Shown here: positions 1 through 64,000 of the stretch, piece by piece
How the letters are laid out: every line of letters begins with the position of its first letter
Position numbering within the stretch: position 1 is the first letter of the stretch
Source: Nannochloris sp. 'desiccata'
Lineage: Eukaryota > Chlorophyta > Trebouxiophyceae > Chlorellales > Chlorellaceae
Assembly (NCBI GenBank): GCA_019044685.2
Contig: JAGTXX020000002.1
Coordinates: forward strand, 1-64,000
Length of the DNA stretch: 64,000 nt
Reading direction: 5' to 3'
Notes under the pieces: model-generated
What the model was told of the DNA's origin: nothing
The model's input: the letters and a program-made list of their open reading frames with translations, nothing else
Databases searched by the model: none
Made by a program: the position numbers and the translations under genes

Positions 1-224
1 CCCTAAACCCTAAACCCTAAACCCCTAAACCCTAAACCCTAAACCCTAAACCCTAAACCCTAAACCCTAAACCCTAAACCCTAAACCCTAAACCCTAAAC
101 CCTAAACCCTAAACCCTAAACCCTAAACCCTAAACCCTAACCCTAAACCCTAAACCTTAACCCTAAAAAACCCTAACCCTAAAAAACCCTAACCCTAATT
201 AAAAACAACCCTAACCCTAAAGTT
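1..224. repeat. Telomere, (CCCTAAA)n, left chromosome end
   Basis: Perfect CCCTAAA heptamers run from base 1 to about 138, with one CCCCTAAA slip near base 20. They are followed by variant units (CCCTAA, CCTTAA, CCCTAAAAAA) to about 221. CCCTAAA on the 5' end is the C-rich strand of an Arabidopsis-type TTTAGGG telomere, in the orientation expected for a left chromosome end. The degenerate units lie on the proximal side. The array stops at base 224, directly against a retrotransposon fragment. Confidence 0.97.
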
Positions 225-2166
225 CTGAACCATCACTAGCAGCCTGCATCAAAACGGCACCGACAGCAATGTTTGATGCATCAGTGCAGACAACACATTG
301 CTGGGTGGGATCGTATACTTGAAGTACAGGAGCGGTAGTAACAGCTCGTTTTAACTCATCAAAACGTTTAGCATGCAGGGGTGTCCAGATGTACACCATA
401 TTCTTCTTAGTCAACTCATTCAGCGGAGCAACGATGTGAGCGTAGTTCCTGATAAAGTTTCTGTAAAACCCAGACAATCCAAGGAAACCACGTACTTCAC
501 TAGCATTTGAGGGCGTAGGCCACTCTAAAACAGCTTGAACTTTATCAGCAGCCATCTTAACACCATCAGCAGAGACTACAAAGCCCAAATAGTCAATATC
601 AGTTTTAAAGAAAGAACATTTTGACTTTTTAGCCACTAAACCTTTTTCTCTCAACCTATCCAGCACCAGCTTAAGATGTGTTTCATGCTCTGCTTCATCC
701 TTAGAAAAGATTAAGATATCATCCATATACACCAGCACGAAATCATTGATATAATCTTGAAAGATATTCATCATCAGCCTACTAAAAGTAGCGGGAGCGT
801 TGTTTAGACCGAACGGCATTACTAAAAATTCGAAGAGGCCATAGGGTGTAGTAAACGCTGTCTTCTCAACATCAGCAGCAGCCATAGCAATTTGGTAGAA
901 ACCATTAAAACAATCAACTTTAGAAAACACTTTAGCACCAGTCAATCTGCGGATCTGATCTTCAACTATTGGCAGAGAATGCTCGTCTCGGACAGTGACT
1001 TTATTCAAACCTCGGTAATCAACACAAAAGCGTAGAGAACCATCTTTCTTAGGCACAAACAACACAGGGGAAGCCCAAGGCGACTTAGAATGACGGATCA
1101 AACCTAAGTCCAGAAGCTCCTTCAGCCGTTTACGGAGCTCATCTTCTTGAGCTACTGACATTCGATAAGGCGTTCGATGCACAGGCGCTGTGCCTTGCTT
1201 CAGCTTAATTTCATGCACAATACCTCTTTCAGGTGGCAGCCCAGGGGAACTAGTAGGGAATAGATCAGCATAATCAGAAAGAAGTCTTTCTATCTTCTTA
1301 GACACATCATTATCAGCAGTAGTAGCGGTAGCGTAGTTGTCAGCAGTAACAGCAACACCAGCAGGTCTATTTGGGGTTTGCATAGAAAACCCTAAATCCT
1401 TCTCAGCAAGCAGCAGTCCCTCTATATGTTCTCCTTCAATCATATAACACACAGAGTGTGTATTGTGCCTTTCCAGCTCATCAGTACGTTTCAGAAGCTT
1501 TTTAAAACTTTTCTTACTCAGCAGCCAGTCTGGGCGGCGCCCAGCATTACTTTCTTTAGCGACGGTAGTTGCCGATTTAATTTTCTTCACTCTACCATTT
1601 TTCAGCACGACTAAATCACCTGAGCTAAAGTCGATATTAGCCTTCATTTTAATCAACCACGGTACCCCTAGAATGACATCATAGTTTTGCACGGGGTAGA
1701 CTCGTAGATTCAGCGTATCATTAACACAGCCCAACTTCAACTTAGAATTTCTCAACACTCGGTCACCGCTGTGGCGACGGCCATCAGCTAGAGTGACATT
1801 TACAGCAGCAGCAGCGTTCGTTTGCCATTCGTTCTTTCTGACAAAAGACTCAGAGACAATATTGAAACTTGATCCATTATCAATAAGAACACGAACATTC
1901 TTCTTATTCAGCACAGCATTATAAACAGTGGTCAGCGGAACAGCATCGTCCTTCACCGCGGCAAAAGTTGGCTCAGAACTCCAGCCGACTGTTGGCTCAG
2001 CAACAACGGAATAAGTATTTAATTCCGACACATTCAGTTGCGTATTAAACTCCATCTTTTGATCCATTTTTAGATCCAGCCCAGCTTGGTTGGCTTCGGA
2101 AAACCAACTCCAAGTCACTTCACAACGCCTGCTGGCTGCGCTGTAAAGCGGAACAGCAGCGCTCAT
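217..2166 (-). pseudogene. Gypsy family A pol, truncated (protease, RT, start of RNase H)
   Basis: 649-residue frame. Near residue 96 a retropepsin-like active site reads DNGSS instead of the usual DTG/DSG. A Gypsy reverse transcriptase follows, with the catalytic YMDD box in the context LVYMDDILIFS. The beginning of RNase H (CTDAS) comes next, then two residues encoded by telomere-proximal DNA before a chance stop. The remaining RNase H acidic residues and the whole integrase are absent. The start ATG overlaps the gag stop as ATGA (2166-2163), so pol is in a different frame from gag. Cannot be functional for integration. Confidence 0.93.
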
Positions 2167-3113
2167 TGGCGACCTGCCCCACCAGAATTCTTGTTGGGGC
2201 AGTGGGTAGACCTATGATTAGATTGACGACATATGAAGCACAAGTTATGGTGGCGTATAAAAGCTCTCAACTTTTCGCTATCTGGGTTCGTGTCGTCCAG
2301 CTTAGCTTTCAATGCCTCAACATTTGCAGGCTTGTAATCGCCAGTCAGCCATTTCACAGCACTCAGTGATTCCAGCATAGCAGCATAATTAAACCCACCA
2401 CCGCTCCTTTTGGTCGGGGGTTTAGGAGTATAAGCGGGCTTATCAGTAGGACCTCCCCTAGCTTGTTTCGCCTTCTGGTTGAATTTCTCAGCCATGGGAT
2501 TCACTGTCGCAACCAGTTCTTGGAAGTCCCAATTCTCAAACACGCGGCCATACTGTGACATGAAATCAAAAACTGATTCTTCGCTCATAGCATCCACATA
2601 GAACAAAGCTGCTGTTTTAGGATCCATGCCCAACTCTTTGAACGCTTCAGCAAGTCTTTCGGTTTCTTTGGGCACCGAGCGGCCGACAAAAGAAATCTTT
2701 TTCAGCACTCGGACGGCTTCCAGACGAGGGTTATTGGGATCACCGTAATTCGATTGAATCCATTCTTTCACATTATCCCAAGAACTCAGCAACTCAGCAG
2801 TACGAACGAGGCCAAAGGACTTCTCTACCTCGGGGCCGAAAGACTCGACCACAGCCTCAGCTCGCAACTTGGGGGAGAGATAATCACCAACACTACCCCC
2901 AAACATACGCTCTACTCTTTCTACGAAACCTTTGGTCTTACTTCGATCACCATTAAAGGCTCCTCCAGCCCGCAGTTGCTTCGCAACTTCGTTCTTCATT
3001 TTAAACTCGTCCAATGGACTCAAGATCACAGCGGTCTGCTGGCTTGCGCCAGCCTCTCCTTCATCAGCTTGACTCATAATACCTATTTGTCTTCCGTTGC
3101 GGAGTACAGGCAT
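2163..3113 (-). CDS. Gypsy family A Gag protein (copy 1)
   Basis: 316-aa Gag. The C-terminal part has one CCHC zinc knuckle (C-x2-C-x4-H-x4-C, starting CFIC). The N-terminal two thirds carry a retrotransposon capsid-like region with a conserved WDNVKEW-type segment. The protein is identical to the copy at 21930-22880. The stop codon is shared with the pol start in the four-base overlap ATGA, which points to termination-reinitiation rather than a Gag-Pol fusion. The start was chosen as the first ATG after the LTR and primer-binding site. Gag is the structural particle protein and binds element RNA. Confidence 0.9.
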   Translation of the reverse strand: MPVLRNGRQIGIMSQADEGEAGASQQTAVILSPLDEFKMKNEVAKQLRAGGAFNGDRSKTKGFVERVERMFGGSVGDYLSPKLRAEAVVESFGPEVEKSFGLVRTAELLSSWDNVKEWIQSNYGDPNNPRLEAVRVLKKISFVGRSVPKETERLAEAFKELGMDPKTAALFYVDAMSEESVFDFMSQYGRVFENWDFQELVATVNPMAEKFNQKAKQARGGPTDKPAYTPKPPTKRSGGGFNYAAMLESLSAVKWLTGDYKPANVEALKAKLDDTNPDSEKLRAFIRHHNLCFICRQSNHRSTHCPNKNSGGAGRQ

Positions 3114-3197
3114 ACAACAACAGGGCCAACAAGGTCAGTTCTAAATTTTGGAATTTTTATGATTAGATGGGCTTCCAAAATCCAAAGCTGAAACCAG

Positions 3198-3356
3198 TGT
3201 TAGAGTTTAACTCTTCTAGCAACTTTCTATTCAGCAAATCAACGTTACAGCACTTTTAGATAACAATTAAAGAGTGTTCAGCAATCAACAGCATCGGATT
3301 CAAGAAGAGAATCTAAAGGAATCTCAAGGAAGAAAGGAGTGAGTCAGTCTGTGACA
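3198..3356 (-). repeat. 5' LTR of Gypsy family A copy 1 (159 bp), with primer-binding site just inside
   Basis: On the minus strand the unit begins TGTCACAG at 3356 and ends CTAACA at 3198, giving the TG...CA ends expected of an LTR. One base later the minus strand reads TGGTTTCAGCTTTGG (about 3183-3196). This matches the equivalent position of family C (TGGTCTCAGCTTGGG) and looks like a tRNA primer-binding site. I did not identify the tRNA. The LTR identity is inferred, because no second LTR of this family is in the window. Confidence 0.72.
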
Positions 3357-3359
3357 CCG

Positions 3360-3530
3360 CTGCAGCCTGGGAGGCCCTGCTAGGGGCTTAAACTATAGCT
3401 CTACATAATAGGTATCTAAAGGAAATTAAATATGGCAAAAAGAGCAAGGATTTGTCCACTAAAAAGCCGATCTGGCTCCAGACTGGGCAAAATGCGCGCC
3501 AGCGGATGCGGCTCCAAGACCTTATAGAGG
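3360..3530 (-). repeat. 170-bp dispersed repeat, copy 1
   Basis: Near-identical to 14823-14993 in the same orientation. It replaces the natural 3' end of the 671-aa gene: codons after ...IRRFDL in that gene come from this repeat and run to a stop at 3416. The related gene copy at 43 kb continues differently from the same point. Its other end abuts the LTR of Gypsy A copy 1. No clear TIR, LTR or poly-A is visible, so its class is unknown. Confidence 0.85.
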
Positions 3531-5634
3531 TCAAACCTTCGAATCAGATTTTCAGCAAGTTGACGTCCATACGTTTGCTTGACTTCGCGTATATTACTTT
3601 TTGTAACATCAACAACCTTCACCATGGCAGCAGAAATTACTTGAGGTGAAACCAGCTGGCACAGCGACCGTTTATGGAGCTGCTCCAAGGGCAGCAAGCA
3701 ATCACTGCCGTTGACCTTCTTCACAGCAGTAGCCAAGCAAGCAAAACCCCCATAGGCGATAGCAGTCTCTTTAGGAGGAGAAGGCAGATGTGGTGCGACA
3801 AGAGTGTCGAATAAAAGTTTGAAGACAACACCCCAAGCTATTCTTTTCAATGCGGCAAGCACGAATAGCGGACCATGCAGCGCTACAATATCTATTGGAT
3901 AGTCACAGATCCTAACATACTGAGAACCAGACTTCACATAGTAGGAGATATTTAACGTGTTGATAGCACTGAAGATAGGGACATCACGACCATTTCTCGG
4001 AAACGGTCCTTTATCTGTTGGGTTGGAACCTTTGTAGGCATTACTCCAATACGGCGCAATACCCTTGTTTCTGTACAGCCTTTCAGGAACAGCAGCGCCA
4101 ACAGCATAATGTTGCGGGTCTTCGAGAGGTTCCAAGGCTTCCAAGAAGCCTTGAGCATGCAGCTCAGTAGGCGACGGTATCGTAAATTGCTTGAAAGCAT
4201 AATCTTGATAGTCCCCATTCTCCACATTTTTATAGCTAGAGATATTACTAGAGTTGTACGGATATTGGCGTAGGGGTGCTTCTATCGCTACCACAGGCTT
4301 AGAATTGGCTTGGGTGAGAGGGGGTCCAGCATGGACCTGCCTTGCTCCTGCAGGCCTAAAACCTTCTGGATGCCTAGGTTCTTGCCACCATCGGAGGGCT
4401 CTTGAAGGTGGTAACATAGAAATAATAGACGCAGATGGAGATCGCGGAGCAGCCACGCCAGCAGAAGGAGCAGGACCGGAGGCGGGAGAGGGAGGGCCAG
4501 AAGTAGGGCCAGACGTAGGTGGACCAGAAGTAGGGCCAGACTGGTGATCTTCATCTTCATCCATGGTTGCACCTGCACCAGCACTCGAGCTGAACTCATC
4601 CGCTCCTGCCTTAGCAGCAGCGGCAGCGGCAACAAGAAAGGCCGAACGTGCATTGCCGCTGACCCGCTCTTCATCCTCCTCAGCACGAGCAGCACCATTA
4701 AAGTAAGGTAAAAGATTATTGGCTGGAACTGAAGTAGTAGGACGCTTCGGTATTTTTGCAGCTTTATTTGCAACCTCTGCTACACGGCGACGCTTTTGTA
4801 AAGTCCCTTGTCCACCAGCAGAATGGCAGGGAGGAGGGGGTTGTGTAACGAGCTTAGCACCAGGACCAGTCTTTATCCACTCATCAACAGAGTATAAAAC
4901 AAAATGTGGAGCATTAATGGAGGCATCAACGGAAAAGGAGCGACCAGCGGATCCAGCAGGGGGTAATTCATTGACAAACGCTGCAATTAATGAAAAAAGA
5001 AAGATAAAGTAAGCCAAAATAGTATTGAACAGGAAAAGTATTGTGTATTCAGTATATATATAGGAGGGAAGGTGAATTATAAACTCACATGCAGGCACCA
5101 GTACATCAAAAGTAGTACCCTCCTTGCCGGAAGCGGCGGGGACGAGCCAATTCAACATAGCTAGGAGATGGTTGACTTGACCATCAGGAGCGAACTTCAA
5201 GGTATCTTTCACTGGGCCAGTTTTCCACTGTTTATCGAATTCCGTAGCAACTTTAACGCGTTCCTCTTCAGGGGGCAATCGGCATCCCAAGGCGACAAGG
5301 GCAGCATTGACTTCCGCCTCCAAAGTTGCGGAAATGGCCGTGAGTGCCTCGTAAGCATCACTTTTAGTGTCAATTGCTTGCCCGCCATCGTTGCGAAACA
5401 ACATATAATATACCTTGGCCAGTGGGTGGTCTACCCCCCCATCGATCGCGATGGGTGCAAACCCGCGGGCGCAGAGCAGACATTGCACAACCTGGAGGCG
5501 GAAAGCATACAATTCAGACCTGCAGAACAAGAGAAAGGGTGTGCGTGATGAACAAACGCCCAGAAAAAGTTTGCGTTCCAAATGACAGTTTGGATTCGAA
5601 GCAGATCCACTCACATGTCGGAGTCTTTGACCAT
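3416..5634 (-). CDS. Unknown subtelomeric protein (671 aa, 3 exons), 3' end replaced
   Basis: Proposed exons on the minus strand: 5634-5615, 5519-5089 and 4980-3416. Both introns are GT-AG and phase-consistent; the 108-bp second intron (5088-4981) contains no stop, so an unspliced frame also exists. The protein starts MVKDSDMSELYAF, has a basic KKRRR-like patch and long Ala/Gly/Pro/Ser-rich low-complexity stretches near the middle, then a conserved C-terminal block. That block (from ETAIAYGG to IRRFDL) is nearly identical to the piece at 43553-43788. The last roughly 36 residues are encoded by the 170-bp repeat, so the true C-terminus has been lost. I recognise no family. It could be a subtelomeric gene family or part of a large mobile element. 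Confidence 0.6.
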
Positions 5635-5769
5635 CCTGAGGGAGATTAGAGCTGGTAACAAAAGTGCAAGCACAATTTAATGTTCAAGAATCTAACTTGG
5701 TAGTGTTCTTAAGGATGCGACCCCTTTAAGGATTGAACTGGGAAGACAGCTCACCGCTTGCCAGCAGTC

Positions 5770-5875
5770 ACCTTTAAGCCCAAGGGGCGTTGCTATATCA
5801 TAAGCTTTGGGCTATGTTGCCCTCTTGAACATAACCCCCAAGGTGTCGTGAGCGCTAGAAAATTACAAAAAATAC
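5770..5875. repeat. About 100-bp dispersed repeat, downstream copy
   Basis: Roughly 75-80% identical to 11055-11156 in the same orientation. Shared blocks include GGGGCG, CTTTGGGCTA, CCGCCAAGGTG-like and GAAAATTACAAAAA. The two copies flank the seven-exon gene at 5996-10456. Short self-complementary pieces (AAGCCC and GGGCTT-like) suggest it may fold. Confidence 0.65.
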
Positions 5876-5995
5876 CACCAAATAAAACAAATCCATGGAA
5901 AAAAAAACAATTCTACTTTTTTATTTACCGCCCCGCTCTGCTTACAAAAGAAAAGAACAAGGGAGAAAAAGTAGCTTTAGAATAACGTAGATAGA

Positions 5996-8900
5996 CTAAA
6001 TATCTTCATCCTCATCATAGCTGCAACCTCTGTAAACATCTTCTTGAGGTGCATAATTAGCGTAATAGTCATTTTCAAGAATTTTTAGCCCATCACCGCC
6101 ACCATCTGGCCCGGGATCGGTATCAACATGGTCATCCCAATGGTGATTAAACCTTTCTAGGGATTTACTCAAAGTAATAGAAGCCCATAACAAACCTAGC
6201 AAGCGTTCGTGCCTGTCATTCCCACGAGCTTCCTCTAGTACCAAAAATTTTGCAAGTTGCCTGCGGCGGAAAAAATAAGTAAAAGTCAACAGCTACTACT
6301 TTCTTGCACAAAGACCTTTAGAAGCAGCACTTACTCAGGGGTATCCATCAGACCAGCCTCAAGATGTCGATACTGTTTATAGGTTTCATCCCAACGACTC
6401 AGCACTTCAAAGTGAAGAGTGTGTGATTCAGCTACACCGACAAGCTTGGCGACTTGTAGCTTGCGAGTTTTCCAAAGACCCAAAGGCATCAACAGACCTG
6501 CTACAGCGTAGGAATTCGAGTTTGGAATGCTCAGCGCCGACACAGCCCTGAAAATCTCTAATGTACAAGCCTCAGCAGAAGGAACATGTATCCTTTGCAT
6601 ATGGGCAAGTAGGTAATCAAAGTAAGGCAGCAAAACATCTAAATCAGGAGCAGGAGTACGAGAACGTATAGTTTTTCTATCTACGCGGCCAGCAGGGCCA
6701 ACTGGAGGTGGATCAGGCACCTCTTCTTCTATTACTGGCTCTGCCTCCTCCTCCTCTTCAGCAGCAGCAGCTGCTGCAGCACTATAATCTGGAACTTCTG
6801 GAGTGGTGTCTGGCACAGCATCACGCAAGGAACGGTGCATGGCGAGTACTCGCTGTACGATCAATTCAACATAGTCTTCCAAGCTCATAGTCTGCTCTGT
6901 ACGTTGTCTTTGTCTAGGTCTCCTGTACCAATCAAAGCTTCCTTCTTGGCCTTGAGCCTTCGCTTCATCCTCTAACCACCCCCAGGTAGCAGCAGTGAAG
7001 AATGCTTCCTCACGTGACGGCGGTGGTGGTGGTGATGGGGCTCCTGGTGGTGGTGGGGAAGACGGATCAAGACGGGCACCACCAACTAAATACAAAGGTG
7101 GTCTGCCTCTCTCCTCTATACGAAGGCTTCGCAGATAACCAGAGCTTACGTTTGAATAATTGGATGTTGTATCACGGAGCAGTTCAATCTTGCCTTTAGT
7201 TGCCAACGTGCTGACCCTTGCAACAGCCAAGGTATTCACCATTATTAGCAGGCTACGAATGATTCCAGGATGGTCGCTGTACTGTAGACTCCCAAAAATC
7301 ATGGGTACAGCAAAATCCAGCAACGAACGACACAGGGTGAGCCCACGAAAAGGCTCCACTGGCCTGGGTATACTAGAGGAAGGTGCAAAAGCAAGTTTTG
7401 TGTTGAAAGTAGAGATGCTGGTCATAGCTCCATGCAAATCAACGACCCCACCTTGGACACTGCTAATTTTCACCATATCTAGTCCAGAAAGAAGAGAAGG
7501 GATGTAGCTCAGGAAGTTGGTTTCACAAGCACGACGAGCAGCAACACTTAGATACTTGATGGCCAGCTGCCACAATAAAAAGTTGAGGAAGAAAACTACA
7601 AGTGAGCTCTTGAAAAACTAGATAACCTGTAAAAATACAACATGAAACGAATCGTACCTCAGTGAGATCATGCCCATGAACCCAGCTGCTCACAGACAGA
7701 TTCAAATTGCCTAGAAAGCCAGCTGCTAAAGCTGCCCATAATGGATGCACACTGCCTGAGCTATTCACCTCCTCCTCCAGCATAGAAAACAAATAATGCT
7801 TGACCTCTTCAGCCATCCTGGTCCAAATAAATGCAATAGCTGCTGTAGGACTGCAAAATAAAAAGTAATAAACCCTAAGAAACACACACTAAAACTACAC
7901 TCTAAGCCCACACCACCACCACCACCAACCCCACCACCAGCAGCAGCTAAAAAAACCTGAAACTAAAAATAACTGAAAGAAAATTAAAACACACATACCT
8001 GACTTTAGTGAATTCGGAAGGTTCCAACAGCAGCAATCGAGCATACGTTTCCTTGACGAGCTCCATTAAGCGATCAACAAGTGTAGTCTCAAGCTCACTC
8101 GACTCGGTTGGACTCAGCTCAACAGTCACCTCCACACGAAGAGAAGGAGCATTGGAGTCTACCCCACAGACTTGAGCTACTCTTCTCACCATTCCAGAGA
8201 GCACCACATCAGCTCCAGCTGTCTTTTCTAAGGTAGTAGAAGCCAAGGCATTGGTAAATTCAGTCAAATCCTTGAATACACATGAACCCAGCAGCTCACC
8301 ACCACTACCAAGCTCTCTTCTCCTCCCACCTTCGTAAACACTCAAACCAATGGGGTTGTTGCCAATAGGAGGTACTAAAGAACGCAAGGTACCAACATAG
8401 CGATTGTTTCTACCTGGAGCTGCCGCTCTAGAAGCAGATCTCGTTCTTGCAACAGCAGGTGGGCCATTAAAAGCCACTTGAGCAGCAGCCTCAAGTGCCT
8501 CAGCACCTGCTGCTGGATCCACAGCAGTCACAGCTGCCAACACCTCATCTGCCAAGGTAGATAAGCCACCACCAATGTCAAATTCACCATCTAAACTGCC
8601 ATCTTCAGGTAATTTAATGTTACGAGCAGTTAATCCACCAGCACCACCAGTATTGGAACGCATCATGCCCCAATTTTGATGATGAGCAACTCCAATGTCG
8701 GTCTCACAAAGCACCTCTACTCCATTCACTACACGACAATCGTAGAAGCGAGGAAAGGACTGATCACAAGAGCTGTAATGCAACCTATAGGTACTAGGCT
8801 TAGTAAGCAGATCGGCTTGTTCAGGAGGGAGATCTACTGCATCAGGGGTGTTTTCATTCATGATAGGAGGGCAAGGCAAGGCTTTCCACCCAGTCTCATC

Positions 8901-10456
8901 AGCTGCCCTTGGGGACACTATGGAGAATTCTACAGCCAGAGACAGCAGCACCGTAGTTTCAGCCTCAGCTTCTCTAATCCAAGCAGCAGCCTGCGGGCGA
9001 CGTAAGCTGCTGGTGCTGGTGCCACTAGAAAAAAACAAAGAGTCCAGCAGGCGGCGGGACTCCAACAACACTCTTTGCAAGCAAGATACTCTATCACCTA
9101 GAACTGTCTGCTGGCGATCAGCAGGAATAAAGAATCCACCATGCAGGTCTAACCCGTGCCTGCAAGCATTAAATAAAAAATAAAAAGAGAAAAATTCAAC
9201 TCAACATGTTTGCAGATTTGAAAATCAATGGGAAATGACCAGGCAAGACACTTACTTACCTACGGAGATGGGCAGTCAGCACAAAGCGAACATGCTGAGC
9301 ACACCGCCTGAAATACACGATAGCGTCTTCAGGGACTGTTCTTCTTCTCTACATGAAAGAAAAAAAAAGGGGGGAAAGTTCATCGCTAGCGGGACCTAAA
9401 TGAAAGAAAATGACAAGGAGCAGCTGCTGTAGAACCAGTACTCACCAAGGTATCACAGTAGTTTTGTATCATGTTAGGATCTGACCAGAAGCGGTGAATT
9501 CCTTCTAGAGCTGCGCTGCTCCAGGTAGTGAAAGCTTGTGCATCTTGTGTTGCGTGCCGCCTCGGGCACAGCAACAAATGTTCTTCCCTGGGCTGTAGGC
9601 TATGGTAATAGCGCACACCTGCTGCAGCATGATCACCTAAATTCTCACTATTCAAAATGGTGCACATGAATTCAAGCACCCTGGAGAAGGCTGTCTTGAC
9701 TATTTTTTCAGCATCTTGAACTAATGAGCCACCAGCGTCCATTGGCCCAGCCCAGGCCGAGCACATGTAGACTGGTACGGTGCCACCAGCTTCAGTAGCT
9801 ACGCTCCCAATCAGTGTATGAGGTCCCATGCGCCTGAAGATACCTTTCCCGCTGTACTCGTTGGCCCCACTGGATTTGCAGTAGGTATAGACATTTGAAT
9901 CTGGCCGGAGTCTCCTTGCAATCTTGATCTTGGAGTCCAGAACAGGAGAAGCCCTGGAGAAACACAAGAGAAGGTGCAGAGATGTGAGCTACCAAGTATT
10001 CAGGTATTCGATTAATTTTTAGACCCACCGTGCACAGAAAGGGCTGTTTTAGTGGACTTGCTTTATAATTCTTGGCGGGGCGACGGTCAAATTTCTGAGC
10101 TGAAGCAAAGAAGGGAAGACAGCTGAGATGGTATCCATATTGGGGTCAACACGAAATCCACCAGCATTTGGTAAATCTTCCAAAACCAGGTGCTTGCCAC
10201 GGGCAGGTCCACGCAGCATGGGATACAGGTAGCCTCCATCCAACCCCTGCTCCGTCTCCGCCAACTCCTGAGAAATGCTTTTATAGAGTTTGTAGTTTTG
10301 CACCCCAGCTGACGTCCCATTTTGCGCAACCCACTTATCAAGGGCTCTCTGTTGCAGCTCCTTGAGCGCTGCTACGCGAAGTTCATCTCTATTGGAAGCC
10401 ATCGACTCTGTAATGAACTGGGAATGGGTCTGGCTTTCATCAGCAGCGACATCCAT
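5996..10456 (-). CDS. Unknown 1280-aa protein, seven exons
   Basis: Exons on the minus strand: 10456-10062, 9953-9446, 9348-9260, 9159-7999, 7850-7658, 7566-6335 and 6260-5996. All phases agree and sum to 1281 codons. The first intron has a GC donor (GCAAGT); the others are GT-AG. Start at MDVAADESQ; stop TAG after an acidic DEDEDI tail. Visible features are an Ala-rich/acidic stretch (EEEEEAEP) and a Pro-rich stretch in exon 6. No transmembrane helix, zinc finger or catalytic motif is obvious to me and I recognise no family. The intact structure across six introns argues that it is or was a real gene. It lies between the unknown 671-aa gene and the satellite, and is flanked by a 100-bp direct repeat, so it may belong to a subtelomeric family or a large element. 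Confidence 0.7.
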
Positions 10457-11207
10457 AGCTGCAGCTCGCTAGAACGGGTATAAAAATATGCTGCCAAATC
10501 GCTGATAAAGATTAGAGCGTGCAATATTCAAGCGAAGAGAGTTTCTATAATCTCAACCGAAATTCCAACTGAATCAAGAACAAAAGAATCAAGAAGGTTT
10601 AGCTGGAGCACACACCCCAATGAACTAGAGCATACACCTGAAGTAATTTATTTTAAATAATAAATAATAATGCATTAACGAGAGGTCTCGTTCCTCTTCG
10701 TTCCAACTGCAGCTGGCTGACTGGGGCCCAGATCTGAACAAGCACATACAGCAGGATAATTGCAAGTTGCCATCTAGCGGACTGTGAAAAAGGCGTCTAT
10801 GTTAATAGAAAAGAGGGCGCAGCTAATCGAATTGCGTTCGGAAATCGAAGTGATCAGCAACACAGGCATTTGAACAGAGATCAGAGCTTTAATAGCGTAT
10901 TTTCATGAACAGCGTCTAGCGTAGACTTGGAAATATATCACAAAGTACATTATAAAAAGAGCTGGTGGGTTGATCTACTCGCTTGACCAGCTTGGATCAA
11001 TCTAGTCAAATTTTCAGCATCATGCTGAGCGCCGGCGCTGGAAGAAATCTCCAAGCCCTTGGGGCGATGCTATTTCATAGGCTTTGGGCTACGCCCCCCC
11101 CCATCCTTCAGCACAACCGCCAAGGTGGCGTGAGCACTGGAAAATTACAAAAATACGTATCTTGTATTCTCTGATTGCCCTTCCACATGACTTGCTCCAT
11201 CCATGAG
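10457..11207. other. Intergenic, no gene seen
   Basis: No convincing coding frame. The stretch upstream of the 1280-aa gene is AT-rich around 10640-10680 and probably holds its promoter. The 100-bp dispersed repeat is at 11055-11156, just before the satellite begins. Confidence 0.6.
11055..11156. repeat. About 100-bp dispersed repeat, upstream copy
   Basis: Partner of 5770-5875, same orientation. Contains a run of C (about 11095-11103) where the other copy reads TGTTGCCC, so length differs slightly. Sits 50 bp before the satellite array. Confidence 0.65.
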
Positions 11208-14164
11208 CGTCTCGACACAATCTCCAAGGTGGGTGACCTGGCTCAACTGAAAACGGCTGGGAATACCATGCACGCTCTCCTACACAGTCACTATAGCTAC
11301 ATGACCGGTAATCACAGCTCCATGACCGGTCTGAAGACCAGGCTGGAGGGGCAGCTGGTGGCATGGCCACCACCACAGTGCCCGTCTCGACACAATCTCC
11401 AAGGTGGGTGACCTGGCTCAACTGAAAACAGCTGGGAATACCATGCACGCTCTCCTACACATCCACTATAGCTACATGACCGGTAATCACAGCTCCATGA
11501 CCGGTCTGAAGACCAGGCTGGAGGGGCAGCTGGTGGCATGCCCCATCACCACAGTGAGCGTCTCGACACAATCTCCAAGGTGGGTGACCTGGCTCAACTG
11601 AAAACGGCTGGGAATACCATGCACGCTCTCCTACACATTCAATATCGCTACATGACCGGTAATCACAGCTCCATGACCGGTCTGAAGACCAGGCTGGAGG
11701 GGCAGCTGGTGGCATGCCCCATCACCACAGTGCCCGTCTCAACACAATCTCCAAGGTGGGTGACCTGGCTCAACTGAAAACGGCTGGGAATACCATGCAC
11801 GCTCTCCTACACATTCAATATAGCTACATGACCGGTAATCACAGCTCCATGACCGGTCTGAAGACCAGGCTGGAGGGGCAGCTGGTGGCATGCCCCATCA
11901 CCACAGTGAGCGTCTCGACACAATCTCCAAGGTGGGTGACCTGGCTCAACTGAAAACGGCTGGGAATACCATGCACGCTCTCCTACACATTCACTATAGC
12001 TACATGACCGGTAATCACAGCTCCATGACCGGTCTGAAGACCAGGCTGGAGGGGCAGCTGGTGGCATGCCCCATCACCACAGTGCCCGTCTCGACACAAT
12101 CTCCAAGGTGGGTGACCTGGCTCAACTGAAAACAGCTGGGAATACCATGCACGCTCTCCTACACATCAACTATAGCTACATGACCGGTAATCACAGCTCC
12201 ATGACCGGTCTGAAGACCAGGCTGGAGGGGCAGCTGGTGGCATACCCCATCACCACAGTGCCCGTCTCAACACAATCTCCAAGGTGGGTGACCTGGCTCA
12301 ACTGAAAACGGCTGGGAATACCATGCACGCTCTCCTACACATCCACTATAGCTACATGACCGGTAATCACAGCTCCATGACCGGTCTGAAGACCAGGCTG
12401 GAGGGGCAGCTGGTGGCATGCCCCATCACCACAGTGCCCGTCTCAACACAATCTCCAAGGTGGGTGACCTGGCTCAACTGAAAACAGCTGGGAATACCAT
12501 GCACGCTCTCCTACACATCAACTATAGCTACATGACCGGTAATCACAGCTCCATGACCGGTCTGAAGACCAGGCTGGAGGGGCAGCTGGTGGCATACCCC
12601 ATCACCACAGTGCCCGTCTCAACACAATCTCCAAGGTGGGTGACCTGGCTCAACTGAAAACGGCTGGGAATACCATGCACGCTCTCCTACACATTCAATA
12701 TCGCTACATGACCGGTAATCACAGCTCCATGACCGGTCTGAAGACCAGGCTGGAGGGGCAGCTGGTGGCATGCCCCATCACCACAGTGCCCGTCTCAACA
12801 CAATCTCCAAGGTGGGTGACCTGGCTCAACTGAAAACAGCTGGGAATACCATGCACGCTCTCCTACACATCCACTATAGCTACATGACCGGTAATCACAG
12901 CTCCCTGACCGGTCTGAAGACCAGGCTGGAGGGGCAGCTGGTGGCTAGCCCCATCACCACAGTGAGCGTCTCGACACAATCTCCAAGGTGGGTGACCTGG
13001 CTCAACTGAAAACGGCTGGGAATACCATGCACGCTCTCCTACACATTCACTATAGCTACATGACCGGTAATCACAGCTCCCTGACCGGTCTGAAGACCAG
13101 GCTGGAGGGGCAGCTGGTGGCATGCCCCATCACCACAGTGCCCGTCTCAACACAATCTCCAAGGTGGGTGACCTGGCTCAACTGAAAACAGCTGGGAATA
13201 CCATGCACGCTCTCCTACACATCCACTATAGCTACATGACCGGTAATCACAGCTCCATGACCGGTCTGAAGACCAGGCTGGAGGGGCAGCTGGTGGCTAG
13301 CCCCATCACCACAGTGAGCGTCTCGACACAATCTCCAAGGTGGGTGACCTGGCTCAACTGAAAACGGCTGGGAATACCATGCACGCTCTCCTACACATTC
13401 ACTATAGCTACATGACCGGTAATCACAGCTCCCTGACCGGTCTGAAGACCAGGCTGGAGGGGCAGCTGGTGGCATGCCCCATCACCACAGTGCCCGTCTC
13501 GACACAATCTCCAAGGTGGGTGACCTGGCTCAACTGAAAACAGCTGGGAATACCATGCACGCTCTCCTACACATCCACTATAGCTACATGACCGGTAATC
13601 ACAGCTCCATGACCGGTCTGAAGACCAGGCTGGAGGGGCAGCTGGTGGCATACCCCATCACCACAGTGAGCGTCTCGACACAATCTCCAAGGTGGGTGAC
13701 CTGGCTCAACTGAAAACGGCTGGGAATACCATGCACGCTCTCCTACACATTCAATATCGCTACATGACCGGTAATCACAGCTCCATGACCGGTCTGAAGA
13801 CCAGGCTGGAGGGGCAGCTGGTGGCATGCCCCATCACCACAGTGCCCGTCTCAACACAATCTCCAAGGTGGGTGACCTGGCTCAACTGAAAACAGCTGGG
13901 AATACCATGCACGCTCTCCTACACATCCACTATAGCTACATGACCGGTAATCACAGCTCCCTGACCGGTCTGAAGACCAGGCTGGAGGGGCAGCTGGTGG
14001 CATGCCCCATCACCACAGTGCCCGTCTCGACACAATCTCCAAGGTGGGTGACCTGGCTCAACTGAAAACAGCTGGGAATACCATGCCCGCTCTCCTACAC
14101 ATCCACTATAGCTACATGACCGGTAATCACGGCTCCATGACCGGTCTGAAGACCAGGCTGGAGC
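11208..14164. repeat. 176-bp satellite array, about 16.8 copies
   Basis: Units starting at CGTCTCGACACAATCTCC repeat every 176 bp (first spacing 175). Each unit holds two ATGACCGGT/CTGACCGGT blocks 18 bp apart. From about 12066 the units alternate between CAGCTGGG and CGGCTGGG versions, with linked changes (ATCCAC/ATCAAC versus ATTCAC/ATTCAATATCGC), so a 352-bp dimer is the higher-order unit. The array ends abruptly inside a unit at GGCTGGAG|CAGAATT. Short open frames in it are a by-product of the repeat, since 176 is not a multiple of three. Confidence 0.97.
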
Positions 14165-14822
14165 AGAATTAATAACGAGCTGCACCAAACATTGAAGAGA
14201 GTGGAAATGGTGCTGGAGCTGTTGAACTATCAATGCACAGAAATGGCATTACAGCTCAGCTGCGCGGGTCTATAGTCTCACTGATACACAGGAACGACCA
14301 TTTAGCGCGCTGCACAGCAGCAGCAGCTGCATTTACCTGGTGATCAAGCCAGGAATGGCTGCAGCATGAGGCAAGTTGAAGCCGTGAGCAGGAAGTGCTG
14401 CCTTGCCGCCGCAGCTGTGTCGCCCACATATCACGGCAGTAACTCCAAAGAGGGTCTCGACCGGTTTTGAATCCAAAGAGAACCAAAGACTGGGATTTGA
14501 TCTGCGCACAGGGAAATCAAAAAGCTGGTGGGTCAGAACATTAATACCGGGAGAGAGCGCTGAATTATCGGTCATGAAAGTATGTAGAACATAAAGAAGG
14601 CAAGCTAGGGGGCCTAGAGAGCCTTTCTGCAGCTAACGATTTGTGCTGGATGGGCAGAAATCCCAGCTGAAAAGCGAGGACCGGTTCTTTCGCGGTCAAC
14701 AGACTTACTTGATGTATGTACATTCCAGAAAATGGGCCCTCGACCGGTTTAGATTCCTGGATACCGGTATTTTTTGGCATTACCCGAATTGGGAGGATTT
14801 CAATTGAACTTTACAAAGCCAG
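14165..14822. other. Unassigned subtelomeric sequence
   Basis: No repeat, RNA gene or credible coding frame recognised between the satellite and the 170-bp repeat. Several further GACCGGT-like motifs occur (near 14460, 14680 and 14730), possibly diverged relatives of the satellite. Confidence 0.5.
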
Positions 14823-14993
14823 CTGCAGCCTGGGAGGCCCTGCTAGGGGCTTAAACTATAGCTCTACATAATAGGTATCTAAAGGAAATTAAATATGGCA
14901 AAAAGAGCAAGGATTTGTCCACTAAAAAGCCGATCTGGCTCCAGACTGGGCAAAATGCGCGCCAGCGGATGCGGCTCCAAGACCTTATAGATG
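14823..14993 (-). repeat. 170-bp dispersed repeat, copy 2
   Basis: Same sequence as 3360-3530. Here it replaces the 3' end of a LINE: the frame of LINE ORF2 runs through NPLPGSIPS and then into the repeat. So in both places the repeat is joined to the 3' side of an interrupted coding sequence, in the same orientation. Confidence 0.85.
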
Positions 14994-15489
14994 GGATGCT
15001 GCCAGGTAATGGATTTGCTTTAAGCTGGCAATTATCTATAAAAGCATTCTTTAAAATGCTATTAGATGGTGCTTTTACGAGTCCATTGTAAAATCGAGTT
15101 AGTCTTTTAACCCAACGCAAAGCCAATGGCCACCGGCCAGCTTCCGCAAGGACGATACAACTAGCAGCACTTTTTCGAACTCCAAACAGCCATTTAAGAG
15201 CTTGTAGATGAACGCGCTCGCAGCTATTTTTTAATGGATCCTGACATAGTAGTTCAGGAGCCCAAACTTCAGCTCCATAGCCAAGCACAGGTTCAACCAT
15301 CACATCAAAAAGTCTGAAATTGGTATCTACACCTTTAAGTTCTAATTCTTCCAGTCTTCTCCTGGTAGCATGGTATGCTTTACGGCCGGATAGAGCTCTG
15401 GCGGGTACAGCATATCTAGATAAAGCATTAGAGCAGTGGAAAATAGTCCCTAAATACTTGAATTGTTCAACTACTTCCACCGCCTCGCC

Positions 15490-15520
15490 ATCGAGGAAAG
15501 GAGGCGCTATGTTACATCGA
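15490..15520. repeat. 21-bp LTR-end insertion with 5-bp duplication inside LINE ORF2
   Basis: 15495-15515 equals the first bases of the family C LTR (25936-25956, reverse complement) and is bounded on both sides by ATCGA. Removing 26 bp restores the ORF2 frame and matches the related LINE copies. The insertion brings a TAG stop. Confidence 0.8.
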
Positions 15521-18014
15521 TATACAACACAGCTGCCTTTTCTTCTTTTATAGACCGTATTCCGCTAAATAGCATTAGTTTAGTCTTAGAGGCATTAATA
15601 GTAAGTCCCCACCGAACAGAAAAATCTTCCAGCAGTGCCATTTGCTTGCGGAGACCTGGCATCGACGTTGCCGCCTGAACCAAATCATCAGCATACATAA
15701 GGCTGCGAAGAGGCATATTATTCAAGGTAGGAAAATCAAACTCAGTCGATTCACTATTATTTGCTACAGCAGCAGCTCTCAGCTCATCATCCCAGTCATC
15801 CAAGTAAAGACCAAATAAAAGTGGGCTCAGCGGGCAACCCTGCTTCACTCCCAATTTAGATTGAAAGGTCCTTCCTAGACCCGTAGATGACTTCACACAC
15901 ATAGGAACATCAGCATACATGGCTTTTATGGCATTTAAGACCCAGCCAGTCACTCCTCTACGCTCAAGTTTAGCCCAAAGCAAGTGGCGGGGAACTGAAT
16001 CATATGCTTTCTTAAAATCAACAAAACATGTGTACAGCCTACCACCTTTCTGGGCCTTTACTCTGTCCGTTAGAGCACGTAGTATAAATGAGGCTGAGGC
16101 AGTTCCTTTGCCTCTTCTAAAACCAAATTGACCCTCTGCTCGCAGCTCCGACGCTTCCGCCCAGCAGCTCGTTCTGATGTCAAGCATAGAACCATGCAGC
16201 TTGGCAGCCAAAGTGCCTACTGCTATTCCACGATACCCATCACAAGTTCTAGTATCACTGCCAGCTTTGGGTATTGCTGTGATGGCGCTCAAAGCCCATG
16301 CTGTGGGAAGCTTCCCTACGGCCACCGATGCATTTAACAGCTCCAACAGTGTTGGACCTATTTCAGCAAGTGCAGATTTTAAAAGCTGAGGTTTGAGGAT
16401 ACCAAGCATGGCAGCACCATTCCTGACCTTCTTGAGTGCTGGTAACAGCTCTTCCATTGAAAAAGGAGTTTGTAGCAGCCCTTCTATACTCTCCGGAGGC
16501 GGGACGGTGCCAGGCACAATTGGAGGTACAGGCAGATCAGGTGGTTCAGCACCTAGTAGCTGTTCAAAATGATTGCTCAAATCACTTTGTGATACCAAAG
16601 TTGGAGAAGGGGGTCTTCTATACTTTTGATAAAACTCTTTAGGATCAAATTTGAGTAGACGCTCGAGGCGTTTCGCTCCAAGTGATCTTCTCGCTTTTCG
16701 TATATTACGATGCGATCTCTTGACGTTATTACGATTTGTCACGATTGCTTCTACATCACATTCTCTCACAGCTCTCCTATGGGTTGATCTTGCTTGCTTC
16801 TGCTGAAGTTTTAGCGCTGGCGGTAATTTATTCATTTTTCTTGCCCAACGATCTTTATCGGGTGCAGCTCCTTTTATTTTCATTCCGGCAGCTACACATG
16901 CATTAGATAACACTTTCCTAAGATCTGCCTCTGCCGTGTTCAGCATATTTGCATTTTTAGATTCAGCAGTATCGTTCGCTGCAACGCAAATTTGTTCTAG
17001 CAGAGGTGCTGCTGCTTGTAATTCTGCTTTAAAGGCAGGCAGCAGCTTTGGGTCGATAATAAACTCATCTCCAATATTGAAAGAGGGTGTAGAATTAGAA
17101 ATGCTAAGCTCAACATCATCAGCTTCGTATTCTCCTTCCATCAGTTCAGACATTGACATGAATTCATTTATCGTCACCGTCACCGCCAAGTGATCTGCTC
17201 CTTGAGCAAGTTTTCCACCAACTTTTAGAGACTCAGTTTTAATAAAAACCTTTGGACATGCTAAAAATAGGTCAATCACTGATGTGGGTTCCTTACTTTT
17301 TGAATTAGTCAAGCAAGTAGCAGCAGCGGGAATGTCCCCTGCTACTCTGCCGTTGACGACATACAGTCCAGTAAAATCACACAGCTGCAGTAGCTTCTTC
17401 CCTCTAGAATTAAGTGATGCATCTACACTGGTCCTTGGGCAGCATGCATGTACCATATCCTCCTCCATTATCAGCCTGTCAACTCCAGATCCCCTATCAG
17501 TGCCGGCAGCACAAAGGCGGTCAAAATCAGGTTCTGTGCCTATGTGGGCATTAAAATCCCCAGCAACAAGCACTTCTCCCAATCCTCTCGCTATAGATAT
17601 CTCGTTTTCTAGTTCTTCAAACCAGTCATCTATATTTTGGGGGCATCCTGGAGTATTATCAGGAGCTGCATAGCAACAGCAGAAAAACTGCACCGGCGCC
17701 CGCTCTGATTTTTGGCACTTGATCCATATTACTCCATCACTCTCTCTCACTCTCCAAACGTCGATTTTTCCAAAGTTTTCTTGTTTAATATATATAGCTG
17801 CACCACTGTATCCCGTTGCCCTTGCTGTAATAGGTCTTGCTGCTCCATAAGAAAGCTTAAAACCAGGAATATACGGCAACTCTTCCACGTCGTGCAGCCA
17901 AATTTCATTCAACATAATAATATCTATATCGTCTTCAATCTCAAGGTTCAGCGCTTCTCGCATCAGTTGTCCACGAATGTTCTGAAGCACTAACTTTACT
18001 TTACCAATTTCCAC
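15507..18014 (-). pseudogene. LINE ORF2: EEP endonuclease and reverse transcriptase, broken
   Basis: 835-residue frame. An endonuclease/exonuclease/phosphatase domain begins almost at once (QNIRG, then LNEIWL with the catalytic Glu, GDFNAHIG, and ADHLAV near its end). A reverse transcriptase follows, with FVDFKKAYDSV, GVKQGCPLSPLLF and the YADD catalytic box. The frame starts at GTG and there is no upstream ATG; the first internal ATG is inside the endonuclease. A stop at 15509-15507 lies in a 26-bp insertion that also shifts the frame. ORF2 resumes from 15489 to about 14998 with the post-RT region, and then runs into the 170-bp repeat. Confidence 0.88.
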
Positions 18015-18029
18015 CTGATCCCACCTTTC

Positions 18030-19547
18030 CTATTGCTTTTTACTTGCTGTCGCTGCCGCCAAGCGGGAACTACATCTCCAAGGTGCCACACTGCCGGGAG
18101 TGTTGCCACCATTACCAGCAGTATTTTTGATTGAAAGAGCTTTTTGATAGGCATTGATAGTTGCATGCAGTTGCTTTATATTGTACTGCGATGTCTTCTC
18201 ATCTTGCTTATCTAGATTCTTAAGGACAATTTCAGCTTGAGCAGCTTGCCACTTCAAAAAAGAATCATCTTTATTCAAGCTTTGTTTCTTTCGCTTCCAT
18301 TTTTTCAAAAGTACTGGAGCCGTCTTAGCTTCTACAATCCGGTACGGGATGTTTGGATATTGATAGGCTGGAAATACTGCCCAGTATTGAGTTTTCCCTT
18401 GATACGTAGCAGTTTCCAACACAATCTCTTCATTTGGGGCGGCGGGCTGTTCTTCCTCTAGAAAAGCTAAAATATCTTCTATTGATCGTTCATTTTCCTC
18501 ATTAGCTTCACTCTGCACTTCCTCAAAAGCTACATTATTAATAACTTGAGAGAACCCAGGTGGAGGTGGAGAAAAAGAGGACTTCATAGTGTCTTTAACG
18601 TTACTAGAAGGACCTGAATCATCCAAGAGCGGCGATGGCGATGCCGAAGAAATAGGTGTAGAAATCCGATTTAATGGAGCTGCTACTTTATTTCTTCTCC
18701 TGTTTTGAGCTACTTTATGTTCAATAACATGAAGTACAGCAGGTGATGGAACATCAGGCACTGGATCTGTGAGTATAGCTGCTCCAATTGGGACAACTTC
18801 TGTCTCAAGAACAGAATTGTTGTGAGCTGGAGGTTGCGGCACCGTTGTCGGTACAGCTGAGACAGGTGGATGGGAAGTTTGATTAGTATCCAGTGGATCT
18901 AAATCTTGAGTATTCCTCTCCCTCCATCTACTTCTAACCTCTGCAGGCGCTCTTACTCTGTCCACAGTAATACCAGCAGGCAAGTTTTGCTTTCCCGTCA
19001 TTATCGCTTGGGCGGAGTCCCGGTCCAGCCACAGCCAAGTCCTAGATCTACTACCTTCCTTCTCACACGTATATTTTACGTGTATTATATTATCAAGGTG
19101 TAGTGGTAGACCTAATTCGCTGTCACAGAGCTGAGCAAAAGCTCTAGCTGCTGCGGGGCCGTTGCGATAACCACGAGCGGGAAATGGCAAACCCAACACT
19201 ACAATTTCAACTAGCTCTGATGAAGGAACTGACGATGTCTGCCAGTTATGGCATCTAAAATCGTATTTATGAGGCGCGGAGCGCGTTGAAAATGCACTGT
19301 TTTCGCGGACTTGAAAATTCAAATTTTTGGTTTGATCTGTTGACAGATCATTGTTAAACCTCCAAATTCGACCCTTCTCGTCCTGTGGAAATATTTCTAC
19401 AGTCGTTACCACTCTATATGGGAGCGGGGCAGACCGTTTCTCGATATTTTTAATTTTGTTGACACATGATCTTATGATCGGCTGTCTGGCAACCACTGCC
19501 CAGACTATTAGCAATGTGATTAGCAGTATTACAATGATTAGCAACAT
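18030..19547 (-). CDS. LINE ORF1 protein (505 aa)
   Basis: The N-terminus (about residues 1-20) is a strong hydrophobic helix. A region around residues 110-185 follows that resembles an RNA-recognition-motif fold (EIVVLGLPF, then ARAFAQLC, then a WLWLDRD strand). A Pro/Ser-rich linker and a Lys/Gln-rich C-terminal part close the protein. RRM-type ORF1 proteins are known from plant and algal L1-like LINEs, where they bind element RNA. The membrane-like helix at the start is unusual for such proteins. The frame ends with a single TAG at 18032-18030 and continues in the same frame as ORF2. Confidence 0.72.
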   Translation of the reverse strand: MLLIIVILLITLLIVWAVVARQPIIRSCVNKIKNIEKRSAPLPYRVVTTVEIFPQDEKGRIWRFNNDLSTDQTKNLNFQVRENSAFSTRSAPHKYDFRCHNWQTSSVPSSELVEIVVLGLPFPARGYRNGPAAARAFAQLCDSELGLPLHLDNIIHVKYTCEKEGSRSRTWLWLDRDSAQAIMTGKQNLPAGITVDRVRAPAEVRSRWRERNTQDLDPLDTNQTSHPPVSAVPTTVPQPPAHNNSVLETEVVPIGAAILTDPVPDVPSPAVLHVIEHKVAQNRRRNKVAAPLNRISTPISSASPSPLLDDSGPSSNVKDTMKSSFSPPPPGFSQVINNVAFEEVQSEANEENERSIEDILAFLEEEQPAAPNEEIVLETATYQGKTQYWAVFPAYQYPNIPYRIVEAKTAPVLLKKWKRKKQSLNKDDSFLKWQAAQAEIVLKNLDKQDEKTSQYNIKQLHATINAYQKALSIKNTAGNGGNTPGSVAPWRCSSRLAAATASKKQ

Positions 19548-19554
19548 ATTAGCC

Positions 19555-21933
19555 CTATATGTTTGCCTCAGCTTCAGCTAAAGCAAATTCATCAACCTTT
19601 AACCCATCTCTGATCTGCTGCATCAATTCATCGGCTGGCACAACCAGCGACAAAGCGTACAAACAGTGTGAATGATCGGGGCGACGGCTCAATGCATCTG
19701 CTACAACATTTAATTTTCCAGGCTTGTAACGGATAGTAGGTGGACCACCAAGCCAACTAGTGATACTACTAAACCAGCGCATAAATTTAGGACTCAACTC
19801 AGTGCTAGTATTTAGGTACTGTAAACTTTCGTGGTCGGTGAAAAATATTGGTGTTTCACCATTATTCAAATAGTGTCTCCATTTGTGAGCAGTCAGCTTG
19901 ATCGCTAAGAATTCTTTAGTTCTAGCATCATAATTCAACTCAGCACCACGTAACTTCCTAGAAAAGAAAGCGACAGGCTTCGGCGCAGCACCTGAACCAT
20001 CACTAGCAGCCTGCATCAAAACGGCACCGACAGCAATGTTTGATGCATCAGTGCAGACAACACATTGCTGGGTGGGATCGTATACTTGAAGTACAGGAGC
20101 GGTAGTAACAGCTCGTTTTAACTCATCAAAACGTTCAGCATGCAGGGGTGTCCAGATGTACACCATATTCTTCTTAGTCAACTCATTCAGCGGAGCAACG
20201 ATGTGAGCGTAGTTCCTGATAAAGTTTCTGTAAAACCCAGACAATCCAAGGAAACCACGTACTTCACTAGCATTTGAGGGCGTAGGCCACTCTAAAACAG
20301 CTTGAACTTTATCAGCAGCCATCTTAACACCATCAGCAGAGACTACAAAGCCCAAATAGTCAATATCAGTTTTAAAGAAAGAACATTTTGACTTTTTAGC
20401 CACTAAACCTTTTTCTCTCAACCTATCCAGCACCAGCTTAAGATGTGTTTCATGCTCTGCTTCATCCTTAGAAAAGATTAAGATATCATCCATATACACC
20501 AGCACGAAATCATTGATATAATCTTGAAAGATATTCATCATCAGCCTACTAAAAGTAGCGGGAGCGTTGTTTAGACCGAACGGCATTACTAAAAATTCGA
20601 AGAGGCCATAGGGTGTAGTAAACGCTGTCTTCTCAACATCAGCAGCAGCCATAGCAATTTGGTAGAAACCATTAAAACAATCAACTTTAGAAAACACTTT
20701 AGCACCAGTCAATCTGCGGATCTGATCTTCAACTATTGGCAGAGAATGCTCATCTCGGACAGTGACTTTATTCAAACCTCGGTAATCAACACAAAAGCGT
20801 AGAGAACCATCTTTCTTAGGCACAAACAACACAGGGGAAGCCCAAGGCGACTTAGAATGACGGATCAAACCTAAGTCCAGAAGCTCCTTCAGCCGTTTAC
20901 GGAGCTCATCTTCTTGAGCTACTGACATTCGATAAGGCGTTCGATGCACAGGCGCTGTGCCTTGCTTCAGCTTAATTTCATGCACAATACCTCTTTCAGG
21001 TGGCAGCCCAGGGGAACTAGTAGGGAATAGATCAGCATAATCAGAAAGAAGTCTTTCTATCTTCTTAGACACATCATTATCAGCAGTAGTAGCGGTAGCG
21101 TAGTTGTCAGCAGTAACAGCAACACCAGCAGGTCTATTTGGGGTTTGCATAGAAAACCCTAAATCCTTCTCAGCAAGCAGCAGTCCCTCTATATGTTCTC
21201 CTTCAATCATATAACACACAGAGTGTGTATTGTGCCTTTCCAGCTCATCAGTACGTTTCAGAAGCTTTTTAAAACTTTTCTTACTCAGCAGCCAGTCTGG
21301 GCGGCGCCCAGCATTACTTTCTTTAGCGACGGTAGTTGCCGATTTAATTTTCTTCACTCTACCATTTTTCAGCACGACTAAATCACCTGAGCTAAAGTCG
21401 ATATTAGCCTTCATTTTAATCAACCACGGTACCCCTAGAATGACATCATAGTTTTGCACGGGGTAGACTCGTAGATTCAGCGTATCATTAACACAGCCCA
21501 ACTTCAACTTAGAATTTCTCAACACTCGGTCACCGCTGTGGCGACGGCCATCAGCTAGAGTGACATTTACAGCAGCAGCAGCGTTCGTTTGCCATTCGTT
21601 CTTTCTGACAAAAGACTCAGAGACAATATTGAAACTTGATCCATTATCAATAAGAACACGAACATTCTTCTTATTCAGCACAGCATTATAAACAGTGGTC
21701 AGCGGAACAGCATCGTCCTTCACAGCGGCAAAAGTTGGCTCAGAACTCCAGCCGACTGTTGGCTCAGCAACAACGGAATAAGTATTTAATTCCGACACAT
21801 TCAGTTGCGTATTAAACTCCATCTTTTGATCCATTTTTAGATCCAGCCCAGCTTGGTTGGCTTCGGAAAACCAACTCCAAGTCACTTCACAACGCCTGCT
21901 GGCTGCGCTGTAAAGCGGAGCAGCAGCGCTCAT
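19555..21933 (-). CDS. Gypsy family A pol (protease, RT, RNase H), integrase missing
   Basis: 792 residues. Protease-like region with DNGSS near residue 96, reverse transcriptase with YMDD, then RNase H with all expected acidic positions visible (CTDAS, TKEFLA, FTDHESLQYL, ADALSRR). A normal Gypsy pol would continue with an integrase carrying an HHCC zinc site and a DDE core; here the frame ends 40 residues later at the LINE junction. The ATG start overlaps the gag stop as ATGA. Without integrase it is not autonomous, but the enzymes present look intact. Confidence 0.93.
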   Translation of the reverse strand: MSAAAPLYSAASRRCEVTWSWFSEANQAGLDLKMDQKMEFNTQLNVSELNTYSVVAEPTVGWSSEPTFAAVKDDAVPLTTVYNAVLNKKNVRVLIDNGSSFNIVSESFVRKNEWQTNAAAAVNVTLADGRRHSGDRVLRNSKLKLGCVNDTLNLRVYPVQNYDVILGVPWLIKMKANIDFSSGDLVVLKNGRVKKIKSATTVAKESNAGRRPDWLLSKKSFKKLLKRTDELERHNTHSVCYMIEGEHIEGLLLAEKDLGFSMQTPNRPAGVAVTADNYATATTADNDVSKKIERLLSDYADLFPTSSPGLPPERGIVHEIKLKQGTAPVHRTPYRMSVAQEDELRKRLKELLDLGLIRHSKSPWASPVLFVPKKDGSLRFCVDYRGLNKVTVRDEHSLPIVEDQIRRLTGAKVFSKVDCFNGFYQIAMAAADVEKTAFTTPYGLFEFLVMPFGLNNAPATFSRLMMNIFQDYINDFVLVYMDDILIFSKDEAEHETHLKLVLDRLREKGLVAKKSKCSFFKTDIDYLGFVVSADGVKMAADKVQAVLEWPTPSNASEVRGFLGLSGFYRNFIRNYAHIVAPLNELTKKNMVYIWTPLHAERFDELKRAVTTAPVLQVYDPTQQCVVCTDASNIAVGAVLMQAASDGSGAAPKPVAFFSRKLRGAELNYDARTKEFLAIKLTAHKWRHYLNNGETPIFFTDHESLQYLNTSTELSPKFMRWFSSITSWLGGPPTIRYKPGKLNVVADALSRRPDHSHCLYALSLVVPADELMQQIRDGLKVDEFALAEAEANI

Positions 21934-22880
21934 TGGCGACCTGCCCCACCAGAATTCTTGTTGGGGCAGTGGGTAGACCTATGATTAGATTGACGACATA
22001 TGAAGCACAAGTTATGGTGGCGTATAAAAGCTCTCAACTTTTCGCTATCTGGGTTCGTGTCGTCCAGCTTAGCTTTCAATGCCTCAACATTTGCAGGCTT
22101 GTAATCGCCAGTCAGCCATTTCACAGCACTCAGTGATTCCAGCATAGCAGCATAATTAAACCCACCACCGCTCCTTTTGGTCGGGGGTTTAGGAGTATAA
22201 GCGGGCTTATCAGTAGGACCTCCCCTAGCTTGTTTCGCCTTCTGGTTGAATTTCTCAGCCATGGGATTCACTGTCGCAACCAGTTCTTGGAAGTCCCAAT
22301 TCTCAAACACGCGGCCATACTGTGACATGAAATCAAAAACTGATTCTTCGCTCATAGCATCCACATAGAACAAAGCTGCTGTTTTAGGATCCATGCCCAA
22401 CTCTTTGAACGCTTCAGCAAGTCTTTCGGTTTCTTTGGGCACCGAGCGGCCGACAAAAGAAATCTTTTTCAGCACTCGGACGGCTTCCAGACGAGGGTTA
22501 TTGGGATCACCGTAATTCGATTGAATCCATTCTTTCACATTATCCCAAGAACTCAGCAACTCAGCAGTACGAACGAGGCCAAAGGACTTCTCTACCTCGG
22601 GGCCGAAAGACTCGACCACAGCCTCAGCTCGCAACTTGGGGGAGAGATAATCACCAACACTACCCCCAAACATACGCTCTACTCTTTCTACGAAACCTTT
22701 GGTCTTACTTCGATCACCATTAAAGGCTCCTCCAGCCCGCAGTTGCTTCGCAACTTCGTTCTTCATTTTAAACTCGTCCAATGGACTCAAGATCACAGCG
22801 GTCTGCTGGCTTGCGCCAGCCTCTCCTTCATCAGCTTGACTCATAATACCTATTTGTCTTCCGTTGCGGAGTACAGGCAT
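21930..22880 (-). CDS. Gypsy family A Gag protein (copy 2)
   Basis: 316 aa, same protein as copy 1, with one CCHC zinc knuckle near the C-terminus. It is related along its length to the Gag of family C at 26195 (shared IMSQ near the start, a DPNNPRL/DPENPRL-type segment, a KPANVEALKA/KPESVAALKA-type segment and the knuckle). Stop and pol start overlap by four bases. Confidence 0.9.
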   Translation of the reverse strand: MPVLRNGRQIGIMSQADEGEAGASQQTAVILSPLDEFKMKNEVAKQLRAGGAFNGDRSKTKGFVERVERMFGGSVGDYLSPKLRAEAVVESFGPEVEKSFGLVRTAELLSSWDNVKEWIQSNYGDPNNPRLEAVRVLKKISFVGRSVPKETERLAEAFKELGMDPKTAALFYVDAMSEESVFDFMSQYGRVFENWDFQELVATVNPMAEKFNQKAKQARGGPTDKPAYTPKPPTKRSGGGFNYAAMLESLSAVKWLTGDYKPANVEALKAKLDDTNPDSEKLRAFIRHHNLCFICRQSNHRSTHCPNKNSGGAGRQ

Positions 22881-22964
22881 ACAACAACAGGGCCAACAAG
22901 GTCAGTTCTAAATTTTGGAATTTTTATGATTAGATGGGCTTCCAAAATCCAAAGCTGAAACCAG

Positions 22965-23123
22965 TGTTAGAGTTTAACTCTTCTAGCAACTTTCTATTCA
23001 GCAAATCAACGTTACAGCACTTTTAGATAACAATTAAAGAGCGTTCAGCAATCAACAGCATCGGATTCAAGAAGAGAATCTAAAGGAATCTCAAGGAAGA
23101 AAGGAGTGAGTCAGTCTGTGACA
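22965..23123 (-). repeat. 5' LTR of Gypsy family A copy 2
   Basis: Same 159-bp unit as 3198-3356, TG...CA ends on the minus strand. One visible difference from copy 1 lies in the AGAGYGTTCAG segment near 23041. Confidence 0.72.
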
Positions 23124-23125
23124 CC

Positions 23126-25174
23126 GTTCCGCCTCCAGAGAATATAGAAGGGTTGCTACAAACTCCTTTCTCAATGGAAGAACTTTCACCAGTGCTGAAA
23201 AAGATTAAGAATCAAGCTGGTATGATTGGTACATTGAGGCCTGAGCTGTTGAAAGCATCAGTAGAGCATCTTGGTCCAGCTATAGTAGAGCTGCTAAACG
23301 CCTCGGTGGCAATAGGCAAGCTGCCCAAAGTTTGGGCACTGAGCGCCATTACACCTATAGCCAAGCCAGGGAGTGATCATAGAACGTGTGATGGATATCG
23401 TGGAATAGCAGTAGGTACTCTAGCTGCCAAACTGTATGGTTCTATGCTTGATCACAGAATTGATGGCTGGGCGGAGGCGAGCGGTATTCGAGCAAAGGGT
23501 CAGTTTGGTTTTAGAAAAGGCAAAGGAACTGCCTCAGCGTCCTTTATAGTGCGCACTCTATTTGATCAAGTAAGAACCCAGAAAGGTGGTAGGCTGTACA
23601 CATGCTTTGTTGATTTTAAGAAAGCATACGATTCAGTTCCCCGCCACTTGCTCTGGGCGAAACTTGAGCGCAGAGGAGTGACTGGCTGGGTTCTGGATGC
23701 TATAAAAGCCATGTATGCTGATGTTCCTATGTGTGTGAAGTCGTCTACAGGTCTAGGAAAAGTTTTTCAATCAAATTTAGGGGTGAAGCAGGGTTGCCCA
23801 CTAAGCCCACTTTTATTTGGTCTTTACCTAGATGACTGGGATGCTGAGCTTAAAGCAGCTTCTGAAGCTCCTGATGATGAATCAGACAAGTTTGATTTCC
23901 CTAATTTAGCTGGAGAAGATCTTCGCAGCTTGATGTATGCTGATGATTTGATGCAGGCGGCAACGTCGATTGACGGTCTCCGCAAGCAAATGGCACTGCT
24001 GGAGGACTTTTCTGCTCGCTGGGGCCTCACTATTAACGCTTCTAAAACTAAAGTGATGGTTTTTAGCAGACTCAATTCTCCACATGTAGCAAAAACAGCT
24101 GTGCTGAAAATTGGCGGCGAGGTGGTGGAGGTAGTGGAAAGATTTAAATATCTTGGTACTATTTTTCATTGCTCTCAGATGCTATCTAGACATGCTGTAC
24201 CTGCTAGAGCATATAATGGCCGTAGAGCATACCATATTTCCAGAAGAAGGCTGGCTGAGCTGCAACTCGGTGGTGGACTTGAGATTAATTTCAGACTTTT
24301 TGATGTGATGGTTGACTCTGTACTTGGCTATGGCGCTGAGGTCTGGGCTCCTGAGCTCCTATGCAATGATCCTTTAAGCAATGATTGTGAACGTGTTCAT
24401 TTATTTGCTCTGAAGTGGTTACTAGGAGTAAGGAAGAGCACTGCTAGCTGCATTGTTCTTGCAGAAACCGGCCGCTGGCCCTTGGCTTTCCGTTGGGTCA
24501 AAAGGATAGCTAGATTCTATAATGGACTAGTCAAAGCACCAGCTGATAGCATTTTAAAACGTGCTTTCATTGCTAATTGCCAATTGACATCAAACCCAGC
24601 TGAAGGCAGTGCCAAATGTATGGCTGAGCAGTCTTGGGCAGCACAGCTGCAGCGTGCTTTTAAGAAATTTGAAGTGCAACTACCTCTGGAGGAGCCTATC
24701 GAACTAAATGTGAATGATGTTTGCATCAAGTGGAAGGAATTCTACTTGAATAGAGTGCGGACAGAGACTGGAACTAAAATTAAAAAATATGTTCATGAAG
24801 TCAGAAATGGGCTGCCGGAGTACGAAGCCGCTCCTTACTTGGGAGTGTCTGCGGTCAGTGACAGGCGAGCAATGACACAAGCAATGACTGGATCTCATTT
24901 TCTGATGGAAGAAGTAGGGAGATGGAATCAGTTGGCAAAAGAAGACAGAGTATGCAAACAATGTGCTGAAAAAGAAGTTAAAACTGTCGAGACGGCCGAA
25001 CATTTGTTTTTCCACTGTCCTAGTTATGATGATATTAGGGCAGATTTTCCTTGTTTAGACTTCACACTAACTAATTTACACGAGTTCTCAATGCAGCAGC
25101 CAACCCAAATTACCAGGTTTGGCAAGAAATGTTTTGAACTGCATCAAGAACTCAACCCGCTGTCGAGGCGGTAG
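23126..25174 (+). pseudogene. LINE ORF2 fragment: reverse transcriptase and zinc-binding C-terminus
   Basis: About 680 residues without a stop. RT motifs: FVDFKKAYDSV, GVKQGCPLSPLLF and YADD. The C-terminal part has a conserved block (FDVMVDSVLGYGAEVW) and a Cys/His cluster (CKQC ... HLFFHC) like the zinc-binding region that ends many plant LINE RTs. No start codon of its own; the N-terminal endonuclease was cut off by the Gypsy A insertion. Confidence 0.88.
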
Positions 25175-25490
25175 TATCGTTTTCATCAAATCCTTTTTCT
25201 ATTTGATCCCATAATTCAAGGGTGATTACTAGACCATTGTGGTCTATTTGTTTTGTTTTGACTAATTTTATAGATGATTTAGTGATGTGGAAGCTGTGTG
25301 GTGGGTAGCTTCTAGGGGTTCTCAATTAACGGAGCGGTTTCTTCCTCTTTTTAGCTTCATTTTCTCTGCCCTTTTCCCCCTTGATGAAGCCAAAGAAACT
25401 TGCATACCTCCGTAGCAGAATTTGAGAGGTTGTACTGCTAGAGCCCTGAGTGATAAAATGATATGAAATCATGAGAGATCACTTATGTAA

Positions 25491-25540
25491 CAAGTTCAAG
25501 TTCAAGTTCAAGTTCAAGTTCAAGTTCAAGTTCAAGTTCA
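25491..25540 (+). repeat. Hexanucleotide (CAAGTT)n LINE tail
   Basis: Fifty bases, about 8.3 perfect CAAGTT units, at the exact 3' end of LINE copy 1. The second LINE copy has the same tail with about 2.7 units (28790-28805). The tail therefore belongs to the LINE and is not an unrelated microsatellite. Confidence 0.9.
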
Positions 25541-25929
25541 TTAAAGTTTGAAAAGTAGCGGGAGCGTTGCATAACCCAAAAGGTAGCACAACAAACTCAA
25601 AATGCCCAAAAGGCGTTCTAAATGCAGTTTTCTCAATATCTTCTTCTTTAATCTTAATCTGATGGTAGGCAGACTTAAGATCCAAGCTAGTAAAGTATTT
25701 AGCTCCAGCTAGCTTGTCCAGTAGGTCATCGATACGCGGCAGCGGGCAGCGATTTTTCTTGGTAATTCTATTCAGACCTCTGTAATCAACGCACATGCGC
25801 AAAGCTCCACTTTTCTTACGTACAAATAAGATAGGAGCCCCGTAAGGTGACTTACTAGGCCGAATAAAACCTCGGTTCAGGTAATCTAGGATCTGGGTTT
25901 TCAGCTCCGCCAGTTCCTCGAAACTCAGG
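25541..25929 (-). pseudogene. Gypsy family B reverse transcriptase fragment
   Basis: Translates to a Gypsy RT N-terminal half: [43 protein letters not shown] and [11 protein letters not shown]. It ends at the LINE copy 1 insertion before the YxDD box. The upstream part of the same frame is at 27394-27590, on the far side of element C. Confidence 0.9.
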
Positions 25930-25934
25930 CGGTA

Positions 25935-26101
25935 TGTAACATAGCGCCTCCTTTCCTACTTTCTTTAAGCTGATCTTATTATTTTTATCTGATGCTTCTA
26001 GAATGTTGATTGGGATCTTAATGAAGGTCTTTTATTGTTTGCTGTAACTGCTGTAAGCTGAACTGCTGATTATAGCCACCGACAGAGGTCACTATCTTAC
26101 A
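25935..26101 (+). repeat. 5' LTR of element C (167 bp)
   Basis: Defined by the TG start at the target duplication and by the 35-bp match between its end (26068-26102) and the right end of the element (27360-27394). Primer-binding site follows at 26103. Confidence 0.85.
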
Positions 26102-26194
26102 CTGGTCTCAGCTTGGGAAGTTTGGGAAAAGATTACCTCATTATAATCGAGACATCCCCAAATTCTGAACTGACCTAGTAGCCCCTATCTTTGC

Positions 26195-27175
26195 ATGGTA
26201 ACAACCCGTAGTGGTGCTGAAACATCAATCATGAGCCAAGAAAACGAAGAGCAACACTTTATGAGCGATGAAGAAGAAGATTTGGAGCTTGGAAGCCAGG
26301 GAGCTTCAGAAGCTTCGAAGTCTCTGAAAGACCTGCAGTTGGTGAAAGCTGTGACGAAGCTGATCGCTAAGGATGGACAATTCGATGGCGAGGTTGATAA
26401 GACTGATGCGTTTATCGATCATGTTGATGCTGTTTTCAACGATATTGTCCCAGACACCCCTGCACGGTTGCAAAGCCGTTGTGTTCAAATGGCGCTGGGC
26501 AGTACCATCACCAAGCGATGGAATGTTTCTGTGAAACAAAACCCTGAGTTGAAGGTTTCTTGGGCTAGAATGAAGCCTTGGTTTGACCAATTCCGAGATC
26601 CAGAGAATCCGCGCTTGGCTGCTGTGATTAAGCTGAAGAAACTACGTTTACACAAGGATTATCTTGCTAATGGAGTCGCTGAATTTGAGAAGATTCTCGC
26701 TGATTTACCTACACCCCTGGACAAGAGCCTGCGCAACCTTTTCTTTGTAGCTGCATTGGATTACGACGTATCTTCATTGTTCCAGTCAATGTATGCTCAG
26801 GAATTTGAGTCTATGGAGCTGCCTAAGCTGGTGAAGCATGTGATGCCGCTGGGTGGAAATTCCCGTCAGCAAAAGCAGCAACGTAAGCCTGCTAATGGAC
26901 GCCCTGCTGGTAAAGAAGATGCTTCTTATGGCTCACGTGGTGGTAATAAAGGTCATAGAGATGTTCACTTTGAAAGTATGCTGAGGAAGCTGGAGCCTGT
27001 CAATCTGAAGGATGGTCCTTACAAGCCGGAGAGCGTCGCCGCTCTCAAAGCTCCTTTGCATGAGAAGTTGAAGGAGTTCCTGTTACATCAAAAATTATGC
27101 TTTGTCTGCCGTGGTCCTGGCCATATGTCGAGCAACTGCCCCTCCAAGAGTAAGGACGGGGCAGGCGGCAAGTGA
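26195..27175 (+). CDS. Element C Gag protein
   Basis: 326 aa, related to the Gag of family A. It has an acidic N-terminal region, a capsid-like middle and one CCHC knuckle near the end (CFVCRGPGHMSSNC, spacing C-x2-C-x4-H-x4-C). The frame is intact, so this deleted element could still provide Gag. The stop overlaps the first pol codon as GTGA (27172-27175), the same arrangement as family A except for GTG in place of ATG. Confidence 0.9.
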   Translation: MVTTRSGAETSIMSQENEEQHFMSDEEEDLELGSQGASEASKSLKDLQLVKAVTKLIAKDGQFDGEVDKTDAFIDHVDAVFNDIVPDTPARLQSRCVQMALGSTITKRWNVSVKQNPELKVSWARMKPWFDQFRDPENPRLAAVIKLKKLRLHKDYLANGVAEFEKILADLPTPLDKSLRNLFFVAALDYDVSSLFQSMYAQEFESMELPKLVKHVMPLGGNSRQQKQQRKPANGRPAGKEDASYGSRGGNKGHRDVHFESMLRKLEPVNLKDGPYKPESVAALKAPLHEKLKEFLLHQKLCFVCRGPGHMSSNCPSKSKDGAGGK

Positions 27176-27360
27176 GAGCTGCCGAGAAGCTGGGCCGCAC
27201 TCCCAGTAGGTGCTGTCCCGTTTCCTTTAGTTGGCCTTTACAAGCCGACAAAAATGCTGGGCTGGAAATAAATATGCTGGAAATGAATACTCTCTCTAGT
27301 TTTAGTCTTCCAACCGAGACTGGAGTTGGCTGGACACCTGAGCTATACTTTGCTGAAAAG
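27172..27360 (+). pseudogene. Element C pol, N-terminal remnant
   Basis: About 60 codons that align with the pol N-terminus of family A: AA near the start, SRCC/SRRC, NAGLEI/QAGLDL and VGWTPE/VGWSSE. The similarity begins right at the GTGA overlap, which supports this as the true start of the pol frame. The frame then hits the deletion joint with the 3' LTR remnant and ends by chance. Confidence 0.8.
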
Positions 27361-27393
27361 ATTATAGCCACCGACAGAGGTCACTATCTTACA
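27360..27393 (+). repeat. 3' LTR remnant of element C (34 bp)
   Basis: Identical to the last 34 bases of the 5' LTR and directly followed by the target duplication CGGTA. Confidence 0.85.
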
Positions 27394-27398
27394 CGGTA

Positions 27399-27590
27399 CA
27401 TCTGTTGAGCAACAGGGCTGGCTCCGGGTTCCAGCTCTATCTCGTGCTCAATTTCTCGGTCAACAGGTAATGGCAAATCAGGGTCAAAGACATCTACAAA
27501 CTCATCTACAAGCATATCTACGTGTTTTTCTAAACCATTTTTTTCTAAATTTTTCCCGTCACTGCCATACTCGTAGTTCTCGTACTTTTC
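27399..27590 (-). pseudogene. Gypsy family B pol segment between protease and RT
   Basis: Reads as KYENYEYGSDGKN ... HVDMLVDEFVDVF ... EHEIELEPGASPVAQQ, the usual linker ahead of a Gypsy RT. It joins in frame to the protease part at 28811 (PIPE|KYEN) when LINE copy 2 is removed, and to RT at 25929 when element C is removed. Confidence 0.88.
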
Positions 27591-28805
27591 AGACTTTTTG
27601 ATGTGATGGTTGACTCTGTACTTGGCTATGGCGCTGAGGTCTGGGCTCCTGAGCTCCTATGCAATGATCCTTTAAGCAATGATTGTGAACGTGTTCATTT
27701 ATTTGCTCTGAAATGGTTATTAGGAGTAAGGAAGAGCACTGCTAGCTGCATTGTTCTTGCAGAAACCGGCCGCTGGCCCTTGGCTTTCCGTTGGGTCAAA
27801 AGGATAGCTAGATTCTATAATGGACTAGTCAAAGCACCAGCTGATAGCATTTTAAAACGTGCTTTCATTGCTAATTGCCAATTGACATCAAACCCAGCTG
27901 AAGGCAGTGCCAAATGTATGGCTGAGCAGTCTTGGGCAGCACAGCTGCAGCGTGCTTTTAAGAAATTTGAAGTGCAACTACCTCTGGAGGAGCCTATCGA
28001 ACTAAATGTGAATGATGTTTGCATCAAGTGGAAGGAATTCTACTTGAATAGAGTGCGGACAGAGACTGGAACTAAAATTAAAAAATATGTTCATGAAGTC
28101 AGAAATGGGCTGCCGGAGTACGAAGCCGCTCCTTACTTGGGAGTGTCTGCAGTCAGTGACAGGCGAGCAATGACACAAGCAATGACTGGATCTCATTTTC
28201 TGATGGAAGAAGTAGGGAGATGGAATCAGTTGGCAAAAGAAGACAGAGTATGCAAACAATGTGCTGAAAAAGAAGTTAAAACCGTCGAGACGGCCGAACA
28301 TTTGTTTTTCCACTGTCCTAGTTATGATGATATTAGGGCAGATTTTCCTTGTTTAGACTTCACACTAACTAATTTACACGAGTTCTCAATGCAGCAGCCA
28401 ACCAAAAATTACCAGGTTTGGCAAGAAATGTTTTGAACTGCATCAAGAACTCAACCCGCTGTCGAGGCGGTAATATCGTTTTCATGAAATCCTTTTTCTA
28501 TTTGATCCCATAATTCAAGGGTGATTACTAGACCATTGTGGTCTATTTGTTTTGTTTTGATTAATTTTATAGATGATTTAGTGATGTGGAAGCTGTGTGG
28601 TGGGTAGCTTCTAGGGGTTCTCAATTAACGGAGCGGTTTCTTCCTCTTTTTAGCTTCATTTTCTCTGCCCTTTTCCCCCTTGATGAAGCCAAAGGAACTT
28701 GCATACCTCCGTAGCAGAATTTGAGAGGTTGTACTGCTAGAGCCCTGAGTGATAAAATGATATGAAATCATGAGAGATCACTTATGTAACAAGTTCAAGT
28801 TCAAG
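27591..28805 (+). mobile_element. LINE copy 2, 5'-truncated, target duplication TTTTC
   Basis: Starts within ORF2 and is nearly identical to the corresponding part of LINE copy 1, including the 3' UTR and the CAAGTT tail. TTTTC occurs on both sides (27586-27590 and 28806-28810). Taking the insert out restores the Gypsy B frame. Ordinary LINE insertion with 5' truncation. Confidence 0.93.
27600..28436 (+). pseudogene. LINE ORF2 C-terminal fragment
   Basis: About 277 residues from the FDVMVDSVLGYGAEVW block to just past the CKQC...HLFFHC zinc-binding cluster. Near 28405 a small length change (ACCAAAAATTACC versus ACCCAAATTACC) shifts the last few codons relative to copy 1. No RT core remains. 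Confidence 0.85.
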
Positions 28806-28810
28806 TTTTC

Positions 28811-29416
28811 TGGTATCGGCTTTATTACGCAAAAGTGAACGATATTCCCTGAGGATAGTTCAGCTTCCATTTCCACAGCGGAAATAAGGCCATTTTTCTT
28901 CAAATGTTTCTGGTCATGGTAGTCAGCTCTAAACGCTATCGTCTTACCGTCGTGTTGGAGAGTAATTAAATTATTTGGCCAGTCAATTTGGGGATTCTTT
29001 TCATCAAACCAAGGCTTTCCAAGAACCAAATCAAAAGGACAGTCTCCTAGGAGCACGAATATGTTGGTAAGAGTGTCACTATAGCATGAAGCTCTAATTC
29101 TAGCAAGGTCCAAGACTTTTTCGCAGCGGTGGTACCGCCCGTCAGCAGTACGAAAAGTAGGGCCATTTTCAATCGTTCTAGTCTTTAATTTGTGCTTTAA
29201 AACAAAACTATCTGCTACTAAGTTAACTGAAGAACCACTATCAAACAGTGTGTCAGCTTCAACACAGCCTACTCTAAATTTTGTTCTCAACAATTTTGCC
29301 GACTTCCACCTAGCTACCTCTTTAATTAAATCTACATCAACTACTTCATCAATCTCTTGTTCTAGGTTTTCTACTACAGGCAGCGAGTCTCCACTTTCAA
29401 CAACATTTCTGCTCAC
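28811..29416 (-). pseudogene. Gypsy family B pol N-terminus: retropepsin-like protease
   Basis: Frame starts at GTG overlapping the gag stop (GTGA, 29416-29413). An aspartic protease motif LFDSGSSVNLV is visible near residue 61, and a second conserved block (DLVLGKPWF) lies where retropepsins have the flap-to-C-terminal strand. Continues into the linker at 27590 once LINE copy 2 is removed. Unlike family A it has a normal DSG triad. Confidence 0.87.
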
Positions 29417-30439
29417 TGCCTCTGTCCGTTTGGGTTGATCTTGTTCTTCTTGGGACAGTTAACTACAATGTGACCTGGTTCGCGGCAAAACAAACAACGC
29501 CCTTCCTTAATGCACTGCGCCCTAGTTTCAGGAGTAAGCTTTTCAATCTTTTTAAAGCTATCAATCTCCATAGGAGTTGTAGTACTAGCAGGATGTTGTG
29601 AAGAGGTACTAGCGTGACCAGCATGTTGCCCTTTCCAGCTTTTTTCCATTTCCAGCACTACCGCCAGAATCGATTTTTTCAGCGCCGTTGTTTTTATCAT
29701 TGCCAGCTTCATACGTAGCGTCATCTACAGCAATAGCGTAGGTCATTAATGCCTCAAGGCCATGTAATTCCTTCAATTTGTACTTTTCAAGGACCTTTGC
29801 TTTAATACGAGGTTTTAATCCCTTCATAAAGAGGTACGCCATCTCTTCTTCCGTCAGTTCTGTTCTAACCGTCATTGTTAAAAATTTATCTGCATAGGCC
29901 TCAGCAGAGCCTGTTTGCTTCAAACTGTCTAGTTTTTGGCGAGCTTCATACGCTGGATCCTTAGGTCTGTAACGTTGAATTAAAGCATGTTTAAATGCTT
30001 CAAAAGTAGTAGGAATATTAGCTACATGCCCTTCGGTAATTGAACGCCACCAAATCGCCGCTTGACCTGTTAATGCATGCTTCACGGCCAAGATTTTGGT
30101 TTCTTCCAAGGTAATTCCTGCTGCTTCAAGCGTATTTGCTACTTCATAAGCCCATTCTTCAGGATCTTTGCTACGACTTCCTGAGAATTTGTCAGGTTTA
30201 ATTTTGATAAAACGGGTAATCTTTTTACCTTCATCGTCAACATTTTCCACCACTTGTATAGGGACAACTGCAGGTACAGGAGCTTGGTCAAATGCCATGG
30301 CCTGCTGCTGTGGTTGTTGTTGTTGCATAGCAAGAACCTGCGCTTGCAATTGCTGTACTGCGTTTTGCAAATTCGCATTTTCTTGTTGCATTGCCAAAAT
30401 CTGCTCTTCGTTCATCTTGAATAAATAATTCGTTAACAA
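29413..30439 (-). pseudogene. Gypsy family B Gag, with frameshift
   Basis: Starts near 30420 with MNEEQILAMQQENANLQ, a Gln-rich coiled-coil-like segment. A retrotransposon Gag domain follows (WWRSITEG, AYADKFLTM, MAYLFMKGLKPRI), then a CCHC knuckle (CLFCREPGHIVVNC). Between the domain and the knuckle the frame shifts by +1 at a run of six A on the minus strand (about 29638-29643). One A fewer would restore a single frame, so I read it as a mutation. Confidence 0.88.
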
Positions 30440-30574
30440 GGCTCAGCTAAACAACCTTGGAGTTTGATATTTCACTAAGAACAGTAAAACACCGGTTCCC
30501 AGGCTTGCTTAACACCGGTAGACTCTAATAGGAGAGCGAGCAAGGAGATTCTAGCCGCGCCTTGGGTGCCAAAA

Positions 30575-30767
30575 TGTGATGATTAACCGTGTTTGGCTAA
30601 ACACCACTACTTGTTCTAGTTGTTCTAAGTTCTAGTTACAGGTTCTAGGTAAATCAAAGTCCCTCTGCAGAATGCAAAAGGTGTTCTTTATATTAGCTCA
30701 CGCAGCGGAGGCGTGCTATGCATGATGTGACGAGGCAGCTTCTCGCTAGCTATGCCATATCATCACA
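30575..30767 (-). repeat. 5' LTR of Gypsy family B (193 bp) with TATA box
   Basis: Minus strand begins TGTGATGA (30767) and ends TCATCACA (30575), a perfect 8-base terminal inverted repeat with TG...CA ends. A TATATTA-type box is at about 30686-30694. Three bases after the LTR the minus strand reads TGGCACCCAAGGCG (about 30558-30571), a likely primer-binding site different from families A and C. Confidence 0.85.
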
Positions 30768-30867
30768 CCGTTGCTCTTTAAAGACGTCGCAAAACGCAAT
30801 ACGAAAAGGTTGTGCACCCCCTCCTCCTTCCTCCTCTACCGGTGGACGGATCAAAACCAATTTTCTA

Positions 30868-33800
30868 ATGCAAGCTGGCCGACAATGCTCTTCTCCAGTC
30901 GCCTTCACAAACCTCACTTGTACGAAACAGGAAGAACGGGTACGTTCCCGTTTATTTTCTACTGAACTGATGATACTAACGCTATGAATGACAGCACTCG
31001 TGTATACCATTGGTTTTGAGGCCTCAAACCTATCGTTATCAGCTCCATTCAACCATTCTTTCTTCCAATTTTCAGGCAACCATCCATCCACTGCAGCAAG
31101 TCTTTTTATTGCTACTAGAATCTCTTTACCCCAATCGTCCATAGAAGGCTCTACTCCAGTAAACAACATAGCTACATCATTTTCGTCTCTTGTTGCGCCT
31201 TCATCAACGTTCTTATTACGTCGTATTTTTTTAAAAGCTTCTTTTTGTACGCTGGCTAAGGTCGGATTCGAAACCAACTTTTTTTGCAATACGTGATTAA
31301 TAGCGTACCCTTCAGCAATAGTTAGCTCAGGATATTCAGAAGTAGTATGGCCTCTAGTTTTGCTCTTCCCACTCGTCATGTTATTTTCGACGTGCATTTC
31401 GTTATATCGTATTGGTTGGCCCATTTCTTCTTCTTGACGGGGGAGGCGGCAACACGCTGTATGCAAATTAAATTTGCAAATTTGGCGGGAAAGTCCAATA
31501 TTCTCGGCCCAAGCACCATAATCAAACAATGCTTTGGCAGCGGCTTCGCGTGCTATAGCGGAATGGCAAGTATCCGGATTCAAATGCGGCCTAAAATAAT
31601 GCAGCAAGGCTTTCCGTAATAACTTCCATCCTTTTTTCATTTCGGGTGGCAAGACTTCTACCCCTACTACGACGTCGTTGAATAGAACTTTAGAAGTACA
31701 ATCAACAAAGGTACTAACATGTTCAATCAGCCATCCTCTATGCACAGAAAGTGGTTGAATTGGCCGCCCGAAATCACCAGTTAATTGGATCCGGCCTTCA
31801 ATTTCAGCAATCTTTCTTTTCGCTTCATTACTAATTTCCATGCTTTCCTTCCTTAACTTGGTTTCTTTATGGCCCATAGCAAGTTTTAAAAAATCCTTTA
31901 CAACACCTAAATATAGCATATGGTAAAGTGGGAGTAGGAAAAGGTTGCGAGCGTTCAAGTACGGGAGGTGTGGTAAGATGATGCACTTTCCCATGCAACC
32001 TAAATTGGCCGCAGCCTCCTTATTGCGTTCAGATATAAGCTCTTCAGCAGCCGCTTCGCGTTGGGATTGATGCTCCTCCGTAACCATTCTTCTCCTATCA
32101 TCCATTGACAGGGGTTCCGCTACTTTCACAGAACCGTCCCGCTGTGTTATTTTTCCAAAGACAAAACCGCAACTAGGTTCCACATGTTTAGCATATCCAC
32201 GCATTACCATCGTACCGTTTGAAATATCTAATTCACCTTCAATATTAACCCGTTCTCCTGTGAGCCAACACCAAAAGCAAGCTAAATATGCCGCTGCGGT
32301 GCCAGTAGATTTTAATAGTTTTGCTCTTGCAGGAGCATCAGCGTATATAAACACTAGAATAGGTATGTGATAGAACGGAGTTCCGGCTTTTTGAGGTCGC
32401 AAAGCATCGATATCATCATTTACTTCAACATTATCTGCCACTGTCGCCGCCGCTGGAGAGCCTTGAGCAGTACAGGCAGTACCTAGAGGCTGTTCATATT
32501 GCATTGGGGTGACGAGGATACCGGGACCGCCACTAAGCGGGCCAATCTTCTTAAAGTTTATGGCTATTAACCCCATATATGCATCCAAACTCTCTGGAAT
32601 GTTAGGACCAGGGATAATCATCAGGGGCAAATCGTAACGGCGTTTGCTACGTACTTCATCTGGTAGGGACTCACTCCGGAGGTGCACCAAGCCAACAGAA
32701 TACTCTTGGTGCCCAAACAAGTTCACAAAATCGTATCCTATAGAGTAAGCTCCATTTTGGGGGTGAAATAAAGCATAATTCGTTTTCCTATTGATCTCCT
32801 CAGCCGCTGGAGAAGACCAAAAGCTCCCTGGATCCTCTTTCATCTCCTCGTAATCGCTAGGTCTTGCTTCTACCCAATCTGCCATTGAGAACAAACGTTT
32901 GATGGTGTTTTCAACACCAAAATAATAGCATCTCTTAGACGGCTTGAAGCCACCGCCACTTAAAGCAAGAAAGCGGGGGCTCTTACATTTAGGGCAAGTA
33001 TCTTCACGGTGGCTATTCCACTGCTTACGCTCAGTAGAATCGTACATATGCTGTCCACAAGAACATACGTGCCGTTCATAAGGCTCTAACCCTTTAAAGC
33101 CTAGTGACTTTCTTAAGACATCGTACGTTTTGGGTAGCTTATGACCGCTGGGCAACAATGCTCCAATGAGTTTCAACATGATTGAAGTAGCTTTCTCCGT
33201 GAAACGTTCCTCGTGCGCTACAACCAATATGAGGTAAGATGCTTCCAAGACGGTGAGCTGGCATGTTGCACTTTCATCAACATGCCATAATGGCTCATTG
33301 TGATTCATCTCAAAATACCTTGCTTCGTTTATGCGTGGCTGGCGATGATCATTAAAATCATCAAGAGTAAGTGGTAGCATATCCAATGTTAGGTCGTCTT
33401 CAAATGAAGTTTGATCGTCTTCAAATGAACCCTCGGACCCACCAGCATTGGCGGCATCTTGCATCTCGTGATCATTTGAAGCAGAAGGTGAATCTGCGGC
33501 CATATCGTCTTCCATGCTGCCATGGTCACCATGATGGTTGTCATACATGTCGTCTTCCATGGGAGTTGGCCGCTGAAGGCCAGGTTCCGTTTGGACTTGA
33601 GCAGAGGTCGGCATGGCCGATGTTGAGGGACCCTGTTGCTGGTTACCCTGCAACGCCTAATGTAACAAGTAAGGAAGAAGAATAGGAAGTAATATTAGAG
33701 CAGAAGACAGAGAAACTAGGTATGTCGGCGGGGTTTTGACGTGGCATGTTCGAAAAATTCGATGAATTTGAAGCTTACCTGCCCAAGATGGGAATTTGGA

Positions 33801-33964
33801 AGGAGTGCGTCTTTGCATTTAGTGTGGTGATGGCGCCAAGTGTAATATTCGGCTGTTCCGACATCGCAGGCAGGCCTAGGCTTACTGGGATCCTTGCAAT
33901 ATATGCACACTTCAGCGTTGATAGTTGGATCAAGGATGGAGATGGTATTTTTCCTAGGGGCCAT
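30868..33964 (-). pseudogene. Tnp2-like transposase, left copy, C-terminus lost
   Basis: Exon 1 33964-33779, exon 2 33656 (or 33647) down to the palindrome edge. It is the same as the right-arm transposase up to ...HCRPACI. The frame then runs for 39 unrelated codons to a stop at 30750 inside the Gypsy B LTR. The oxygenase-like domain present in the right copy is absent. The transposase core itself has no visible break. Confidence 0.85.
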
Positions 33965-34155
33965 GTTGTTTACTGTGGTTAACAAGTATGGAAGAGTTGA
34001 AAAGCAACCCGCTTTCATTGAAAGAGGCTTTATTTCCTGAAGGCTTTTTAAGGAAAGATTCAAAAAAAAAAAATAACAAGAGAGGAAATCGCGTAAAAGA
34101 ATGCAAAGGATGGAGGTTTTCACAGAATTAACTGTTATTCTTGGATCAGAAAATT
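33965..34155. promoter_or_regulatory. Divergent promoter region of the left transposon copy
   Basis: 191 bp between the transposase start (33964) and the accessory gene start (34156), too short for anything but a shared bidirectional promoter with two 5' UTRs. Contains a poly-A run at 34062-34072. Mirror image at 37797-37987. Confidence 0.55.
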
Positions 34156-35589
34156 ATGGTTAAGACAATACTCCAACTCAGAACAACGGAAGACGGCGCA
34201 CAAGGCAGCGTGAACGTCCCCATTGAGTTGAAGAATGACCCCAACTGGCAGCTGGCGACGCCAAAGCGTCGCCTAAAGGCGGCATTTGATGACATCAAGA
34301 CCTCAAATGACTTGGAGGGGAAGCGGAAATGCGTCCGCATTCACGGCAAAGATGCAAGCGGAGTGGCCACATTAATGTCACCTGCTGCAATTTTAGACGG
34401 AATTAAGTCCTTAGCAGCTGGTAATGACGCCCACGAAGCTTTCTTTTCTGGTTGCACCAGTGATACAATTACTCTGGAGGTGTCATTCGTGGACGGAGCA
34501 AGTCACAGCTTCCAATGTCTGGACACTATGGATGAGAATGGCGGAAGCAATGGCACTGGTACTGGTGCAACGGTAAGTATAACATGGCAACTGATTGTGC
34601 TGTCAATGCAAGGTAACTAATACTCAGGCGCTATTTACTTGCTTGCAGAGTGTGGGAGGAGTCAACAGGAACAAATTGACAAAGGAGGAGACAGAGAAAT
34701 TAAATGAGGTGGTTGAAAAATATTGCGCTCAATACAACGGTAGGGATGGGAGCATCCCATATGGTTGCTTTGGTTTTGACAAACCACAGAACGAGAGATT
34801 GAAAAACAAGGTCGAAAAGCTTTTTTGGACCCCTGGCTACTTTTTTGCCATTTGTAGCGTCGTTAACTTCTCTACACCTCGTGGAGGTCAACCCCGTGTC
34901 ACAGAAAAACGCGTAAAGAGCGCTGTCAGAACACGAATGTCGAATCTCAATAGCGAAATGGTAAAGTTCGCGGCCGAGCCTGGATATATTGGGTCTAAGA
35001 GTGCAGCGTGGGATGAGAGCGTTAGAAGGAGAGTGGAGAACTGGACTCACGATTACTTGGTGTACTACAAAGCAGAAGGGTACCCAAAAGAATGGGAGAA
35101 GTTAATCAGTGGCAAACTACAGGGGATGAGGGTGAGTGAATATTATTGCAGGTGGTACTTATTGTTTTGTTACCGCCCTAGACTAATTATTCCACAATTA
35201 ATTATTTGCAGAGAAAGTGGAAGGCAATGACACTTGCTGAAGCCAAGGAAATCGTATCCCATTTTGAAAACTTAGAGGGAGAGGAGCAAGAAGAGGAAGA
35301 GATGCAAGAGGAAGAGGAGCAAGAAGAGGAAGAGATGGACGAGGAACAATTGGCGGAAGCAATGGCTGCAGGGCAGGAAGATGCTGAACAGCAGGCGGAA
35401 CAATATGATTGGGAAATTGGACAATTAAATGCAAAAGAAATTGCTTTGCAACAGCAGCAAAGCAAAAAGGATGCCAGGAAGGAGCGAGGTGCAGCTGGTG
35501 GTAGCCAGCGTGCTGCAGCTGCCGTCGCAACAGCAGTGGGTGCTGCTAGTGGTAGCCAACGTAATAGACGTACTGGAAGTCAAAGATAG
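34156..35589 (+). CDS. Transposon accessory protein, left copy (425 aa, 3 exons)
   Basis: Exons 34156-34572, 34649-35131 and 35212-35589; all phase 0, GT-AG. The ATG was preferred over an upstream in-frame TTG. The first exon encodes a compact, beta-rich-looking region. The middle exon is basic and aromatic with RKLTKEE-like and WTHDYLVYY segments. The last has a long Glu/Gln-rich acidic stretch, probably a coiled coil, and a Ser/Arg/Gln tail. I recognise no family. Its divergent pairing with the transposase in both arms suggests a role in transposition, such as binding the element ends. Confidence 0.75.
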
Positions 35590-35639
35590 AAGTCTTGAGG
35601 TTGTTGCTATGTTGTTGTCCTGCATTACAGTTACCCATA

Positions 35640-36310
35640 GCGCCTTAATAATGATGTGTGTATATCCTCTCTTGGAACTCTCCCCAACTTGTCTTTATTT
35701 CTTTCTAATAATGTCATTTCTTCCTCCTGAAAGTATCCTTTGTCTATCCTATATCCATCCTTGACTTTTCATGCAAACTTCCCTAGCCATCTTTTCTTTA
35801 TCCTAAAACGTTCCTGGACTTTTCTCCTGAAACTTCCCTAGCCATCTTTTCTTTATCCTAAAACTGTCCTGGACTTTTCTCCTAAAAGTTCCTACTCGTC
35901 TTTTTTTATCCTGAAGTATGTACTAATGGTCCTAAAAGTGTCCTAAATCTATCCTGACAAAAGATGAATTCAGGATACTTTCAGGACACTTTCAGGTTTG
36001 CAATTATGATACTTACAGGAAAAGTGATAGGACAACTTCAGGATAAAAAAAGACGAGTAGGAACTTTTAGGAGAAAAGTCCAGGACAGTTTTAGGATAAA
36101 GAAAAGATGGCTAGGGAAGTTTCAGGAGAAAAGTCCAGGAACGTTTTAGGATAAAGAAAAGATGGCTAGGGAAGTTTGCATGAAAAGTCAAGGATGGATA
36201 TAGGATAGACAAAGGATACTTTCAGGAGGAAGAAATGACATTATTAGAAAGAAATAAAGACAAGTTGGGGAGAGTTCCAAGAGAGGATATACACACATCA
36301 TTATTAAGGC
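35640..36310. repeat. Palindrome centre: iterated TCCTGAAAGT-type motifs and inner hairpin
   Basis: About 50-bp tandem units (CTTTTCTCCTGAAACTTCCC ... TTTATCCTAAAACTGTCCTGGA) occur on each side of the centre, and TCCT(G/A)AAA(G/C)T-like decamers recur more than ten times. The 119-bp spacer (35917-36035) is not part of the perfect palindrome. It still holds an imperfect inverted pair, CCTAAAAGTGTCCTAAA against the complement of TTCAGGACACTTTCAGG. Such subterminal repeats are typical of transposase-binding ends of CACTA-like elements. Confidence 0.75.
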
Positions 36311-36362
36311 GCTATGGGTAACTGTAATGCAGGACAACAACATAGCAACAACCTCAAGACTT

Positions 36363-37796
36363 CTATCTTTGACTTCCAGTACGTCTATTACGTTGGCTAC
36401 CACTAGCAGCACCCACTGCTGTTGCGACGGCAGCTGCAGCACGCTGGCTACCACCAGCTGCACCTCGCTCCTTCCTGGCATCCTTTTTGCTTTGCTGCTG
36501 TTGCAAAGCAATTTCTTTTGCATTTAATTGTCCAATTTCCCAATCATATTGTTCCGCCTGCTGTTCAGCATCTTCCTGCCCTGCAGCCATTGCTTCCGCC
36601 AATTGTTCCTCGTCCATCTCTTCCTCTTCTTGCTCCTCTTCCTCTTGCATCTCTTCCTCTTCTTGCTCCTCTCCCTCTAAGTTTTCAAAATGGGATACGA
36701 TTTCCTTGGCTTCAGCAAGTGTCATTGCCTTCCACTTTCTCTGCAAATAATTAATTGTGGAATAATTAGTCTAGGGCGGTAACAAAACAATAAGTACCAC
36801 CTGCAATAATATTCACTCACCCTCATCCCCTGTAGTTTGCCACTGATTAACTTCTCCCATTCTTTTGGGTACCCTTCTGCTTTGTAGTACACCAAGTAAT
36901 CGTGAGTCCAGTTCTCCACTCTCCTTCTAACGCTCTCATCCCACGCTGCACTCTTAGACCCAATATATCCAGGCTCGGCCGCGAACTTTACCATTTCGCT
37001 ATTGAGATTCGACATTCGTGTTCTGACAGCGCTCTTTACGCGTTTTTCTGTGACACGGGGTTGACCTCCACGAGGTGTAGAGAAGTTAACGACGCTACAA
37101 ATGGCAAAAAAGTAGCCAGGGGTCCAAAAAAGCTTTTCGACCTTGTTTTTCAATCTCTCGTTCTGTGGTTTGTCAAAACCAAAGCAACCATATGGGATGC
37201 TCCCATCCCTACCGTTGTATTGAGCGCAATATTTTTCAACCACCTCATTTAATTTCTCTGTCTCCTCCTTTGTCAATTTGTTCCTGTTGACTCCTCCCAC
37301 ACTCTGCAAGCAAGTAAATAGCGCCTGAGTATTAGTTACCTTGCATTGACAGCACAATCAGTTGCCATGTTATACTTACCGTTGCACCAGTACCAGTGCC
37401 ATTGCTTCCGCCATTCTCATCCATAGTGTCCAGACATTGGAAGCTGTGACTTGCTCCGTCCACGAATGACACCTCCAGAGTAATTGTATCACTGGTGCAA
37501 CCAGAAAAGAAAGCTTCGTGGGCGTCATTACCAGCTGCTAAGGACTTAATTCCGTCTAAAATTGCAGCAGGTGACATTAATGTGGCCACTCCGCTTGCAT
37601 CTTTGCCGTGAATGCGGACGCATTTCCGCTTCCCCTCCAAGTCATTTGAGGTCTTGATGTCATCAAATGCCGCCTTTAGGCGACGCTTTGGCGTCGCCAG
37701 CTGCCAGTTGGGGTCATTCTTCAACTCAATGGGGACGTTCACGCTGCCTTGTGCGCCGTCTTCCGTTGTTCTGAGTTGGAGTATTGTCTTAACCAT
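36363..37796 (-). CDS. Transposon accessory protein, right copy (425 aa, 3 exons)
   Basis: Mirror of 34156-35589: exons 37796-37380, 37303-36821 and 36740-36363. The predicted protein is identical to the left copy: an N-terminal compact region, a basic middle, a Glu-rich acidic coiled-coil-like region and a Ser/Arg/Gln tail. Function unknown. Both copies are intact, so a single nucleus would have two identical sources of this protein. Confidence 0.75.
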
Positions 37797-37987
37797 AATT
37801 TTCTGATCCAAGAATAACAGTTAATTCTGTGAAAACCTCCATCCTTTGCATTCTTTTACGCGATTTCCTCTCTTGTTATTTTTTTTTTTTGAATCTTTCC
37901 TTAAAAAGCCTTCAGGAAATAAAGCCTCTTTCAATGAAAGCGGGTTGCTTTTCAACTCTTCCATACTTGTTAACCACAGTAAACAAC
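37797..37987. promoter_or_regulatory. Divergent promoter region of the right transposon copy
   Basis: Mirror of 33965-34155, between the accessory gene start (37796) and the transposase start (37988). Confidence 0.55.
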
Positions 37988-40900
37988 ATGGCCCCTAGGA
38001 AAAATACCATCTCCATCCTTGATCCAACTATCAACGCTGAAGTGTGCATATATTGCAAGGATCCCAGTAAGCCTAGGCCTGCCTGCGATGTCGGAACAGC
38101 CGAATATTACACTTGGCGCCATCACCACACTAAATGCAAAGACGCACTCCTTCCAAATTCCCATCTTGGGCAGGTAAGCTTCAAATTCATCGAATTTTTC
38201 GAACATGCCACGTCAAAACCCCGCCGACATACCTAGTTTCTCTGTCTTCTGCTCTAATATTACTTCCTATTCTTCTTCCTTACTTGTTACATTAGGCGTT
38301 GCAGGGTAACCAGCAACAGGGTCCCTCAACATCGGCCATGCCGACCTCTGCTCAAGTCCAAACGGAACCTGGCCTTCAGCGGCCAACTCCCATGGAAGAC
38401 GACATGTATGACAACCATCATGGTGACCATGGCAGCATGGAAGACGATATGGCCGCAGATTCACCTTCTGCTTCAAATGATCACGAGATGCAAGATGCCG
38501 CCAATGCTGGTGGGTCCGAGGGTTCATTTGAAGACGATCAAACTTCATTTGAAGACGACCTAACATTGGATATGCTACCACTTACTCTTGATGATTTTAA
38601 TGATCATCGCCAGCCACGCATAAACGAAGCAAGGTATTTTGAGATGAATCACAATGAGCCATTATGGCATGTTGATGAAAGTGCAACATGCCAGCTCACC
38701 GTCTTGGAAGCATCTTACCTCATATTGGTTGTAGCGCACGAGGAACGTTTCACGGAGAAAGCTACTTCAATCATGTTGAAACTCATTGGAGCATTGTTGC
38801 CCAGCGGTCATAAGCTACCCAAAACGTACGATGTCTTAAGAAAGTCACTAGGCTTTAAAGGGTTAGAGCCTTATGAACGGCACGTATGTTCTTGTGGACA
38901 GCATATGTACGATTCTACTGAGCGTAAGCAGTGGAATAGCCACCGTGAAGATACTTGCCCTAAATGTAAGAGCCCCCGCTTTCTTGCTTTAAGTGGCGGT
39001 GGCTTCAAGCCGTCTAAGAGATGCTATTATTTTGGTGTTGAAAACACCATCAAACGTTTGTTCTCAATGGCAGATTGGGTAGAAGCAAGACCTAGCGATT
39101 ACGAGGAGATGAAAGAGGATCCAGGGAGCTTTTGGTCTTCTCCAGCGGCTGAGGAGATCAATAGGAAAACGAATTATGCTTTATTTCACCCCCAAAATGG
39201 AGCTTACTCTATAGGATACGATTTTGTGAACTTGTTTGGGCACCAAGAGTATTCTGTTGGCTTGGTGCACCTCCGGAGTGAGTCCCTACCAGATGAAGTA
39301 CGTAGCAAACGCCGTTACGATTTGCCCCTGATGATTATCCCTGGTCCTAACATTCCAGAGAGTTTGGATGCATATATGGGGTTAATAGCCATAAACTTTA
39401 AGAAGATTGGCCCGCTTAGTGGCGGTCCCGGTATCCTCGTCACCCCAATGCAATATGAACAGCCTCTAGGTACTGCCTGTACTGCTCAAGGCTCTCCAGC
39501 GGCGGCGACAGTGGCAGATAATGTTGAAGTAAATGATGATATCGATGCTTTGCGACCTCAAAAAGCCGGAACTCCGTTCTATCACATACCTATTCTAGTG
39601 TTTATATACGCTGATGCTCCTGCAAGAGCAAAACTATTAAAATCTACTGGCACCGCAGCGGCATATTTAGCTTGCTTTTGGTGTTGGCTCACAGGAGAAC
39701 GGGTTAATATTGAAGGTGAATTAGATATTTCAAACGGTACGATGGTAATGCGTGGATATGCTAAACATGTGGAACCTAGTTGCGGTTTTGTCTTTGGAAA
39801 AATAACACAGCGGGACGGTTCTGTGAAAGTAGCGGAACCCCTGTCAATGGATGATAGGAGAAGAATGGTTACGGAGGAGCATCAATCCCAACGCGAAGCG
39901 GCTGCTGAAGAGCTTATATCTGAACGCAATAAGGAGCCTGCGGCCAATTTAGGTTGCATGGGAAAGTGCATCATCTTACCACACCTCCCGTACTTGAACG
40001 CTCGCAACCTTTTCGTACTCCCACTTTACCATATGCTATATTTAGGTGTTGTAAAGGATTTTTTAAAACTTGCTATGGGCCATAAAGAAACCAAGTTAAG
40101 GAAGGAAAGCATGGAAATTAGTAATGAAGCGAAAAGAAAGATTGCTGAAATTGAAGGCCGGATCCAATTAACTGGTGATTTCGGGCGGCCAATTCAACCA
40201 CTTTCTGTGCATAGAGGATGGCTGATTGAACATGTTAGTACCTTTGTTGATTGTACTTCTAAAGTTCTATTCAACGACGTCGTAGTAGGGGTAGAAGTCT
40301 TGCCACCCGAAATGAAAAAAGGATGGAAGTTATTACGGAAAGCCTTGCTGCATTATTTTAGGCCGCATTTGAATCCGGATACTTGCCATTCCGCTATAGC
40401 ACGCGAAGCCGCTGCCAAAGCATTGTTTGATTATGGTGCTTGGGCCGAGAATATTGGACTTTCCCGCCAAATTTGCAAATTTAATTTGCATACAGCGTGT
40501 TGCCGCCTCCCCCGTCAAGAAGAAGAAATGGGCCAACCAATACGATATAACGAAATGCACGTCGAAAATAACATGACGAGTGGGAAGAGCAAAACTAGAG
40601 GCCATACTACTTCTGAATATCCTGAGCTAACTATTGCTGAAGGGTACGCTATTAATCACGTATTGCAAAAAAAGTTGGTTTCGAATCCGACCTTAGCCAG
40701 CGTACAAAAAGAAGCTTTTAAAAAAATACGACGTAATAAGAACGTTGATGAAGGCGCAACAAGAGACGAAAATGATGTAGCTATGTTGTTTACTGGAGTA
40801 GAGCCTTCTATGGACGATTGGGGTAAAGAGATTCTAGTAGCAATAAAAAGACTTGCTGCAGTGGATGGATGGTTGCCTGAAAATTGGAAGAAAGAATGGT

Positions 40901-42033
40901 TGAATGGAGCTGATAACGATAGGTTTGAGGCCTTAAAACCAATGGTATACACGAGTGCTGTCATTCATAGCGTTAGTATCATCAGTTCAGTAGAAAATAA
41001 ACGGGAACGTACCCGTTCTTCCTGTTTCGTACAAGTGAGGTTTGTGAAGGCGACTGGAGAAGAGCATTGTCGGCCAGCTTGCATTCTCAAGATGCCGTCA
41101 GAGGAAAAATATTATTTATTATTTGCTAGCGTTGACCTTTGCCAATTGCGCTTGTTGACGTTAGAGGGAGCGAGCGTGTTGGGTCACGCCAACGAAGCGA
41201 TAGCTGATTCAACATTAAGCGTACCGATAACATCACCAGCTACAAAGCGGGCTCATTGGAAGTTGTTGGGAACTGAAATCTTAAATCTACCAAAACAATT
41301 GAAGAGCAAGGTAGGAAGTAATTATAAGAAGATAAAACGTAGAATTCCCCCCGCTAACATGTTTTCTACGTTCCTTCGCTACTCTAGGAACCCTAAAGAC
41401 TATAAAAACGGGACCCAAGTTGGTGGTCGTACTGTAAATGGGGAACCCGTAAAGCAACAAACTGCCTGCTCCTCTGCTATCGCTAGCCGTGAAGTACATA
41501 ACGTTATTATGCAAGCGATGAAGCCGATAACTCTGTTACAAAGAGACTTTTTAGCTGCTAACAATCCTACTACCACGTCAGTAGTAGTTAATTGGATGAA
41601 TATGAATGCCAAGGCTATCACGACGGGTGGTTGGGGCGTTCTACCTCACTTAGATGGTATGGATTCTGGGGGCGTAGCTTACATAATTCAGTACGGACTA
41701 GGAGATTTGAGAGAATTACACGGAGGACATATGTGCTTGCCGCAATTACACCTAATTTGCCCAGTAGGAGCCTGCACTGTGCATTTTTTAAGAACTGGCT
41801 CTTTATTACACAATTCATTGCCTCACGTTGCAAGTGAGAAAGCACGGGTAGTTGGCACATCATTACACGTCAATAAAAGTTTTTTGATAATGTCTAACGC
41901 TCAAAGTAGGATGCAGGGTCTTGATGGCGAGGGCTATGTGCAGTACGCTCAGGAAAGTTGCATTGACAGTGAAACTTTAAAGGACTGCACAGAGATGAAA
42001 AAGTTATTAAAATTTGGAAATTGGAGGGTTTAA
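37988..42033 (+). CDS. Tnp2-like transposase with C-terminal 2OG-Fe(II) dioxygenase-like domain (1307 aa)
   Basis: Exon 1 37988-38173, exon 2 38296 (or 38305)-42033, both phase 0. Exon 1 encodes a zinc-finger-like segment (CIYC ... HHHTKC), perhaps BED-like. Then an acidic linker, a second Cys cluster (CSCG ... CPKC, near residues 255-290), and a Tnp2-type core: IIPGPNIPESLDAYMG (about 410), FIYADAPARAKLL with a candidate catalytic Asp (about 500), CFWC (about 520) and YHMLYLGVVKDF (about 640). In relatives the last motif usually carries an Asp before the His; here it reads LPLYH. The C-terminal domain shows H1180-x-D1182, GACTVHFLRTG, H1234 or H1239 and R1246, the order and spacing of a 2-oxoglutarate/Fe(II) dioxygenase. 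TET/JBP enzymes of this class oxidise methylpyrimidines in DNA and accompany KDZ transposons; substrate here is inference. Confidence 0.75.
38296..41085 (+). mobile_element. DNA transposon of CACTA/KDZ-like type, right copy (gene part within palindrome)
   Basis: The element runs from near the palindrome centre to beyond 42033. It comprises the accessory gene, the divergent promoter, the transposase-oxygenase gene and perhaps the OTU-like gene that follows. I could not define terminal inverted repeats or a target duplication on the right side, so the outer end is unknown. The class is assigned from the transposase motifs alone. Confidence 0.6.
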
Positions 42034-42204
42034 AGGTGTATTTCTTAAATATGTTACATATTGCAGTATTTCAGATAATGGTAAATCTTCAAAGAAGGCA
42101 GAAGAAATAAACATTTAGCAGCTTGCTGTCAACAATTAGCAGCTTGCTGTCGGGAGAGAAAGAAAGAAAGCAAAATAAAATGATTCCGCGCCACTTTTAT
42201 TGCG

Positions 42205-42724
42205 ATGGCTACCAATAAGACCCTAAATAATCCATTTAAATCACTCAACCCCATTCATTCGCACGGGAGCAAGGCAGTAGATAAGGAGCTGGACGCGATC
42301 AAAGGAGTAATTAATTTAAAAAGTAATCTAATGAATTCATATTCTTCAAAGAAGTTCCCACACTTGGAAAATCATCCAGAGAGTGATAAAATTCACGAAA
42401 AGCTTTGGGACTTCCAAGTGAACACCCTGAAAAGAGCGACTTTTACAGGAGTAATTGCGACCGAGATGCTCTCTCATTGAAGCGGCTTAAAGAGGATGTT
42501 GCCAAGTACGCAAAGAAGCTGAAAACCACGTCTTGCCAAGGCGGATACATTGATATACATGCAATATCTCAGTTACTGAACAAAAAATCATTTTGCAAAA
42601 GCATTCGGATGGGGACAAGTACGTTGAGTATGATCCCACCCATGGCGTTGCTGAGGATGGTTTGCCGCCATTGCATCTTGCTTTCAGGAAAAACCATTAC
42701 GTAGCTCTTGTGAAGGCGGAATAG
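42205..42724 (+). pseudogene. OTU-like cysteine protease remnant, frameshifted
   Basis: Starts MATNKTLNNPFKSLN. About 90 codons later the frame breaks, then resumes as LKRLKEDVAKYAKKL, GGYIDIHAISQLLNKK and finally LPPLHLAFRKNHYVALV before a TAG. The last two blocks resemble the end of OTU-family deubiquitinases (a GGxxxLxALS-like strand and a HY-containing motif with the catalytic His). At least two frame changes are needed, and the expected D-G-x-C cysteine motif is not evident. It follows the transposase by 171 bp on the same strand and may be a third gene of the element. Confidence 0.45.
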
Positions 42725-42952
42725 GAGTATTACATGGTAGGAAGACTATCTCAAGGCACTAGCTTAAAGTAGTAGATGGGAAAGGAGAAAGGAAGGGCAC
42801 TTTAGGTGAACCAGTGGCGGTGCCCAGCGCTGGCATGGCGGAGGTCATTAAAGTAGGTCAATTGCGACTTTTTCTTAAATTTTTTTGTACAGGTACTTTT
42901 ATGTAAGGTATAGAAGGTATGTAGAACAGTAAATAAGGGCATTAGAGTCGTT
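42725..42952. other. Short unassigned stretch
   Basis: No coding sequence recognised. Near 42970 the motif AGTTTTAGGATAG resembles the iterated motif of the palindrome centre and might mark the outer end region of the transposon, but one motif is weak evidence. Confidence 0.3.
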
Positions 42953-43788
42953 TTAGAGAAATGCAATTTTACAAGATAGTTTTAGGATAGTTGCAAGAAG
43001 ACTTGTTCCCCCTAGTGATTGTGGCTCTTCAACTGCTGTTTCATCCACTTTTGGAGGTAGGCGATCCAAAATTTTCCCCATCTTTTCATAAGCTTTCAAT
43101 GCTCTCTCATAACTGTCTTGTTGACGTTGAACAAGGTAGCTCAGGTCATCATTTTGAAGGGACCACAAAGAAGAAGGGTATATCTCCTTTGTTTTGGCAT
43201 CTCCATGAAGCCTAGTGATGACCTCCCGCAGGTTTCTTAGCAAAGGATCATTCAAGAAACCTGGATCAAGTCCTTCATGGATGTAGTCTTCGACTCCATA
43301 AAGATAGCTACGAAGTTCGTCTACGGATTGAGAAGCAGGAATGACAGAACCTTCAAAAGGCATGATACCAAAAAATTTCCGGCGCCGGCAGTCAATAGTT
43401 CTCCGTAAAAAGTACGTAGGTGTAATAGCCATATTTACGCAGGTGTTGGTCATACCGATCAGCTCGTCGCAAACGTCGTAAAAGACTTTTCGTAACTCGG
43501 GGGAGGCACCATCAGGTTCAGGTCTGTAACACGCATTACCTAGGAGGTCAAACCTTCGAATCAGATTTTCAGCAAGTTGACGTCCATACGTTTGCTTGAC
43601 TTCGCGTATATTACTTTTTGTAACATCAACAACCTTCACCATGGCAGCAGAAATTACTTGAGGTGAAACCAGCTGGCACAGCGACCGTTTATGGAGCTGC
43701 TCCAAGGGCAGCAAGCAATCACTGCCGTTGACCTTCTTCACAGCAGTAGCCAAGCAAGCAAAACCCCCATAGGCGATAGCAGTCTCTA
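42953..43788 (-). pseudogene. 3' part of a second member of the 671-aa unknown gene family
   Basis: From ETAIAYGG to IRRFDL (43788-43553) it is nearly identical to 3768-3531. It then continues with what is probably the natural C-terminus (GNACYRPEPDG ... DELRSYLYGVEDYI ... LLRNLREVITRLHGD ... ending CKIAFL) that the first copy has lost. Upstream of 43788 the similarity stops abruptly, so the 5' part is missing. Function unknown. Confidence 0.75.
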
Positions 43789-43959
43789 GAGACACTAGTG
43801 GTCTTGCAAAGTTTCGTAGCAAAAGCTGAAACCAATTGATAGAAGTATTTCTACTACTATTTATATATTACAATTAACTGTCGTTCTATACAACAAATGC
43901 AGGTTATGTAGTGCTTTCCTAGCTTGCATCCATTACCAGGGTCAAATGTCACTTTATAT

Positions 43960-44850
43960 CTGTAACAGGTGCTGGGCGGCACAGCTGCAACGAGCTTTCA
44001 GTCTTTTTGGAGTGGTGATTTCTTTAGAAGAACCCTGCGAACTGCCTGTGAATCAAGTGGGTAGAAGATGGAAACAATGGTATCTCTGTGGGATCCAAAA
44101 TGTTGACGAATCTAGGACTAAAATTTACAAATATGTTCATGAAATCAGAAAATTTTAAAAGGGCTGCCTGAAAAAGAATATTGTGCTGCTTCTTGCCTTG
44201 AACTCCCTGGATTTCGGTGCATGCAAAGGTTATTGCAGCTGAGAACAGGATCTCATTGGCTGATGGAAGAAACAGGTAGATGGGGTCACATCAAAAAAGA
44301 AGAGAGATTTTGCAAACAATGCTTAAAAAGTGAGAGAAAAAATTGTGAGACGGTAGAACATATGATTTTTCACTGCCCTAATTACGACAGTTTTAGAGCC
44401 GATTTTTCTTGTTTAGACTTTACTAATAATCAATTAAGTGTGTTCTTAGAGCAGCAACCAACACAGCTTGGCAGTTTTGTCAAGAATGGTGAGGAGCAGC
44501 ACCAAGAACTTAACCCACCGCCACCACGACGTCACAGGCGGCGGCGGGCTTCATGAATTTATCTTTTTCTATCTGATCCCATTACCCAATGTAGATGATA
44601 CTTAATGTACAAAGGTTATTTTTATGTTTATTAAGTCGATAATTCTTTTTGTTAAGGGAGCTGGACGGAAGCTCCTAGGGGTTCAACTTGCCGGAACGAG
44701 TCCCGCCTCCTTTTAGCTTCAGTTTTTCTTATTGTTTTTATGAAGCCATGGGGCTCATATACCTCCTAGTAGACTTTGAGAGGATGCTCTACTGAACCCT
44801 GAGTGATGACGCGATATTTTGTTGCCAGAGATCACTTTAATGTAACAGTT
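43960..44850 (+). mobile_element. LINE copy 3, decayed C-terminal fragment
   Basis: Two frames (43967-44155 and 44221-44556) match the LINE ORF2 C-terminus: CWAAQLQRAF, then TGSHWLMEETGRW, CKQC ... HMIFHC and FRADFSCLDF. A frameshift and small insert separate them. The 3' UTR is recognisably that of copies 1 and 2 (GGAGCTGGACGGAAGCTCCTAGGGG-like, ending ATGTAACAGTT) but is much more diverged, and the hexamer tail is not clear. An older insertion of a related subfamily. Confidence 0.82.
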
Positions 44851-45071
44851 TTATTTTCAGTTTCTTATATAAAGGCCTTTATAACACTCAAATATAAAGG
44901 TGTTTATAAAGGTCATCCTTTCCCCTAGTGCATATGATTGAGAAGGAGATTAAAATATTGTATACTAATATTTAAGCAACGATGGCCATTTCTATCACAT
45001 ATATTACAAAAAAGCAAAAGTATTCACACCATTCAACATAAATGAAGCATTAACGCAAAAAGCTCTTCTAT
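44851..45071. other. Boundary between repeat-rich end and unique genes
   Basis: AT-rich sequence with short repeats around TATAAAGG (44870-44910). No gene seen. To its right no further transposon sequence was recognised. Confidence 0.5.
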
Positions 45072-45815
45072 TCACTTCCCAGCACCACTTTTCCTCTTAC
45101 TACCCGCAGCACCTCCACTACTATTCCTCTTCTTGGCAGCTGGAGCCTTTACTTCTTCTTCATCACCACTGGAAGATGACAAATTAGAGTTATATCCATC
45201 GCTGTCATACAGTGCATCCATCTTCCTGCGTTTTTTAGGCTGTTCCGCCTTCCCCATGCCTCCAACGCCATTATCCTTGTCGTTCTTTTGGAGGGCATAC
45301 TGCACAGCGCTTTGCACTCCTGCCAAAGTTTTTTTACTATCCTCGCGCACACTCTTAACGTCAACCTCCACTATCTGATGCTTCCGCTCCTCTTTTTCCA
45401 ATTCTTTCAAATGTTTTAGCGCTACTTTCTCTAACTCCCGCTCTTGGGCCTCAGCCTGCCATTTTTCAAGCTTGTCGGCTGCAGTCTTGTGGCGAATTCT
45501 CCGGCCTTGTAAATCTCTACAGGCGTCGAAGTTGTCAGTCAGTTTTTGCTTGCCAGCAGCACGCAAATTGGAGCCAAAGCCACCCTTCCCGCCTAGCAAA
45601 GGCAAAACCAAGTGCACAGTGGAGTCTTTGCAAAGGCCATAGTCTTCCAGCTTCACACAGTCAACCAACATTCTTCCTTTGAAATACAGACACTGTTCAC
45701 TCGCAGCAACACCCTCTCGAGCTTCGACATCAGCCTTCAAAGTCTCGACAGTTTCCCATGGCAATACATTGAGCACAGAGTGCTTTCCAGACAAGCCTCG
45801 CACAAATATTTGCAT
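45072..45815 (-). CDS. SDE2: SDE2-like protein (ubiquitin-fold precursor)
   Basis: 247 aa when started at MQIFVRG (45815), where the ubiquitin-like fold begins; the open frame extends 50 residues upstream but without similarity. Residues about 1-77 form a ubiquitin-like domain ending LGG, followed directly by KGGFGSNLRAAGKQ. That is the signature of Sde2: a deubiquitinase cuts after GG and releases a C-terminal fragment starting with Lys. The rest is a Glu/Lys coiled coil, a basic KKRRK patch and an acidic/Ser tail. In yeast and animals Sde2 acts in splicing of selected introns and in genome and telomere stability, in the nucleus. Single exon. First conserved gene next to the repeat-rich end. 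Confidence 0.88.
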   Translation of the reverse strand: MQIFVRGLSGKHSVLNVLPWETVETLKADVEAREGVAASEQCLYFKGRMLVDCVKLEDYGLCKDSTVHLVLPLLGGKGGFGSNLRAAGKQKLTDNFDACRDLQGRRIRHKTAADKLEKWQAEAQERELEKVALKHLKELEKEERKHQIVEVDVKSVREDSKKTLAGVQSAVQYALQKNDKDNGVGGMGKAEQPKKRRKMDALYDSDGYNSNLSSSSGDEEEVKAPAAKKRNSSGGAAGSKRKSGAGK

Positions 45816-46257
45816 TCTATATGGTTTATTGGATGTATAGACGCAGTGATAAACACTTAAAACGCGATATCTTTTAAATTGATTCAAGAGAAGATTCGCC
45901 CGCAGAGGTGCTCCAAATCCATCAAAAGCTTTCCAGGCAAATGTACCGTATTTATAATTTATCAAAGAATGTGGAAATTTAAACTTTGCTTAATTTTCAA
46001 GTGTTGCATGCAAAAAAGTCGGAAACGCAGTTTGCAGCTCGGGAACAAGATAAAGTAAGATAATCCAGAAAATTTAGGGACAAACCAGAATTAAATTTAT
46101 TTTGCATTCACATTCTGGTCATATAAGACACACTTAAGAGCTCCTGGCAAAGCGCATTGCTCTCTTTGCTTTCAATTTACTTGAATTTGCTGCAGCTGAA
46201 GTAATTCATTTCAAGAGCAGCAGCGTAGTCTTAGCATCTTAAACCGCTTGAAAAGAC

Positions 46258-47427
46258 ATGTTAACATTTCAGAGAGCCAGTTTTGGAGGCGCATTGTGCT
46301 GCACTAGCGATGCTAATGCAGCTGTGCGGGTGCCCTTGGCTTGCGTGTCCGCACCGTCCACCGCTACTGCTTCAGCTACTAGAGGCCATACCTGCTGCAG
46401 CATTCCTTCCATTAGTAGTTTAATGATTGGCGTCTCGTCTCCATTTGCTTCTACTTTGAGACTTTCCAACCCTCGGACAACACGTTACGTCGCCTTGGCC
46501 GCCTCAGCTGCCAATGTAGCTGGAGACATTGCAGAGGTACAAGCATTAAAAGGAATTCGTGTCACTGAAGAAGATGACGGCCGTCCGCGTGTAGATTACC
46601 TGGTCCAGTGGAAGGATGGATCCCCCAATACTTGGGAGCCAGCTAGTAACCTTGCTGACAACTTGCTCCGTGATTATGAGAACCGCTGGTGGACTGCTGT
46701 TAAGAAAGCTGATCTGGACACTATTTATGAAATGCTGGCAGTAGGAGGACCTGTATTAGCCCGTACTGTAGATGATTCTAGACGCACAGCTCTTCATTTT
46801 GCTGCTGCATTAAACAAAGCTGAGCTGGTACAGCGTCTTTTGGCTGCTGGTGCTGAGGTTGACTTGGCAGATAAAGAAGGTTATACTGCTCTGCACATGG
46901 CTGCTGGATATTTACATACAGCAACAATCACTGAACTACTTATGAACGGTGCTGATCCTGAACAGAAAGATCGAATGGGCAGGTCCCCATTAGAACTAGT
47001 TGAGAGTTTCCGTGAGGCCATGCCTGCAGACAACCCTGCCTTTGTTCCACGTCGCATGGCAGTAGAAGATGTACTTAAAGTATTAACTGATAACTTGTTT
47101 GAAGACTTAGAACCTGCTGCTGTACTTGAAACAAGGATTCCAGAAAATGAAGAAGGTATTAAATTGCAACATCGTGAGTTCTTAATTAAATTTTCCGATG
47201 AAGAAGAACCTGTGTGGATGCATGAAAAGTACGTTTCTGAGGAAGTTATTCAAGATTACGAGTCTGGGCTCGAGTACGCTGAAGCAGAATCTATTGTAGA
47301 TGTACGTAATCGTGGAGATTCTAGAACGTATCTATTACGATGGGGAGATGGCTATCCGGACAGTTGGGAAGATGAAGAGAATGTGAGCTTAGATTTGATT
47401 AAAATATTTGAAGAGAGTAGGAAATAG
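46258..47427 (+). CDS. cpSRP43: Chloroplast signal recognition particle 43 kDa protein
   Basis: 389 aa, single exon. Residues about 1-85 are a Ser/Ala/Thr-rich chloroplast transit peptide. A chromodomain follows (YLVQWKDGSPNTWEP), then ankyrin repeats (TALHFAAALNKAELVQRLL, TALHMAAGYLHTATI and one or two more), and two C-terminal chromodomains (FLIKFSDEEEPVWM and YLLRWGDGYPDSWED). This domain order is unique to cpSRP43. With cpSRP54 it carries light-harvesting chlorophyll-binding proteins through the stroma to ALB3 in the thylakoid; the ankyrin region binds the L18 segment of the cargo. It is known only from the green lineage and plastids derived from it. Confidence 0.95.
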   Translation: MLTFQRASFGGALCCTSDANAAVRVPLACVSAPSTATASATRGHTCCSIPSISSLMIGVSSPFASTLRLSNPRTTRYVALAASAANVAGDIAEVQALKGIRVTEEDDGRPRVDYLVQWKDGSPNTWEPASNLADNLLRDYENRWWTAVKKADLDTIYEMLAVGGPVLARTVDDSRRTALHFAAALNKAELVQRLLAAGAEVDLADKEGYTALHMAAGYLHTATITELLMNGADPEQKDRMGRSPLELVESFREAMPADNPAFVPRRMAVEDVLKVLTDNLFEDLEPAAVLETRIPENEEGIKLQHREFLIKFSDEEEPVWMHEKYVSEEVIQDYESGLEYAEAESIVDVRNRGDSRTYLLRWGDGYPDSWEDEENVSLDLIKIFEESRK

Positions 47428-47545
47428 ATTCAATATTTAGTACTTTACTTAAGATTTGATATAGTCTAGCAGTAATAAATGTAAGAATTACCATTTGAAA
47501 TCAAATCATCCCTAATGCCATCGAATACTAGCACCACGCTCTATT

Positions 47546-49039
47546 TCAATTAATTTGTTCTCCCTGTTGCTGATCTTCCATAACAGTCATCATATCACCG
47601 CTTTCTCTGCTGCTACCAACGGGTCGTACAGGGGTATATGTAGTATACAAATGCTCCTTAAACTCATCAGGGGTCACACCTTCAAAGGCACACCAGCCTT
47701 CCTGACGAGCGTACTGCATTAAAGGGTACAGGACAGCACCCAAAACGAAAGCCAAAAAAGTAAATCCGACGACGCGCCAATCGCCTCTGAAAATAGGCAA
47801 CATTAACATGATGGAAAGCAGGATAAACGCAGGGGCGAGCATGATGGCACATCCTAAAGTTGACAAAGGCACTCGAAATGGTCTGTGAAGATTTGGGTAC
47901 CTCAAGCGTAGATACAGGAACGCTGTAAATTCAAGCAATTCAGCCATGCAATAGACAACATTCAGCAGTTCTACAATCTCTAAGAAATTAAAGCTTGCCA
48001 TTGCTGCAATACCGAGACTACTAGCTAATATAGCATAGGTTGGGGTGCCGTGAGAAGATCGCTGTGCAAAAATCGAAGGGATAAAACCGCGTTCGGCCAT
48101 TCCTAATAGCTGATAAGAGTCAGTGCTCATTTCAGCTTCAAACTGACCCAACTGACTGATTGCTGCTGCTACAACAATCCACCAAGCGAGCCATTTCCCA
48201 CCGACGTGTTCCGCAACGGTGGCAAAGTAGCCCAATGTCCAATCTAAACTCGTCGATCCAGTCTCCACTCCTACTCCTATCAATAATGGGAGAAGGTAAG
48301 CACTAATGACAAGAACAACAGCAATACTCAACGCACGTGGAAAGGTCCTTGCGGGATCACTAACTTCACCAGCAAGCGTAGATACAGAGTCCCAGTAATT
48401 CAATGACCAAAACATAACATTTAAGAAAGGAACCCATTGCACTGCTTTCCAGTCAACAACCAGCCAATTTGAAGGATCCACATGAGGAGCACCTAACAGA
48501 CACATGAGAATAAAGGGCAGTAGAGTAAATGCTGTCATAGCTACAGCTACTTTACCGACAACATGCAACCCTCTGTAATTCATGTACGTCAGTGCCAAAT
48601 TAAGTCCTACTAAAAACAGCGTTCGAGGCAATCCAGTCTCTAATACTGGCACTAATTGCTGTAGATAAGTCAAAAAAATCACTGGATAAACTGCATTATC
48701 TGTTACTCCACTCAACCACTTCCAAAATCCTTCTTGAAAACCCCACCAAGGTCCAAACGCTGCCGTCACCCAAGCGACAAATCCACTATTTTCAGGGAAT
48801 GTAGTAGCTAATTCAGCTGTGACTAATGCTTCAGGGATACTCCATGCAAATGGTAATATTAAAAACCCAGTTATGGCAAGAAAAGGTGCTCCCTTGCTGA
48901 CTGCATCTTCAATTCCAAAGGGACCTCCAGAGACGTCGTAGAAAATAAGAGCAACTAAAGGGAGTAGAGTTAATGGTTTGGCCTTCTGTAACGGATGCAA
49001 AGGGGCGTTTGAAGCACGTGGAGATTCTACGTTTAGCAT
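47546..49039 (-). CDS. APC-superfamily amino acid/polyamine permease
   Basis: 497 aa, single exon, with about 12 predicted membrane segments. The N-terminal consensus region LIFYDVSGGPFGIEDAV and the block FWKWLSGVTDNAVYPV match plant polyamine-uptake and L-type amino acid transporter families of the APC superfamily. NYWDSVSTLAGEVSDPARTFPRAL is the conserved segment after membrane helix 6. Plant relatives (PUT/RMV1) move polyamines with protons across plasma, Golgi or plastid membranes. Substrate cannot be told from sequence alone. The tail is cytosolic-looking and Gln/Glu-rich. Divergent from TIM21 across 1.27 kb. Confidence 0.88.
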   Translation of the reverse strand: MLNVESPRASNAPLHPLQKAKPLTLLPLVALIFYDVSGGPFGIEDAVSKGAPFLAITGFLILPFAWSIPEALVTAELATTFPENSGFVAWVTAAFGPWWGFQEGFWKWLSGVTDNAVYPVIFLTYLQQLVPVLETGLPRTLFLVGLNLALTYMNYRGLHVVGKVAVAMTAFTLLPFILMCLLGAPHVDPSNWLVVDWKAVQWVPFLNVMFWSLNYWDSVSTLAGEVSDPARTFPRALSIAVVLVISAYLLPLLIGVGVETGSTSLDWTLGYFATVAEHVGGKWLAWWIVVAAAISQLGQFEAEMSTDSYQLLGMAERGFIPSIFAQRSSHGTPTYAILASSLGIAAMASFNFLEIVELLNVVYCMAELLEFTAFLYLRLRYPNLHRPFRVPLSTLGCAIMLAPAFILLSIMLMLPIFRGDWRVVGFTFLAFVLGAVLYPLMQYARQEGWCAFEGVTPDEFKEHLYTTYTPVRPVGSSRESGDMMTVMEDQQQGEQIN

Positions 49040-50306
49040 TTGGAGAACCGCTTGTCTTTAATGCTGATAGTTGCTCAGGATAGAAATAAATTTAATAATC
49101 CACTCGTCGCCTTTTGGCCGCAACTTCCCAGCAGCACCAGCAGCAACGAGGCAGGTTCTAATTAGAGAAAAAACAAGTGCTATCTCTAGATACAAATATC
49201 CTGAGTATTGTCAAACAAAGAAAGGAATTTTAATAAAGCATGCTAGGATGAGAATACTGAAAAGAGAGACGAGGCGGCGTTCAAATCTTTAAGAATTGAC
49301 AAGTCTAAGAAACTCTAAAACGATAGGCGTATCATTAATTGTGGATAAGGCAATACGTCTAATATATTAGAACAACGAGCAAGCGCTAATTACCTTGACT
49401 GCTAAAGGTTTGTAGGGCATGCTAAGAATTCCTGCAATTAATAATGAACAGTACTGGCGCGGATGGCAGTGATGGCTGATCAAGTTGAGTTTCAGACGGA
49501 ATTTTGTGTTATCCTATACAGAATACATATTCATTTTAATGCCCTGGAATTGCATGAAGTCGGGGTGATGTCGGAACTTCTTGAAACTTTCGGGTAGAAA
49601 ACGCTCTGGCCATGGCCATGCATGGGGAAACAAAAGAGGTTGGCGAACTTTGAAAGGGAAACCATGTCTCGCCAGAACCTCGCCAAAGTTGCTAAATTAA
49701 TGTAAAATTTTGTTTCTCAAGAGGGACAGGCGGGAGAGGCATGCGCGGTGGTTCACTTTCCACCGCCGCTTCTGCCAAGCCCATAGCTTCTCCTGCCCAT
49801 TGGGGGCTTGTCCACCTCACCGCCCGGGCCGCGCAGCGGGCCCTCTCCTCGGATAAACCAAGATGAAAATAAGTTTTCCACCTCTAGACTCGTCATCTCT
49901 TTATATGCCTTTACATTCCAGCCTGAACCTGCCCCGGCCACTGGAACCGTCGGCTGGTGCTTCCGTCGGTTCTAAACCCACCGATGAATAGCAGAATGGC
50001 ATGATAGAATATTATCATTCAGCGGACGTTTCTCAAGGCCCTCTATGGGGCGAAGAAGCCCGCTGTGCCAAGTTATCAAACAGCCATGCTGTGCTCTTGA
50101 CGGTCAATTGAGTCGGGCAAAGAGCTGCCAGTTCTTAAGATTGAAAAAATTGAGCCTTGATATAGCTCAAACCAAAGCTTGAGTGATCCAATCGATTTAT
50201 TTTAGAACGAAGAATTCTCCAACGAAGCAGCGTGTATAGCCTTCAAGGAAAACATACGTTTTATTAAAGTGATCAATTTCAAGGTGCTCTCCAAAGTCAA
50301 TAAGTA
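49040..50306. other. Intergenic, no gene seen
   Basis: 1.27 kb between the permease and TIM21. A GC-richer stretch at 49735-49860 lacks a credible reading frame. I see no RNA gene or repeat. Confidence 0.6.
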
Positions 50307-51467
50307 ATGTCTCGTTTCAGGTCATTCGGCTCCATAGTTCGCCTATTAACAAGCGCATCGCCGCAAATGATTGGAGGTGAGTCCAGAGTGTGCAGTTCAA
50401 TTCATTTTGGTCTGATCATAAACTCTAATGGTCGATGTTGCCTTGGCTTTGATCACTATCCTCTTATTCTCATCGTCTGTATATTGCAGATGTCCAGTTG
50501 ATCCTTCAACGAGGATCTGCTGTGCTTGCGGCAGAGGCTACTGGACTGGCCTTTTTAAGGGTGGTGTTGCCGTCAACCACTGGGCACTTGCCTTTTGCTG
50601 CTAGAGGGATTGCTTCATCTAGTGCTAGAGTAGCTGCAACAGAAAGTGAAAAGCGCGCAGAAAAGAAAGCAGCAGAAACAGCTGAAAGGGTAGGTAGAAA
50701 CTGACGTTTACTCCCTTCCTTCCTTCGACCATGGTCCCCTAAAACTTGATTACAAAGTCGTCAATAAAACAATATATTTGCCATTACTTACCTGAATACG
50801 AAGTCTTTTTTTTTTTCCCTATGCAGGAAATGGTTGCTGCGGATGAGGAATTTAGTGCCATTACTGATAAAATCCCTCAGCGCCCTATCACTGTCGTAGA
50901 AGGTACTTCTTATACTGTAGTCATCATTGCTGCCCTCGGTTTTGCAGCGGCAGTAATTTATGCAGCTTTAAACGAGCTTATCTTCTCTCCTAAAGAGTAC
51001 CAGTGCTATACACATACATTGAACCGGATAAAAGACGATCCTCGCATCACTGTTCGCTTGGGGTCTCCTATTAGTGCCTATGGAACAGAGTCTCGTAACC
51101 GTGCTGCACGTCAACGCATTCCTCATCGTGTATATAATGATTCGGAAGGTAGAGAACACGTGCAGCTGCAGTTTCATATGAGAGGACCATCTGGTAGAGC
51201 TACTGTGAACGCAGATATGTATAAAGATGGATCTGAATGGAGGTACCATTTTCTCTATTTGAATGTGGAGAGTCCGATTCAGCAACAAGTGGTGTTAGTG
51301 AGGTTAGTTGGCTCATCCTGCTCTAAAGTGCCAATTTTTGTTATTTTCCTAAAAATATTTTTCACCTTCTGAATGATGCTGTGCACTCTCCTTAATCTTC
51401 TTGGCTGACCCAGTAACGCTTTCTTTCACATATGTTTTGCAGGCCAGGGCAAGTGGACGAATACTAA
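50307..51467 (+). CDS. TIM21: TIM21, mitochondrial inner-membrane translocase subunit
   Basis: Exons 50307-50376, 50490-50689, 50827-51302 and 51443-51467; GT-AG, phases agree; 256 aa. An Arg/Ser/Ala-rich N-terminus fits a mitochondrial presequence. A Lys/Glu/Ala-rich linker leads to one membrane segment (YTVVIIAALGFAAAVIYAAL) and a folded intermembrane-space domain with IRVRLG-like ITVRLGSPISAYG, the Tim21 hallmark. Tim21 ties the TIM23 complex to the TOM complex and to respiratory chain complexes. The last exon encodes only nine residues (ending VDEY), found by phase. Confidence 0.9.
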
Positions 51468-51631
51468 GTATAGATCTTTAGAATTCTTTCAGTTGCTAGT
51501 ATTACACTGCTAATATGTAAAGGGCATATAATATACAAAGCATAAATTCAAATAAGTCTCTATTAGATTGTTAAACAAAGATGGCTCTACAATATTTTGA
51601 AAACAAGAATGCGATAGGTAAGAAATGGAAA

Positions 51632-53123
51632 TTAGCGAAATGCTTTGCGAATCTCTTTTGCCGCTTTGTGCAAGGGACCTCGAATAGGGCCTCTGTTTTT
51701 CTTCTTCTTCAGCGTTCCTTTTTGTTCTTCTTGGGTAACTGAGGTTACCGCGGGTTTATCTACTGGGGTAGGTTTGGCTGTTGGTAATGCAGCAATGGCA
51801 GGCTCTGTATCTTGTTGTATGGAAGGAGCGAGAGCTGCCTCTGTGGCGGTGGCGGTGGAAAGAGGAGCAGGAACAGGAACATCTTCCAGCTTATGGGCTG
51901 GATCTTCAAATGCAGGCAGAGGTACTGTACTCTTCGGCTCCATTTTAGGAGTTTCAGGTGCATCAAAAGACCGATGTTCAAGTATATCCACTTTTTCACG
52001 GTCAGTTGGAGGTGATGGCACATCTGAACGCCTTGATGAGGTCGCAAGCAAAGCATTGTCTTCCAGCTCGGCAGCTGTCAAGCGATCCACCGGAGATATA
52101 GCTTCAGGAGAGCTCAATTGTGGTTGTACTAAAGTAGGAACTGGTTGTGGGGTCATAGCCTCAGCGGCTCCTTGAGTTGCCGCTGATGTCAATTCTGTAT
52201 TTTCAACCAGAGGTGCCGGAGCTATAGATTGAGGAGAAGAGTTATCTTCTGCATCTACTGGTGCTTTGGTATGCTTTGGGTGTGTGATAGCTTGCAATTC
52301 TTCTGAGTTCTTGTCAACAGCAGGAGAGGGAAGAAGGACTGCAATAGGCTCGGTTGCCTCAAAAATCTGTTCAGATTCTTTTTCAGTCGCAGCGGAGATA
52401 GGGGCAGTTTCCTGGATTCCTGGAGAAATTTCTGGTTGTTTCTGTACAGGAACAAGGAGACTTTCCACAGTACCAGGCCTGTAACAATGGATATAAAGGG
52501 ATTAAACAGTGAAATATTTGCAAAAACATTCCGGGAGCAAACTCTCTCTCTTTTGTTTCTATTGTTTACGTACCCTACAAAATCATCAGGGGTGTGCATC
52601 TCAGTTCCGCGCTGTTCATCCACTACCCCACCATATGCTTCTACAAATAAGTGTCGTGGACGAAGATCGTCAACCTCTTTCAGTTCAAGGGGCAATTTCT
52701 CAGAAGAGCTTGAAGGCTTTTCCCCGACACTGTCCCTGTCATCATCGCCACCAATTGTTTTCTTTGAAGGGGAGGTAAATGGGGACTTGACGACATGCAC
52801 AGAAACGTTAAATATACCCTGCAATAAGAATAGGTGGTGAAATAATCAAAACAGATGAAAATCTATCAATTTATTGATGAAGGCTTGAGCCAGCTCGGGG
52901 TTCTTGTTACTCCCCTCAGGCTGAGAAACCCTACCTGGCTGAGCCCTACCACCACGCCAACAAGCAGCGCAAGGATATATATAATCTCGGTTCCCAAGGA
53001 GCTAATTATCAACCATGCTAGGTTGATAGCTCCCGAAAAAAAGCCACCAACAGTAGCAGGGCGAACGACAACAAGTGAGCGTGGCTGCCCACCCTGCAGC
53101 TTATTCCTGAAGTTTGAAAGCAT
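51632..53123 (-). CDS. Unknown single-pass membrane protein with long disordered tail (421 aa)
   Basis: Exons 53123-52950, 52818-52574 and 52478-51632, GT-AG with agreeing phases. Residues about 25-60 form a hydrophobic region, the only membrane segment. The middle has SPFTSPSKK and acidic blocks with RHLFVEAYGG. The last 280 residues are Pro/Ala/Glu/Thr-rich low complexity ending in a basic KKKKNRG...IRKAFR tail. No family recognised. It shares a 290-bp divergent promoter with the gene at 53414. A degenerate copy of its first exon and intron lies at 54461-54680. Confidence 0.65.
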
Positions 53124-53413
53124 TATTATTTAATCAGTGGTAGAAATAACAGTTCCAAGGCGTTCTATATAATCCTGGCAAATTGAAGCTGAATTTTGCC
53201 TCGATATTTTCGAACCTCAATTTGATTTTTATCAATCGGAAACCCTCGACCAAGCCGCGATCCCAGATCAAACTTGAAGTACTACTTCGAAATTTGAGGA
53301 TACCTTCGACTTGAATTCAGCGAATATAAGGCGAGCTCCACATATTTTCTACTTCGATTTACTTTATTTTTTCAGGGGAAGGGGGCTAAGGTAGCTACCC
53401 TATAGGCTTAGGG
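53124..53413. promoter_or_regulatory. Divergent promoter between the 421-aa and 169-aa membrane protein genes
   Basis: 290 bp between two divergent starts. The whole unit (first exon of the minus gene, promoter, plus gene) was duplicated; the second promoter copy is at about 54690-54965 and is strongly diverged. Confidence 0.5.
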
Positions 53414-53987
53414 ATGCCTGTTCTTGTCCAAAGGGAGGGTCCTTTGGCAGTATCTTTGACAGTAGGACTCCTTTGGATAACCGCGCTGGATGCGTTAGCA
53501 TGGTCTAGAAACGTGTTCTGCGAACGTTTAGCGCTTGCACAGGTTATTTTATTTTGTATATTAGCAATAGTATTGGCTACAAAGGGCTTATTCTCTGATA
53601 ACACGGGCCCTGAAAAGGTGCCAGTAGAGGGTCCTCAGCAAGGCACCCAATATGCTGCTTTTGCGGAACAGGATCAGCTCCTGGCTGAACGATACACGGC
53701 GTTATTACATGCAGTGATAAATGAAACGATTTCACGACAAATTATGGCAAAGGCACTCCGGCAGCGGAGACTCCAGGTTGAACGAGCCGTCCTGAATTCT
53801 GTTGTCGCTGTCAAAACTGTAACTGCTTGGCCAGAGGTACACAAGCGTCCTATAAATGGGGTTTTCAACCGTAAGTTGGGATATTGTTAAAGTTTTCATC
53901 TCGATTTACCAACTCGTTCTATTATCTTTTTTAGAGCTTGCCTTTCGCTGCTGGACCTTGAAGCACGGAGATGAGCCGGGCTTCTGA
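53414..53987 (+). CDS. Unknown membrane protein, duplicate 1 (169 aa)
   Basis: Exons 53414-53870 and 53935-53987. An N-terminal hydrophobic hairpin (LWITALDALAW ... LAQVILFCILAIVLATKG, about residues 18-62) suggests one or two membrane segments. A predicted helical region with QQGTQYAAFAEQDQLLAERYTALLHAVINE follows, then an Arg-rich stretch, and a short C-terminal exon starting QLAF. No family recognised. It is a paralogue of the gene at 54966 with the same intron position and the same total length, about 50% identical. Confidence 0.75.
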
Positions 53988-54460
53988 GTGAATTAAGCCT
54001 TACTTAATCTATGCATTTAGCAATAGTTGTTACCACAAACTTTATTGAACCCCTAATTTTTGGGGGTTGACTGTTTTGCCAGCGCGGGAGGACGATAGAA
54101 TTTACTTAGCTAGTGTTGGCGTTGGCAATGGCTAAGCAAATCCGGAATGGTTATTATATTAATATTTGATGCATCTAGATAATAAGTTTTTACGTACTTG
54201 GGAGGTCCAGAAGAGTTGGTGCGAGATTAAAATAGAATCTTGATTACATTCTCTCTCTTTGGCAGCAAGATTGAGTTTCGCTCTAGTGAGAGTGAGCGAG
54301 AGGCTTGCCGTTGATGTCGTTTATGCTTTTCTTACCGAAAAGACCGACATATTATTGTGATTGCGTATTATTATCATAAGTTACTATTTGCAAATCAGTT
54401 TCAGAACACAGTGAAGAGAGATAGTGATGGTTCTCACCTGCCAACAAATAATTTGGCACC

Positions 54461-54680
54461 TTGTGCAAAAAAGGGGGTTTTCCCTCTATGCCTACTAACC
54501 CTACCTGACTGAGCCCTGGCCCCGCTCTAACCCAACGAGCAGCACTATATAATATAACAGTCAACAAGGGGTTATGCAGTCGTGCTAGGTTAATAATGCG
54601 GAATTAAAATGAAGGAAAAGCAAAAAAGCAGAAAGAACCACGAAGAAGTGAGCATGGCTGCCCACTTTTAAAACGCACAA
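54461..54680 (-). pseudogene. Degenerate duplicate of the first exon of the 421-aa gene
   Basis: Matches 52901-53130 in blocks (ACCCTACCTG(G/A)CTGAGCCCT, CATGCTAGGTTGATAG-like, GAGCGTGGCTGCCCAC-like, CTTATTCC(T/C)G) but has lost the reading frame and lacks the later exons. It sits divergent from the second 169-aa gene exactly as the intact exon does from the first, so it marks a tandem duplication of about 1.55 kb. Confidence 0.75.
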
Positions 54681-54965
54681 CTTATTCCCGTATTTGAATA
54701 CATAGTTCGTCAGCAGTAAATAAAAAATCCAAAGTTTGTTCATTTATCTCTATCAGAAATTAGGTGCATTTGCCTCGACGTTGAAAATCGCTGCAGATTT
54801 GAATATCAATCTGAGATTTGGAATCTTGACAGAGCCGAAGGTCAAAGGACAGCTTCGCGTCAAAGCTAAGAGGGCATGCATGCCCCCTTTTCATCAACTT
54901 ATCTCACGAGGAGGGGATGATTAAAATTTATATCTGTCGTAGGTAGGGGAGGAAGGAGTTCGGGG

Positions 54966-55552
54966 ATGCCTGTGACTAGGGAGGGGAGGCTGGTGGTAGG
55001 CCTCGTTTGGATAACCGCGCTGGATGCTTTAGCATGGTCGGAAAAAGTGCTATTCAAGCGTCTGGCGCTTGCACAGGTTATTTCATTTTGCATGCTAGTA
55101 TTGCTATGGGCTGCAAAGGGCGTATTCTTCGTTGAAACGGGCCCTACACTTGAACATGGAGCGGGTCCTCAGCAAGGTGCCCAATCTGCAGAGTTGCATG
55201 CTGCATCTAAGGAACAGAACCAGCTTCTCGCTGATAAGTACAGGGCTATATTACATGCAGCTATTAATGAAATAATTGCCCGACAAGACGAGGCACGCAT
55301 ACGGCGGAGAACTCTTATTGAAGCAGCTGTCGAGAAATCTGGCAGTTTCCAAACTGCTGATGGTTGGTCAAGGCAACAGAACACCGCTAAGCAGGAATTC
55401 TGCAATGGTAAGCGAGTCGATTTGCACGATTGCTGTTGTCATTTTTCTTTGCCCATTTAAATTACATCTGTTTCTTCTCTGCAGAGCTCGCCTTTGGCTG
55501 CACATACAAAGGCGGTGAACTTCCATTCAACCGCCGTATTAAGTTTGATTGA
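54966..55552 (+). CDS. Unknown membrane protein, duplicate 2 (169 aa)
   Basis: Exons 54966-55407 and 55485-55552. Same architecture as the gene at 53414: VWITALDALAWSEKV, a hydrophobic LAQVISFCMLVLLWAAKG segment, QQGAQ, a helical NQLLADKYRAILHAAINE region, an Arg-rich stretch and a C-terminal exon starting ELAF. The two differ most near the C-terminus. Retention of frame and intron in both copies suggests both are used. Confidence 0.75.
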
Positions 55553-55935
55553 TCTTGCATTTTTGGCGATTTCTACTTTTGTGAATATATAATTATGTGC
55601 GGAGATGGGGAGGTGTTGATTAAACGGGAGGGAGAGAATAGAAGAAGTTGAGTTGGCGTTGAGAAATTTAAAAAGCGGGAACAGAATTTTTAAATTTTAA
55701 ATATTTTTTTGTACAGAAATAAGGGTCAGTGCGTTGAAGAAGATTTTCAACAAGGTTTGGAGAAAGTTGTTGTATTTTTCTCGGTATGCAGCAAAGTTTT
55801 GTGGATTAGTAGAAAATACTGTGCTGCGACCGAGAGGCTTTCCTCCCCGTCACTAATGTTTTGTAAATTTTGTGTATTTTTATTCATTTTAGCGTATATA
55901 AGTAGGGTACTTAGTTTGTAATAGTATTAAATAGC

Positions 55936-58110
55936 ATGAAGAGAGATAGAGAAGGCCCTGCTGGTGGCGAGGATTTCCGCCATAGCAGAGTGGATGCAGA
56001 AACTTTGAAATATTATGAAGAGATTGGTACTCATTTTAAGACTCTAGACGACGATGAAGAGAAATATGTACTTGCTGAGAATGTTCTCGCAGAGACTGAG
56101 GGCAAGGAAACTGAGATTGTGCCCGATGCAGCTTGCAGCAGAGTAATTGAGGCGCTCATTCCTTATGCATCCATACGAGTTCTTGATAGATTTCTCCGCG
56201 GATGCATTCAAGAAGAGAATTTAGGCGTGATCTGTACCAAGTGAGTTGTTTTCAGTATTGTTTTTTATGGATTTTTTTCAAAACAATATATTCTGATCAC
56301 CGACGCCTCCAGTTTGCTTGTGCTGTCAACTATTTTTTAAACCCCCTCTATAATGTACTGCAGTGGCCCTTTTGGATCCCATGTGGTAGAAAAACTCCTT
56401 ACAGCTTTCTCAACAACAGCTCTTAATGCTGATGAGACTGACTACACCACCGTTGAAGCTGCTCTTACCGCTTTCACAGACACAGCTGCTACTTCTCTCT
56501 ATGACATGATCACTTCAAAGTATGGTTCATTTGTTGGAAGACGTCTTCTAACAGTGCTATGCGGCCAAGATGTCACTACTCCTCCAAATCGCAAACCAGG
56601 AATTGCCCCAAGTGATGGAACCAGTGGTGGAGATGGCGGTGGTAGAGGTGCTGCTGAAGCAAATAGAAACAACAACGCAGCGATCGCAGGCGCTAGAAAA
56701 CATGGTGGCTTAGTTTCTCGTGTATCCAATGCAAATTCCAATGGGCAAGCATCCAATACAACCACGTATTCATCTTCAACACTTTCTTTCCCTTTATTGG
56801 TCACTAAAATTGCCAACACTGTTATTTCTGATGACTGGACCGGGCATGATCTAGCATCAGTTCAATGTGATCCCTACGCTGGACCATTTTTACAGTCCTT
56901 ACTACGCTCTGTTGTAGCTATAGAAGATGAACAGCTTGCTGGTAGACTTGTCATTCACCTTCTCGGTGGCAATGCAGCGTCAGGCCCTGATACTGTTACT
57001 TCCGATGCCATGTATAGATTACTTACAGATCGTAATGGAAGTCATTTAATGGAAGCAGCGTTTGAAGCGTCTCCTGATGATGTGCTACAAAAGCTATGCA
57101 CTGTTGCGTTTAAAGGTCGGTTATTAAGTTTGGCGCAGCACCCGTCTGCAAATTTTGCTGTGCAGGCAGCTTTGGCATCTGTACGTCGCCCTCAACAGCT
57201 GAAACGTATGTTTGAAGATCTGAGGCCACACCTTTCTACCCTGCTACGTGCTCGCCGTGGAGGTGTCGTGGCTGTGTTGCTGGCTGCTGCTGGGCGTGTT
57301 GGTTGCCTTGAAGCTGATTCTGCTGATGCTTTATGGCATTCTATAGAATCTGGATTAGATTCCTCTCCAAGACATACGACACCATTCCACAAACTTATTA
57401 CTTTGGACACTACAATCACAGACCTTAGTAAAGCTGCTGAAACTGGTGTTCGCTTGTCGTCCCTCGGCTGTGCTGCTCTGGTCACACTTTTACGTTACCC
57501 TGCTGCAGCATGCAAGAAATGGGCTGATGCATTGAGTAACCTCACTCCAGCTGAATTAGGTGCTGTAGCACGTGATCCAGGTGGTTGTAGGGTGATTGAA
57601 ACGTACTTAGAAGGCCCTGGTGGCGCTCCTAAGAAATGCCGTAAAGTGTTGCAATCATTACAAGGAAGCTGGGTGAACGCTTCTAGCACTATGGCTGGCA
57701 TTAAATTTATTGAAAAGTGTTACGATTTAGCTGAAGCTGCTGAAAAGGAGGTAATTACTGCTGAACTTGCTGCTTCTGAGGATCGTGTTGGGGCTACTTC
57801 TCGTGGCGCCATGTTGCTGCAGAGGTGTAATGTTGATGCATTTAAGCGCGGTGGTAAAGATTGGCAGCAACGTGTACACGCTACACACGAAGTACGGAAA
57901 GAATTTGAAGAGCTTTTTGGTGATGGCAGAGCTCGAGATGATGGCGATGAAGAGGAGCAAGACAGAGAGCCTGTTGAAGAGAAAAAGAAATCAGAAAAGA
58001 AGGAGAGGAAACGGAAAAATAGAGATCCCAATGATGGCGAGGAGAAGAAGGAAAAGAAGAGTAAAAGTAAGAAGGAGAAAAAGGAGAAGAATAAGAGCAA
58101 AGAGGGTTGA
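55936..58110 (+). CDS. NOP9: NOP9-like Pumilio-repeat nucleolar protein
   Basis: Exons 55936-56240 and 56364-58110, 683 aa. Puf-like repeats are visible: DAACSRVIEALIPYAS, NGPFGSHVVEKLLTAF, KYGSFVGRRLLTVLCG, DRNGSHLMEAAFEAS, HPSANFAVQAALAS, and DPGGCRVIETYLEG. The divergent spacing and the ETEIVPDAACSRV start fit NOP9 better than PUM1/PUM3. NOP9 binds pre-18S rRNA in the nucleolus and protects the site of 18S 3'-end cleavage during small-subunit assembly. The last 60 residues are an extremely Lys/Glu-rich tail, a likely nucleolar signal. The CG-rich insertion around residues 180-230 is Gly/Asn-rich and disordered. Confidence 0.82.
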
Positions 58111-58799
58111 TTTTATTTTCTTCTTTTCTCTTCTTCTGAGAGTCGCCACCTGTCTTCTGATGTCTAGCTTTGTCTTGGATTCAATCCTATCATGAGTTTT
58201 CCTGACTTTAATGGTTTAAACGCAATGCAATCGATCACATCAACTGAATGTCTTTGAAACAATGCCCCCTAGATGATGCGTAGCGCAATAAAAGGCAAAC
58301 CAAAAATCAATCGATCTATCAAACTAAAAATACAAAAGAACAGGTACTATTCGTTCAGGCAAATTCTGGTATTGTTCGTTTTTATTGCAAGTCATCAAAG
58401 CAAATGAAACCTAGATAGATGTAACGTGCCATGTATATATAAAGTTCATGTCGGTTCATAGAGACGACTTGGGGGGACAACGAGTCAAGTGGATGTTTAT
58501 TATTATACCAAAAGATAAAGACGCAGACAGAATGGGAATCAAATACAAGAACAAATGAAGAGTGTAAATATCAAAAGTAACTGAGTTTTGTTTTGAGGGA
58601 ACCAGATTCATATATGATAAAAAATAAGCAAGCCGTCCCCAATGGGATGGAAGTTGCAGCGGCAGAAAGAAAGAGAAACAGTCGGCAGAAAAGAATGAAG
58701 AAAAAAAGTCGCAGCAACAGTGAAAATAAATGGAAGACAGAGGTCCAGACTACTAAGATACTATTATACAAAGCATAGCTAGCCAGCTACCTAGCGGTC
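58111..58799. other. Intergenic and 3' UTR sequence
   Basis: Between NOP9 and the next minus-strand gene. No coding frame, RNA gene or repeat that I can support. Confidence 0.55.
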
Positions 58800-59248
58800 T
58801 TAATGACTGCTAACAACAGGGCTGGAGCTACTTTGCTGGCGACGGGAATTGCTTCCTGCATCACGGACAAGGAAGTCACAGAAATCAAGGCCATCAAACT
58901 CCAAAGCAAAGTGAACGTGTTCACTACACCTTCTAGCCACGCTGTCTTGTTTCATAGGTGCCTGGGCAGCCTGCACGCAAAAGGGAAAATAGGCAACAGA
59001 ATTTGAATTTGGGGAATGAACGTGTGCTCGAGGGAGGGTTTGAGACTTTCCAACAGCGTTCACTAGCATTGGAACAACTTTCAAGGCATTAAATGGAGCC
59101 TTCAAGGTAATGTGCAAAGGCCAACAATACAGAGTCAACGCAATGTGGACACACAGCCAACAATTTCCAGGGTTGTTTAATTCTTTGCCCATACCTCTGG
59201 GGCCTGCTCGGCAGACTTCTGCTGATGGATGAAAATGCTCTCGAACAT
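58800..59248 (-). CDS. Possible small gene with FDGLDFC motif
   Basis: Proposed exon 59248-59195 (MFESIFIHQQKSAEQAPE), a GT-AG intron, then 59099-58800 in phase 0. A second in-frame intron (GTGAAC...GTGCAG within 59063-58976) may or may not be removed. The C-terminal part contains RRCSEHVHFALEFDGLDFCDFLV and a Ser/Gln tail. The motif reminds me of small plant proteins of unknown role that carry an FDGLxxFE segment, but I cannot name a family. Confidence 0.4.
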
Positions 59249-59512
59249 TTTGTATAAGTATATTTTATAATGACGTATATTTCTTGGTAGTCCAAATTTG
59301 ACTACGAACCACCATGGTTGCTGCTCGGTCGGAGGCTGGATGAGTCAACTCCTCACTGTGACGGTGCTCGAAGGCTCTCGCTGAAATAAACTCGTAGGAT
59401 GTTACACGCAAATGTTTACATTGATTAAGTTTAATAGTATGCGGCGAGGGGGGAGGACAGGTATCAATTAAACAGGGAAACAAAATACAAGACGGGGTCT
59501 CAATTTTAAAAT

Positions 59513-60351
59513 TTAAATTCCTGCGACTCCTGTAAGGTCAGACATCCCTCCGACCATGTACTCGGCCACTGCCCCTGTTTCTGCAGTACGAACCCTAACG
59601 ACTTCAGCCACTGGATGGACAAATATCTTTCCATCCCCAACTTCACCTGTAAAGGCAGCCGTAGCAATAGTACGCACAACAGTATCAACCTGAGCACGAG
59701 AAATAACAATATCCAAACGAGTTTTATCTACTAAGAAATTTGTTTCACTGCCGAATTCTGTACCGGCAAATCTTTCACGTTTACCACCTTGGACACCTGC
59801 TCCCTTAACTTCAGAAACTGTCATTCCTTTAACACCAGCAGCGCTCAGCTGGGCGATGACTTTGTCGAGTCTCCAGGGGCGGATAATTGCCTCTACGCGA
59901 AAGAAATTGCAACTAGGGAAGGCACTCAAATCACATGTGATGGCTTCAAGGCTTTCGTAAGGGGAGGTTGCAGTCGCCGCAGCTGCGGTTCATTGAAGGG
60001 CGGGGAAAGAGGGGTCATTAGTGGTTGAATAAAAGAGGTTAACAAAATAAGAAGAAATTAATTTCACACCTGGGTATCGAGACTTACATGCTTGAGATAC
60101 AATAGCGGCACGCTGCCTTCTTTTTGAAGCTGCTGGCACGGCAACCCTAGATTTCGGAATTCCACAAGAATGAATTGCCCTATAATTGGACCAAGAATAA
60201 TCAGCAAATCTGAGAACGCAAGTCCAATGCAATATGCGAGGTCATGTAGATAATATTGCAATTCGATCAAAACTTACCTAGCTCCCGAAGAAAAGCCCTT
60301 GTGGATTCGTTGAGTAGATGTCAACCCACGTTCGAATGTTGCCTGCATCAT
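59513..60351 (-). CDS. GLB1: Plastid PII nitrogen regulatory protein
   Basis: Exons 60351-60278, 60179-60088 and 59982-59513; GT-AG, phases agree; 211 aa. Residues about 1-75 are a Ser/Arg/Ala-rich transit peptide. The PII core follows: [20 protein letters not shown], the T-loop [15 protein letters not shown], the B-loop [14 protein letters not shown] and the C-loop [10 protein letters not shown] short C-terminal extension ([15 protein letters not shown]) lies where green-lineage PII has its glutamine-sensing Q-loop. PII trimers bind ATP/ADP and 2-oxoglutarate and in plants activate N-acetylglutamate kinase for arginine synthesis. Confidence 0.92.
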
Positions 60352-60568
60352 GCCCTGGCTCTCTAAGGGTGTTCGTATCAAATTATTGAAACATTTAATA
60401 CCAGCTCATGGGCGTAAAGTGGATGTGTTTACTGCAAAACAGTGCTCAACTGACAATTTGCAGAAAGAACGAAACTCGAACAAACTTGAAAGCATCATTT
60501 TGTGCATCGATTTAAGAGCAATCTGCCTTATTCAAAAACACCATCGTGTTTATCCCCACCCATAAATC

Positions 60569-61184
60569 ATGTCAATGGTCTCCGGCATGAGAGTTATGGC
60601 AGCACATTGGGCTCCTGCGTTTGCTGCTTTCACTTCGGCTGTAAAGGTTTCGGCCTCCCAAAATCATCAAATGGTTGCTTTCCAAGCAATGTCATTGAAA
60701 TATGCCTATAAATGTACATTTACTGCACCTGCACATCAGCAACTAGGCTCTCGCCGTCGTGTAGCCATCACCGCCGCTGGTGACGGCGCCACTGCAAGCT
60801 CTTTCAAACTCATTGTTTACAGCAAAGAAGACTGCCCATTATGTGACAAACTGAAAGAGAAACTAGAAGCAATTTTGGACAGAGCAGCATTTATGCCATC
60901 CATCCTTAGTGATGTTGAATTAGAGATAAGAGATGTTTCAACAAACCCCGCCTGGAAGGCAGCATATTCAATGTCGGTGCCTGTTCTAGCTGTAGCTTCT
61001 TCAGATGGAAGCAATGAGGTATGTTGAATAATCTGTGTTGGTACCATGTGTAATATCATCTGAACTAGAGAGCTAAAATGTGCTCCATTCTCCCTAAACT
61101 TTGCAGAGAGAAGTGCCCCGCCCTTCCCCTCGGCTCACAGCAGATATGTTGGAAAAACACCTTGATAAACACCTTAAATCTTAG
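60569..61184 (+). CDS. Glutaredoxin-like protein, probably plastid
   Basis: Exons 60569-61018 and 61107-61184, 175 aa. The first 70 residues are Ala/Ser/Arg-rich, a probable organelle targeting peptide (an SRRRVAITAAG stretch precedes the mature part). The domain starts LIVYSKEDCPLCDKLKEKL, with a CPLC active-site motif, followed by LEIRDVSTNPAW and the cis-proline motif VPVLAVAS. That is the glutaredoxin-like family PF05768 (DUF836) seen in cyanobacteria and plants. The role is thiol-disulfide exchange; substrate unknown. Stop TAG after KHLKS. Confidence 0.85.
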
Positions 61185-61252
61185 AGCTGAACATTATAAA
61201 ATGATTTTTATTTTATGCTAATGAAATATCATCCAAACTGTGTGTTCTCTGT

Positions 61253-62927
61253 CTAAATAAATTTATTACGAAGACGAGTACGAGGGACATGATGATCACC
61301 ATCCTTCATTTCACCACCACTGGCAGCAGTGGTACCTTCATCATCTAAAGTACTGTACACATAATCTCTGAGATCGTCTAATGCCATCTTTGGTGGTCCA
61401 ATCTTCTCATAATACTCTCGAGCAGCCTTTCCATCATATTTTCTTACTTTCCTCATCACGATCAATCGTCGACTGTACCGAAGTGCCAGCACCTGTTCAC
61501 AATTTGCTTCCATTTCCATTGCTGGATGCTTTGGAAGCTCTTCTTCAAGATAATAACCCGGTGCACATGGGGTCCAGTATACTAATTTACCACCGACACA
61601 CAGCCATCGAGCCGCTGATTCCACTAAATCTCTCAAACACTCTGCCAATGTATAGGGCGATGTTGCTGCAATATGAGTTGCACGATCGGGAATAACAGCA
61701 TCAGGGACTGAACGACTTTTCCTAGCACCAGCGCGGACACCATACGGTGGATCCGCTACAATAACGTCTAAAATTTCTTCTAAATGTTCACGAAAAGGGG
61801 ATCTATTCAAATCTAGACGGAGAAGGCCAAGTGGAGCGGGTAACTCATAATCTTGAAAGTTAGTCCAAATATTCACGGGTTGCCCCTTTTTATCTTTTTT
61901 TCCGTGTTTAATTACTCGAATATCGATATCTGTACCCAAAGTATGAGCTCCTATATCTGCTGCAGCTATTAAAACACTGCCCGTGCCAACAAATGGATCC
62001 AAAAATAAAGAATGTTTTTGAACTCCACCCATAGCACACATTATATACGACAGCTCAGGGTCCATAGATGTAGGTCCAATATACCTCCGTTTTTTTAAAT
62101 CGTAGATGGGTAATTTATTCAATCGTACACTGCATGTTTCTTCGGCTAAAATCTGTCTCCCAAAATAGTACCGCTGAGGTAATGGTGGTAAACACGATAG
62201 ATTCTTATCAGGAATATCACATTTAATAGCCCAAAAGTGATGCATTGGACTCTTCAAATCTATAGGGCCGCTTAATTTAGTACACATTTCAAATGACTCA
62301 ATAATGTCAAGTTTTTCTTCTTGAGTTGCCATCTGGCCCCATGACTCCACTACAAATTTAAATGATTGATCAGCTGCAGCATATTTAGCTTTATCTACTG
62401 GATTATAATCAGCTACCACTGACTGTAATTCTTCCCAGCTCGATCCTTCACCCCAAAGTTCAAGAGCACAGCGCACCAACATGGATCGGCGCAAAATTAC
62501 AAGTAATATCAATTCTGCTGCTTCAGTTGAAAGGTGGATGTACCAAAATGGGGAAGCAACGAGTCCACCAGCAGGTTTCTCCCATACAATGACAGGTAAT
62601 CCATCATTGCCATCATTGACTTTGCCTGTGAGATTTAAAATCAAGAGCAGAGGTGTATTTTTTTGGAGAGAAAAAGAGAAAGAATGGGAAGGCACAAACT
62701 ATTTTGTGAAACTCTTAAACAAACCCCTGCTTACCATATCCAACTTCGGCCAATGCTTGTACTTCAGCGAGGCGAAAGTCAAGATAGCGATGCCGGAACA
62801 AAAGCAAGTATCTACTGCGTCCAGGGAGGGTGGTGCCGTTGTCGACAATGTGGGGGCGGCAAAGGCCTAGAGGAACATTGGCGAATTCGCCTTTTTCATA
62901 AGCGTCGATTGATTCTAATGTCATCAT
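61253..62927 (-). CDS. TRM11: TRM11, tRNA guanine-10-N2 methyltransferase catalytic subunit
   Basis: Exons 62927-62735 and 62625-61253, 521 aa. The N-terminus has YLLLFRHRYLDFRLAEVQAL, the start of the THUMP-related domain of this family. The C-terminal Rossmann-fold methyltransferase carries FLDPFVGTGSVLIAAADIGA for S-adenosylmethionine binding and VIVADPPYGVRAG, whose DPPY motif is catalytic. With the adaptor Trm112 the enzyme makes m2G10 in cytoplasmic tRNAs. The start was placed at the Met pair MMTLES; upstream Mets in frame are not supported. Confidence 0.92.
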
Positions 62928-63339
62928 TTTGTTGTAATAGAGGTTTAAAATGGGTTTAAGCACCAAAGTATATAGATGCAAAGCCCAAATTGTTTAAAAA
63001 TGGGAGATGTGCATGTCAGATAAAGTGTTGTAAAAATGCTGTAGCCATTCCCTAGATATCCTCTAGCATCCAAAGAATTTTTAAATAAGGCCGATAGGCG
63101 AAATTCGCAGCAAAATGGTGCTTTAGCCTCCCCCAACCAACTGGAAGAAACTTATTTAAGTCCCTGGTCAGGGAGGGTTCCTGCGCCACCATTGCGGTCT
63201 TTAAGGCCCTGTTCTGCAAGTTAACCTCCTTATATATTCCGCTTAAAGCGTCGAGACCACATTTTGTCGCTTTGAAAGCTTCGCAGAGGGCAGCCATTCA
63301 ACAGGCTGCTTAGTGGCTTCAATCGGCCCTATTTCGTTC
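62928..63339. promoter_or_regulatory. Divergent promoter between TRM11 and UBA1
   Basis: 412 bp between two divergent starts. No other coding sequence is apparent; core elements cannot be pinned down. Confidence 0.45.
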
Positions 63340-64000
63340 ATGTCAAAGCGAGCAAGCAAAGACATTGAAAAGGTAAGTTGCTTATTGTTGTGCAGTTTTG
63401 AAAATCCGATGGTTAGAGCAAGCTGTAAGCCCATTTAACTGCCGATCACTTTGGATGCTTCTGAACGCTTTTCCGTTTGATTGCCTACAGGACCTTGACT
63501 CCAAGAAGATCAGGATGTCTGACCAGGAAATGGTTAACGGAGGAGATACTCCAGTAGAGATTGATGAGGATCTACACTCTAGACAGGCAAGTTTGAATGA
63601 ATTTTGATAATTATAGCTGTTTAACTTACTGCTTCTTTCTGCCAATCTGGACTCTAATTCTCATTAATTGCTTATATATACAGCTTGCTGTGTATGGTAA
63701 GGAGTCGATGCGCCGGATGGCTACCGCTAACGTCCTGATCATTGGCTTGAACGGTCTGGGCTGCGAAATCGGTGAGTTTTTTTCTTTCTGTAGTGAAAAT
63801 ATGCAGCAGTATGAGGCTGTATTATTGCATAAAAACCGTATCAACACCTTGTATACCTTATCACATCTTTCTGACTTTTTTTTTTTGAAGCTAAGAATGT
63901 GATCTTGGCGGGCCTCAAGTCCATCACTCTCCACGATCGTGCGGCAGTTACTCTCCGCGATCTTGGCTCTCAATTCTACTTGAACGAGTCTGACATTGGC
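63340..64000 (+). CDS. UBA1: Ubiquitin-activating enzyme E1, 5' part, runs off the window
   Basis: Exons 63340-63372, 63491-63586, 63684-63771 and 63891 onwards. Encodes MSKRASKDIEK, an acidic stretch, then SRQLAVYGKESMRRM, VLIIGLNGLGCEI and AKNVILAGLKSITLHD, the first adenylation half of ubiquitin E1. The Tyr-Ser-Arg-Gln start with a YGKE continuation fits UBA1 rather than SUMO or NEDD8 E1. The second intron has a GC donor (CAG|GCAAGT); the others are GT-AG. E1 activates ubiquitin with ATP and passes it to E2 enzymes. The catalytic Cys lies beyond the window. Confidence 0.93.

Follow-up and report, generated by a model that had tools for sequence, protein, structure and literature searches.

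We propose, with a probability of roughly 0.8, that a CACTA-type transposon of this green alga carries separate genes for a transposase and a TET/JBP-like oxygenase, that the copy studied here was fused by a 1,645-bp deletion, and that the oxygenase may serve to relieve silencing of the element. The window, that is the whole stretch of 64 kb that was analysed, formed the beginning of contig C2 in a genome of 18 contigs and 21.55 Mb, and it began with CCCTAAA telomere repeats. The sequence-only reading had interpreted the long frame in this window as a fusion that would link base oxidation to the transposase itself. This interpretation was not supported: in the other copies found these were two genes, and the window copy was an internal-deletion derivative. 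The fusion was thus very probably the deletion scar of a single rearranged copy and not a natural architecture.

The reading frame itself was real. It ran uninterrupted for 1,244 codons from 38299 to 42033, and the HxD motif, the distal His and the Arg of the putative oxygenase core were located in it (Table 1). Joined through the intron to an exon starting at ATG 37988, the stretch 38305-42033 gave a protein of 1,304 residues, P0005 (KSW81_003806), which had been annotated on an 812,218-base contig of another assembly of the same species.

Table 1. Features of the fused copy and its surroundings, in window coordinates
Feature	Positions	Strand	Basis or remark
Second transposase copy, in the left palindrome arm	30768..33964	-	start is the mirror of 37988; 99 native bp past the junction-matching point, then truncated
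Inverted repeat, ~10.2 kb, 99.5% identical, centre ~35976	30867..41085	.	transposon sequence near telomere
Left end of the copy on the right; lacks the terminal CACT that C8 and C16 have	35915..35935	+	
Three divergent ORFs (127, 211 and 159 aa), possible third element gene	36363..37811	-	
Transposase, first exon	37988..38173	+	sequence; agrees with the N-terminus of P0005
Intron, GT..AG	38174..38304	+	sequence compared with P0005
Transposase part, stopping after codon 929 of the frame from 38299; native last 105 residues absent	38305..41085	+	
Deletion junction; one base (T) common to both sides	41085..41086	.	nucleotide comparison with C14
TET/JBP-like oxygenase, codons 172-486 and stop; first 171 codons absent	41086..42033	+	
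HxD; distal His; Arg	41647-41655; 41809-41811; 41845-41847	+	
Right terminus of the element, last bases CTAGTG	42996..43017	+	

Elsewhere in the genome the two genes were separate, and both the junction and the pieces missing from the window copy were directly visible. At the junction, codon 929 of the transposase frame abutted codon 172 of a separate gene of 486 codons. In the nucleotide comparison with the copy on contig C14 (locus L009), the match to the left side ended at 4847 and the match to the right side resumed at 6492, with 1,645 bp in between. In this interval lay the native last residues of the transposase and its stop, with the frame ending at 5165, followed by intergenic sequence and the first portion of the second gene. 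On C14 the transposase and oxygenase genes stood in tandem, and the transposase terminated at its own stop. When the fused protein was searched against the genome, at least 10 places matched, the window copy included, and the junction was absent from all the other copies found. Among the matches listed, residues 1-932 occurred by themselves in the left arm of the window palindrome and on C14, and residues 929-1244 by themselves on C8, C14 and C16; smaller or diverged pieces were present on C18, C1 (two matches) and C6.

The sequence on each side of the break had a native continuation. To the left it ran on in C14, in C18 and, for 99 bp, in the left palindrome arm, and to the right it extended backwards in C14, C8 and C16. 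The C18 copy was colinear with L009 4650-6464 except for two nested insertions and reached the end of its contig. Its two genes were separated by an insertion that resembled a retrotransposon (region L013 2013-7273), had direct repeats of 228 bp and showed a duplication of 5 bases. Both lost protein ends also had relatives: a diverged transposase on C1 aligned up to residue 910 of P0006, in whose numbering the break fell at residue 838, and the N-terminal part of the oxygenase had counterparts in P0003 and in a decayed copy on C6. Because of the native continuation on both sides of the break and the relatives of both lost ends, the fused form is, as judged from these comparisons, a derived state without 105 transposase and 171 oxygenase residues. 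An intron at 41085/41086 was considered and rejected, since the breakpoints in C14 were not GT..AG and the interval contained the transposase stop. An insertion into the C14 copy was likewise rejected, because the left arm, C18, C8 and C16 carried parts of the same interval. The copies of the element were about 99.8-99.9% identical in nucleotide comparison, so the deletion was probably young.

A genuine transposase-oxygenase, made as one protein and acting on bases where the transposase binds, would agree with a frame that stays open across the junction, with the 1,304-residue protein annotated in the other assembly, and with the mostly retained C-terminal core of the oxygenase. However, we regarded this as very improbable, given that the junction was absent from the other copies found, that the conserved ends of both proteins were gone, and that the element had no left end. 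When proteins were searched with the fused frame, 7,997 candidates were scored and all that came back belonged to this species. The fused protein was most likely a non-functional by-product of the deletion. Because the same protein was annotated in a second assembly of the species, the chimera may nevertheless be a real, standing allele. In the very improbable event that it is transcribed and active, one internal deletion would have produced a transposase with its own TET/CMD1-like base oxidiser altering the DNA that it binds.

The window copy lay within a large palindrome, and a wrong joining of copies during assembly might have created both the junction and the palindrome. The palindrome arm ended exactly at the junction, at 41085, and a subtelomere with near-identical copies is consistent with such an error. 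On the other hand, the other assembly, whose contig measured 812,218 bases and not 804,739 as here, had the same fused protein, a comparison to be read with the possibility that the two assemblies share reads, and the two arms differed at 3 of 3,845 compared positions. We thus considered an assembly error unlikely, and a true deletion remained the preferred explanation of the junction.

On C16 the element had CACTAG..CTAGTG termini and a TAT duplication. The C8 copy retained CACTAG on the left and had a right end without the last TG, and no clean short target duplication was seen around it. It was located between 271-bp direct repeats (L010 774-1044 and 5903-6173) that were 99.6% identical, resembled a retrotransposon fragment, and far exceeded the usual size of a target duplication. 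Neither the C14 nor the window copies had an intact left end. C8 and C16 had a different internal deletion, by which the transposase was lost and the oxygenase gene stayed complete. The C14 copy, with both genes in tandem, was itself damaged: a stop interrupted the transposase frame early, and the beginning of the oxygenase was shifted by one base. No copy found in the genome thus had both genes whole. CpG ratios and the differences between copies were uninformative. The three divergent ORFs at 36363-37811 matched no Pfam family over the cut-off.

With respect to the transposase, no Pfam match was obtained. Its diverged C1 paralogue (L012 2359-5504, near the contig start) was 26-27% identical, and candidate D, CxxC and E motifs were conserved between the two as judged by eye; conservation of H(3-4)H was not seen in this pair. 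The EnSpm/Plavaka consensus served as the reference. A search of the genome with the oxygenase listed no match on C1. Taken together, the CACTA ends, the single TAT duplication and the partial motifs suggested a CACTA-type element with a distant EnSpm/Plavaka (Tnp2)-like transposase. The sequence-only reading had recognised a Tnp2-like core in the N-terminal part of the frame, and the same evidence was compatible with this.

A protein database search with the oxygenase (8,000 candidates scored) returned four proteins, two from the same alga and two environmental ones at 42-44% identity. A profile search among 7,752 candidates, with a length limit that left out proteins as long as the fusion, returned the same four. 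One scan each of viral and of prokaryote contigs gave no further homologues, and a tblastn search of phage with P0004 gave no matches. Residues H343, D345 and H397 (numbering of P0001) had the order and spacing of the TET/JBP iron triad and were invariant in three distinct homologues; R409, the candidate 2OG-binding residue after the distal His, was invariant as well, and the alignment with the phage profile described below ended before it. Among fully aligned columns, 50 of 99 were invariant in residues 327-440 versus 46 of 194 in residues 125-326. Taken alone, the HxD/H/R pattern was weak because 1,190 of 20,000 shuffles of the 470-aa protein also showed it. When the pattern was limited to columns invariant in the three homologues, it arose in 5 of 20,000 shuffles, or in 38 of 20,000 if the shuffling was confined to the core.

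No Pfam (Tet_JBP included), NCBIfam or PHROG family fitted the oxygenase, no PDB sequence, that of CMD1 included, was matched with the algal sequences alone, and the Tet_JBP model matched nothing in the genome. Genome searches with the Plavaka and 2OG-FeII_Oxy_6 models also found nothing and say little, since their controls matched nowhere either. We therefore turn to A5, a profile built from nine phage TET/JBP proteins. One of its members, Nigel gp2, matched Pfam Tet_JBP at E 4.3e-6, below the curated cut-off. A5 gave 11 hits, some of them unrelated chains, and the E values were 0.0019 for TET2, 0.015 for NgTET and 1.3 for CMD1. An hhalign comparison of the algal core with A5 extended over 129 columns and scored 24.0; HxD and the distal His were in register, and the reported probability was only 1-4%. 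In two series of column shuffles, 2 of 300 and none of 100 scored as high, and the reversed core scored 12.7. Against profiles of host P4H-type and AlkB-type proteins the core was out of register, and 20 and 3 of 100 shuffles, respectively, equalled or exceeded its scores.

CMD1 is a 5mC-modifying TET homologue of Chlamydomonas and is not known as transposon-borne. A joint profile of three algal-type and five of the nine phage sequences found it at E 0.0056, with TET2 weakened to 0.76 and NgTET no longer listed; the HLDxxD, GG..LP and H..P motifs of CMD1 aligned with the algal protein in this profile. Scored directly on the CMD1 stretch, the core obtained 5.2 bits, which 3 of 1,777 scored shuffles reached, a result that was not independent because the stretch had been chosen by the joint profile. 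On the Nigel stretch the core obtained 12.7 bits, a score that 0 of 1,754 shuffles reached, and on the NgTET stretch there was no match (-1.9 bits, reached by 1,516 of 1,702 shuffles).

It was moderately supported by these comparisons that the second protein is a distant TET/JBP-like oxygenase. The earlier proposal of a C-terminal TET/JBP-type domain agreed with the invariant HxD/H/R residues, the register match with phage proteins and the CMD1 hit; two AlphaFold models of the oxygenase, at pLDDT values of 29 and 30, gave no usable fold in which a double-stranded beta-helix could be recognised. In the proposed comparison with AlkB and prolyl hydroxylases, HxD and the distal His were in register with the phage TET/JBP profile and not with the host P4H-type and AlkB-type profiles. 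It is less likely, yet plausible, that the second gene is not TET/JBP-like, with the HxD/H/R spacing being coincidental or belonging to another family. The frequency of the simple pattern in shuffled proteins, the empty library searches, the low pLDDT and the unmatched NgTET would fit this alternative, whereas the rarity of the pattern in invariant columns, the register shared with phage TET/JBP but not with the P4H- and AlkB-type profiles, and the recovery of CMD1 by the joint profile argued against it.

According to the explanation that we prefer, the algal CACTA-type (EnSpm/Plavaka-like) transposon would have two genes on the same strand, for the transposase and for a TET/JBP-like 2OG-Fe(II) oxygenase, and perhaps a divergent third. 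In its subtelomeric copy in the window, the 1,645-bp deletion would have joined the two genes in frame by chance; this copy is also part of an inverted duplication and has lost its left end. The intact oxygenase would most likely act on the element's DNA by oxidising 5-methylcytosine or a base related to it, and this oxidation might relieve silencing, by analogy with the proposal for fungal TET-bearing transposons. The presence of 5mC in the host is plausible, since PF00145 methyltransferase matches were found at four places in the genome.

Among known systems, Iyer reportedly described in 2014 that KDZ transposons have the transposase and the TET/JBP protein encoded by neighbouring separate genes, an arrangement like that of the algal element. 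Unlike KDZ, the latter was bounded by CACTAG..CTAGTG with a TAT duplication, and its transposase resembled Tnp2/Plavaka; by its ends and transposase it was probably not KDZ-like. EnSpm and Plavaka transposons of fungi that carry TET/JBP genes have been published, and the paper argued that these genes relieve methylation-based silencing, stating that this was not experimentally validated (Kojima 2025, PMC12730594). The fungal elements were likewise cut-and-paste transposons of the CMCT type with a TET/JBP-type gene beside the transposase, and the EnSpm families had CAC..GTG ends and a 3-bp duplication, similar to the algal ends and TAT duplication on C16 (PMC12730594). In contrast to the fungal PE type with its HxE motif, the algal oxygenase had HxD, formed its own family and possessed an extra N-terminal part; in comparison with the fungal CMCT elements, the host was a green alga and no conservation of H(3-4)H was observed in the transposase (PMC12730594).

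Among the titles and opening parts of abstracts listed by searches of an open-licence library, no TET-bearing transposon of green algae was described. The algal element was probably a new case of a known kind of transposon and a modest extension from fungi. A plausible layout, in which the TET/JBP-like gene of a CACTA-type element from a green alga stands by itself, takes the place of a striking but misleading fusion. If confirmed, this would mean that non-fungal transposons, too, bring along a means of countering methylation-based silencing, here in an alga whose genome is small.

Two further repeats were present in the window. A tandem array at 11208-14163 consisted of 16.8 copies of a 176-bp unit with 96% matches, and a 3.1-kb direct repeat (225-3359 and 19992-23126) was 99.8% identical between its two copies.
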